Assembly: GCA_036244855.1 (NCBI GenBank)
Contig: BQKZ01000358.1
Coordinates: 79,344 to 143,343, forward strand
Direction of reading: 5' to 3'
Origin: Temnopleurus reevesii
Lineage: Eukaryota > Echinodermata > Echinoidea > Temnopleuroida > Temnopleuridae
DNA: 64,000 nucleotides
The notes under the pieces are model-generated. The model saw nothing but the letters and a program-made list of their open reading frames with translations, searched no databases and had not been told where the DNA came from. The translations under genes were made by a program, and so were the position numbers. Below, piece after piece: positions 1 through 64,000 of this stretch. Position 1 is the first letter of the stretch. Each line of letters starts with the position of its first letter.

Positions 1-444
1 GAACAAACTAATACTGAAGATCTTTTATATGATATATCGTAAAAACATCACCTGATTAACCCACGGCAAGCAAGAAAAACTAATCTTTTTTAATCTATAG
101 CTTTCAGCTTGAGCATTGATTGATTGGCTTAGAGACACCTAATCAATCTAATATTCTTAAAAATAAATTCATTTCTGAGGCAATGGACACGCCTTTAAAA
201 ACTAGGTTTTCGGACAATCGCGTACATTCGAAACAACACAGGATCTACGCCATTTTCCTTCAATTTGTTTACTCAATTATTAATTTATGTATAAATTAAT
301 CTATCATTTGATTACAATTGTAAATTGTTAGCCTGTACACCATTGATTTATTTTTGTTGCTGAAAAAGAGTTTTAAAAAATGTTATATTTAATTGCATTG
401 AATGGAACGTTTACATATTTTCTAAATTGTCCCTATTTCATCAG
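1..444. other. Intron of gene 1, upstream exons off window
   Basis: AT-rich sequence without a recognisable exon before the DSL exon acceptor. The ATG at 380 lies in frame but within the intron, so it is not a start. Confidence 0.6.
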
Positions 445-607
445 GCTTATGATAGACGTTAAGTTGTACTGTGATTCGCATTACTACGGTCCAGAGTGTT
501 CGGTGTACTGTCGACCTAGAGGAGATGGAATAGATCACTTCTACTGTGACCCTCTGACAGGGGACATCATCTGCCATGCTGGATATACGGGAGAACGATG
601 TGAAGTG
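445..607 (+). CDS. Gene 1 exon: DSL domain
   Basis: The acceptor is ccctatttcatcag just before 445 and the donor is GTATGT at 608. The first base completes a codon of the missing upstream exon, and the exon ends in phase 0. It encodes a full six-cysteine DSL module, with the Notch-contacting loop in near-canonical form ([13 protein letters not shown], 11 residues between cysteines as in Jagged). Gene 2 exon 5 has the same boundaries and phases. Confidence 0.85.
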
Positions 608-3600
608 GTATGTATCGAATCATCACCACTATCACCGCCTCATCCATCATCATCATCATCATCATCACATTCATCATCGTCATCACCAGATTCACTATCA
701 TCATCATCATCATCACCATCATATGAACATCTCGTATAATCATACAACTGTTCCATAATGTGTTGTGCAAATAAAAGCCAAGCGATCTTCAACAGCCGAG
801 TCCCTCTCAGTACAAGGCAGTTGACCTAGAGGAGATGGAATTGATCGCTTCTACTGTGACCTTTTGACAGGGGACATCATCTGCCATGCTGAATATACGA
901 ATCATCACAATTATCACCACCACCATCACTACCACTAACATCACCACTATCAACATCGTCGCCATCACCATCACCATCATCACATCCATTGTTTGATGGC
1001 TATAGATTGAGATGGATGTGCTTTAATGGCTTAACTATCATTCAGATGCCTGGAAGCACAATATGGTTAACGAGAAGTACATCGATAATGACTTTGTCCT
1101 TTCAATGTGTCCCTATCATTAAAGTTCTATTTAACTCAACGTATTAAAAACATTTAATCTTCTTCAGGAAATTGATGAATGCGTTTCAGGACCCTGTCAA
1201 AATAACGGAACGTGTCATGATGTGGTGAATGGTTACTGGTGTACCTGTCAGGAGGGAACTACCGGTGAGTTACATTCTATTATTCTGTATAAGAGTAAAT
1301 TAAATTGACACACAATGTCAACATAGAATTAGAAGAAATTGAGTTAGTACACACATTAAGCAGAACGTACAAACAAATTGGACAGATTACACAGCTCCCA
1401 TACGATTATTCACAATAGCTGTTGAATAAATAGTAAATAAATGAATAACACGATGTTAACTATTTCCGAAAAGTTAACTCGAAGGCAAACAGTAGATCCG
1501 TACACCGTGTATTCAACACGGTACCGATTTCAATAGCATTACAAAAGGCCATTGAAATTGCGTTTGACTTTACTTTTCGAAAATACTTTATATCGTGTTG
1601 AATGAATTTTTCCTTATTTTACGAAAAATTGTCGGACAGGTGTCGCACCTTCGATAATCACATCGGTTAATCTTTGATAAAACATGTTTGTCAGTTGAAA
1701 CATTTATATCGCTGATAACTTATTATATTTATGTACTATATTTACGAAATAATGAAAATTGTTTTCACAGGTAATGTGTGTCAAAAGAACCCCGATGACT
1801 GCTTACGTCACGAGTGCATAAACGGAGCATCGTGTGTTGATGGGTATGCAGATTACACATGCATCTGCCCACCTGGATTCAATGGCCGATATTGCGAGTT
1901 CAACATCAATGAATGTGCCAGCTATCCATGTCAGAACAGCGCTATCTGTTCAGACGGAATCGATGGATACATATGTCTTTGTGTTCCTGGATACACTGGA
2001 AGCCACTGCGAAATTAACATTGATGAATGTGCTAGTGATCCTTGCTTCAACGGTGCAAGTTGTATTGATAGGGTGAAAAGGTATAACTGCAGATGCATCA
2101 AAGGATATGAAGGGGTGCACTGTGAAGTGGACATAGACGAGTGTGCCAGTGATCCCTGTCAACATGGGGCAACCTGCAAGGATGAAGTCAATGGATTTGA
2201 ATGTGTATGCAATCCGGGATATCAGGGAAAGTTTTGCCATGTAAACATAAATGAATGCAAGAGTAGTCCATGTTTGAACGGCGCCAGCTGCTTAGATGGA
2301 ATCAATGGATACAACTGTAGTTGTGTCCCTGGGTATGATGGCATACACTGTGAGGTCAACATTGATGAGTGTAGCAGCAGTCCTTGTATCCATGGAAGCA
2401 CCTGTAATGACCTTGTGAATAGGTATCGATGTGATTGCCTCCCAGGGTATGAGGGAGACGAATGTCAGATTGAGATAGACGAGTGTCAGAGTGATCCTTG
2501 TCAGAATGAAGCTCCGTGTGTTGATATTGTTAATGGTTATCTTTGTGAATGTCTACCTGGATATGAAGGAGTACAATGTGAGACAGATACGGATGAATGC
2601 CATAGTAGCCCATGTCAAAATGCCGGTAGCTGTTTGGATAGAGTCAATGGATACGTCTGCGAATGCGTTGATGGCTTTGAAGGAACTAATTGCGAAATAA
2701 ACATAGATGAATGCGAAAGTGGACCTTGCCACAACCAAGGAACTTGTGAGGATCGAGTTAACGGCTATACTTGCACCTGTATGCCAGGATTCACAGGAGT
2801 GGAATGTGAAATCAACGTAAACGAATGTGCTAGTTCCCCTTGCAAAAACGATGGGTCTTGTGTAGATCAAGTGAATGGTTACATCTGTGAATGCACTCCT
2901 GGATATACTGGCGTCTTGTGTGAAATAAACATTGATGAATGCGCTTCATCCCCTTGTATGAATGATGCAACCTGCACCGATGAGGTTAATGGATACACAT
3001 GCACTTGTAGTCCAGGATACACCGATATACACTGCGATGTTGAAATCAACGAATGCGCTAGCGTCGTTTGCCAATACGGCGGGACATGTGTTGATTTAAT
3101 CAATAGATATGAATGTATCTGCTCACCTGGATATAATGGATTACAATGTGAAAATAATATCGATGAATGCGCTAGTGAACCGTGTCAACATGGCGCCACT
3201 TGTGAAGACCGCGTCAATGCATATCAATGTAACTGCGTGTCCGGCTACGAAGGAGTGGACTGTGAAATTGACATTGATGAGTGCTCCAGCTCACCATGTG
3301 AGAATCGTGCAACTTGTGTGGATAGGGTCAATGGATATACATGCACATGTCTCCCAGGATACGAAGGTGTGCATTGCCAGATCAATATTGATGAATGTTC
3401 CAGCAACCCTTGTGAAAATGGTGCGCTCTGTGTTGACAAGGTCAACCAATATCGGTGCAAATGTAAGGCAGGATACACAGGAATACACTGCGAAACTGAA
3501 GTTGATGAGTGCTCGAGCAATCCTTGCGAAAACAATGGTCTGTGTGTGGATAAGATAAACGGATATACATGTGAATGTGTTCCAGGATATACAGGGACAC

Positions 3601-6600
3601 ACTGTGAAGTAAACATTGATGAGTGTGCTAGCTCACCCTGTCAAAATGAAGCGACTTGTGAAGATGGTATCAATCAATTCAGCTGCATCTGTCTACCAGG
3701 TTACAAAGGACCAATATGTGAAATTAACATTGATGAATGTGGAAGTAATCCGTGTTTGAACAATGCTACATGCCAGGACGAAATAAATAGATATAGTTGT
3801 TTGTGTGTTCCTGGATTTGAGGGTGTGCACTGTGAGACAAACATTGATGAATGTTACTCTGACCCCTGTGCCAATGGTGCTTCTTGTATGGATGATGTCA
3901 ACGGCTATACATGTGAATGTGCTCCTGGTTATGATGGTGTCCACTGTGAAAATGACGTCGATGAATGCCACAGTTCTCCGTGTTTGAATGGTGCTCAATG
4001 CATTGACCGAGTTAACCGATACAGGTGCAAATGTCTACCCGGATATGAAGGTACTCATTGTGAGGTTGATATTAATGAATGTGAGAGCGATCCGTGTTTG
4101 AACGGCGCTTCGTGCGTAGATGAAGTCGACCACTATGTTTGTATCTGCATTCTGGGGTTTGAAGGAGTTACGTGTGAAACCAATATAGATGAATGCAGCA
4201 GCAATCCATGTCAGAATAATGCCACGTGTGTGGATCACATCAACCGATACACATGTGACTGCTTACCAGGATTTGACAGCGTACATTGCCATGTGGATAT
4301 AGATGAATGTGCAAGCGACCCGTGTCAACATGAATCCATTTGTGATGATCAGATCGATAGGTATCAGTGCCACTGCCGTCCTGGATACAGGGGAATCCAT
4401 TGTGAAAGCGAGATCGACGAGTGTCAAAGTAACCCCTGTCTTCATGGTGCAACCTGCATGGATAAAGTCAATCGTTATAAATGTAAATGCTTGCCTGGAT
4501 ACTCAGGTGACCACTGTGAAGTAAACATAGATGAATGTGAAAGTTCACCTTGTGAAAATAACGGGATATGTGAGGACCATGTCAACCATTATACTTGCCT
4601 GTGTCAACCAGGATTCAGTGGGCGAGTTTGCGAGGTCAACATTCAAGAGTGCAACAGCAATCCTTGTATGAACAATGCCACTTGTAATGATGGTATCAAT
4701 GAATACCAATGTGACTGTCATTCTGGTTTTGAAGGAACACACTGTGAGGTGAACATTGACGAGTGTGGATCAAATCCTTGCCAATATGGATCAACATGTT
4801 ATGATGGGATTAATGGCTATACCTGTAACTGTGCTCCAGGGTACATTGGCCTCCACTGTGAACAGGAAGTTGATGAATGCGAGAGCTTGCCTTGCCAAAA
4901 CGATGCTAGATGCGTGGATCGTGTAAATGGATACCACTGTAGATGTGTTACAGGGTTTATTGGTATTCACTGTGAAACTGAAATCAATGAATGTGAATCA
5001 GGACCATGCCAGAACGGTGCGACTTGTCTTAATATGGTTGGGAGATTCGTTTGTACATGTACACCAGGATATAACGGTACACACTGTGAAGTAAATATTG
5101 ATGAATGCGAAAGCTCTCCATGTATGAATGGGGCTACTTGTAGAGATGAAGTCAACGGATACACATGTGAATGTGTAGATGGATATGATGGTATACATTG
5201 TGAATCGGAAATTAACGAATGCTCAAGTAGTCCATGTCAGAATGGTGCTCTCTGCTCCAACCTTGTCAATGAATATGAATGTATCTGCAAAGCAGGCTTT
5301 ACCGGTGTCCATTGTGAGATAGATATCGATGAATGCATCAGCGGACCTTGCATGAACAATGCAACTTGTGTCGATCGTGTCAATAGATATAAATGCAAAT
5401 GCGTCCCAGGATATGAAGGAACGCATTGTGAAACTAACACCGATGAATGTAAAAGCCTACCATGTCAAAATAATGCAGTTTGTGTGGATGAAATCAACCA
5501 GTTTTCTTGTCAGTGCCTTCCTGGATTCGAAGGCACTCTCTGTGAAGTAAATATCGATGAATGCAGTAGCCTTCCATGCCAGAACAATGCAACCTGTCTA
5601 GATCAAATCAATGGATACTCCTGTGCCTGTCTTCCTGGTTTCGAAGGAATTCATTGTGAAACAAATATTGATGAGTGCTCCTCATCTCCGTGTCAGAATG
5701 AAGCAACATGTACAGACGCCATTAATGGTTTCTACTGCGATTGTTTATCAGGGTACGTAGGGATACACTGTGAAACAGACGTCGATGAATGTTCAAGTGG
5801 TCCATGCCAAAACGGGGCGCTTTGTGTCGACCGAGTGAACAAATATAAATGTCGATGTTTGGACGGTTTCGAGGGAACACACTGTGAGATTAATATCGAT
5901 GAATGTGAAAGCAACCCATGTCAAAATGATGCTACCTGCATGGATATGATCAATGGTTTCGAATGTACCTGCGTTCCTGGATTTACCGGTTTAATTTGTG
6001 AAACAAACATAAATGAGTGTATAAGCGAGCCGTGCCTTAATAACGGAACTTGTGTAGACTTAATTGATGGATATAGATGCCTTTGTCTTGATGGGTACAA
6101 TGGGCGGCATTGCAATAATGACATTGATGAATGCGATAGTAGTCCTTGTTTGAACAATGCTACATGCATTGATCTTGTTGACAGATACGAGTGTCGATGT
6201 AAACCTGGATATGAAGGAGTACATTGTGAAGGGGACATCAACGAATGTTACTCTTTCCCATGTGAAAATGGTGCGACGTGTATAGATATGATTAACGGTT
6301 ACGATTGTGAATGCCTTCCAGGATACGAAGGGATCCATTGTGGGATAGAAACAGATGAGTGCGAAAGCAATCCATGTCAAAACGCGGGAACGTGTGTCGA
6401 TCGAATCAACAAATACAAGTGTAAATGTAGGGCTGGATTTGAGGGAAATGAATGCCAAGTTGACATAGATGAATGCAGCAGTGATCCATGTACTAATGGT
6501 GCGTCTTGTTGGGACGTTATCAACGGATTCGTATGTGAATGCGCTGAAGGATATGATGGAATACACTGCGAGATCAATATTGATGAATGCGAAAGCGGTC

Positions 6601-9600
6601 CTTGTGAAAACGGTGCTACGTGTGTAGATGAGGTCAATGGATATACGTGTACCTGTGATTCCGGATTCGAAGGCACATTCTGTCAGATAAACATCGATGA
6701 GTGTGAAAGTAGCCCATGCTTGAATGGAGCAAGCTGTCTTGACAAGGTAAATGGGTACAGGTGCCAATGTGCAGAAGGGTACGATGGAATTCTGTGTGAG
6801 ATCGACATCGACGAGTGTGCATCTTTACCTTGTCAAAATGGTGGTCGATGTGAAGACATGGTGAACGCTTATACCTGTCACTGCGAAGAAGGTTTCGACG
6901 GAATACACTGTGAATATAACATCAACGAGTGCCTCAGTAATCCATGTTTGAATTCGGCGACCTGTTTGGATATGATCGCTGGATATCTTTGCGAATGCAG
7001 CCCGGGTTATACCGGTGTCCACTGTGAAACTGACATTGATGAATGTACTAGATCTCCTTGTGCGAATGGAGCAACATGCATGGATGAGGTTAACGGGTAT
7101 AGATGTTCATGCGCTCCCGGCTATAAAGGTGTCCTCTGCGAAGTGGACATTGACGAGTGTGCCAGTAGTCCATGCCAGAATAACGCTACATGTGTGGATA
7201 AAGTTGATAGATATAAATGTATATGTGTTGCTGGTTTTCGGGGAAAGGAATGTCAAACTAACTATGATGAATGCACTAGCAATCCCTGTTTGAACAATGG
7301 TCGGTGCGAAGACGGTGTGAATGACTACATATGCCATTGCCAACCAGGATATACCGGCATTCTCTGTGAAACAAATATCGATGAATGCGAATCATCCCCA
7401 TGTGAAAATAAAGCCTTATGCATAGATCATGTCGACGGTTTTACCTGTGATTGTATGGATGGTTTCGATGGAACCTTCTGCTCAAATGATATTGACGAGT
7501 GTTTTAGTGATCCGTGTTTGAATAACGGAAGCTGCTCTGACTTAGTAAATGGCTTTGAATGCAGTTGTGTACCAGGATTTGAAGGACCAATATGTGAAGC
7601 AAACATAAATGAATGTCGAAGTAACCCATGTCTTAACAATGGAGAGTGCGTTGATTACATCAATAAGTATTTCTGCCAATGTGCTGCAGGATACGAAGGA
7701 GTACAGTGCGAATATGAAATTGATGAATGTGCTAGCAGTCCTTGTCAGAATGATGCCGACTGTCAAGATCGAGTTGATGGCTACCATTGCGAATGCGTTC
7801 CCGGGTATGAAGGTACCCACTGTGAAATAGACATAGACGAATGCTCAAGTCAACCGTGTCTTAACAGAGCTACTTGTCGCGACATGATAAATGGATACGA
7901 GTGTCTGTGCAGAGACGGCTATGACGGGGTGAACTGTGGAAATAACATAAACGAATGCCTCAGTGATCCTTGTTTTAATCAAGGAACCTGCAAGGACAAG
8001 GTCAATCGATATAAATGCTTATGTCAGGATGGGTTTGAAGGAGTCCACTGCGAAGTAGATATTAATGAATGCACGAGTTATCCTTGTGTGAACGCGGGCT
8101 TATGTTTTGACCAGGTGAATGGCTACCAGTGTTCCTGCCAACCGGGATTTACTGGTGAACACTGCGAATTAGAAATCAACGAATGCAGCAGTGAACCGTG
8201 TCAAAACAAAGCGTCTTGCGTTGATTTTGTTAACAGATATGAATGCGAATGCAGACCTGGATATAAAGGCCTTCACTGTGAAATTGACATAGATGAATGT
8301 GGGAGTAATCCCTGCTTAAACGACGCAACATGCATTGATAAAGTGAACCGGTTTCGATGTTCCTGTGCTCCTGGCTACACCGGGGAGTTGTGTGGAATAG
8401 ATATAAACGAGTGTCAGAGTTCCCCGTGCCAAAATGATGCAAGATGTCAGGACCAGGTCAATGGATATATGTGCATATGTCCTTTTGGATTTGATGGACG
8501 GCATTGCGAAGTTAATATTGATGAATGTGCAAGCTCCCCTTGCCAGAACGAAGGACAATGCATAGACAGAGTAAACGGCTACGACTGTCAATGCGAAGCG
8601 GGTTTCACCGGAACGGAATGCGAAACGAATGTGAATGAATGCTCAAGCAATCCTTGTCAGCATGATTCGGAGTGCATGGATGAGGTCAATGGATACATAT
8701 GCATATGCAGCCCTGGTACAGAAGGTATACACTGTGAAATTGACATCAATGAGTGCATAAGTCAACCATGTGAGAATGGAGCGAGGTGCAAAGACCAGAT
8801 GAATGGTTATAGATGCCGATGTTCAACCGGGTTCGATGGTGTACATTGCGAAATCAACATAGATGAGTGTGGGAGCTCACCGTGTCAGAATATGGCATCT
8901 TGCCTGGACGCTGTGAACGGATATTCCTGCAATTGTCGGCCAGGATTTACAGGAACACATTGTGAAGTGAATATCGACGAATGTGCAAGCGACCCGTGTG
9001 AACATGGAGGCATGTGTAGGGATCAGGTCAATAGATACACATGCCAATGTCCTGCAGGATACGATGGCAGTCGTTGTGAAAATGATATCGATGAGTGTGA
9101 AAGCTCCCCTTGTCAGAACGGAGCAGACTGCACAGACTCCATTGATGAATATACATGTGAATGCTTAGATGGATACTCTGGAACGAATTGTCAGGTTGAT
9201 ATTGATGAGTGTGCCAGCCAGCCATGTAGGAATGATGGAAGATGTTATGACAAGACCAATGGATACAGTTGCTCCTGTGCTGCTGGCTTTGAGGGAACTC
9301 AGTGTCAAATCAATGTGGATGAATGCAACAGTTCACCATGTCAGAACAGAGGGTATTGCAGAGACCAGATCAATTCATTTTTATGTGACTGTGATGCAGG
9401 ATATGAAGGGACCTTCTGTGAAATCAATATCGATGAGTGCGCTAGTAATCCATGTGAATATGCCTCTACCTGCTACGACAAGATCGACGGATATGGGTGC
9501 GAATGTCTTCCCGGTTACTATGGAGTGCACTGCGAATATGAGAGAGATGAATGCCTGAGCGAACCATGCGGACATGGTGGGAAATGCATTAACGAGATAG

Positions 9601-12600
9601 ACAGATTTACTTGCAACTGCTCAGCTGGATATGAGGGGATAACTTGTGAAATTGATATAGACGAATGCCACAGTCAACCATGTCAAAATGAGGGAATTTG
9701 CTTTGACAGAGTCGATGGTTATGACTGCAAATGCGTTGATGGATATGGTGGAAAGGATTGCCAGTTTGATATTGATGAATGTGCTAGTGATCCCTGTCAG
9801 CATGGTGCTACTTGCAATGACTTTGTAAATGGATACACCTGCACATGCCGGGTTGGTTTCGAGGGTACTTTTTGTGAAACGAATATCAACGAATGTGCAA
9901 GCAACCCTTGTTCAAGCTATGGGCGGTGCGTGGATGGAATTAACGGATACCGGTGCCGATGTAGACCTGGCTTCATGGGTCGTCTTTGTGAAATCGACAT
10001 TGACGAATGTCAAAGTAATCCATGCTTACATGGAAGTAGGTGAGTCGATGGCCTAAATGGATACAGGTGCCTGTGCAGAGCGGGCTATCAAGGGTTCCGC
10101 TGCAGAGATGAAGTGGACGAGTGTCTCAGTAACCCATGCTTGAATGGCATATGCCTTGACAGACTAAATGGATATCGCTGTCATTGCATCAAGGGATTTT
10201 ATGGTAGAAATTGTGGAATTAACAGAGATGAATGCGACAGCGAACCTTGTCTAAATGGTGCTACATGCCAAGATGGAATTGACAATTATTACTGCGAATG
10301 TCCACCAGGATACGAAGGAATCCACTGTGAAATCATAACCGACGAGTGCCAGAGTAGACCGTGTATGAACGGTGCAACCTGCGTTGATGGTTTTAAGGAG
10401 TATACCTGTAAATGCATCCCTGGGTTCGAAGGTAACAACTGTGAGATAAACATAAATGACTGTGCAAGTAATCCATGTCAAAATCGAGCTACTTGTCTGG
10501 ATGGTATTGAAAGCTACTCATGCCAATGTGTCCTCGGTTACAGAGGTGAACACTGAGAGATTGAAATCAACGAATGCGACAGTCAACCCTGTAAGAATGA
10601 TGGAACATGTCTTAATGGTGTGAACAGTTTCTTTTGCTACTGCCCACAGGGCTACGAAGGTTGGTTGTGTGAGATAGAAATAGATGAATGTGAAAGCAAT
10701 CCTTGTCTTCATGGAGGAAAATGTAAGGATGTTACGGCCGGATTCACCTGTCAATGTGAAGATGGATTCAATGGAACACGGTGCGAGACAGTTCTTGATC
10801 AGTGTAAACTCAACCCATGCTACGGAAATGCTACTTGTGTTACCAAGGATAGCAATTTCAAGTAAGTGCGAGATAAAGTATAGGGAAGGATTTTACCTTT
10901 CGGACTCTACAAAGTCCAAATAGTCGAAGAAAATGTCTAAAGTAAAAATATATTTCATGATAAGAAATCAGATAGTCTATGCAGCATAATGTAAATTGTT
11001 ATATTCACTACAATTTTCTTGTCTTGTTTTCAGTCTTGGAATCATGTGATAATCTAAATGCACGACTATTTCAGACGTTTAATATTATGACATCAAGTAG
11101 TCTATACAGTCTAATGTAGATTATTTACCTCGCTACAGTTGTAAGAATCGTTAAATCATGGGATGATAAAAAAGCATGAATGCTTCAGGGAATTGATAAT
11201 TACAAAAAAGAAATACGTTATAAAGAGCATAATATCCATATGAACTATATGTTTTATTTTTAGCTGCCTCTGTCCTCCTGGGTATTCGGGGCCAGATTGT
11301 GCCGACTATGACGAAGAAGGATGTGGGTCAATAAAGTGCTTCAACGGTCAGTGTCTACTCGACAAAAGAAGAGAATATATGGTGACATACATCTGTCAAT
11401 GTATTCGTGGATTCATCGGAGTCGAATGCGACACATGTGAGTGATGTTTCTCATACAATACATATTCTAAAATGAATTAAAAGACAAAAATATTAATAAA
11501 TAGACAAAAAAGAATACTTATAACAACTTGGGATAATACCGGTTTTCTCATTCTGTCATTAATTAGAATGTTTCAGGCCAGTAATGAATTTCAATTTTCC
11601 CAATACAGTCTTGTCTGAAAAAATAAGGAATGTATGATATCAGCATTGCTCAAGCAATTCCATGAACACTGTAAAATTGATAAGACTGCAAATTGAGATG
11701 AAGACGGTCATAGGAAAGTATTACATAATGCGGTTGGTGAAGAGTAAGACATTAACCATTCCATCTCTTTCTATTTCCTCCTCTCTTCCTCTTGATTCCT
11801 TACTCTTAATAATTGAAGATGTACCGAACATCACTGCAAGCGTGTTGATTGAGGAGAAACACACTCAACTGAGAGAACTGGAATACAAGATGAAGGAAGT
11901 CTTAATAGAAGCCATGGAGACAAGCGAGGACATGCATAATTGTTCCAATGTGGACATCTCTATAATAGATAGTACCACGGGCAATGGAGCTTTATCAGGG
12001 TAATCATGACTCAATAAACTCAGTGACAAATCCTAACTAGATCTTCATTTTACCCATTCTTATTAGGGAAGCATGACATTCGACATCTCTTTGACACTTC
12101 TAAAATGATTGGATAAGAGATAACACATTCAAGTAAACTTTATTCTTTATTGTCTGCTTCTTGGATATTATGAATCAAATTTGAAGGCCCTGTATTCATA
12201 AGTCCATTGAACAAGCTTGTCTGTCGCTTTATCAAAAATTGAAGATGACACTTTTTTTTGTATTGAGATATGTAAGCGATCGAAATACAATAAAACCTAA
12301 ATCAAGAATACAGGCTTTCATAGATGACGCTACTTACTTGCTGTAAAAAGATTAAAATTCAACACTAATATATTTTACTCAGATGAAAAACAAATAAAAT
12401 ATCATGATGCAAAGTACAGAATAAATATTTAAAAAATTGTGTAAAAGGAATTGTGGAGAAAAATATTGGCGATACAATTTAAAAAAGACATATAAGTATG
12501 GTCCAGTATCTGAGGTCTGCACCTTTTCTCATTACCAAATAGAGTACCGTGATGAATAAACTATAAAGTTGAAAGGCAATTCGTTGCTTTGCCTATGATT

Positions 12601-15430
12601 TGTGGTAATGATCTGGATGAAGACAATATATTATTATATAATAGTATATTATATCATATTATATTATATTATATATGATATTTTAGTTTTTGTGATTTCA
12701 CCTTTAAACAGGATGGAATACACGAACGTAACGATCTACGCCATGCTGGATGATAAGCCCGCCGATCGGGACGCCCTTTCACTGATGTTGAGAGCCCTAC
12801 CTCCTTCCCATGTCAACAAACTGATCCACCCGTATCGCATCTTTATCGACAAGAAGGTCCCGAACGATGTGAAGACAGAAATCAGCATCAACAATGATGT
12901 TAAGAATAATACGAAAAAGAAGGTACGGGACTACTATACGAGTTTGAATTAAGTCCTTTTGGTTTTCCCTTTTCAGAGAGATTCTTTAATAGACGTGCAC
13001 ATCGTCAACTCTACATGTAGAGAAAATTGGGCAATATGCTGTCAACTCATTTTGTTAATAAAAGAAGCTACCCACTTCTGTTGTTTTGGCCTTACGGACT
13101 AAATCAAAACTATAATGATCAAAATAGTATAGTCGGTTGGAAATATTCTAACCAATAGTTATGTGGAGGGTATGTTTCCAAGAGTTGGGTAAGCTTGTGC
13201 ACAATTTTTTTTTAAAAAGTTGAATTTTAGGCTTGCAAACAAAATATTTATGATATTGGTGCAATAAAATGTTACATGTTACCACCAAATGTGAAATAGT
13301 GTTGGCAAGCATCCCAATCGGTATTAATGGCTTGATATGAAGGGTAGATTGCAAAATTGGTCCGGAAATTTCAATGTTCGGTTCGTTACCTGTTTATTGT
13401 TCTATAGGGAATAGTTTGGGAAGTCTTCATGACGTAAGTTTGAACGGTGAATCATTCCCATGGACTCAAAGGCTTTATGTTGTTATAGGCTGTCTAATAC
13501 AACCTGTCCTCCCCATGCGCTGTTTTGATTCTGTCTGAGTAAGGAGGGCGTGAAGGGTCAAACCAAATTCGTTAAGAATTAACCTAAAATGCGCACCCTC
13601 CCGATCCGACACTCTAGTGACATCCATGATACCTCCGACTCATAAATTCACCCTTAAAGTTACAACTTTCTAGACATGATACACCTAAAAGATGCGAACA
13701 TGACGTGGGAAGATGGAACGTTTTGTGTTCGGGAAAGGAGGTTATGAAGGGGAGAAAATCAAAACCATTTCGAACATATTGAATTCATGCGGAAGGGACG
13801 TTGTCATGGAAACGCAAGACAACACTTCCTCGTTCGTTGATCCCCAGTTCCCTAGAATGATCATAATATCATGTAGCTTCCGACTGCTCGTCTTTATCAG
13901 ATCCATCGAAAATTTAGGATAAGATCCAAACCTTATGTGGTATATCGCCTAAATACAAAAGCGTAATGAGTAAGGTCTAATCACCAATAAGAATATTAAT
14001 CACTATAGCTACCTGCGTGGTTGATTATAAACTTCCGCTTTACGCATTTATCATTTCTATATTGTCTTATCACTGCGTCATCAAGACAATACAATTGGGT
14101 ATCCAGGTTTTTGTATGTACAAATAAGAGCGTCCATAGAGGTAAAGGCCAACTCACCCCTTTGCGTTTTTAGCATGCGTCGGTTTAACGGTTTTGAAAAT
14201 TAAAAACGCTCCATGTACGCTGATCAGACCTGACGTTCGGCTTGCGCTGAAGGAGCGTACGCCGTGTAAGTCGGCCTTAAGACGCGGTATTGCGGTGGAT
14301 TATGTTGAAATTGTGTTTCTTTATATTCAGGGATAAATTCATGCCGTTCCAGAAATAATCTAAATAAATGCCCTTATAAAACAATGTATTTTCAAGATGC
14401 AAAATATAAATGTCACATATTCGACTTCACCGTTCGAACGTAACATTACAGGGACGACTGGACCAACCGGTTGACTGGACCGAGGCCAAGGGGGTTGCAG
14501 GATCCCCTTGCCCACCTTTCCTTTTTTTAAGTAAGCCTATGCGACTGTGTAAAATGGTATTACACATCCACACCTACTTTTCAAAAATGATCCGCTAAGC
14601 TCACATAACTCGGAGGACTTCTTGTTTCTGTAAGGTTAAAAATATTTGTTTTCTATAATCAAAACAGACCAAAATAAAATTTTTTTTAAAAAAGGTTAAA
14701 CTATTTTAGTATAAACTGTGCTAAAAGTCGATAGCTGTGTGCAGTGTATTAAAGTATACGACGTCACAATTCAATCTCTGCTAAGATGGTTGAACTACAA
14801 AGAGCACTAACGTGACGTTTTGCTTGATTTGTAAGAAAAAGGAAAAATTTTCTACTTGATATTCATGAATGTGTTTCCTTTTTATCCCATCAGTCATGGG
14901 GACAGCAAAATTGGTATGTCTTCTTCATCATTATCATCCTCGTTGGAATTGGAATCGCAGGAGCTGTGGTGTACGTCGTTAGGAGGTAAATTCATTTCAT
15001 AACATCTATTTTCCATTTGACTAACACAGTCACGAAAAGCAACAAACTAATTTGATAAACCATTCTTTGATTTAAGAATAGCATTTGATATTTTGAAGCA
15101 TAGTTTGGCTTTCATTCACCAAGTATTAATTATCGTTATTAATTATTTTCCTTATTTGTTTCGTAATGCTCTTGTATATATTCATTAGAACTTTGCATGC
15201 ACATCTAATTCTACTGAGTTGTTGCAAATTACCGAGTAGTTGCAAATTAGCAGCGTTTTACATCTCCTCAAAAAATGTTAAACGGATACTTATCCTAGAT
15301 ATCCCATCCCTTGGCCCTTTGAAGTCCTACTGACTCTCTTTTAAGTTTAACTTACCCATCCAATAATTCATTTATCTCTTGGTTTCCATTTATATCCAGG
15401 CAACGGAAAGCTGAAATTCCACCCGACTGA
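445..15430 (+). CDS. Gene 1 (5' partial): DSL + about 80 EGF + SEA-like + TM protein, Notch-ligand family
   Basis: This is a single-pass membrane protein of the Delta/Serrate/Lag-2 ligand family, expected at the cell surface as a Notch ligand or Notch-like adhesion protein. The visible exons are 445-607, 1168-1264, 1771-10861, 11264-11436, 11819-11999, 12712-12922, 14894-14985 and 15400-15430. Their phases join without conflict and give 3346 codons including the stop. Domain order is a DSL domain (six cysteines), about 82 EGF-like repeats mostly of the calcium-binding 38-residue type, a SEA-like segment of roughly 130 residues, a TM helix ([20 protein letters not shown]) and the tail [11 protein letters not shown]. 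Signal peptide and MNNL exons must lie left of base 1. Two in-frame TGA codons (10041, 10554) interrupt the giant exon at conserved cysteines, so intactness is uncertain. Gene 2 downstream is a tandem paralogue. Structure is seen directly; Notch binding is inferred from family. Confidence 0.85.
619..728. repeat. (ATC)n/(CAT)n microsatellite
   Basis: Degenerate trinucleotide tract directly downstream of the DSL exon donor. It accounts for the His-, Ser- and Met-rich open frames in this stretch. A second, shorter tract of the same kind follows the duplicated DSL fragment at about 905-990. Confidence 0.9.
823..905 (+). pseudogene. Duplicated 3' half of the DSL exon
   Basis: Starts gacctagaggagatggaat and matches gene 1 positions 512-600 with a few substitutions. 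It lacks the first half of the DSL exon and the donor. Its downstream (ATC)n tract is also duplicated, so exon plus intron sequence was copied locally. It cannot encode a DSL domain. Confidence 0.8.
1168..1264 (+). CDS. Gene 1 exon: first EGF repeat
   Basis: A 97-nt exon in phase 0/1 with acceptor tcttcag and donor GTGAGT. It encodes a calcium-binding EGF (EIDEC start) with the O-glucose motif CVSGPC and the O-fucose motif CQNNGTC. The last cysteine (NVC) is supplied by the next exon. Gene 2 has an identically sized exon at 51769. Confidence 0.85.
1447..1599. mobile_element. Palindromic MITE, family A, copy 1
   Basis: Imperfect inverted repeat beginning acacgat..aactatttccga and ending tactttatatcgtgtt. 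It shares ends and core (including acaccgtgtattcaac) with copies at 26663-26837 and about 62675-62852. It is non-coding and lies in a gene 1 intron. Confidence 0.75.
1771..10861 (+). CDS. Gene 1 giant exon: about 79 tandem EGF repeats, two internal TGA codons
   Basis: One 9091-nt exon (acceptor gttttcacag, donor GTAAGT, phases 1/2) made of 114-nt units, each coding a 38-residue calcium-binding EGF. Nearly every unit has the D/N-x-D/N-E-C calcium signature, CxSxPC (O-glucosylation type) and a Gly/aromatic turn before the last cysteine; many also have an S/T before the third cysteine (O-fucosylation type). The first EGF is non-calcium-type (NPDDC start), as in gene 2. Units are well diverged from one another, so the expansion is not very recent, yet the 114-nt spacing is kept with almost no indels. 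TGA replaces the third cysteine of a repeat at 10041-10043 and the sixth cysteine of a later repeat at 10554-10556. A start codon at 1731 lies in the intron and is not the real start. Confidence 0.85.
10862..11263. other. Gene 1 intron
   Basis: GT-AG intron of about 400 bp, AT-rich, with no recognisable content. A partly repeated motif (agtctatgcagcataatgta / agtctatacagtctaatgta) occurs near 10973 and 11099. Confidence 0.7.
11264..11436 (+). CDS. Gene 1 exon: last EGF repeats
   Basis: Acceptor ttttatttttag, donor GTGAGT, phases 2/1. It completes the EGF begun at the end of the giant exon ([12 protein letters not shown]) and adds a final atypical EGF ([12 protein letters not shown], then [12 protein letters not shown]). 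Gene 2 has no separate exon here: its last EGF is at the end of its big exon. Confidence 0.8.
11819..11999 (+). CDS. Gene 1 exon: SEA-like module, first half
   Basis: Acceptor taataattgaag (weak but preceded by a pyrimidine-rich tract), donor GTAATC, phases 1/2. It encodes a charged helical segment ([16 protein letters not shown]) after a short strand ([11 protein letters not shown]). Length, phases and hydrophobic pattern match gene 2 exon 56097-56262. Confidence 0.7.
12000..12711. other. Gene 1 intron between SEA-like exons
   Basis: AT-rich intron with a short TATTA/ATATTAT tract at about 12629-12680 just before the acceptor. Nothing else is recognised. Confidence 0.7.
12712..12922 (+). 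CDS. Gene 1 exon: SEA-like module, second half
   Basis: Acceptor cctttaaacag, donor GTACGG (weak, but the phase-0 choice that joins the TM exon exactly as in gene 2). It begins [13 protein letters not shown], parallel to gene 2 [14 protein letters not shown], and shares the HPYRIFID / SPYRLYND motif. The end is lysine- and asparagine-rich and longer than in gene 2. Confidence 0.7.
12923..14893. other. Gene 1 intron before the TM exon
   Basis: Intron of about 2 kb. It contains a MITE at 14142-14280 and otherwise no recognised gene. The small open frames here show no family signature. Confidence 0.65.
14142..14280. mobile_element. MITE, family B, copy 1
   Basis: Ends aaggccaactcacccctttg and gtgtaagtcggcctt form an imperfect terminal inverted repeat. 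The core tgacgttcggcttgcgct recurs in inverted orientation in the copy at 19838-20082. Non-coding. Confidence 0.75.
14894..14985 (+). CDS. Gene 1 exon: transmembrane helix
   Basis: Acceptor tttatcccatcag, donor GTAAAT, phases 0/2. It encodes [11 protein letters not shown] followed by a long Ile/Val/Gly hydrophobic stretch, ending in basic RR. Gene 2 exon 57966-58054 has the same start pattern ([11 protein letters not shown]) and phases. Confidence 0.8.
15400..15430 (+). CDS. Gene 1 terminal exon: very short cytoplasmic tail
   Basis: Acceptor tttatatccag. The split arginine codon is followed by QRKAEIPPD and TGA at 15428. The cytoplasmic part is only about a dozen residues, far shorter than canonical Delta or Jagged tails of 100 or more residues. 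Confidence 0.7.
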
Positions 15431-16560
15431 GGGTGATTCAACATCCAGGGGGGAAGGAACATCAGTGAGCTGAATACATTGGAATCCTCGAGAATACCAT
15501 ATGAGACATTTATTGGTCGTGCCAAATATAAAAAGAAGAGGGAAGTTTGTGTTAGAGTCGCCGGACTTGCACCAATTACAAGACATTTGTTACAAGTTTC
15601 ATCCCTTTATGGCCCAGCTGTATCTGAATGTAAACCAACGTTATCATACCAAGTGACATTATATGGTTTGACAAGACTGGCGAGGCTTTTGTCAACAGCA
15701 GATGTCTATGGCAAAATTATATGTATATTTATTGTACTCGTAGCATTTACGTATCTATTCAGGTCACAACTTCACATATAGAGTTTTGAATATTTTGCAT
15801 CTAGCTGTATATTGTATGTTGTATATATTTTTTATATCATATACCGTCCCGTTCATTATCCATAATGTGTTGATGAATGTAATAAGTCATACAAATAATG
15901 GTACAGTGATGATGGAAAGCAGTAGATACAATATTCAAACTTTGCATATCTTCAGGTGTTTCAACATAGTTGGCAACATGAGTACAAATATCACCATCTA
16001 CGCTAAATGTGTTAAAAACATTTTTCATTTTCAAATTTCTCAGCAAAATTCCATCATTATTATAATAATAAAAATAATATTTTGCATTTATAAAGCGCGT
16101 TTTCGTAAGATTCAAAGCGCATTTTAGAGAAGGTAGAAGAAAAATATATATAATTATATAGCAAAATTCCTTTAAAATTCCTTCATTACTTCGGTGGTCA
16201 GGCAAATCAATTGGGAAATTTTTTAGAATTCATATTTTCCAATACCTTTTTAAATTAACATGTAATTTGCCGATAAAGTATTCACTTTCCAAGCTTACAT
16301 GCAAGTCGTACCGTTTGCAATTGATTTTCAACATGTAACACAAACATGCCATGTTTACCTCGCATACGTTTTAAAATGCATATCTTTTGCTCAAATTATA
16401 TCAATCGTTTTCCCAAATCTTTAATATACAGGCTAAATGATGAATGCATAAACATATTAAATATATGTTTTACACGAACTACGTCTTTTGAATTTCGTTT
16501 ACTTTCATATGTTATGAGCAAAGATTAAATAAAGATAGTAAGAGCAAGGGTGAGGATAAA
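15431..16560 (+). other. Probable gene 1 3' UTR and flank
   Basis: Sequence after the gene 1 stop. A candidate poly(A) signal AATAAA occurs at 16528. The small open frames (for example 15479-15781) have no recognisable domains. UTR extent is inferred. Confidence 0.4.
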
Positions 16561-16995
16561 ATGAAAATGTTAACTTACCTTCAATGCGAAACAAATTGTA
16601 CCGGAAATGTTCTGTGAAAATGAATACCAGATAAAATTTATCATGGCAGTAATATGCTCAAACCCAAGCATAATTATATACAAGTGGTTGCATGAAACGT
16701 GTTGATACAATTGTTACGACTCTGTGTTTCGATTAAATATAATCTGTATTTTTACAACAAATTTCTGGCGACGCTGCTGCCAGATCCCACAATTCAAAGT
16801 TCTTCCGCTGTTACTGAATATACTGTAAAAGGGAAGTGCTGTCTGAACACCTGATAGGGACTGAAAGTGAGAGAGGGACTTAATATGTTAATTATTAGAG
16901 TAAAATAACACAATTAATGCAAACAATTTAGAATTTCAAGTAGGTCCGTAAGATAATATTAAAACACTTTGGTTTTGCAGGTAAAATTTCGTTGG

Positions 16996-16996
16996 T

Positions 16997-17031
<35 letters not shown>

Positions 17032-17033
17032 GA
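16996..17033. repeat. (GA)n microsatellite
   Basis: Near-pure GA dinucleotide tract followed by a purine-rich stretch. It explains the Ser/Leu-rich minus-strand open frame. Confidence 0.95.
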
Positions 17034-17764
17034 AGAAGAAGAAGAAAAGGGGGCGGGGAGCTAGAAGATGAAAGCGTAATAACATTATTAATGATAGCTG
17101 ACAACATGCAATATTTTTTACTGAAGCAGGAATGTGTAAACGACGAATGATGGCGCTGTTATTAGATAAACACAACCAAAAAATATATCTTCTAGAAAGT
17201 ATTAAATATAAGTTTTTAATAGACGCCTAATAATATAGGGGTGTCCGTTACAAAATTCGGCAACAATGATGCAAAACAATTTTTAAAGTGTGACGTCAAT
17301 GGGTCACATGAGTGTATTTTGGCTCAAAATCGACTATAAAAAGATAAGCACAATCTGTTGGACGCATTTAAAAAAAATGTGTTTTTCATTGTGTCGTCAA
17401 AAACCAGGGGTGGTACTCTGAAAACGTTCTTATCTTTCTTCCTAAATCTGTTAGTTATGAACGGACTAAAGTCCTTCCTAAGATGTATTCTGAAAATTTT
17501 CTCAACACGATTTTTTCCTGTTTTAGAATTAGGACTAACATTCTGAGTAAAATTTACGTAAATGGCAACATCTTTACAAATGTCATAAACTACGTCATTT
17601 TTGTGTCGTTTGCTGAATTTTTACTCTGAATGTCAGTTGCAATATGTGTGTGAATAGTAAAATTATAATTCAAATAACAATGTCGTTTAAAACTCAGAAT
17701 TTAGATATCTACTAATTCTAGCTCCTTGAATGAAGGAAAGATGGAGGATATGATGAAGAGTACG

Positions 17765-18263
17765 CGTCGTTTGCGTTTTCACGAAGTGACGGTAGCCAGA
17801 GAGGGTATACTTCTGCGCTAAATCCAGATAAGATTCTACTGGAAAGTGTTTTTCTAAAGAACTAACATGCAGTTTAAAACGGAACCAACCCCTCGAATTG
17901 TCATATTCTCAGTGAATGGAGACAAATCAAGTGAACAAACTGTGACAATTTGAGCGAAATCGGAAGACCAACATGACGTCACATATTCCATCAATGTTGC
18001 CGACCGCACGGATCCCTATCAGCGACAGGGATCGAAATATCTCCGTGACTTTGAAAATGCGTTACTTTTTGACAGGTTGTACGATTTTGCTAAACTGTTC
18101 ACGGTTTGTTCATCTGACTTTCTTTATTCAATGGAAGTACGATGATTCCAGGGTTGGTTTTCCTTTAATTAGGATACCCTTTAACATTGTTATGTCGGGA
18201 TTTCATTGTTTTCATGCAACAATACCCATTGGCTAACGTAACTTCGTGAAAACGCGGACGACG
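17765..18263. mobile_element. TIR element (family C) with a second MITE nested inside
   Basis: Outer ends cgtcgtttgcgttttcacga and tcgtgaaaacgcggacgacg are inverted repeats. A related short element lies at 46412-46582. Inside, 17877-18168 has its own inverted ends (ggaaccaacccctcgaatt and attccagggttggttttcc), related to the foldback element at 51881-52500. No transposase frame is seen. Confidence 0.7.
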
Positions 18264-19837
18264 TGTGCCATAAGACCACAAAGAGGAAGATCGCAATATG
18301 AGATGGGTGGGAGACATGCCATGGGAAGACCTTCATGTCATATCAACTTCATAAAAAGAGGAAGATGACAAAGCACGAATTGGTAATCTTTCATACAGAC
18401 GAGCAGCAGGGAGTGAAGCCACTTTGACCAGAATTTCTGCAAAGTGATCAGCACACAGGCCCGTGGCTGGAGGGAGAAGGGGGGGGGGGGGCATGACCCC
18501 AACACTCACCAGCAGTACGCCAGTGGTCCACTCGGAAAATTAAAACGTTCTAAAAAAAGGGTCTGATTTCCTCCTTAGAATGCCATTTTCTTTGCTCGCT
18601 GATCTATGAAGAAAACATAACAACGACAAAATGAAACAACAAAAAGATAGCCAGGAAATATCGAATCTATTATATATTTCTCAGTTTTCATCGTAATGTG
18701 GACCAGTTAAGGAAATACATTGCGGTTGTTATATCAGCAACTGTGACGAATATCATATAGTCTTTAGAAGAAAAAAAATTAATTGATTTTCACCTGTTTA
18801 GTAGTCATCACTAATAAAATTGTTTCAAGTAAACATATTAGATCAATTAAAGACAATATTGTCGGCCCAAATTCAATGCAAATTGGAACTTTTGATAACA
18901 AATAAATGCCAGCCCATGCTTTGCGCGGGGGTGATGCAATTTTAAGACAACAATATATCTTTATTTTTAGAGGTATGATGCATATCACATTTGTCATTAC
19001 AGATTGCTGTTGTTTAACTTTCACAACTTTCTAACCATAACCTTATGGTCTATACCTACTCAATTATAATAGATAGAGAGGGTGCTACGGCCTTCGTGTG
19101 GAATTATGAATACATGACGTAGCGGTTATGGGCCACTTCTCCCCCAGACACCCATAGAGAGGTTTCTGTGTCTTGACCCAAACTACGGATACATCAATCC
19201 ATTTCATGCGTATAAGGTCTTAAATCAATATGCCGAGTTTGAGCAGAATTGAGGTATATTATTTTCGACCATTATTTTTTTTTCATGGCATCGGACTTCC
19301 AGGAAAGACCCAATTCCCGAGTTATTCTGACTAATTGACCTGATACAAAAATTCAATATCAAAGCATCCATTATGATCAAACTTGCACAATACTAAAAAT
19401 GAATTAGTATTATGCGAATTTCCTGTTTGGTGAACACGAACTGGGGAGATGGTTTTTTATTGTTAATTTTTCCTTCACCTTTCTGTCATGGTCTCAGATA
19501 GTTCAAGTGATATCATTTCCATTGTATTCGTTGTGTCTACATCACTAATGTTGTATTGAAAAAAAGGCCATAATGCCAGCACGTGCACTCTGTTAAAAGT
19601 ATCTGAAATTGACCTCGTTGAATTATCAAATTTTCCATCCCTTCACCCCGAACCCAAAACGGAGAGATAAAGAATCTTGTGAACTTGTGACAGGAAATGC
19701 ACCCGTGTGTGAACCACGCCCTCACTATCCAACAATCAACACCACTTTACTTGTCTTCGGTTCCTGAAGACGCGCCAAAATACTCACTCCAAACCATAAG
19801 ACATTCCCAAGATGTAGACAACGAAATAGAAGCTTAT

Positions 19838-20082
19838 ACGGCCAACTCACATCTTTGCGTTTTTAGCCTGCGTCGGCCCAGCGTTTTTTTTTTTTTTAAT
19901 AAAAACGTTCCTCAGACGCAGATCATACGGAGGACTGACGGTAGGCGTAAACTAGTTGAGCGCAAGCCGAACGTCAGTCTACCCTCTGGTCCACGTAATC
20001 TGTGCGTCCAGGGAGCGTTTTTAATTTCTAAAAACGCTATGCTGAAACAGGATAAAAACGCAAAGGTGTGAGTCGGCCTTTA
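19838..20082. mobile_element. MITE, family B, copy 2
   Basis: Starts cggccaactcacatctttgc and ends gcaaaggtgtgagtcggcct, an imperfect inverted repeat extending about 50-60 bases inward (agcgttttt on both sides). Same family as 14142-14280, with the internal core inverted. Confidence 0.8.
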
Positions 20083-21600
20083 GTGAAAGTGATTGTCATG
20101 TAAGCGTCAAATATACTCATCAATGTGTTTTCTATTGTACATTTTGCCACTCAATAATTATCTTCAGATTTTTGATGACATCATTTATCCAAAACTGTTG
20201 TATGAAAACATGAGATGGTTTGAAAAATATGATTCAAGGAGCAACTCGAGTACTAAGGCAATTATGGTCCCACGTTTTCTAACCTTCTTTTAATAATTTA
20301 TGCTTACTATTGACAATTAACATATAGGTTTATTTAAGTTTGGAGATCATTACAATAATCTTCATATCTTAGCAATATTCTACGAGGAAAGATGCTCCAT
20401 CTATCTTTTTATATTCTTTCTTGCAAGAAAGGACTTAGTGGGCGTAAGATCTTCAAATCGGAAAACGTATGAATCCAATTTGATCTGCAGTTCGGAAGTG
20501 TGCTATCAAAACGAGAAAGGTCAGATGAACTAGAGGGATAGCTTTCTTGGGTATTGCTTCTGACAATGGGATATCCGGCTGAAGCATCAATGGAAATAAT
20601 ATCTGATGAATGATTCTATGCAAACGATATGCAGATTTTCAATTTCGTTTCCCCCTAGCGACAAAATAAATTGTACGTAATAACAAATGAATAGGTGATT
20701 AAAGGAGGGGCCCAAGTCCATTTTGAAGGTTTTTGTGAAAATAGAATAACATGATTTTGGATTTTCTTTAGCTTTCAAATCATTTTCCTTTTGCTCTTCA
20801 AGGTAATATATATTAGTATCTATGCTTCTAAAATGTATGCTGCATGAATGTAGAATTACCCTATCCATAAACAACATGTACCAGGCAGATACATAAGCGT
20901 GACTCTGTTCCTCCTTCTAATGAACTGTGGGATCCTCTTTCAAATAGATATTTAAGTTGTTCGTTTTCTCATTAAAAAAACACATAATACGCACATTTTC
21001 CGTCATGCTTAAAAGAGTATTGTGTCTTGATCGCTGAAATAAAAATGTTTTGTGGGATTGCGTTTTGTGAGATTGCGGTAATGAATTAAATGTTAATAAG
21101 AGCAAATATTAAAAAAAACCAACCCAATGAGTTTCGATAAAATTAGAAGGTCATACACATTATGAAATGCTTTCCACAGAACCGTGTGCCTACAAAGGGA
21201 AAAGTATTCTGCAAAAAAAATCAGAAGCCATTTCATACATCCAAAATACACACAACAGACCACTTGCATGGAAATCATGGTGGTTATGGGGTTCGGACTT
21301 AAACTCTTTTAATTACAAAGCTCGATCATATATCTAGATATTAAATATCATGGAACATACTGCTTGAGGAAGAATATGCAAATTCATACGATTATAAACG
21401 AATGCCATTTAATATTATTTACGAATGGCGATGAATAATAAGGTTAAGGAACTTGGAGCCGGAGTTATCTAGATCTCATGGAATTAACTTTCCAGAGATG
21501 AAGAATTTCATATCAAACTGAGCGGTAATTGATGCGGCTACCGGTGTGGTAGATATAAAAATAGATACAGATCACTAGAGAATATACTTACTCACTGCAG

Positions 21601-22307
21601 ACATATTGGTGGTAATTGCTTGGAAGTTCTATATTGGGAAAGCACAGGAAGAGAAGCAGTGGAAGGATCGCTGGAATCTTGATTATAATCGTTGGTCTAT
21701 TCTGTTTTCTGTGCTGTCTCTCCCTTATTATAGAAATCAGAGTGATTGCATGAACAACTGGCGGTTTATCTAAGAATAAAATTTCAAGTTCCACTGAATT
21801 TTTTGTGGAAATTATCTGTAAAAGTTAATGGTCCTTATATGTAAAATAGAAATATCAATTATGTATGTAAATGATTTTTAGGCGTTTATCATTCAACTCT
21901 GAATATTTACGGCTACTGCCAAGTGTTATCTAATTATATATGCAAGTACAAATAATTTTGTTTGCCTCATGTCTAAAATAGTTTTAAAGTTCCCATTCTG
22001 TTGTCATCTGGTCATCGGAAAATGTGAAATATTGAATATCTTTCAAGTTCAATCATCAGACAATGTATCTCTAAAACCGTTTTTAACGAAGCATACAATC
22101 TCAGCACCTGATGACCTGATGAAAGCACCATCACACTGCACCCGACAACGTCAGGTAGCCATCCCAAGGGTCCGTTTTATGTTCATTGGTGAGGTACCTG
22201 GACCTTCACATGATAACGTGTTATTGACAGACCCAGACGAAATACGACTTCTTTTACGTCGGTCGGAGGAAGGCATCCAAACAGCATTGTTGTTGCTAGA
22301 CTACTAA
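21601..22307 (+). other. Possible orphan exon pair, function unknown
   Basis: After a good acceptor (ctcactgcag at 21600), one frame reads ILVVIAWKFYIG then EEKQWKDRWNLDYN, a hydrophobic stretch followed by a charged Trp-rich segment. About 370 bases on, 22060-22307 is open and ends PDEIRLLLRRSEEG...LLLLDY and stop. Composition looks coding, but no domain is recognised and no start, partner exons or good donor could be established. It may be a gene fragment or chance. Confidence 0.2.
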
Positions 22308-23202
22308 ACAACAATGACACGATTTAGTGACGATGTGAAAAAAAAAAATGAAATGAAGATGGGCGTAACACTCTGGAGTAATATTGATAAATAAAGATGG
22401 AGTAGACTTGCGCCTCACTTTGAACTTCTCGTACGGGGAATCTCAGAGAAATAAGAAAAAAAAAGCATTACAAAATGCGAAAGACATATGAAGAACATGT
22501 ATTTGACTAACCCCAGAGAAAAGCGTACAAAGAAGGTCGATACTGGAAGCATAATCAATTTTTTTTTAGCTGAATAGTTCGTTATTAATAAGCCTATATA
22601 AGTCAATATACAGGAAATTAATCATAAACCGTAAAAACTAAATCAACTGAAACAAAATTGCCAGTGAAGTTGGAACTGGATCATACAGCATAATACAGTT
22701 CATTTTTGTTGTTACAATATACCCAGGATTCCTGTAGGACGCAGAAGGCACATTATTCCTCAAAACGTAGGGTCGCATTCATAGTCCTAACTTTTCAAAA
22801 TTTTGGAGAAGAATTTTTCTCAGTGTTTTTAAATATTTAAATACCTGAAAGATTAATTTACCATCAGAGCCTTGACACGAGATTCCTGTCTTATCATTTC
22901 CTCACAGTAATATACCTCTATCAAAGCAATCCAAGGCTAACTTTACCCAAACTGCTTGGTCAGTGGCGTCAGCAAGATATCGTTTTGAAGAGTGCATGAT
23001 TTTTCCCGCCCTCCCTGGTTCCCGACTCCCTACCTCAACCACTCTGTAAACGTATGTGCTTCTACTTGCAACATGGTAGTCAAATGGCGCAATTATGTAC
23101 AAACATTCAATGGGAATAAAGTGAAGAGCAATAAAATTAATATAAGTTCTAATTTTTCACTTGTATTACCCTGGAAAAGATAAAGTTAGTTATAATTTCC
23201 CG

Positions 23203-23237
<35 letters not shown>

Positions 23238-24534
23238 GACATAATAATAATAATACTCATAATAATACACATAAAATATAAGGAATAAAATAATAAGGAG
23301 AAATAGTCCAGGTTATAACTGAGGAAGGGGTCACCCGAAGAGGTAGAAATTTTCATGTGGATAATCTAGACTAGTTTTTCATGCTGAACAAGAATATATG
23401 AGGTAAACGGGCTGTATCCTGAAGGTTAATGCGTGAGGGCGCTTTTTTCAAAATGGCCGCCATATCATGACCGCGCTCACAAAATGTAATGGTACCACAT
23501 CCAAAATAGCGTAATATATACTGTATGTGGTATCAAATTGTAGGATATTAAATTTCCTTTACAATCATACCTAAATCAATCATATTGGAGGTTATTATTG
23601 TGCTATTTTTGGACAGTAAAGTTCATTTTTTAACGTTTTTTGTAATAATTTGAACATCTCCTATGTATACTTTTCTTCATATTTCCGGGGATCCTTCAAA
23701 TTACATGTTCAAATGTTTCAGAAAACTTTATGCATATGTGATGAACATAATCTGAAATTTTGAGGCCCATCGGGTACCAAACATGAAATTGGCAGAGGTC
23801 TAAAGTTGACAGTACTGTATTACCCGATCGCCCCAAAATGCTAAAGACGAGATTTCCCATTGATAACCATGCGTTAACACTGTACTGTGATAATTGAGGG
23901 AGGTATCATCCAAAGAGGTAGAACTTTTCATATGGTTGATCTAGATTAGTTTTTCATGCTGAACAAGAATATATAAAGTAAACGGGCTGTTTCTTGAAAG
24001 TTAACGCGTGAGGGCGCTCTTTTCAAAATGGCCGCCATATCAGGACGGCGCTTTACAAAATTTAAAGGTACAACATAAAAAATAGCTCAATATATAATAT
24101 AGGCGGAATCAAATTGTAGGATATGAAATTTCCTTTAAAATGATACCTAAATCAACTAGATTGAATGTTTTATTATGCTAATTTTCTACCCGCTAAGGTT
24201 CATTTCAACGTTTTTGTGTGTGTTTTGACAAACTGTATCAATATGTGATAAACATACTGTAAAATTTTGAAGCATATCGGGTAACAGAAATTGACAAAGG
24301 ACTAAAATTGGCATTTCTGTATAACCTGATTCCCGAAAAATGTTGAAAGAGAGATTTCCCATTGATAATCATCCGTTAACAGTAAACTTTCAGAGACAAT
24401 AATTTTAATGGGAACAGAAATATGAACGACAAAGATTTATTATCATGATTGTTATTACTTTCTACAAAGGATGGCAGTTGGAAAGGTAAAATTATATGGC
24501 TGTACTGTACATATAGTTGGCAATAAACGTCACA

Positions 24535-24840
24535 TTCTGCTTACGGTGAAATGGTACCAGTTCTTCTAATATCAATCAATTAAATGTTAAAAAGTAGAAT
24601 CTAGCGAAGTCTGAATTTACATAATCCAAGACATTCTTAAAGGTAGAAAACTACATTTGCACCGATTACGGTTATGCTTACAACTTGTTGTGTACTTCGG
24701 ATATGCCAAAATAATAACATCTTTGAAGTATTTTGGTCGAATGTAGTCCAGAATATTTAATTCAAAGAAAAATCTATTCTATCATAATTCATCTTCACAC
24801 CAACGGTGTCGCGATACTCCTAGTGCATTACCACACACAC
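24535..24840. repeat. Dispersed repeat, inverted copy at about 41850-42065
   Basis: The core ttatgcttacaacttgttgt..tatgccaaaataataac and the end ccaacggtgtcgcgatac recur in reverse complement in gene 2 intron 1. Non-coding, in the centre of the 5.5 kb element. Confidence 0.65.
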
Positions 24841-25329
24841 ACAATCTTGTAAGAGCGACTGTGACGTCATTAGAAAGGGCTGCAAACTAAAAAATGGGTG
24901 AGAGCCGACTCATTCAAGAACTTTTGCATTTTTGTATTTTACGGTGATTGTTAAGCCATCTCAGATAGAAAAGTGTGAAGTAAGACATTTTTTAAAAGCT
25001 ACAAATAGATTTTGCTCTGTAAAGGATTAGATAATGGGCTGGACTTCCCCCTTTAATTGTATTAATCTATATTTAAGTAATTTTACTTAATCATTTCAGG
25101 GCATGCATGCCAGTTGTCTAATTGATGTTTTAAAACGTGACTCTTGTAAAACACAATATTATCTGAATACAACACTCTGCAACAAAATACTCCAATTTAA
25201 CATGTTTGTGATACTGATAACCATTTTACAGGGAAAGTATGACCAAGCATGTGTAATGACGGAGGTTTTTCACCATGCCTCTTTTCATGCAAAGAGGACA
25301 ATGTCTCTTTATGATTCTAATACTACTAC

Positions 25330-26180
25330 ACACAGACAATTACCCCTGGACAACTACCCCTATAAGATAGCTCACCCTATGACAATTTCCCCGTAGGACA
25401 CCCCCTAGGTAGACCTGAATATTGCCAGTGATGGAGGATGTTTTCATTGTTGTATTGTCAGTGCTGAGGGATGTTATCAGTGTTGTTGGAGTGTTATGAT
25501 TCTGGTATGATTGATAAAATTTCGGGAATATTGCAGTTATTGTAATGATGTAGTGATTATTGTATATTTGCCTCTCTGCCTGACATCAATTTTACCCAAT
25601 GACAACAATATCTTAAACTCTGGATAAACTGAAGCATCAGCAGCATTTTGAATTTTTGTCAGTGACATTTGCAATGCTAGCAACAACTATAACACCCCAA
25701 GTACAGTCCTAAAGCACTGACAATATACCTTCAACAATGGTAACATATCTACAACACTTGCAACATATCCACATCAATGGCAATACCTTCCTAAAGCATT
25801 GACAGCATTCCTAGAGCAATGGCAACACCCCTATAACTATGGTAACGTGATATCATTATTAAAAAAAACTCTCACAACATTGCCAACATCCTATATTACT
25901 GACAACATTGACATTTACTGGCAGCACAGAGTGTGTTATCATCCTTGCGTATTTTTCATGGTGTATATTTTATAAGGGGGATTATCCCAGAGGGTAGTTG
26001 TCCTATCTAGGGCAATTGTCCTAGGGAACAGTAGCGTGCTACAGAGTAACTGATCTAGTGGTAATTATCATTGGGGTGGTTTTCCTAGGGGGAGGAGGGG
26101 AATTGTCCCAAGGAAAATTATCCTAGTAGCAATTGTTCTAGAGTATATTTGTCCTTGTGGAATTGTAGTTGTCCGAGGGC
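25330..26180. repeat. Degenerate short-unit repeats in inverted arrangement
   Basis: Units like acaattacccctggacaact (25336-25400) face reverse-complement units like gtagttgtcctatctagggc (25990-26170), with a caatggcaacat-type repeat between (about 25660-25930). No coding signal. Confidence 0.5.
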
Positions 26181-26662
26181 TGGTTGTCAACAAAGTTATG
26201 CATGAAGATTCCTCATTTGTAACTGTGAGGGTATGGGTATTATATAATGTTAGGAGGGGGTGTGAAAGAATCCGGAGCAGTGTATAGTATGAAACTTGTC
26301 AACAGAGGGAGTATGGGGAAGTATATTTTAGTAAGGAGTGTAATATCAGAATGAAATAAATGATAAAATTGGGGAGAGGGTTTTTCCTATTTTTCAATAT
26401 CTGAGCCTTTTTCTTTAGATCCCATTTCTACTTATCGCAAGCTTTCCCGGAGGGAGTTCAATAAGATAGAGTAAATAATTCCATAATATAATATGTATAA
26501 CACATATAGTAGAAAATGACCATAATTATTTAGTTTGGAGACATGATAAGTCACCTCAAGATATTCATTGCAGCTCAAAATTATCTAGACAAGCAAAATA
26601 TCAGCAAAATTTAAATTTCTCATGAATGCCCCTCAATCTTAAATATCTGTCTTTCATCTAAA

Positions 26663-26837
26663 GACGATATAAAGTATTTTCGAAAAGTTAAGTCAAACGC
26701 AATTTCAATGCTCTTTTGTAATGCTATTGAAATCGGAACCGGCTTGTCATTGCTGTGTCCACACAGTTGAATACACGGTGTACGGATCTATTGTCTGCGT
26801 TCGAGTTAACTTTTCGGAAATAGTTTATATCGTGTTA
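26663..26837. mobile_element. Palindromic MITE, family A, copy 2
   Basis: Runs from cgatataaagtattttcgaa to ggaaatagtttatatcgtgt, the same family as 1447-1599 in opposite orientation. It lies inside the 5.5 kb inverted-arm element. Confidence 0.75.
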
Positions 26838-28792
26838 GAAATAAAAGCTTTATCATTGAATTGGATAATATTCAAACAAAAGGGCGCAAATGGGTATTTC
26901 AAAGGGTTGGGTCAATTTTTTTTATGCGATGACCATGTAACATAGGTATCCACTTCATCTATCTCCATCTATTGATGATTTTTTTTTCTCAGTAAAACAC
27001 ATTTGGATTGGAACTCCTTTCTAGATCTTAAGTTACAGGCATACAAAAATTGACCTAGTTAGATGGGCGTCATATTGCTTTTGCATGATATGCAATGGTC
27101 TTTGAGAAATGCTTCTGGATGGGACACTGTTTTGGGGGATAATGTATTGGACTGTATTAGCCTGGTTTGAAAAATGCATTGATTTAGGGCTTTCGGGTGT
27201 CAAAATATTTGACCAAACCCCTTTGAGAATATCCTAATAGTAAAAATTGAATGAGGAACGCCATTATGATAAACATCATCATATCAAATATGTTATTGAT
27301 TATTGCATTTGATTGGAAGTATATTAAGTTTGCAACGTATTGAGTTTTATCATCAAATAAAAGTACCGCACTGAATGTGACTTCACTTTGTATCACATGA
27401 AGTCTCTTCTCAAAATATGTGTAAGTAAGCATAATATCATATAAATTGTCAAAATGTATTACTTGTTTTGTCTTTGTGAAATTAAATGATGTGAGTTGAG
27501 GCTATTTTTAATAAAAAAAAAACACTGTCGCCGGAAAAGTATTTGGATTCAATCTAGTGAGGAAAATGTATGAAAACGTTCCTTTCCCACTACCTATAAG
27601 GGTTAATCACTCACGATATGACATTATACGGTTACAGCATGGTAAATATCTTTTCCAGCATTTTTTGTTAATCGGGTTATACAGCATTTTCAACTTCTAA
27701 TCTCTGTCAATTTTGTGTTTGGTACCCAATTTATCTCAAAATATCCGATTATGTTTATCAAATATGCATAAGTTTTTTTGTTCAAAACATTTGCAGATGT
27801 TACTTGAAGGATCCTTGGAAATATGGAGAAAAGTATGCATAGAAGATGTTAAAATTATCACAAAACCGTTGAAAATGAAATTTAATGGGTGAAAATAGCA
27901 CAATAAATTCCCTTAATCTTATAGATTTAGATATTATTTTAAAGAAAATCTAATATCATACAATTTGAGATCACATACATTATATATTACGCTATTTTTA
28001 TCTGGTACCTGTAAATTTTGTAAAACGCGGTCATGAAATGGCGGCCATTTTGAAAAGAGCGCCCTCACACGTTAACCTTCAAGAAACAGCCCGTTTACTT
28101 TCTATATTCTTGTTCAGCATGAAAAACTAGTCTAGATCAACCATATGAAAAGTTCTACCTCTTTGGATAGTACCTTCCCTCAAGTATCACAGTACAGTGT
28201 TAACGCATGGTTAGCAATGGTTAATCTCGTTTTTAGCATTTTGGGGCGATCGGGTAATACAGTACTGTCAACTTTAGACCTCTGCCAATTTCATGTTTGG
28301 TACCCGATGGGCCTCAAAATTTCAGATTATGTTCATCACATATGCATAAAGTTTTCTGAAACATTTGAACATGTAATTTGAAGGATCCCCGGAAATATGA
28401 AGAAAAGTATACATAGGAGATGTTCAAATTATTACAAAAAACGTTAAAAAATGAACTTTACTGTCCAAAAATAGCACAATAATAACCTCCAATATGATTG
28501 ATTTAGGTATGATTTTAAAGGAAATTTAATATCCTACAATTTGATACCACATACATTATATATTACGCTATTTTTGATGTGGTACCATTACATTTTGTGA
28601 GCGCGGTCATGATATGGCGGCCATTTTGAAAAAAGCGCCCTCACGCATTAACCTTCAGGATACAGCCCGTTTACCTCATATATTCTTGTTCAGCATGAAA
28701 AACTAGTCTAGATTAACCGCATGAAAATTTCTACCTCTTCGGGTGACCCCTTCCTCAGTTATAACCCGGACTAAAAACATATTTTCTTTCTT

Positions 28793-29042
28793 AAAAAATA
28801 ATAATAATAATAATGTCTTATTTACCCAGGGTAGCCACATTCAGCTGTAAGTTAGCTGCTCTTCCAGCGGGCCCTGCATAACATAAAGTTATTATTACCC
28901 TTCTCCTTTCTTAAATGCCGAGCGCCTGGCAAGATGGCAGATGGTCCCATTTTTATAGGTCTTTGGTATGACCCGGCCGGGGATCGAACCCACGACCTTC
29001 CGTTCATGGGGCAGACGCTCTACCACTGATCCACACATGACC
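28793..29042 (-). mobile_element. tRNA-derived SINE, family 1
   Basis: Read on the minus strand, the head has an A-box-like agtggtagagcgtctgcccc and the B box GGTTCGATCCC (28980-28990), followed by a tRNA-unrelated body and an (ATT)n tail at 28798-28815. It lies just outside the right arm of the 5.5 kb element. Confidence 0.85.
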
Positions 29043-29934
29043 GGTGTATTTTCATTCATGAAGTGAGTTATTAAATCTACATCCCTTTATGGTTGGTGCC
29101 GAGATAGCTTTGCAGAACTTATTCTAGTACGAACTAATCAACAGTGCAGGTAAAAGTACAAAATTTCGCTAATTTTCAGTATGAGTTAAAGAAAAATTGA
29201 TCGTAAAAGTGTTCTATTTTAATAATAAAAATAATTTGCAAAAAATTATAAATGCTCCAAAAGTACTTGACTTTTGGTAAAACTAAAAGAGCGCGGAGAC
29301 GAGGAAGGGCCTATCCACAAATGGCGTCTTTTTTGTAGAGAAGCAAGTATGCGGCCGCATACTTCCAGACTTCCAAGGTTCATTCGGTTGAAGGACTAAA
29401 TAAATCTATGAAATTTGGATTATTCCTGTTCCAGACAAAGGTTTGGAGGTATGCATATAACATGAGGTGAATCAGATAGATCTTATTCATAATACTAAGC
29501 ACTGTTAATCATTGCGTTAAACATGCAAACCCAAGGTTCAAAGCTCGCCACAGTCTCAACATCTATGACTTCATACTTCAGTAATTCAAATTTGAGCTCT
29601 GTCACGTCTTTCGGATGGTGACGTTATGTTCCAAACATGATTGTTTAACATACTTGTACCAAAGACAAATCTTTCTTCCTCACTCTACATGCATCAACGT
29701 GGTTACTCATACATACCCGGGACTGTGAATTTAATAATTCAATTATTCAATAAAGTCAATTTCGGCACACGTCCTATGATTATCGAAAATGTAAAGTGGT
29801 CCCTTGTTGAGCAATGCAACTCTCTATGTTGGACTCTTGTGGATTATCAACGCTTTGAACACATTACAACAGCATATAATAGCAATTCTATCATTGGTTG
29901 TCAAATTACATCATTCGTTTATGTTGTATATAAT

Positions 29935-30149
29935 ATAATGAAAATAGATGCAATTTATATAGCGCATGTATCCATTCTGCGGAGTGATCAAGACGCTATG
30001 CATACTGGCTTTACACCAGCACCCATGGCATTTCAAGGAATGAATATTCCTTTCATGTACCCATTCACCTCACCTGTGTTAAGTGCAGTATAATGTGGAT
30101 GAATTTCTTGCTGAAGGAAACTAACGCCATGGATGGGATTCGAACCTAC
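29935..30149 (-). mobile_element. tRNA-derived SINE, family 2, copy cut by assembly gap
   Basis: Minus-strand SINE body ending at gggattcgaacctac, where the B box GGTTCGAATCCC begins; the n at 30150 removes the tRNA-like head. The full copy is at 31525-31810. Confidence 0.75.
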
Positions 30150-31524
30150 NCTCAGTGTTTTTAAATATTTAAATACCTGAAAGATTAATTTACCATCAGA
30201 GCCTTGACACGAGATTCCTGTCTTATCATTTCCTCACAGTGATACCTCTATCAAAGCAATCCAAGGCTAACTTTACCCAAACTGCTTGGTCAGTGGCGTC
30301 AGCAAGATATCGTTTTGAAAAGTGCATGATTTTTTCCCGCCCTCCCTGGGTCCCAACGCCTTACCTAAACTACTTTGTATACTTCTGTATTTCTACTTGC
30401 AACATGATAATCAAATGCCGCAATTATCTACAGACGTTTACTCGGAAAATATTATATAATATAAGTTGTAAGTTTTCACTGGTATTACCCTGCAAAATAC
30501 AGTTAGTTACAAATCCACAACATTGTTCAGATAGAACCAACTTACCCGATATAACAATAATAATGATTATAATAATAATGAAAATGTACCAAAAATATAA
30601 GGAATAAGATAATTCTAATAAAACACATTATCTTTCCGATGTATTTTCATCAATAAAGTGAGTTATTAAATCTATTATGCTTTCATGGTCGATTCAGAAA
30701 TAGGTTTGCAGGAATAATTTTAATATGTAATAATCATCAGTGCAAATACATATACAAAATTCCGCTAATTTTCAGTTTTTGTAAAAGTACAAGTGATTAT
30801 AAATTAGTTATATTTTAATAATAAAAATTAAATAAAATTGAAAAAAAAAAATGATTAGTGCTCAGAAATAACGTAACTTTTGGCAAACAAAAAGACCGCG
30901 GATTTATCGCTGAAAATATCCAATGGGAAGGGGGTATTTCCTCAATTGATGCCTCGTTTATAGAGAAGTACTAATAAAGGACTAATAATGAAGGACTACT
31001 AAATTTATTAAATTCAGGGAATTCCTGTTGCAGCCAAAGGTTTGGAGATATGCATATAATATTGAATAAATCAGATAGATTTTATTTTGAATCATCGGCA
31101 CTAATAGTCGTTGCATTTATTTAAAAACCATACCCAAGGTTCAAAGGTCGCCAGAGTCTCAATAACTATGTTTCAGGAATTCTGATTTGAGCTTCACCAC
31201 GTCTTTCGTTTAATGATGATGTGTTACAAACATGATTGTTTAAAGTACTTGTACCAAAGACAAGTTTTTCTTCCTCTTTCTCCATGCACGAGCGTGGTTA
31301 CTCATACATACCCAGGACTGTGAATTTAATTATTCGATTATTCAATAAAGTCAATTTCGGCACACGTCGTATGGTTATTGAAAAAGTAAAGTGATCCCTT
31401 GGAAATATAAAACTCTTTATGTTTGACTTTTGTGGATTAACAACGCTTTGAATGTATTACATCGACATAAAATGAAGATTCTAGCATTGATAGTCAAATT
31501 ACATCACTCGTTTATACTGAATAT

Positions 31525-31810
31525 AAAATAATGAAAATAGATGCAATTTACTGAGCGCATGTATCTACTCTGCGGAGTGATCAAGGCGCTATGCATAATA
31601 TTAACCTGGCTTTACACCAGCGTACACCAGCGCCCATGGCATTTCAAGGAATGAATATTCCTGCCATGTACCCATTCACCTCACCTGTGTTAAGTGCAGT
31701 ATAATGTGGATGAATTTCTTGCTGAAGGAAACTAACGCCATGGATGGGATTCGAACCTACGACCATCTGGTTGAAAGGCGAGAGTCAAAATCACTACACC
31801 ACCGAAAGGT
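31525..31810 (-). mobile_element. tRNA-derived SINE, family 2, full copy
   Basis: On the minus strand the head reads ggtggtgtagtgattttgac (A-box region), then the B box GGTTCGAATCCC (31746-31757), then a body containing gccatggcgttagtttcctt sequence and an AT-rich tail. Partial relatives are at 37466-37605 and 56966-57180. Confidence 0.8.
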
Positions 31811-33868
31811 AGGTGCGAATTAATTATGTTGGGTAACAACTTTGACCATCCACTCTTGCTTAATCAGTGATCATGCAGGGGCGAACCTTGAGATAATACT
31901 ACAACGATTATGAAATCAGTTAAAATTATGATGAATTGGTGGGGGTGAAGGTTTGTTATGACCATGATGCGTTGACAGGGGCCACCTGTAGGTATAAGGG
32001 TGATTCACCTGTAAAGCTTGATGACACCATCGTCTGTCACTCACACTAATTACAACAAAGACTTCTAACGTCATTCAAGACCAAGTTAGTTTTAAATTCC
32101 GATAATCAAGAAAATAATAAATAGTTAAGTTGTGAAAATAATTATCAAAGCATTCGAACATCAAGAATATAACATCAAAAAGTTTTCTATGTTATCTTAA
32201 AACTGAACAACTTTCCCAGGAATTTTTGTCCACCAAAGCAATTTTAAGATTTCAATTAAATAACGGAGGTGACTTGAAAAAGACAATTTGAGGCTTGATG
32301 AGTAAGTGACAGTCCGTTTTAATCAAAATAGCCGCTGGACCCTGGTATTTACAGAGTAATTGGTTCCTATGGAAACTGAAGAGACAGACGTATTATTGTT
32401 AGTGAAATGTCCAGACTGCTATCATGGAATATCATTAGTAATGTTATGAGAAATGTGAGACAGAGTAACATCCTGACCTTAGCACAACTAAGTTGGGGAA
32501 GGGGTTGTTTGCACGAATGGCTACTCCTGACACTTCTGTCATCAGGGATTCCCACTGTCTGTATTAGTATTTTCTATTCGTCGCAGGTAACATAATGCAC
32601 TGTGAGCACAAAGGACGAATGACTGGAAAAGGTACACAACTTCTATTCAAGCATTCACAATGAAATGATGTATACAAAAGAAATTTCCATCCCTCTATTA
32701 AAATATCGATCTGGTAGTTCGGAGAATAAAGATGGAAGCTAATTATCTTGGTGTTCATGAAGCTATTGTGAAGGCTTGAATGATGATGTTTACTTTATCC
32801 AAGTCCTTTGTCATTTCTGCTCACAGTGATGGACAGTGGGAAGGGGAGATTTTACCCATGTCCTTTTTGGTATAATTAACTAGTGACTTTTGAAGAAAAA
32901 GCCATTTAATTTATTCTTATCTGCAAATTGTTTTTATATATTTATTTTCCAAGTTCAGTTAAAAACTGTTTTACATCATATAGAAAAACATAACATTGAC
33001 AAGATAGAATAATGTAAAACATCATATTTATCAACCAATTAAGTCTGAAACTAGAATAAACAAACCAGCTATTATAGGAAACATTTTCAATCTGGGAATC
33101 ACACAATTTGAGTAAGAAACAGTTGTAATCTATTCTTTTATTTCGAGAAATGTTTTTTCACCGATGACCATGATGATAGTGAAAATGACTAGACAAAATA
33201 CTCTTCAGACAAAAATTGATGTGTCTTGCTGAGCAAAATGCAAAATAGAGTTAAATAATGAAGGATTCTTGACCTGCCACTTGGCATGGAGGGAAAGTAA
33301 ACTCCTTGAAACCAGACTGGATGACCATGTGATATTCTGTCTCTAGCTCTTCTCATCCGACTGACACACATATGCCCCTTGCCTAGATCCGTCGCTTTAT
33401 TGCTACTTCCTCCAAAAAGAACTTCTTAAAACTTTTTAAATGTCCATTTCATCGCGGTTCTTGTAGGTTCACAATCAATAACCCCGCTTATTCTTTAACT
33501 TCTTTGAGGACGCGCGCACAATTACTGAACGCGCTCGTCGACGGATTTACTGTCTTCGGAGGCGCCCGCGGAGCAGACGATTCTAGGCAACTTTTGAACG
33601 TTTGTTAAAGAATAACAAGGAAAGAGATCGAAAAAGCAGAAAATTGTCATCAACTTTGTGAATTTCCCTTCGTTTTCTCAAGGACATCATGTCGGATACC
33701 AGTCATCACTGAATGTCAGCTGTTTTTAAGTACAATTTAAAGTAGCAAAGGACTTGAATTTGATTAAAGTGAGTAAAGCAGAAAGTGGAGGCCAGACTGA
33801 TTACAGTTGCACTAAAAGTGCATCAAATTAACACCAATTGAACAAATGAGAACTTACAAAGCGACAAA
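31811..33868. promoter_or_regulatory. Region upstream of gene 2, probable promoter/5' UTR in the last 400 bases
   Basis: Mostly AT-rich, but 33505-33590 is markedly CpG-rich (cgcgcgcac, gaacgcgctcgtcgacgg, ggcgcccgcgg), standing out from the surrounding DNA and about 300 bases before the start codon. No TATA box is assigned. Promoter function is inferred from position and composition only. Confidence 0.35.
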
Positions 33869-33910
33869 ATGACGAGTGTTTGGATATTTTCTTTACTTCT
33901 GTCACTTCAG
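33869..33910 (+). CDS. Gene 2 exon 1: signal peptide
   Basis: The ATG has A at -3 (acaaaATGa). The exon reads [14 protein letters not shown] and ends at a perfect donor (cag|GTAAGT) in phase 0, continuing into VISYVTSEV in exon 2. This is a typical hydrophobic secretion signal split by a 12.8 kb intron. Choice rests on phase, donor strength and hydrophobicity. Confidence 0.75.
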
Positions 33911-36900
33911 GTAAGTACATCTTAATGCTTAATTTGATAAGAATCATGTTATGACCATTAATCAATAGTTTTCTTTCATCCTCTGAAATGGAAAAGAGAA
34001 ACATTTTGTGTGCGTGTTAACAACATAGAACAGGTTGCGTCTATAAAGTTGGACAATAACTTCATACGAATTTATTTACATATCACAGTACTATTTAATT
34101 TGCTTTAGCTTAATTCGTTGTCATGAATGCATTTCAGAAAATATTTGACGAAAATAATGAATATATTTGTGGAAGTTGCATGAATTGTACTATCAATGGT
34201 AGACATTACAATACTTTGTGATAAAAGGGATCTAATGTCGTTTGATTAATGTTGTTTGATTAACCTGTAAGTTACACGAGTATATAATTTCTGTTTCTGA
34301 AATAAACATTTGTGGGATGATAAGGATGAGGATGATGATGATGATGATGATGGTGATGACAACGATGATGAAGGTGATGATGGTAAATTTAGGCGACCGA
34401 CATGGTGCTGTGTATGTAAAATGTATTATGAGATAAGCCATTAAAAATGTATGGAGTAATGATAATAATTATCGTATCATCAAGTTTTAATCTGGATTTG
34501 GAGGTCATAGAAATACCCGTTCAGAAATTTCAAATTTAGATATAATTGGAGCACAATCAAAGACAAGGTGACTTATCACCAGATTCTGTAAAAATCCTGG
34601 TAATATTTTAAATCTTTCCACAATACAGAGGGCCTGGGAATAACACAAATTGGGTGAATGCTCTGTGTTATTACACACAACTGAAAAAAAATACCAGGAA
34701 TTTTGTTGCTCCCCCGGTAACACAGAAATGTTTTATTTCGGTAGCACATTTTAATTTGAATTCGATTACACTTTCAGGTATAATTTACACAATCAGCATC
34801 CGCAGACTATCATTCATTAAACCTCATGCAAAAAAGAAACATTAATGAGCATTTAATCCCTTAATCCTTCAGATGCCAAGTACCTGCGACTGATCGGGGT
34901 CAATGAAAATCCCAGGCAATTAGAAGCAATCTGTGAGATATTTAGAGCGCATGTTGGAATAACTGACATGTGTCTTAATGGGTAGAGGAATTATGGTTAA
35001 TTGATATCGGAACTGCGCCAGAGCCTAGCCCGATTCGGCCAAGGAAAGTCCGAGGGAAATTGATGCTGATGGTTCAGTCTCTATGACAGAGAATTGTTGG
35101 GATTCCTTTGAGCTGAAAATTGCTTCATACAAAGAGTCATGACATGTATTTCGTAATATAGAAAATGTTGAAAGTCATTTTCCGATGAACGATGCTGGTA
35201 GCCAATTTAATTTTGCCCTTACTTTTGATGGAAAGATGAAGCAGTATATAATAAGTCTATTGGAAATCTGCTGAGACAATTTATTAGAAACGTCACAGGC
35301 TGTGACATCTACAATATTCAATTTGCTTAGTTTGTATAAGTCTTCGTAATTATTGTACTAGAACAGAAATAAACAGTTCACAAGCATCATCAAAGGTTTA
35401 GCTGGGACATTCATTTTGCGAAGCCTATTTATTGCAATTTGATTTGATGATTTTGATACTAGGTTGCTAATGCACAAAATTATCGGTGCTAAAAATGTCA
35501 TTAAGATGAATTTGTTAATTGGATGTTCCATTTATATTCTACTCTAGTGGTAGGCTTGTAGCTTATCCATCTTTTATATTGAATGAAGATCCGGAAGACC
35601 ATGATATTGAGGTTTAAAATGTGGTTAGCTCGAATCTCTTTGTGTGGGATGCTACTGAGAAAATCCATTAAGATCAAGAGATCTGACCGGACACAGCGCC
35701 CCTCTTTCGAGTCTGGAACGGACATTAGGAATCATCTTAAATGGCAGGTAGCAGAAAAGCACCCCTAGCCAGGACATATATCCAAAAATTCATATTTCTT
35801 TGAATTGTGAGGGGATTTTGCCAATGCTCAGGGCTTGTGAAGAACCGGTCACACTTTTGGGTCGACGTAGTATAAGTTTAGTCATGGAATCTTTAGCCAT
35901 AAAAATAACTTCTTGAAGTTTAGCAATAAAGTCTTTCTGGATTTTAGACATGTAGCATTTCTTTCGTTTAGCCATGAAGCTTTTCTGAAGTTTAGTCACT
36001 AACTTTTACGTGGTTTAGCCATGAAACCTTTCTGAAGTTTAACCATGGAGTATTTCATTGATTTAACCATAGAGCTTTTTTAAGTTTTGCCATGAAATCT
36101 TTATGCAGTCTAGCCAAGGAGTATTTTTGTGGTTTAGCCATGAAACCTTTCTGAAGTTTAGCCATGGAGCAATTCTTTGGTTTGGCCAAGACATGTATAT
36201 GGCACATCTCCTGTAAGGTACAATGTATTTCATCATTATTATTATTACCCCCTCCCAGTAAAAAAAAATGAACAATAAACAATAATTAAATTTCAGGCAT
36301 GCAGAATTTCTTTAGAATAGCCATGAAGCTAATCTGACTTTTAGCGAGGTAACCTTCCTCATGTTTAGATATGGGACGACTCTAAAGTCTGGTAGAATTA
36401 TGTGTGCAACGCCCTGAAGGAGTTTTACACCTTGATTCACCCCTTTCAGTCAGAAGACACTTTGGACATTCTATCCTCAATAATATTACTTCAATGTTAT
36501 GGGTACATCTTCGTAAAGTTCTGGACTCATCCACCTGTCAATCGAGTTTCCTAATAAACCTGACCCCGAGACTGTCAGTGGCCTGTCAGTCCGGTCCAGA
36601 GATGGGATTAAACACAAGCGTCATCGTAGGATATGCTTATTAAAGTAGTACTGGACACTTTCATGATCATGCAGATTTTTCCATAACTTGAATAAATGTA
36701 TTTGAATAATCTTAGATTTGAGAAAAAAACTAAGAATTAAAGTGCATAAAAAATAAACGTTTTGTGATCTATTTACACGTATGTCGTTATAGCCATGTAG
36801 TTATTGTGGCAATTCTTAAAATTACTTAAAACGAAATAGATTCAGTACTTCTCTATTGCAATTATTTTGTAGCGCGTTGTATAATATCCAGTAAAATAAT

Positions 36901-39900
36901 ACCCACTTTAAAAATGTAACTTCATTAGTGCAATTATTCATTTTGCGTCGGTCACGTACTAAATAAACAGCCCATCATTTTAAATGTGAGTCTGATTTAC
37001 AATATTTTATTGACAATTTTGTTCATGTCCCTAAATGCAGCAAACCGATTAAATGGAAAAGGATTTTATTATTAAGGGGGAAAAAAGCTTCGAGTAAGAT
37101 GAGTGTCGTTGGATTTTTTCGGTTTATTTGAATACGGGAGATGGAGTGAGAACATTAACATTAGGAGTTCCAATAATTTGGATTCAGAGGGAGGGGTACA
37201 ACCCCAGAAAACCTCCGCAAGCATGAATCATCTAAGAAGATTTTACGCCTACAATTATCCCTGGTTGCTTTATGATTACACCCTTTTCATTTCCCTGGTT
37301 CCATTAGCTGAACTTGACAAAAAACGGAAAGAATACTGCTCCTGTTGGCACTGTAATCTAAAATATAATACTTCTTTGCTGATGAGAATTGACTAAGAAG
37401 ATTTGTAGATTGGCAAGGATTTCAGAGTGAACAACATATAACACCATGCTTTTGAATGATAACATTAATAGATGAGGTTTATATAGCGAACATATCCACT
37501 CTTCGGGGTGATCAAGGTACTTTACATTATCATTACCCTGGTTTTAGCCCGGTGTACACCAGCGCACTTGGCAAATCAAAACATAAATAGTCCTCCCAGG
37601 TACGTACCAATCAGGAACGTGTATTTAGGACTTGCGTTTAATTTTCTTAGTTGCGCTTAAACGCAACGTCTTATGCATTAGGGGCATTATCTGGTGTGAA
37701 TCTGCAAAGTTAATCTAGTTATCACTCCCTGCTAATTACACGGACCGTTATCCGGTGTGATATAGCAATCAATAACTATTAGCGATCCCTGTGATAATCT
37801 GGCAAAATTATTTATCGTCGTAGTTTTGTTTACATCAAAAATTACCTGTACACTCATAAAGCTAAACGATAAATCACTTATGACCCGATTAGTAAACAGC
37901 GGAAAAAAAACAACCCTCAACTCCGTGTTCATATTTGGCAATAACACAAATAAATTGAATTGGTTATTTTGATTAAACATTGAAAAAGAATGAAATATAT
38001 TAGATTATAACACGAGGGTATATCTATTATAACACTATTTGAATCAATCTAACTCAGCACTGGGGGTGTTCTCATACTTTTCCGGTGCTGCCCAACATGA
38101 ATACAAAACGGTATTATATTAAACACTCTGTTTGTGTTTTTACTGTATATAAATTATACACGTTTTCTTACCAGGCATTTATCGATGATCCCGTGATGTT
38201 ATATACCAGTATCTCTGGTGTGACTGAGGTCCTCCTCCTTCTGGACCGGTATCTCTCTCCATCAATACGGAAGCATTCTCCTTGAGATACGCATCAACCG
38301 GGAAGCAACCGGGAAAGCATGTAGTGTGCATGTGACGAAAAGTCATCATCTCGAAACATACACCCCCAAAACCCTGGGCAGGCTGGGGACGAATAAAAAG
38401 TATTTTAAGATGATTTGAGTATGAAAAAGATGAAGAAGAGATGAAAGAGAAAGAATCCTGCAACATTCAAGATTACCATGTCTTAAATCATCAGCGTATA
38501 GCGAGAAAAAATAGTGTCTTATTTAACAACAACATTAATGAGAAGATGAGCTGTTTAGTTTTGTTTTAACATTTGCTTTGAAGAATAAGTGACTGCTTAG
38601 ATTAAAAAAAATCATGGTTTACTCTAAAATTGCAGTTTAGTAATAGTCTCCAAAGAATAGTACATTTTGGTCATTTGAAAACTACAATGGAAGTCTTGTC
38701 GTCGTGGTCTCACAAAAAGGCTCATGCGCATTCAAAAATATCAAACAAAAATATTGGTTGATTTGGAGCTGGTTAATCAGTGTTGCTCATTGACTTTATT
38801 AAATTTCGCAAAGATAGAAAATGATGTAAACCAATCAAGTAGAAGAGAGCACATGCTCAATTATTACCAAGGCAATAGCTTAAGAAATTTGAGAATGATA
38901 CATGTTACTGGCGTAGCTTAAAATCAATGCTCAATTTCCCCAAGAGAAAGATAGCCGTGGGGAACTTTGATTAAGCTACATTAATTTCTCTAGTGTCTTA
39001 CACTTCCCATTTATCATTCATATGTATTGTAGAGTAATGCGTGTTTCATATTCTGGAACATTACTTTCACTTAAAACTCAATACAGTGAAAATACAATAT
39101 GGTAAGAGAAATACTAAATTTGCCGGGAATCAAAATGTTGTTGTAAAATAAATTATTTTTCATTATTATTGTTATCATCACTACTGAGTAGGCGTGGTGG
39201 CTCGAGAGATAAATCATCTAAGTAACGACAGATTATATAGAAACATAAGCAAAGGATGGACCGAGCATAAGAGATTATTCTATAATAATTCGCTGGTAAA
39301 GCCCCGGTCACATAGGACCCCGAAGCAACACGGTTCACCCCGAATCTGTGTTAATTCACAGTTAACTGCCTCAGAACAACAAGTCGGGGTGAATCGTGTT
39401 GCTTCCGGGGCCCTATGTGACCGGGGTTTAGATAATCGTAAAATCTTTGCATGCTACTCAAGTGAGGATACATGTTCTGTTTATGGTGAATTAGAATCTC
39501 ATACGGCCATGATCTAAAGAGACAGAAGAATGCAATCCAAGCATGCCAAAAGAAACTGTGAAACTTCGAAAGAGCATGAAGATAGGAAACAGGTGGTTGA
39601 CAGTGCAATTCTTGGTTGTCCCACTCGTTCACTTTATTCCCCGGATGTTTAGAAATTGATGAGCCATGTTGTAGCCCGCGGGATAGATTATGCTTGGCCT
39701 TTACAATTCGCCAAATGTCAAATCTTCAAGTCTTTATGCGTGGGGCAGGTTGCCACCCTGGTCCTAATCAGTGCCCTAGCGGCAAGAAAGCACTAATTCA
39801 CTGTATACCCTTCTTAATTTCTTAACTGAGTAAAAAAAAAAAAAAAGTAATTCTTTTCTACATTAAACCGATGTTGAATACAAATAAAGGGCAATACAAG

Positions 39901-42900
39901 TAAACAGCTAATGACGATGTATAACTTTATATGGTTGTCAATTTCGGTTTAATTTCCAATATTCGTTTGCTGTTTTTTTAATGCATTATGACTAAACATG
40001 GTTTCGTATTTAAGCACATTTTAAACATTTTTAAAAAGTTTAAAATTCCTTTAAATGCTGATTGGGGAAAGTCTTTAATCTAATTCTAATAATCACGGCC
40101 TGTCAAAAGATAATTTGATTATAAGAGGTTCGTCGTGGACGGAATAACTAAATAGAGCAGTTGTCTCACAACGTGCAAACTACATTCTATGTTTGCATAC
40201 AAAAATATATTCACCTCATTTAATTTGTGTGTGTGTTTTAATAGACTTTTTAAATAGACTTTTAAAACAATTATGAAGTTATGGCAACTCCTAAAACTCG
40301 TAGCTGTGTAATCTGTGACATGAAATTACCAAGTATCAGGGGGAGTATTATGTGACCTGTTCAGACTCCGATGCCATTGTTCAAAGTCATCGAAAGATAT
40401 ATAATTGAATTATTGGCACCATGATTTACAACATCCGATAGACCTATACAAGGGAACTTGACCAGCTTGTAAGTCAGGTTTGATCGATTACGGATACTTC
40501 CGAAAATTAAATACTGCTTGCAATCTTTTTATCTGTAATTCGCATTCAAAGTGGTTTGTTCGTAAATAGTGACGCCAAATGTCGAGATTAAAAAAAAAGA
40601 CAGTGAAGTATACACATAATCAAGGTTTGAGATTAGATTTATTTAATCTTTTTGAATATGTAATCATTTTATCTAACAATCTAGAAGTCTGTGATATCAT
40701 TGTTTTTACAAACAAAAATTATTACCCCTCGAATTATGAAGTGCTTTCAATAAATTCGGGATTCTTTCGAATCAGGTTTTAGTTCAACCTTAAACAATTG
40801 CATGCATATCTTAAGACGTATTTGGGAAGTGTGAATGAAAACAAAGATATAATTTAGAGAAAGAATGTGTATATATGCTGCTGATACTCTGCATGATTAC
40901 TCATAAAGCTCATAAACATGATGACAATGGAGAGTAAAAATTATGACAGATGGAAACACATTGGATCAGAATTGCGGCAGAATTTGAAAGAACTCTGCTG
41001 GCTAACAGGAAAATTGGCGCCACCTCGTTACACTACACACTAGGCGGTTTACTAATAGTGCAGCTCGTTCTTGACGACCCAACAGCTTGCCCGCAACTTG
41101 CCTGGCATAGCAACAAGTAATATTACAAACTGGATCCCAAGTTACTAACCGGTTTAAAGAATACCATGTAACTATGTTCGCCGGCAAGTAGCTCACAATG
41201 ATTTGAATCTATTAGTAAACCCGCATATTGGTAAAGGATATCGTATTTGATTATGCAATATCAAAAGGTTTCAAGAACCAAAAATGTTGTTGTATAATAC
41301 GTGATATTACGGAATGTGTATTCTAGAAAAGAATTAGGAACAAAACTCTTTACGTCTTGGGCTGATACGGTTGAACGTCACGAGCGCATCATTACGTAAA
41401 TATCCGGGTTTTTATTTAAATTATAGTCTTAAATTTTAGTCTAATAGATTGGCCCCTGCATACACAGTCTCTTAAAGAACTAGGTCAAAAAGACATACAA
41501 GTAGAATACTTCTTTTTCAGCCAAAAATCTGACTTTCAAAGATTGTTGTATTATGTTGAAGAGTTCTAAATGTTAAAACTTATCACCAATCAATTAAGCA
41601 CAGAGATTGGTCATGACAAGCGCATTTATAGTTATTCAAATAATAATTCTTTTACTCGAGGCCTCGAATTAATGGACCATGCGTTCAAAATTCAAAACGG
41701 CCGTTGAATGTCCGTTTACCCTAGCGCGAGATTCTCTCTCAGTGCGTATTCCGCATATGCTCTGTGTATGCGGCAGTGTATTAAAGTTCACGCTAAACAT
41801 GCACTAACAGGGCTCTGTGTGTGAGTGGCATTGAGGTAATATGCGCTAGCCGTATCGCGACACCGTTGGCATGATACGGTGAGAAAGATGACAGACAATG
41901 GAATAGATATTTATTTGAATTAAATGTCATAGACTACCAATGACTGAAATATTGAATTGAAGTTATTATTTTGGTATGTCCGAGGTACAGAACAAGTTGT
42001 AAGCATAATTGTAAAGTATGCAAATGTAGTTTTAAACTTTAAATTGAAATCTCCGTAAGCAGACTACCTTAGACTTAATAAACTTTAAAATATCAATTAA
42101 AAAACGACAGATGGGGAAAAAGAGATGGTGGTATGACGAAACGAACAGATCAATGTTGATTTATATTCAAAGACATGTGTATACTAATACATTTCTATTC
42201 ATTAATATATTTCTTTTAAACCGTTTGCTTTTCAATCCAAAGGTCTTAAATTAAAAAGAAATCATATCAATTTCCTCTCCGCCATTCAAAGAAGAAGAAA
42301 AATTTTTAATTCTGAATAAATGTGAATGGTAACGAACAAATTATCGATCTCGCGATTTTACCAAATTGCTCAGTAGTGGTATTCATTTCCCCCAATTTTT
42401 CTTACCATTAAATTCTAAGACCACTCTTCTCATTGGCTGTCCGAACTCCTAAAGTTGTTTTTGTTATATTTATGTTATTTCTTGCTCCTTTTTAAAGTAA
42501 TTTATTGTCTGGACTTTCCCTTCAATTGGTTCAGCAATGTAATCACTCTGAGCAGAAGGGAAAAAGACACAAGGGAAAAGTTTGGAGTAAACAAACTGAA
42601 ATCAAGCATCAACAATAAACAATAGCTAGATGGACACAATATTCAATACCATCCGTCTTATTCTGCGGAAAAATGTTGAACATGAGCCCCATCTAGGACT
42701 TTCTTTTGTGATCATGAAGTTTTTTGTGAATGCTTGAACGAAGTTCTTTATTTTGTCCCAGTCCTTGTCCCTTTTGCTCATAGTGAATACATAATTTTTC
42801 CTGAATGCAACACATATATCACATCCATCTCGTCTAGAATGTTCCTGTCTGACGAGAAAAAAGTGTTAATACATTAGACTAATCATGTAACATTAGTTAA

Positions 42901-45900
42901 ACTTTACATTATTGTTTTTTTTTTCATCATACGATGAGATTAAGAAACTCCAGGACTCCCAAACGTTCATCAGAATTTCTTGACGAAAGCTCAGAGTTGC
43001 GAGGAATTGTAACCTGATCTAATCAACCAGGTGACTAACACTCACATTGCGATGGTCCTTTTCTCTCTCCCTGTACGTAATTTGACCAAAATTCGATTGG
43101 TCTAGACCCTTATTAAACAAAAACTTACTCATCGATTTGAGATGATTAGATAATGAAATAAACCATCACGCGGTCGTTGGACCCACACTGAAATCTATCA
43201 CCTCTGTCACAGTGTTTGAAGCAGTTGGGGAGGTGTCAAAGATCTTTTGGGAAGTTTGAAAACATTACAGCTAATAAAACACTATGGATTTTTTCGTAAT
43301 ATTTTTGTTCAGATCATGCATAGACTCACACAAAATCACAAATTCATACCTTCAGTAATTAATTATTTTCTGTATTATTATTATCATCATTTTGAATATC
43401 ATCATTTTAATAATACTTACCGTCATAGACCCAATGTCCAAGGGATAGTCTGTGCATCTTTGTATCTGTAGAACAAGATGAAACAACGTAATAAATTATA
43501 ATGAATCATTGAACAAAATGTGCCACATGCATTCTTTTTCTGACACGATTGGGTTAATTTGAAAAGTTATCATGCACCGCGGCAATGAAATCAGAACCCC
43601 ATCTAAAGCCAGGCTGGCACTTGCATGACTTTTGGCCATGGTTTTGTCGTGGCAAGTCTTGTCATTAAGGGGCACAAACTTGAAGGCTCACGCACTGTTG
43701 ACAGGAACTGGCACGAGAGTTCACGCATAGGTTGCACATAGTTTACGCACTTCCCGCATCGTCCAGATGAGTTCACGAACAATTTACGCATAGTTCACGA
43801 CCCGGGCCCCGTAACATAAAGGTTTGTGATTAATTGCTAATCTGATAGCGATTGATTTCAATCGCAAGTCTATGGAAAATCATGTACTAAAGTTTGCAAT
43901 TGATCGCAATATCAAATAGCGATTAATCGCAAAGCGTCTCGAACTTTTGTGTGACTAAAATTTGAAATCTAAAAATTCTCGTCCCGACATGGAACGCAGT
44001 CACGACGAGTTTACGCATTCTTCAATCAAGTTTACGACTAGTTTCCGCACTACCAACGCGTGTCACAGAATCGTGCAAGTGTCAGCCTGGCTTTACATGT
44101 TTGTTTACTAAATAATTCAAATTTATGGATACTTCTTTACGGAATGATACCTAAATACCATAATTGACCTATTCCAGAGACAACAGCTCTTAGCTTTGCG
44201 TCAGTTTTCACAAAATCTCCAGTTCGCCCACTTGACTTTCCCTTTCTCCTGCTTTATAAATGTGGACGGCCTTTTTCTCCCCTGTTCAACCCTCATTTCG
44301 ATGAGAAATGTATCTAAATATATCGAGTTTGCCTAATATGGTCGTGTCAACGCTTCAAAGTAAGCCTAAGAAAGTAATAAAGAGTTTCTGTAATCTAACA
44401 ACTGTACTTCAGCTACAAACTTCATTGCAATTTCCTGGTTTTATGGCCTACTCGAACACTTCGTATATTGTCTTCAGTTACAAAGTAGTATTAGCGGGAG
44501 GACTCCCGATTCATATGAGCTTGGGATTGAAGTCTCTACTATTTCCTTTCACAAAATCTACTAGAACAGAATTATAATTGTTTTGGAAAATCATAACTTT
44601 GTCACGATTCAAAAGTCATTAACGTCTTGTGTACGCCTCTCTTTCCCGAATTCTCTCTTTCTAAATTTGACTTCTCTCTATTACATGCGAAAATCAAGAT
44701 TGTATTATTACAAAACCCGGTTCTGATTTCTATAGCTATGCTAATTTTTTTAAATCTATTTTGCGAAAAACATGTAACATCCAAATACCTTTTAGTTCAT
44801 TATTGCAATATATTAAGAATAATTTATGCATATATATTTCTCAAGTACTAAACTGCTTTATCGTGCTATTTTTAAGGAATGGCTTTGATTTCATTGTAAC
44901 AAATTTATGGGGGCTGAAACAACCTAATCAACAGTGTCATATTTGAATTTCAGGAAACTTGCGGCCTGGTGAAATTGAACAGTCGTGAATCTTATCAATA
45001 TTACATTATACAAGCCATCTGGTACGCGAGATCATAACAAGAGTGATACATAGATGGAAGTGAGCCAAAGGCAAATGGCCTGACATTCATTATGGGACAG
45101 TCGCCTTCATAAAAATCATTAGAGTATTTTTTGTCGTTTAAAAAATACCTAAAATACATCTTTGTTTCTAAAGATCTTACACATTTTAATGTGAACATAT
45201 GCAATGTTCTCTTTACATTTTAATACATCTAGAAATTATGTATTATTCTGTAACATTTAATGAAATACATTAAGGTATCTTATGCTAGCAAAGTGAAGGA
45301 AATAAACACAATATAGACAAACACATAAGAAACAAGCAAAGAAGGGACCGTTAAGGGTCAAAGCTGAATAAATAATCATATTAATTATTTGATAATATAC
45401 ATATACATTCACTCAATGTCCGACACTGCCCAAATGTGAATAACCAGAAATAAAGCTGCCCTCATTAAATTATTTTCAACCTTTGCCTGGAGACAGTCGC
45501 CATCGAAAATTATCTTCCTTTTTAAAAATGGAATTTGGTGCGCGTGTCTGCCCTGATAAGAATCTAAATTTGATTGCAATAATCTCTCAAAGGAATTTGG
45601 TCCCTTATAATATCCAGTGGGTGTTTTTCGTAATCAAAGTGTCAAAAGACGAGTAACTTTTGTGCGTACTTACTATATTCGCTTACTTTATTTCTCTAAA
45701 TGGGATAGCAATCAGGCTCGAGAAATTTGTTTTTTTTCTTCAATATATCTACCCGAACCGCCTAAAGCATTCCATAAAACAAACCATAAACCATCAATTT
45801 TGACATGTTTGAAGAATGAAAAGAAAAATACACTCGAGAGTGTAAAACAAACTAAACAATGAATTATACATATTTGGACTGGTGCAAATTTTGACTTACG

Positions 45901-48900
45901 CTTGGATTTTTTCATATTGCACCAAACTGCACCAACAATAATTACTGACTACCAATGCAACACAACACAATAATAGGCATCTATGAGTCCATAAAGTTAC
46001 CACTAAGTTGCCACCAGTGGTTTTACTCATCTGAGTCATAAAATAAAGGTGTGTTCCGCAAGTCAAGTATGAGCCAATAAGCGGAGTAGATTAGATCAAG
46101 ATTGGTGTGAATGTGGATCGATGTGTTACTAGATATAATGAGAGTTTTGATTGTTTATCTGATTGATTTCAATCGGTCATAGAACTATCAGGAGTGACGG
46201 AAGCGTTCAGACTAAAGGTACATTCGGAGCTAAACTTTAGTCTAATTTTACGAAAGGTGTATGTGTGTATCGGACAGACATTGGCGTGATTGTGGTTTGC
46301 AATTTTATGTACGCCTTGCGTATATATTGCGTATACATAACGCAAATTTAAATTATTTGATACTCCATGTGCAAAGAAAGAGGAAGGGATGACGCTGGAC
46401 TGCATAACAAAAATCGTCCGTGTTTTCACGAAGTGACGGGAGCCAAAGGGTATTGTTGCAAGACAAAGATATCCCGACATATCGCCAATGAAATGGACAT
46501 GCTATCGAACAACGCACATGTTGATTCTATAGAAGGACACGTTTCAATGGATTCCCGTCACTTCGTGAAGACATGGACGAAATTTGAAATTTGAATATTG
46601 ACCTTAAATTAATGAATAAATTAAGTAAATCAATAATAAACGAAAATACGCGTTCGCTATGAACATGAATACATGATTACACCTTTAGATGTAACATTAT
46701 CAAATAATTTTCCTATTTATTTCTACAGGTCATCTCGTACGTAACATCTGAAGTGACGGTAGCGTTCAGACTGAAGGCATATCTGAACGAGAACAGCAGA
46801 CTACTGAACGGACAGTGCTGTGATAACGTAGATAGACCATGCAGTGATAGATGTGATAACAGCTTCGATCTCTGCTTCGGGCCTCCAGGAAGGTGAGCAT
46901 TGCATTGCGGCAAATTGGGTAACGAGCGGGAAATGGGAACATGGGTGATAAGTGAAAGCTTGCAGAACTAAATTATGTCAGATGTTGGAAAGAATAATGG
47001 AAAATAGTGGGGTTCATCCATGTTATAGAACAGGACTTGCGATTCCGGAACAAAAATCAAAATACAATTGTATTGGGAAAAATTATATTCAGTTGTTTCA
47101 TGAAAACGAGTTTATTACAAATAATGAAAGAAGCAGAAGCCTATTCAAAGACAGGAATCTTCACATACGGAGCACCTCTTATAGGCCTATTAGAGGAAAA
47201 ACTCATCGACGCGCGACGTTTAAAACCAACGTATTACGAATGTTGATTGAGTTTAATTGACGCACGGACACAAGGAAGACGTTCTAACTAATGTTAAATA
47301 CGATCGGCTTGCGTTCGACGAACGTGCATACTAGCGTTGGACAAACGTGCCTCCTTCGCGTACATGGCGTAGGGACCACAAAAGAATTTAATTGAACGAT
47401 GGCTTAACGTTGGCTTTTAACGCAAGTGTATGACTGCACCTACAAGGTGATGTGGCCCTTTCAGTTAAAAAAAACTGCTCGACCATAAAGGTTGCATGCG
47501 ATACGTTTTTGTACACTAAAGTGTAAATGTTACATCGTACATTCATGAGGTTCATAAGCAGGTTAAAGAATATTCAACATTATTCGAAAAGAAAAAACTC
47601 TCCGAAGATTGCAGATAAGATGTCTAGATTTCTGCAAGTTGTGCAAGCCTTAATAGCAGTACAAGGCCGTTGGCATGACTTCCTGATTATTCCCAAATTA
47701 TGTGTGGTCAATCCTAAAATAGCCTTTTCGTCTTCTTACTTTCTAGACAGAAGACAGATGCAGAGGACAACACCCACTTATTAAAAAAACATCTGCATGT
47801 AATTCCTGAAAATTTTACAAGACGGGTCAAACTTAATGATGATGATAAATTTGATTGGGGCAACGTGTACCTAAATTAGGGCATCTATCAAGCGAATTTT
47901 AAACAAAGTAGCCTACATTTCACGGAATATATGAACAAATTATAATCTTTTAAATAATTGGAAAAGTACAAAATTATTAAAAGGGTATCGTACAATATTT
48001 ATGTTACTTCCTCGTTTTGTGCTACATTAACAGTTTGATGTCTTAAGCAGCCAATCTTTTTATAACGAAAAAAAATATTTAAAAAAAGTTCATGTATAGT
48101 ATATCTTACTTCTAGCCTTGCGCTACATTATCAGTTTGATATCTGTCGTTTAGCAGCCAATCTTTTTTAAATGAAAATGGAATAAAAAAAAATTCATTAT
48201 TCTATAAATCTTATTCCCGTATGATTCATAAACAATGCAAACAATACAATAATTATGATGACTTTGTTTTGTAAAGACACGGACATTGTGAACTGCCCAT
48301 ACGGCCGGATGGTTACAGGTGCTGTGTTTGACAATCAGGATGACTTTAAGTTCCCTGAGATCTGTCGTTCGTTAAACAGCCAATCATAGTGAAAATGGAC
48401 TTTTAAAAAAGTTCAGTAATCTATACATATCATTCCCTTCTGGTTTATACACAATGCAAACAATACAATAATTATGATAACTTTGTTTTGTAGGGACACG
48501 GACATGGCGAACTGCCCATACGGTCGGATGGTTACATGTGCTGTGTTTGACAACCAGGATGAATTTAAGTTCCATGAGATCTGTCTGTCGTTAAACAGCC
48601 AATCATAATGAAAATGGAATACAAAAAGTACAGCAATCCAATCTTATTCCCGTCTGATTAATAAACAATGCACACAATTAATACAATAATTATGATGACT
48701 TTGTTTTGTAGGGACACGGACATTGTGAACTGCCCATACGGCTGGATGGTTACAGGTGCTGTGTTTGACAACCAGGATGAATTTAAGTTCCATGAGATCT
48801 GTCTGTCGTTAAACAGCCAATCATAATGAAAATGGAATTAAAAAAAACCTCAGTAATCTATAAATATTATTCCCGTCTGATTGATACACAATGCACATAA

Positions 48901-51900
48901 TTAATACAATCATTCTGATAATTTTGTTTTGTAGGGACACGGATATGGCGAACTGCCCATACGGCCGGATGGTTACAGGTGCTGTGTTTGACAACCAGGA
49001 TGACTTTAAGTTCCCTGAGATCCTTTCTGGTAACATCCTCAATCCTATGCACATCAAGGTCCGAGAGTGGGAGGTAAGCCAACAATGTGATGAATGATGA
49101 ATCAATTATCTACAACATACTGAAATCGAAATATAGTTACTGTTGATTCTATTAGACTAAAAAAAAAACATTGACGACAATGATATAAACAATTATATAT
49201 ATATATATATATATATTTAAAAAAAAAGTACGCTCTAAAACCTCAGGCGTGAAATTATGATTTAAAAGAAGGATTTTAAAGTTGGAGGATTAACGACCTC
49301 TTCAACATGTTCTTTACCGTTTCAAATATATAATATTATTCCTAACATTTGCCCTGCCAAATCAAGCATGTTTAGGGTGCACATTTCCCATTCATTTTGT
49401 AAAGGTTGTCATTCCACCGACGTTTTAAATTTTTCATTTCATTATAATAATCTTATTTACAATTGATGAATAGAGCATATATAGTAATCAATGGTAGGAT
49501 ACAATAGGTGACACTTAAAAAGCAATCCGTGTGGAGCTAGATATCAGTCTATCAGCAGATGCTGATATCATCATTTATTATTATTTAAGTCAACTTGGAA
49601 GATTATTACGGCTTTTCATAAATATTTCACGCTATCTTTCTATTTTTAGAGATAAAAGTACCGAAAAGAGGAGAATAATTCAGTTGTCACAATTTTTCTT
49701 CGACATCAATTTAAATATTAGGGGATTTATGAGCATATCCAAGAAATTCCAGACACTTTCTGCATGAATTGTAATAGCAATACGCTTAAAACAGCATACA
49801 AATGAAATCAGACCAAGTTTCCATGTCTTGAGGGTCCATGGTGTTAAAAGATTCTGGGGGAAGGAAAGCTACGTCAAAAATAGTTTACCCAATATCCTGA
49901 AATTCCAGCAACATGATACATGCATCTAATACTGCCCGTACAACTTTTCCTCTTTATAAGCCCCACAACATTCAAAACATGGGCGGATGGAATGTGGGCG
50001 CTTCACGATACACAAAATTAGTAGGACGGATGGTATTTAGTTTTGCCCGTTTTGAAATTGATATTATAATGGGCATGGGACTACTCTCTTCCTAAAATAT
50101 AGTCCCTTCATCTCATCCCTCTTCTTCTTTTCTTCTTTTTCTCCTTCTCCCTGGACAGCGAGGCATCAGGGTAAAGATCGGTGTTTGGGATGTGGATTTG
50201 GGGCACGAGCCAAACAGTGTGGACTTCTACAGCAGGGAGTTCATCATTAGACCTGATTTCAACTTATTGGAGGCTCCCATCTTCAGATATACGCTCTCTG
50301 GCGAAGGGTATACAGAGTAAGTTTTTTGTTAATATGCTGAAATATATCCAATCAAAAGTTGTTCGGGTGAGACAATATTTGTATTTTGGAATGAAAGCTT
50401 AAATCTATAAATCTGAAACATACTGAAAATAGGAGGCATTTATGCAAGTATAGATCACAATATGAATACCTCTTGGACTAGCTCATGATAGAAATGCACC
50501 ATTAAGTAGATGATAGATATACAACGTGAAATAGATTGTGATCGAATTAAATCATGAAACAAATAATTATGAAAGAAATTCATCTTGATTTAGATTTAAG
50601 CTCAAATTGTCCTTGTACCGTTTTGACAGCATCGTTGAAAAAGGTCTAAATGGTCTTATATGTCATATAACGTCTGATGAGAAATGCATTAATGGAAGAG
50701 GGGTCTTGAAATAATCCTTCACTAAATCTGCAAATGGATTGTAACAAAAAATATATATATATCTACATAAATAGCAACTACTATGCTGATATGATTGCAA
50801 ATAATAATTAAATCATTAATGCCTGTTCCATGTATTTTCAGAACAAAGATTGAGATTCGTGTCTACTGTTCCGAGCATTTCTACGCCGAGAACTGCAATG
50901 TATACTGTAACCCAGGTGAAACAGGACACTACAGCTGCAACGTTTGGTCAGGAGAGAAAGAGTGCTTCCCAGGTTGGGATGGTCCAAACTGTGATGTGGT
51001 GAGTCTAAAATACAAATATCGTAGACTTTACAACCACTTATCAAATATATTTAGTGACATTAAACGTGTCCAAATTAAGCCGGACTGAAAATTAATAACT
51101 GTTGTGGAGTCCTGTCATATTTCCTCACAGTAAACCACAGTCATCAGACGGCTCTTTAGCTTCAGAAACGTTGTCTGAATTCTACCCTGCTCGATTCAAT
51201 TCAAAGTTCTAAATATGTACTCGTGGAATAGTAAATAAAATTTGTGCCCAACGTGAGGGTATTTATGTATCCAACAACTAGACGTAATTTTTTATACCAT
51301 ATTTTTTAAGATTACCATGCTCTGCAACAATTGTCATAGCCAAGCAACATTAATACCCATTTTAGGTGGTCCACATATTAGCGCTGAAGTCGTTTCAATT
51401 CACCTTAATCCTCATGTTGCGGACATTGTTACCAATATTGGCCATGTATAACCTTCTTCGTTGCGTTTAGAATCACATTGGCAACACAGACATCATTTGA
51501 AAATCCCCACTTTCCACGTAGATTGGTAATTTAACTATTTAACACGCTTTCAATTCAATATGGTAACATAGCATTTAATTGGAACGTTCTTAAAAAAAGA
51601 GTATTTAAAATTCTAGTGTTGCCAATTTGGGAAAGGAATAGTGATAAATTTGTTGTAAATAATTCCTGTCCTGAATAGGTTAAGAAACGATTGGCACCTC
51701 TGCATATTGACTGAAATTTTCGTAATGGGTTGAATTGATCGTTGGTTTTCTCTTTCTTTTCTCGTCAGAACACGAACGAATGTATCTCGAGCCCGTGCAT
51801 GAACGGAGGCACCTGTGTGGATGTAGAGAACGGATACACCTGCTCGTGTGTCGATGGAGCTCTTGGTAAGAAATAATCTTAAAGGGGAAACCAACCCCTG

Positions 51901-54900
51901 GAATTATTCTGCTTTCATTGAATGAAGAAAATTCAGATCAACAAACTGAAAATTTTGGCAAAATCGGACAACCAAATCAAAAGCTATGAATTTTTGAATT
52001 CACAGAAATTTAACGATCACTGCCGCTCATGGGGATCCGTGCGATCGGCAACACCGACGGAATCTGGGACGTTATGTCGGACAACTCCTCATTCACTTTG
52101 TACATATAATTTTTAAAAATTGATCAATGTAAATTTAGAGTAAGGTTGCAACGTGATTCTCCAAATACACGCATCTCCAAACACACGCAGAATTGACAAA
52201 GGAATATACTATACCCCAACCGAAAATTGCCATTTTGTTTACTTTTCCGAAAAAATGAGAAAATATGAAATTTTGTATACAGAACAAATGAGGAGTTGTC
52301 CGACATGACGTCACAGATTCCGTTGAATTTGCCTATCGCTTGGATCCCCATCAGCGGTAGGAATCGTCATATCTCTGTGACTTTGTATCAAATTCATAAA
52401 TTTTGATCGGGTTGTCCTATTTTCTCATATTTTCACATTTTGTTCATCTGATCTTTCCTCATTCAAGGAAAGCACGATAATGCAAGGGGCTAGCTCGCCG
52501 GATAAAGCATGATCTTCTTTGACAAGTTTTTAATTTTCCACAAGCTGTTAATAGGGCATTGTGATTAACTGGCTAAAATCCGGTCACCTGATCTGACCGA
52601 TTTTTAAAACTAACGCCATTCTTCTCTCAGAACGCGTAACGTTTTGGAAAATGGGGGCTGTCATTTTTTTTTGTGGGGGGGGGGGGGGGTAGGTTGTGTG
52701 TAAGACTGTTAAACACTCACAAAAGCTTTCTCGTATTGACTTTTGAAAAACGGGGCTGCATCCTTCTACGACCGGTTCTACGGTTCCTGAGGATCTATTT
52801 ATTTGTTATGAGGGAATAGAAAATGCAAAATAGGGGTCGGTTCTGCATAGATTGTGATTTAGCTAATAGGCCTGTACCACGATTACTATTATTGATATGA
52901 GTATGATCATATTTTTAACTGAAATTTCTCTTCTTTGTATTGAGCATTAAACTGTAAAATTATCGAGTGAAATGTTAATTCGTTCATGACTGAATATTTT
53001 TACTCATTATTTTTAGAGTACTTTGACAATCCTGGATATGAAATACTATCCACGTTACCACAGTCTACAGAATGTCTTTAATTATTCCAGAGACCTATTA
53101 GATTGATGTTAAATGTCCATATCCATTTCAATTTGCAGGGACGCATTGTGAGCATAACCCAGACGACTGCAGGGACGTTACATGTCAAAATGGTGGACAA
53201 TGCGTGGATGGGTATGCATCCTTCACCTGCCGATGCCCAACCGGGTTCACTGGTCTCATGTGCCAGTTAAACATCAACGAATGTGACTCATCCCCATGCA
53301 TGAATGGGGGAAGATGCCGGGATGGAGCAAATAGTTATACCTGTGACTGTCTCCGTGGGTTCTACGGCACGGAATGTGAGCATGAGATCAATGAATGCGA
53401 AGTACTCAACAACCCCTGCAGGAATGGAGGTACTTGCTATGATCGTGTAGCGTCTTATGTCTGTGACTGCATGGTCGGATTCGGTGGCGAAGACTGCTCT
53501 GTTAATCTGGACGAATGCGCAAGCAATCCTTGTTCTAATGGCGCAAGGTGCATTGATTCAGTCGCTGGGTTCATTTGTCTTTGCAGAGAAGGATTCCGTG
53601 GACTTCTGTGTGATGAAGACATCAATGAATGTTCATCGCGGCCGTGTGAGAACGGGGGTAGATGCATCGATATGGTCGACTCATACGAGTGTGAATGTCC
53701 GTCTGGTTACCTTGGCAACCACTGCCAGATAGAAACGGACGAATGTGCCAGCAATCCATGTTTGAACGGAGGGAGGTGTTTGGATAGAGTCAATGAATTT
53801 AGATGTAGGTGTCCGATGGGATTTAGAGGACATCGGTGTCAAATCAACATCGATGAATGCGAGAGTTTGCCTTGCTTTAACAATGCTACATGTGTAGATG
53901 CCACTGATGGATTTCTCTGTCGATGTACACCAGGATTCACAGGACCGACATGCAGGAATAACGTGGACGAGTGTAACAGTTCACCTTGTCAAAATAGGGG
54001 TATATGCGTTGATGGAGTGAACGGGTATACATGCAGATGCAGAGATGGTTTCTTTGGAGTACACTGCCAATCTGAAATTGACGAATGCGCGAGTGACCCT
54101 TGCCAGAACGGGGCGATGTGTAGAAACTTGGTCAATGGCTACGAGTGTGAATGCATGGTTGGATTTGAAGGGATGCACTGTAAGAGAAACATAGAAGAAT
54201 GTGCGAGCAATCCTTGTCGCAATCGAGCGACCTGTGTGGATCAGATCAATGGGTACTTCTGTAAATGTCGATCCGGGTTTGGAGGAAGGCACTGTGAGAT
54301 CAACGCCAATGAGTGCGCGAAGGAACCTTGCATGCACGGTGGTCGATGCATTGATGCTGTCAATGGCTACTTCTGCCGTTGTCGACCAGGATTTCGAGGA
54401 CGCAATTGTGAGATCGACAATAACGAATGCGCCAGCAACCCGTGTCTGAACGGCATGTGTCTGGACGGGCTCAACCGATATATTTGCCACTGCATAAATG
54501 GCTTTTCTGGGAAAAATTGCGAGGTTAATATCAATGAATGTGCACCACGCCCTTGTAGGAATGGTGGTGTTTGTCGCGATGGAGTCAATGGGTATACATG
54601 TGTCTGTCCCCCAGGCTATGGAGGCAAGAACTGCCACATTAACATCAATGAATGTTCAACGGGTCAATGTCAAAATGGAGCTACGTGTGAGGATGGGATC
54701 CATGGGTTCACTTGTCACTGCGCAGCTGGATTTGAAGGTCTTCTGTGTGAAGTCAACATTAATGAATGCGCAAGTCGTCCTTGCATCAACAATGGAAGAT
54801 GCATTGACGGTGTCGACAGCTACCGATGCGAATGTTTGATTGGATACGAAGGGTACAACTGCGAAGTGAACATCAATGAATGTGCTTCAAACCCCTGCCG

Positions 54901-56895
54901 TGGGTTGTCCACTTGTGTTGATATGATCAACGCTTTCAGATGTGATTGCATCGATGGGTACCACGGTAGCTTCTGTGAGAGTGAGGTCAACGAGTGCATC
55001 AGCAACCCCTGTTTGAACGATGGCGAGTGCGTGAATCGTTTGAATGGTTACAGGTGCAGATGCAGGACTGGATACGAGGGACCACACTGCGAATTCAATA
55101 TCAATGAGTGCAGCCGTCAGACATGTCAAAACAATGGCAGATGTATAGATGGCGTCGGCAACTTCTTCTGTTACTGTCGCTCTGGGTTCAGGGGAAAGAA
55201 CTGTGAAGAAAACATCAACGAATGTGCAAACCATAAATGCCAAAATGGAGCCGGTTGCAAAGACGCCATAAACGGATATTCTTGTATCTGTACCGAGGGC
55301 TATACAGGAATGTTATGTGATGAAGATATTGACGAGTGCAGTCTGACATTCCAGCCATGTCCACCAGAAACACCGTATTGTAAGAACTTAGTCGGTTCTT
55401 ATGAGTGCACCGACATAGCACCGACAACACTTCCACCACCAACCACTACTGACAACCCTTGTGAACCAATGCCATGCGAGAACGGAGCAACCTGTATTGT
55501 CACATTAGAAGGGAAAATGTGCATTTGTCCAGATGGCTTCGTTGGAGACAACTGTGACATGTCATTCGGTAAGTTGTACGTACATTTCATGACCAGACTG
55601 GGACCCATTGCATAAATCTTGAAACGATGAAACTTTGTCATCAATGGTAACTCTTATGTTAACGGTGTACAACAACCAATCCTCATCAAGAATTTCAAAG
55701 GACTTACTAACGATAATAAGGTTTGAGGATACTTTTGCGTGTGTGTGTGGGGGGGGGGGGGGTGGTCAATCATATGCCCCATGATCCATTCCCCGTGGCA
55801 AAGTTGTCTAACTTGATATCTTTATGCAATGGGGCCCAGAAGGAAAGGGACTCATTTAACTGACAAAATATTATCTACTATTTATCTAATAATATATCTA
55901 ATATTTAGGGTAGTAACTTGAGCTTTGCATATAGTATAAAATTACTACTAAAAGCTATACCACTAGCTTCTCTATAAGTGTCCCACCATATATGTTATCA
56001 ATGACATAATACCGATGAATTATCATGAATTACTAATATCAATTATGTCACCTTTATTTCTTTATTTTTCTGTCCATACACACGGATTACACGCAGTTAA
56101 CGGTATTTCCGAGGTAACCTTAGAGAATCACGTCGATCCGGAGCTACCAGGTATGGAGGAACGGTTGGCAGAACTCGTCCACACGGCTATGGGAAAGCTA
56201 AACACCATCATGGTGGAGATTGATATCATAAATACCATCAACGGATCATCATCTATTACAGGGTAAGTGTCTCTGACAGAAGTCTTTCTAGAGATGTTCA
56301 CTAAATCATCACTTTTATCATCGACGGATTTATCATCTGAAAAGTGAGCTACTTTGCGTGCAATCTATACAGTTATGGTTGATAAATTGACTTGCCTCAA
56401 ATGGATTGTACAATATTACATCGCCATATTTTGCAGTTAAAGAATGATGATTCACAAGATAAAATCATACAATACTCCTTAAAGACGAAAAATAATAAAA
56501 AAAAAAATCCCCCGAAACACATCCATAAGAATAAATAAGAGTTGAAAAAAAATCTTATGTACATTCATTTTTTTACATTGTTCCTAATAAACGAGAAGAG
56601 AGATTATGAAATATTGGATGTTCAATGTTTTCCTCTTTCTAAGGAGGAAGGGGAGATACTGCATATTTCCGAATATACCCCCCCCCCCCCAAAAAAAAAG
56701 AAGCTGGGTGAAGCCAGTGGAACTATATACTTTTGTTAATATTGCATGAAAAGTATTGGGATGTTTCGTACAAAGGGCTAGGACTGTGTATCAAAGAATA
56801 CAGGCATCGTTGGGAGTATTTTTTTTTCTTCAATATATTCTCCTTACTCCGATTCTCTTATAATGATGATGATAATAATAATAATAATAATAATA

Positions 56896-56932
<37 letters not shown>

Positions 56933-56933
56933 C

Positions 56934-56967
<34 letters not shown>

Positions 56968-59255
56968 GTGGCTACTTGTATAGCGCACAGGTCCATCTTA
57001 TCGGTGCTCATGGCGCTGAAAGTTTTACACTCACTATTACCCAGCTTTAGCTGGCAACCATTACGACACTCCGCATTAAAAGGAATTTCTTCCTGTCGTC
57101 CCCATTTACCTCACCTGGTTCGAGTGCAGCACAATGTGGATTGATTTTTGCTGAAGGAAATTGACGCCATAGGTGGGATCACTAAATATTTCAATACTTT
57201 TTAATCGCTTTGTTGCAGGATGCCATTTACGACGTTGGCGTACAACATCAGTATCCTGAACTCAACCTACGAGGAGGAGACTTTGAAGACAGCACTGGCA
57301 TCACTCTCAAGGGAAGATCAAAATCATATATTGAGTCCTTACAGACTCTATAACGATTTGCCAGTGTTGGTTGAATTCACAAAGCCAGACAGGGTAACAG
57401 AACTTCTATCAATCTTCTATCAACTAGAAATGACGACTAAATTGATTGCACTCAGATCCAACAATAATTGCTAAAAGAGAGTGACGTCAAAGTTGGCCAG
57501 TTCAACAATTCAAATGAAAACGAGTCGCTAGAGACCATAAAAAGAAAATACTCATATAAACATGATAAGTTGATGCACATGGCCAATTGTTTGTTTGCCA
57601 ACGACCCTGTGAAATTAATGACGTTACTGAGAATGCGCGTGTAGTGAATGAACTTCGTTTACTTTTTTTTTTTAACAACGCAGACCAGTTCACAAAGTGA
57701 TTAATATGCACAACTTTCACAAAAATCGGAAAGATTGCAGACAGAATGATTAATTCTTCGTACAAGCTCAAATTTTAGTGCAAATGGTGTGCCCGGAAGT
57801 ATTATAAATTTGCACCCACTTGTAAACCTACTTATCGCACTAATTTGTTTGTGATAATCTACGTTTGACTGGTTTACATTAATATAATCTGACAGTTGCA
57901 TACCATGATAAAGTTGTACAAACACAATATTTTGACTCGATATCATTCACTTTTTTCCATTTCAGACGTGGTCAGAACGGAACTGGTTTGTCTTTTTCCT
58001 TCTCTTCGTCCTATTAATATCTGCAGCAGTATTTGGCATCTGGTACTTGGATAAGTAAGAAACCTGTCTTCTCATAATTTTTAAACGACCAATAAAAAAT
58101 AAAAACAAGAGGTCATATTTTCTCAATTATCAAGAAATTATACCAACTCTACTTTTGTTAATGATTGTGGGGGCTTCAGCAGAGGATTATTTTTTAACTT
58201 CCTGAATTCAAATGGCACCATGTCCACAACAAATTGTGGCTCTAATTACATATTTATGTATGTAACAGTGAAAGCACAAATAAATGAGTTATCAGGGTAC
58301 TTACCCCATTGATTGGCACTTTTTAATTTCGGTTATCGAGTCCTTGGAAGGGGCACGCAGATGTTGACAACCAATGGGCCGACGGGATATTGGAGCTCCA
58401 TCAACTGACTATTAAAAAGTTCTCAACCACAATGCCCCCCCCCCCGCTTCCTAACATAGGCACACATGGCCACCCCCCCCCCCCCCCCCAAAAAAAAATT
58501 TTGAACCAAAACTTTCCCCATCCCCCACTTCATAAAAAGCTTGTACGTTGATTTCAAAATATGTGATATTATGCCATACCTTGTTATAATAATATTCAGT
58601 TTTTATATAGCGCATAAAACATAGCCATGGCATGTCCCTATAGATGCGCTTACAGAGCAGAAAAAGAAATAACAGAATGGAGAACATAGATCTGCTTTAA
58701 AAAGCAAGAAAACACAGTAGATCTGGTATTGTGCACTGGGCTCATGGACATGCAAATTATGGCGGCAATATCCTCCCCAAAAGTCATCAGCTCACTTGCA
58801 CCCGATCCATCTACAATTTCGCGCCCCTAACTCTGACCCGAGAGGCCCTGCCATCCAAAGCCCCCCCCCCCCCAAAAAAAAAAAAACCACAAAAAAAAAC
58901 CCCAACGGTGCGCACAAGTCATGACAATCTTAATAATGTGAATAATAACAAGTTATTTCAGGAAGTACCATTAGTAGAGTCGGACATACACAATTCATAA
59001 AAATTTCCCATTGTAATTCTTGGGTCCACCCCAGGATGTTTTATGCTTCTATTTTGGCAAAATATGGCCCGCTATAATGAGCTTACTTCACCTATGAACG
59101 CAAAGTCAATACTCAAACGCTTTGTAGAATTGATATTTTGCATTTCATTTCTTCTTTTCAGGCGATATCCGGCATGCGATGGAGAAAGCAGAATGGGAAA
59201 ATGGAAACGACTGTTAAGGATCGAACCTGAAACAAAGACTCCCGAGAATAAATAA
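33869..59255 (+). CDS. Gene 2 (complete): MNNL-DSL-22xEGF-SEA-like-TM Notch-ligand-family protein, 1236 aa
   Basis: Exons 33869-33910, 46729-46892, 48935-49073, 50159-50316, 50842-50998, 51769-51865, 53139-55568, 56097-56262, 57219-57393, 57966-58054 and 59162-59255 sum to exactly 1237 codons with compatible phases and GT-AG borders. Approximate residues: signal peptide 1-20, MNNL/C2-type domain 21-168, DSL 175-219, 22 EGF repeats 221-1060 (with a Pro/Thr linker before the last), SEA-like module 1063-1176, TM 1182-1203, basic tail of about 32 residues. MNNL plus DSL is diagnostic of Notch ligands, so a cell-surface ligand is expected. Repeat number, the SEA-like stem and the short tail are unlike standard Delta or Jagged. 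No in-frame stop or frameshift is seen. Gene 1 is its tandem paralogue. Confidence 0.9.
35878..36185. repeat. 24-bp minisatellite, open on the minus strand
   Basis: Degenerate 24-bp units (for example tttagccatgaaacctttct gaag) repeat about a dozen times. On the minus strand they encode the octad MAKLQKGF / MAKPQKYS / LARLHKDF. A few more degenerate units lie near 36300-36370. No splice or promoter context supports a gene. Confidence 0.75.
37466..37605 (-). mobile_element. SINE family 2, truncated body
   Basis: Contains tatagcgaacatatccactc, gtgatcaaggtactttacat and gtgtacaccagcgcac, matching the body of the SINE at 31525-31810, but lacks the tRNA-like head. Confidence 0.6.
39297..39430. mobile_element. 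Hairpin (foldback) element
   Basis: Arms 39298-39342 and 39385-39429 are near-perfect reverse complements (agccccggtcacatagg..; cctatgtgaccggggttt), separated by a loop of about 42 bases. Non-coding, MITE-like. Confidence 0.8.
43604..44095. mobile_element. TIR element with a possible nested insertion
   Basis: The ends taaagccaggctggcacttg and caagtgtcagcctggcttta form an inverted repeat. The interior has recurring gttcacgcatag / gtttacgcac motifs and a distinct block at about 43800-43970 (gggccccgtaacataaaggt and repeated gcgattgatttcaatcgc-type sequence) that looks like a second insertion. Confidence 0.65.
46187..46235 (+). pseudogene. Fragment of gene 2 exon 2
   Basis: gtgacggaagcgttcagact and following aaagg match exon 2 (gtgacggtagcgttcagact gaagg) with two mismatches over 25 bases, and ggtcat upstream matches the exon start. 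It is about 540 bases before the true exon and not continued, so it is a duplicated exon piece. Confidence 0.55.
46412..46582. mobile_element. MITE related to family C
   Basis: The ends tcgtccgtgttttcacgaag and cttcgtgaagacatggacga are inverted repeats closely similar to the ends of 17765-18263. Confidence 0.65.
46729..46892 (+). CDS. Gene 2 exon 2: MNNL domain, N-terminal part
   Basis: Acceptor tatttctacag, donor GTGAGC, phases 0/2. It encodes [14 protein letters not shown] and then NGQCCD...[17 protein letters not shown], the N-terminal strand and cysteine cluster typical of the Notch-ligand MNNL domain. Confidence 0.85.
48276..48389 (+). pseudogene. Pseudo-exon copy 1 of MNNL exon 3
   Basis: In the exon frame it reads [15 protein letters not shown] and ends CRSLNSQS and TAG (48387). 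The expected acceptor AG is changed to AA (ttttgtaaagac), so it should not splice in frame. Confidence 0.75.
48494..48608 (+). pseudogene. Pseudo-exon copy 2 of MNNL exon 3
   Basis: Keeps the acceptor (gttttgtag) and the phase of the true exon, reads [15 protein letters not shown] and ends CLSLNSQS and TAA (48606). No donor is seen. If used as a terminal exon it would give a truncated secreted MNNL fragment. Confidence 0.75.
48712..48826 (+). pseudogene. Pseudo-exon copy 3 of MNNL exon 3
   Basis: Acceptor intact and same phase. Reads [15 protein letters not shown] and ends CLSLNSQS and TAA (48824). It shares the alternative end with copies 1 and 2. Confidence 0.75.
48935..49073 (+). CDS. Gene 2 exon 3: MNNL domain, middle
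   Basis: Acceptor attttgttttgtag, donor GTAAGC, phases 2/0. Encodes [15 protein letters not shown] and continues to [11 protein letters not shown], the middle strands of the ligand C2-like domain. It is the only one of four similar exons with a functional 3' half and donor. Confidence 0.85.
49194..49217. repeat. (AT)n microsatellite
   Basis: Pure AT dinucleotide run in gene 2 intron 3. The rest of this intron (49074-50158) is AT-rich without recognised features. Confidence 0.9.
50159..50316 (+). CDS. Gene 2 exon 4: MNNL domain, C-terminal part
   Basis: Acceptor after a long pyrimidine tract (ccttctccctggacag), donor GTAAGT, phases 0/2. Encodes [15 protein letters not shown] and ends [11 protein letters not shown], the last strands of the C2-like domain leading into the DSL domain. 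Confidence 0.85.
50842..50998 (+). CDS. Gene 2 exon 5: DSL domain with a shortened binding loop
   Basis: Acceptor catgtattttcag, donor GTGAGT, phases 2/0. Six DSL cysteines are present (VYC, NC, YC, SC, EC, NC) and the end FPGWDGPNC is canonical. The loop [11 protein letters not shown] has 9 rather than 11 residues between cysteines and lacks the Arg-Pro-Arg-Asp of typical ligands. Confidence 0.85.
51769..51865 (+). CDS. Gene 2 exon 6: first EGF repeat
   Basis: A 97-nt exon, phases 0/1, acceptor ttttctcgtcag, donor GTAAGA. Starts [10 protein letters not shown] and ends CSCVDGALG, completed by THC in exon 7. Same size and phase as the gene 1 exon at 1168. Confidence 0.85.
51881..52500. mobile_element. 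Foldback MITE in gene 2 intron 6
   Basis: Starts ggggaaaccaacccctggaa and contains long facing arms: aactcctcattcactttgta (about 52080) against caaatgaggagttgtccgac (about 52283), and tcatggggatccgtgcgatc (52028) against cgcttggatccccatcag (52338). Related to the inner element at 17877-18168. Confidence 0.7.
53139..55568 (+). CDS. Gene 2 exon 7: EGF repeats 2-22 and Pro/Thr linker
   Basis: A 2430-nt exon (acceptor tttcaatttgcag, donor GTAAGT, phases 1/1). The first EGF starts NPDDC and is non-calcium-type, as in gene 1; most others carry D/N-x-D/N-E-C and CxSxPC. One repeat ([13 protein letters not shown]) is one residue short between cysteines 2 and 3, matching a gene 1 repeat at about 10113. 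After an atypical EGF with CPPETPYC comes the linker [11 protein letters not shown] and then the last EGF, ending [10 protein letters not shown]. Open throughout. Confidence 0.9.
56097..56262 (+). CDS. Gene 2 exon 8: SEA-like module, first half
   Basis: Acceptor attacacgcag, donor GTAAGT, phases 1/2. Encodes [13 protein letters not shown], an amphipathic helix ([14 protein letters not shown]) and a strand ([17 protein letters not shown]). No GSVVV-type SEA autocleavage motif. The SEA-like assignment is by pattern and juxtamembrane position only. Confidence 0.75.
56966..57180 (-). mobile_element. SINE family 2 relative with (AAT)n tail
   Basis: Contains tatagcgcacaggtccatct, ttacctcacctggttcgagt and gctgaaggaaattgacgcca, matching the body of the SINE at 31525-31810. 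On the minus strand its tail is the (ATT)n tract at 56870-56965. It ends only about 40 bases before exon 9. Confidence 0.7.
57219..57393 (+). CDS. Gene 2 exon 9: SEA-like module, second half
   Basis: Acceptor cgctttgttgcag, donor GTAACA, phases 2/0. Encodes [14 protein letters not shown], a helix ([12 protein letters not shown]) and [15 protein letters not shown], aligning with gene 1 exon 12712-12922. The open frame continues past the donor, but phase and homology fix the exon end at TKPDR. Confidence 0.75.
57966..58054 (+). CDS. Gene 2 exon 10: transmembrane helix
   Basis: Acceptor ttttttccatttcag, donor GTAAGA, phases 0/2. Encodes [11 protein letters not shown] then a Leu/Val/Ile/Ala-rich stretch ending FGIWYLD. 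Matches the gene 1 TM exon. Confidence 0.85.
58055..59161. other. Gene 2 intron 10
   Basis: About 1.1 kb with several poly-C and poly-A runs (58436-58445, 58473-58497, 58860-58885) and a short SINE-like piece near 58600 (tttttatatagcgcataaaa). No coding content. Confidence 0.65.
59162..59255 (+). CDS. Gene 2 exon 11: short basic cytoplasmic tail
   Basis: Acceptor tttcttcttttcag. Completes a lysine codon and reads [19 protein letters not shown], then [11 protein letters not shown] and TAA at 59253. Four lysines could serve ubiquitin-driven endocytosis, but no established ligand tail motif is recognised. Confidence 0.75.
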
Positions 59256-61300
59256 ATTACAGCAATAATAAAAACGTTTGGACAATTAGTGTGGAAATGA
59301 TGATTGTGAAAATGATTTTCACACAACGATTCCCAGGCAAATGCCCCAACATGTGACTGATTTTGATTGATGATGTTAAGTTTCTATTTCAACCACATGA
59401 AGAGGTGTGACAGGAGAAGAAATTGGCCGCGAGAAACATAAAGATCTTCACTGATAAAGTTAAGAAAATCTGATGTTAACAATGAAGAGCCTCTTATGTT
59501 TTTGGTGAAAATAGAGAATGTATTCAATTGAATTACAATGCAGATATAATATTGGCCAAAACATCGTTATCATGTGCTTATACGCTGAGATGTCAGCATC
59601 TGATTACCATGGGAAATTCAAATGATAAAATCAGATAATACCTTTATCTAAAAAAATATCTGGTGAAAATTGGACTTCAACATTTTCTTTGTATACATAT
59701 ACATATCTAACCAGTGTTTAATACGAGGTTTCTCTAACGTTACGCTTTTATAATAGGCCTACGGTATAATGTCTCTTCTTAAAAAAAAGGTGCCGCTATC
59801 ACCAAATACGAACCTCTTTTGAGTTGAAGGAAGTATTATTAATTAATATATAGGTGGGGGGGGGGGGGGGGGNAATGATAAAATCAGATAATACCTTTAT
59901 CTAAAAAAATATCTGGTGAAAATTGGACTTCAACATTTTCTTTGTATACATATACATATCTAACCAGTGTTTAATACGAGGTTTCTCTAACGTTACGCTT
60001 TTATAATAGGCCTACGGTATAATGTCTCTTCTTAAAAAAAAGGTGCCGCTATCACCAAATACGAACCTCTTTTGAGTTGAAGGAAGTATTATTAATTAAT
60101 ATATAGGTGGGGGGGGGGGGGTTGCTCCCCCACATTATCACTTAATAAAGTGTATAAAAGGGTTGCTCCCCCTTGACAATATTCTTGAAAATCAAAATGA
60201 TTCTGTGCTTGGGCCTTTCGAAACTAAATCAACCATTGTACTCATTTTTTTTTTATGAAACGATCAAAATAGCTAGAAGCATTGTCATTAAATTATTCAC
60301 TTAATCAATCACTATCAAAATCCATGCCTAATGGGTAAAGTTCATATACAAACACTCTTTTGTACTTTTGATATCTTAAGATTTTGTAGAATACTACACT
60401 GACCATTATAAATGTTTTACAAATATTTTGCTGTTTTCGAGCGTTGTTATCATCTTGTAGTGTCGTATTATTGTGCTTGTTAATAAATGTTGCTTGTATA
60501 TGAATGATGGGTACGCATGTGTTTAGGAAATATTTGAGATATGGTCCTATAGGAAATTAGTTTTCTGTGTCAATCTTTCCATACTTAAAGTACAAAATTG
60601 TAAATATTTATATTCGTTTTATAATTGTAATGCTACTATCAGCAAAAACAAAGAAAGTGCCACTCTAATATTCAGTAACAAACTCTCCGATGTGAATTTT
60701 AATTTCATTAGAATTTACATCTGCAGAAATATAGATTACAATATATCTCCTCATATATGTAACTAGACCCCAATCATGTTTACAGTTTGGTATAATGTGA
60801 GTTAAGAGAGTTTGTTTTCCTTGTATAGTAAGTTTGTATATTATCATTGATATACATGTAATTATGTATTTTTGTGAAATTATGTGCAATACTCATCACT
60901 TTTGTCATCTAGAATCTAGTCTTTATTGCAAGACGTTACTCTACACAGAGATGCCGACCGTTCAGATATATTCATCAGGGAAAAAAAATTAAACGTGAAG
61001 GGATTAATATTTGAACCAAATATTTTCTAATGAAAGAAATTATGATAACAATATCAACATGATTTCTCTTCTGAAAAAAAAAATGTTTGGCTCAGAGATT
61101 TAGAGAATCACATCTTCATGTATACCATGCATGTTCCAGAAAAGTTGGCACCTCTGATCTACATATAAGCAGGAACATGTTTTCAAATGTCGAGAAATAT
61201 TGGTGTTTGTATATCTCAGAGCAATAAAATGCATTAAAAGTTGATATTTTATTACAATTCTGAATAGTCTAACTCATTGTATTATTTTTAGTGTTATTTC
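59256..61300 (+). other. Gene 2 3' UTR and flank with an assembly-gap duplication
   Basis: AATAAA motifs occur at 59248 (overlapping the stop), near 59268 (AATAAA-like) and near 61223, so the transcript end is uncertain. 59620-59872 is repeated exactly at 59874-60125 across the single n at 59873. Otherwise AT-rich, no gene. Confidence 0.5.
59620..60125. repeat. Identical 250-bp direct repeat across an assembly gap (n at 59873)
   Basis: Both copies start aatgataaaatcagataata and end in the poly-G run after ttaatatataggtggggg. Identity, the poly-G break and the n together point to unmerged overlapping contig ends rather than biology. Confidence 0.85.
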
Positions 61301-61688
61301 AACACTTGAGTAATGCATCATTTTTACTATACAGTGAACAAACAGGAAGGAAAAGGGAATTGACATGTCAACAACTCCTCATTCAAGACTTCAAATTGAC
61401 TCCAGGGGACATAAGAAAATGGCTTTATTGCTTTGCATCAAACATGTCAAAGACCTGTTCTAAATCTATGTGCAGAACGATGAGAACATGTTTCTTTTGT
61501 GTGCTGAAAGCATTGAATGGGGAGTTGGTTATTTTGGTCAATTTGTGTCTCCTTCTTGCGCACTTCATGAAATATGTATTCCATATGTATTCCATAAATA
61601 CTTATCATTCTTCATGCAATACCTTGTTTTTTGCAGTGTACGAGTTTGCATTTTATTAATTCAATTCCTGCACAACAGCCTCGGAACT

Positions 61689-61705
61689 CTCTCTCTCTCT
61701 CCCTT

Positions 61706-61750
<45 letters not shown>
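61689..61750. repeat. (CT)n microsatellite
   Basis: Near-pure CT dinucleotide tract, the cause of Ser/Leu- and Arg/Glu-rich open frames on the two strands. Confidence 0.95.
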
Positions 61751-61753
<3 letters not shown>

Positions 61754-62674
61754 CGGGTCATCAAGGTATTGGCAGACTCGTTCCACGATGAGCCCAATTT
61801 ACCACCGGATTCACTTTTTTTCGATAATCATCGATCATCAAACCTAAAGATACCCGGAATCCTTTCATGCACCTTATATACGCCCATCACTCAGATACTG
61901 TATAAAAGAAAGTGAAATCGAGTAGGCTTATGCTCATTTTTTTTTGGGGGGGGGGGTGTATGCCTGTTATTATATTCCAATAGTTCGATCTTCCGAAAAA
62001 TTGAAGATGGTTCTCTTTCTTTGTGAAGGCCCAAGTAAGAGAAGAAAAAAACGATGCAGGGGCCATTGTTCTGCGGGCACGAAGGCTTATTATTCCAAAG
62101 GTTTCAATCAGCATTGTGCGTTTAATCCAAAATGATACGTTTCGCTTTTCCGATCGAATATATACCTGATGAAATAGGCGGGTTTACTTACACATTCAAA
62201 TTTATGTGCTTTTCTTGCAACTGAACGTACTTACGTGGTATTCCTTAAACCGTTTGATAACAATAAGACTACAATACTTGCATGGAATCCAGTGTGCAAT
62301 ACATTAGTTGTTGCTATGTCGGGCAAGCCTCAGACAAGCCTTAGGGTTGTCAAGAATAACCTTTGTGTTACAGATATGCATAAAATTTGTATAGTAAACC
62401 CGCCTATTGGTTCAAGCGTCATTATAGTAGAATAAGGAAATGTTCTCGATACTTAGATATTTCGAAGTTTTGTTCGGGCCTGTATGTGTGGTCTCAAACT
62501 ATATTCTAAAAAATCCCAAATATCATTTGAATAATGAAGGATTATTTATGCTTTATAAGTGTTAATGGCTTTTATAGAACCACCTTAGATCAAAGACAAC
62601 CAAATGCTAGCTACCATAATGCATCTGGAGTATTTTTCAGTGGCCATGGTTATTCCCATTTTTACTTGGAATAC

Positions 62675-62852
62675 AATATAATCTATTTCTGTAAAATTGA
62701 GTCGAACAACAATTCAATGCTCCTTTGTAATGCTATTCAACTCGGAACCGGCTTGTGATTGTTGTGTCTGCACAGTTCACTACAATTAGGTATATGGCTT
62801 TCTTTTTGTCCATGATCCACTTTATTTTGCGGAAATAGTTTGTATCGTGTTT
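62675..62852. mobile_element. Palindromic MITE, family A, copy 3
   Basis: Shares ctttgtaatgctattcaact, cggaaccggcttgtgattg and gcggaaatagtttgtatcgt with the copy at 26663-26837. More diverged at its left end. Confidence 0.65.
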
Positions 62853-63838
62853 TGAACAATATATTTAAAAAATAATAATTGCCATTTGCATTAAGGTCAA
62901 CAAATGGGTCAACATTGACTAAGACGGCGAGCTAAGTAGGACATTTTGTTAATTGCTTGTGAGCCTTTGCTAATATTCTAACATGCTATTATGCAGACCA
63001 TCATTGATCATGATCATGGCAAACAAGTTATGCGTTTAAATCAAGAAACAGGCATTAGCCCTTGTCTAAATTGACTTTCTTTTAGTTCTTAAAAAATGTG
63101 GATCATGTAACATCTAGCCAATTGCGTAGACAAAATCAAAGGCGGGGTTTCACAATGGGTTCTGAGCTAGGACCCCCTTTTTCCAAGGCCAGATAAATTA
63201 TGGTCCTATATTACCGTACCTCTCTGTTCAACCATAGACCTACCACCATTATTCGGCCCAACCCTTTGGAGATAGATTTTTCCCCTGCTGATACAGGGTC
63301 ATTATTTGAGGAGAACAATTTCTTTATTTTTACTTCATTTTATTTCTTGTCAGTGAGTTGTGAAGTTCCATGATAATTTTGTCAACCTACCTGACTCATT
63401 TCAAGATATATGTGAACGCAGCCTCTTCCCCTGGCGGGAAAAAGGTGAACCTCATTTTTCAGGTTTCGTGGCTAAAGTGGGAACCCTGAGGCTTTGGCGG
63501 AATATAATGCTATTCATATCACACAAAAAAAATCTATATATAGTTGCTCCCCCTAAAAACAATGACTGATTCGGTTCATATCATCAGTGAGAACTTTTAC
63601 CATTTTACTATTTCGGTGAGAAATTTACTATTTTATTGTCACAACTCATTTTTTTTTTTTTTTTTTTTTTTGTATTTATAAGTAAGATTTTAACAGTTGC
63701 CATGCTACACAGAGACCCGTGTCAGTGAGCTTATTTGGCTCCGAGTAGGCCTACAACATAGATACCTCTATGATTAAAAAGCAGGTCGGGTCATTGAACT
63801 TTTAAACAGTCTGCGCGCGAAGTCTGGCATTTAATTGT

Positions 63839-63915
63839 TACGTCACAATGGTGGATCCTGACGTCAGTCAATCGTTTGTTTACATGCGAGCATCAATGGA
63901 AATCTTTTGACGTCA
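63839..63915. promoter_or_regulatory. Cluster of CRE-like sites
   Basis: Palindromic TGACGTCA at 63859-63866 and 63908-63915, and a half-related TACGTCA at 63839, two of them followed by caatgg. Consistent with CREB/ATF-type binding sites, possibly upstream of a gene to the right. Regulatory role not shown. Confidence 0.3.
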
Positions 63916-64000
63916 CAATGGATTTCGAAACGCACAACCACGCCACGTGGAGTTTTGAGAAATTTCGTATTGGTCGCGTATCGTTTTTTTTTTTTTTTTT

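What the first reader, a model, noticed from the sequence alone, without database searches (positions are those of the whole stretch)
1771..10861. About 79 EGF repeats in one uninterrupted 9.1 kb exon
Seen: one exon of 80 near-exact 114-nt units with splice sites only at its ends. With flanking exons the protein has about 82 EGFs, against 22 in its neighbour and 36 in fly Notch. The repeats differ strongly in sequence yet keep register, indicating long purifying selection after expansion. Inference: unequal crossing-over within an exon in phase with the 114-nt unit; such an array would project the DSL tip very far from the cell.
Basis: partly seen in the sequence, partly recalled or inferred. 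Interest (0 to 1): 0.8.

Follow-up and report, generated by a model that had tools for sequence, protein, structure and literature searches.

The report
Giant EGF exon with two stops
A gene for a Notch-ligand-like animal protein carries 79 old, diverged EGF repeats in one 9-kb exon, but the exon is broken near its end by two stop codons, one of which also forms a strong splice-site-like sequence that could remove both.

Summary
The array is real: 79 complete EGFs in register (77 of 78 intervals 114 nt, one 111 nt) in exon 1771-10861 of a DSL-domain gene whose eight visible predicted exons join in one frame, 82 EGFs in all. 'Uninterrupted' is wrong: in-frame TGA codons at 10041 and 10554 stand at cysteine positions, and the open frame ends at 10043. 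The units are not near-identical: mean DNA identity 0.58, longest exact repeat 23 nt, no repeated 31-mer, silent positions saturated, no trace of recent duplication. The expansion is old and lies between two units that are reciprocal best matches of units in the neighbour's array. TGA1 is part of the exon's best donor-like site, and joining it to the next exon removes both stops in frame; of 1482 other possible nonsense changes 2 give a donor score of 10 or more, none as high. A null allele or a sequence error remain open. Bdelloid rotifers have giant DSL proteins with 56-58 EGFs (9 counted), so the kind is known; this one is larger. Species unidentified.

The parts
445..607 (+). exon x1: DSL domain (5' exons of this gene lie before the window)
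   Evidence: Pfam DSL PF01414, E 2.2e-12; GT-AG and frame
1168..1264 (+). exon x2: one EGF, spacing 4-5-8-1-8 (its last cysteine is in x3)
1771..10861 (+). exon x3: giant exon, 79 complete EGF units plus the start of an 80th
1800..1913 (+). array unit 1, anchor unit: reciprocal best match of neighbour unit N02
   Evidence: identity 0.50 without Cys, rank 1 of 79, z 3.6
10041..10043 (+). in-frame TGA at the third-cysteine position of unit 73; overlaps donor-like TAG|GTGAGT (exon end 10039)
10122..10232 (+). array unit 74, 37 residues, anchor unit: reciprocal best match of the 37-residue neighbour unit N13
   Evidence: identity 0.61 without Cys, rank 1 of 79, z 2.8; N07 also has unit 74 as best match, 0.58
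10554..10556 (+). second in-frame TGA, at the sixth-cysteine position of unit 77
11264..11436 (+). exon x4: end of the split EGF and one irregular EGF
11819..11999 (+). exon x5: membrane-proximal non-EGF domain, first half
12712..12922 (+). exon x6: membrane-proximal domain, second half
14894..14985 (+). exon x7: transmembrane segment
   Evidence: hydrophobic stretch seen directly; no predictor run
15400..15430 (+). exon x8: about 12-residue cytoplasmic tail, stop TGA at 15428
46729..59254 (+). neighbour gene, paralogue with MNNL, DSL, 21 complete EGFs (20 in exon 53139-55568), transmembrane segment and a tail of about 32 residues; no in-frame stop in 1222 codons

Best explanation
This is the 3' part of an animal gene for a membrane-anchored DSL (Notch-ligand type) protein; its 5' exons lie before the window. 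An EGF array inside one exon was expanded long ago between two units that are still shared with its tandem paralogue, and each unit has since diverged alone while keeping cysteines and period (shown). Translated, the array would be a calcium-stabilised, heavily O-glucosylated rod, up to roughly 270 nm if straight (inferred). In the sequence as assembled the array is cut by two TGA codons, in units 73 and 77 of 79 (shown). The most likely single account of these is that a change at the third-cysteine codon of unit 73 made a strong splice donor and a stop at once; splicing from 10039 to exon x4 at 11264 drops 822 nt of exon with both TGAs and keeps the frame, so the product keeps 72 array EGFs, the membrane-proximal domain and the anchor (inferred from sequence, no RNA evidence).
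For: Eight exons with GT-AG join in one frame of 3345 codons whose only stops before the final TGA are the two in question. Register, saturation and lack of recent duplication. Anchor units; units 2-72 are more alike (mean non-Cys identity 0.460) than neighbour units are to each other (0.363) or to them (0.382). Motifs: O-glucose 76 of 79, beta-hydroxylation 79 of 79, calcium leader 61 of 79, O-fucose 48 of 79 (O-glucose and O-fucose consensus from passages of PMC8950332; the other two recalled). Splice account: TAG|GTGAGT scores 10.5, best of 679 GT sites in the exon and above the native donor (8.8); it is in phase with x4; of 1482 other single-step nonsense changes none gives a donor of 10.5 or more and 2 give 10 or more; with a cysteine codon the site scores 7.8-8.1. 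Both TGAs lie in the last 9% of cysteine codons (0.0081 if placed evenly, post hoc). The predicted product, 3071 residues within the window, has no internal stop.
Against: The splice would leave a five-cysteine EGF at the junction. A donor as strong arises somewhere in the exon in 36% of 300 synonymous shuffles, so only its coincidence with a stop is unusual, and that test was chosen after seeing the site. The weight matrices were typed from recall. The acceptor of x4 scores only 5.7; the exon's best acceptor-like site (10650, 9.9) lies out of frame with the donor and would give a truncated product. The skipped stretch is otherwise intact, which fits a recent stop or an error as well. No RNA data, no orthologue, one assembly.
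Confidence: 0.42

Rival explanations
1. The two TGAs are true and no splice removes them: this is a recent null allele or young pseudogene, or the gene now makes a secreted protein cut off after about 72 EGFs.
For: Open frame ends at 10043; five predicted introns lie downstream of the stops, so the transcript would be expected to decay; the tandem paralogue is intact in the part seen and could cover a loss.
Against: No other stop or frame break in 3345 codons and GT-AG kept at all seven predicted introns. Of 474 cysteine positions two are TGA and none is missense, whereas 2.3-3.1 cysteine-missense changes are expected per nonsense change without constraint (P 0.06-0.09, weak).
Confidence: 0.28
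2. Sequence or assembly error at one or both TGAs; the true exon is one open frame of about 80 EGF units.
For: The window has single Ns at 30150 and 59873 and a 253-nt perfect duplication about the N at 59873 that looks like an unmerged contig overlap, so this is a draft. All else in the frame is intact.
Against: Two substitutions, both nonsense, both at cysteines, both in the last seven units, with no other visible damage. Each part of this is only weak: two of two nonsense changes at cysteines has P 0.08-0.10, no cysteine missense beside them P 0.06-0.09.
Confidence: 0.24
3. Recoding: the TGAs are read as an amino acid such as selenocysteine, which typically replaces cysteine.
For: Both TGAs are at cysteine positions, though that has P 0.08-0.10 by chance. 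After the tail stop TGA-GGG-TGA the same frame stays open for 114 codons (chance 0.001-0.002), so the four stops in this frame before the first TAG at 15779 are all TGA.
Against: No SECIS element in Rfam scans at gathering score for the window or at E up to 10 for 15300-19300, and none by a loose pattern in 15430-17500, where two control stretches gave none either, so that last scan had no shown power. The paralogue has no in-frame TGA in 1222 codons and ends in TAA.
Confidence: 0.03

Closest known systems
Canonical DSL Notch ligands (Delta, Serrate/Jagged)
   Same: DSL domain (PF01414) followed by EGFs, transmembrane segment, inside tail; DSL aligns to Delta-like 1 of the PDB (4xbm). Of the five Jagged-1 contact residues named in PMC3415683 (F199, R201, R203, D205, F207; figure-legend passage), R, R and D seem kept; I placed them by the Delta-like 1 alignment and recall of the Jagged-1 loop, not by an alignment to Jagged-1.
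   Different: 79 EGFs in one exon and 82 in all; F199 reads Y and F207 reads I by the same placing; the first EGFs after DSL are orthodox, not short-loop DOS type; no Jagged cysteine-rich domain found by Pfam; about 12-residue tail.
Bdelloid rotifer 'Delta-like' proteins of 4131-4473 aa (P0013, P0016 and others)
   Same: DSL plus a very long EGF array; 11 of the 120 listed homologues carry PF01414 and all 11 are Rotaria or Adineta, bdelloid genera; 56-58 EGFs in the 9 I counted; DSL of P0013 confirmed.
   Different: Fewer EGFs by the same loose pattern (82 here), 36-38% identity, gene structure not seen.
Acanthaster planci LOC110981781 (P0001, 4739 aa) and other echinoderm giant EGF proteins
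   Same: Best array match, 37% identity over 99% of the query; 74 EGFs, the most of 22 proteins counted. The six best hits bear names of echinoderm species (echinoderm membership recalled).
   Different: No DSL match in P0001 at E up to 0.001; it carries fibronectin III domains.
Notch receptors
   Same: Calcium-binding, O-glycosylated EGF arrays; 36 EGFs in fly Notch and human Notch-1 (PMC3415683 passage).
   Different: No LNR or ankyrin part in the exons found here; less than half the EGFs.
Nonsense-associated altered splicing, MAP3K1 c.2254C>T (PMC7567082, abstract read)
   Same: A nonsense change made an exonic donor and an in-frame deletion.
   Different: A patient variant with RT-PCR proof; here sequence inference only.

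Membership tests
DSL Notch ligands | DSL domain | tested here: met
   PF01414 47.5 bits against cut-off 24.2
DSL Notch ligands | MNNL (C2-like) domain before DSL | not testable with these tools
   the window starts just before the DSL exon; the paralogue has it (PF07657 E 1.3e-10)
DSL Notch ligands | EGF repeats and one transmembrane segment | tested here: inconclusive
   EGFs met; a hydrophobic segment is coded in x7, but it is in the product only if the TGAs are skipped, read or false
DSL Notch ligands | DOS-type short-loop EGF1-EGF2 (absent in some ligands) | tested here: not met
   x2 EGF and array unit 1 have orthodox 4-5-8-1-8 spacing
Jagged/Serrate subfamily | juxtamembrane cysteine-rich (von Willebrand C) domain | tested here: not met
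   no such Pfam match at E up to 1 in the C-terminal 231 residues
DSL Notch ligands | binds Notch | not testable with these tools
   none
Selenoproteins | in-frame TGA aligned with Cys | tested here: met
Selenoproteins | SECIS element in the 3' UTR | tested here: not met
   (true 3' UTR not known)
Nonsense-associated splicing or intronized exon | strong donor at the stop, in phase with an acceptor beyond it | tested here: met
Nonsense-associated splicing or intronized exon | spliced transcript | not testable with these tools
   no RNA data held

The most novel reading that the evidence does not exclude
The largest EGF array I have found in a DSL ligand is being shortened in evolution by intronization of its own 3' end: one nonsense change made a strong in-phase donor, most of unit 73 and units 74-79 became intron, and a second stop has already settled there.
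Probability: 0.3. Interest if true: 0.65.

Novelty: new variant of a known kind. Interest (0 to 1): 0.45.

Why it matters
It gives a testable case of how long repeat domains grow and shrink inside one exon: growth here is old and in register, and a possible loss step is visible at base level. A Notch ligand with a rod of 100 nm or more would also bear on how ligand length affects signalling across cell contacts and how pulling force is passed on. If the stops prove false, it stays a very large but otherwise ordinary EGF array.

Tried and rejected
Recent unequal crossing-over or higher-order repeats: flat identity at lags 1-39 (0.572-0.592); same-residue codon identity 0.459 against 0.449 expected from codon usage, and 0.435 at lag 1. 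Assembly collapse: no repeated 31-, 41- or 51-mer in the exon. Introns other than 10039 to 11264 that would skip both stops in frame: lower summed scores, the next being 14.8 against 16.3; 10039 to 10650 goes out of frame. Depletion of donors in the exon: 3 sites of score 8 or more against a shuffle mean of 5.3, no significance computed. Relaxed constraint in units 73-79: their profile scores are low (63.5-92.1; units 1-72 mean 97.4, sd 8.9), but unit 1 is as low (63.3), so end position explains it equally. Position-matched end units beyond the two anchors: six further array pairs ranked 6, 11, 19, 44, 50 and 79 of 79, and 14 of 79 array units match N01 as well as or better than its positional counterpart, the x2 EGF, so only two anchors are supported. 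SEA-like membrane-proximal domain: suggested by eye only; no Pfam SEA match and no solved-structure match below E 0.23. Homologues: the neighbour's residues 950-1222 gave 105 hits with 33-52% coverage, none an evident orthologue; the DSL region among proteins of about 1840-5854 aa gave no candidate, but the rotifer DSL giants lie in that size range and were missed too, so this negative carries little weight. Papers: five searches for such an array (20 of 62 listed; with 1, 2, 0 and 0 papers) showed no report of one in title or abstract start; this is no proof of absence.
Full report
Observation. Reading the + strand from 1773 gives EGF units of 38 residues to the end of the exon. A strict six-cysteine pattern finds 79 complete EGFs, 78 with spacing 4-5-8-1-8 and one with 4-4-8-1-8; 77 of 78 intervals are 114 nt and one is 111 nt (TGAs read as Cys). 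The exon is bounded by GT-AG and joins in one frame to a DSL exon and an EGF exon upstream and to five exons downstream that encode the end of an EGF and one irregular EGF, a non-EGF domain, a transmembrane segment and a very short tail. In 3345 codons this frame has exactly two internal stops, TGA at 10041 and TGA at 10554, in units 73 and 77. Both stand where the other units have a cysteine.

What the array tells. Over 3081 unit pairs DNA identity averages 0.581 and never exceeds 0.728; codon positions 1, 2 and 3 average 0.653, 0.701 and 0.390; the longest exact direct repeat is 23 nt and no 31-mer recurs. Where two units share a residue, their codons agree in 0.459 of 62197 cases against 0.449 expected from codon usage, and neighbouring units agree no more (0.435). 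At silent sites the units are about as far apart as they can be. The expansion is old, nothing shows recent copying or conversion, and dN/dS between units cannot be measured. An assembler working with words of 31 bases or more would not have collapsed such an array.

Origin. The neighbour gene (46729-59254) is a paralogue: MNNL, DSL, the same single EGF exon, a giant EGF exon of 2430 nt, and matching exons for the membrane-proximal domain, the transmembrane segment and a short tail (C-terminal parts 28% identical); it has no counterpart of exon x4. Its unit N02 and array unit 1 are reciprocal best matches (z 3.6 among 79), and so are its 37-residue unit N13 and the 37-residue unit 74 (z 2.8), although N07 comes close to unit 74 as well (0.58 against 0.61). 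Six further array pairs matched by position ranked 6 to 79 of 79, so only two anchors are supported. Between the anchors this gene has 72 units and the neighbour ten. Units 2-72 resemble each other more (0.460) than they resemble neighbour units (0.382). I conclude that expansion took place between the anchors, in phase with the unit; the mechanism, by unequal exchange or slippage, is inference.

The stops. (1) Splice account: the 9-mer TAG|GTGAGT that contains TGA1 is the best of 679 GT sites in the exon (10.5; native donor 8.8), and exon end 10039 has the same phase as the native end 10861, so joining to 11264 keeps the frame and removes both stops. Of 1482 other single-step nonsense changes in the exon none makes a donor as strong and two reach 10. 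A nonsense change that makes an exonic donor and an in-frame deletion is known from MAP3K1 (PMC7567082, abstract), and novel introns of Drosophila are more likely to carry a premature stop (PMC2809761, abstract). Against it: a five-cysteine junction EGF; a weak acceptor at x4 (5.7) beside a stronger, out-of-frame one at 10650 (9.9); the test is post hoc; 36% of 300 synonymous shuffles hold some donor as strong; matrices recalled. (2) Null allele or truncated product. (3) Error: the assembly is a draft, with what looks like an unmerged overlap at 59621-60121. (4) Recoding: no SECIS found. I give 0.42, 0.28, 0.24 and 0.03; the old expansion is common to all and by itself stands at about 0.85. 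That both stops fall on cysteines is in itself no strong fact (P 0.08-0.10).

Function. DSL domain at E 2.2e-12, aligned to Delta-like 1 in the PDB. O-glucose consensus in 76 of 79 units, O-fucose in 48, beta-hydroxylation motif in 79, calcium leader in 61; neighbour 13, 7, 20 and 14 of 21. Notch EGF11-13 is a calcium-stabilised rod of 100 A (PMC3415683 passages), so 82 EGFs could span about 270 nm if straight; this is an upper estimate, and it would be about 74 EGFs if the splice is used. Whether the protein signals, blocks Notch in cis or serves adhesion cannot be told; a tail of about 12 residues argues against ordinary endocytosis-driven signalling (recalled requirement), though the paralogue's tail is short too.

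Known kinds. Giant DSL proteins exist: 11 of 120 listed array homologues (of 4401 found) carry DSL, all of the bdelloid genera Rotaria and Adineta, with 56-58 EGFs in the nine counted. Acanthaster LOC110981781 has 74 EGFs without DSL. Candidates were limited to about 1670-5300 aa, so larger arrays may exist. No orthologue was found, and the window's genome could not be searched, so the species stays unknown; the six best array hits are named as echinoderm species, a weak hint.

Noticed in passing
window 820-899: Partial copy, 93% identical over 80 nt, of the DSL exon (510-589) inside the following intron.
   Followed up: partly
window 48203-49022: Four tandem copies (spacing 218-223 nt; 79-91% identical to one of them) of the region of the neighbour's second MNNL exon; by eye only the last copy goes on to a full exon with donor, and the first lacks the acceptor AG.
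   Followed up: partly
window 59621-60121: Perfect 253-nt duplication about a single N after a run of G; looks like an unmerged contig overlap.
   Followed up: no
window 15437-15778: After the tail stop TGA-GGG-TGA the same frame stays open for 114 codons up to a TAG; chance 0.001-0.002 in local noncoding DNA.
   Followed up: partly
window 11819-12922 and 56097-57393: Both paralogues have a non-EGF domain next to the membrane, with an alternating strand-helix look by eye that recalls SEA domains; profile searches found no match.
   Followed up: partly
window 11001-11033: A pyrimidine-rich acceptor-like stretch ending in CAG at 11033 inside the intron after the giant exon; not scored.
   Followed up: no
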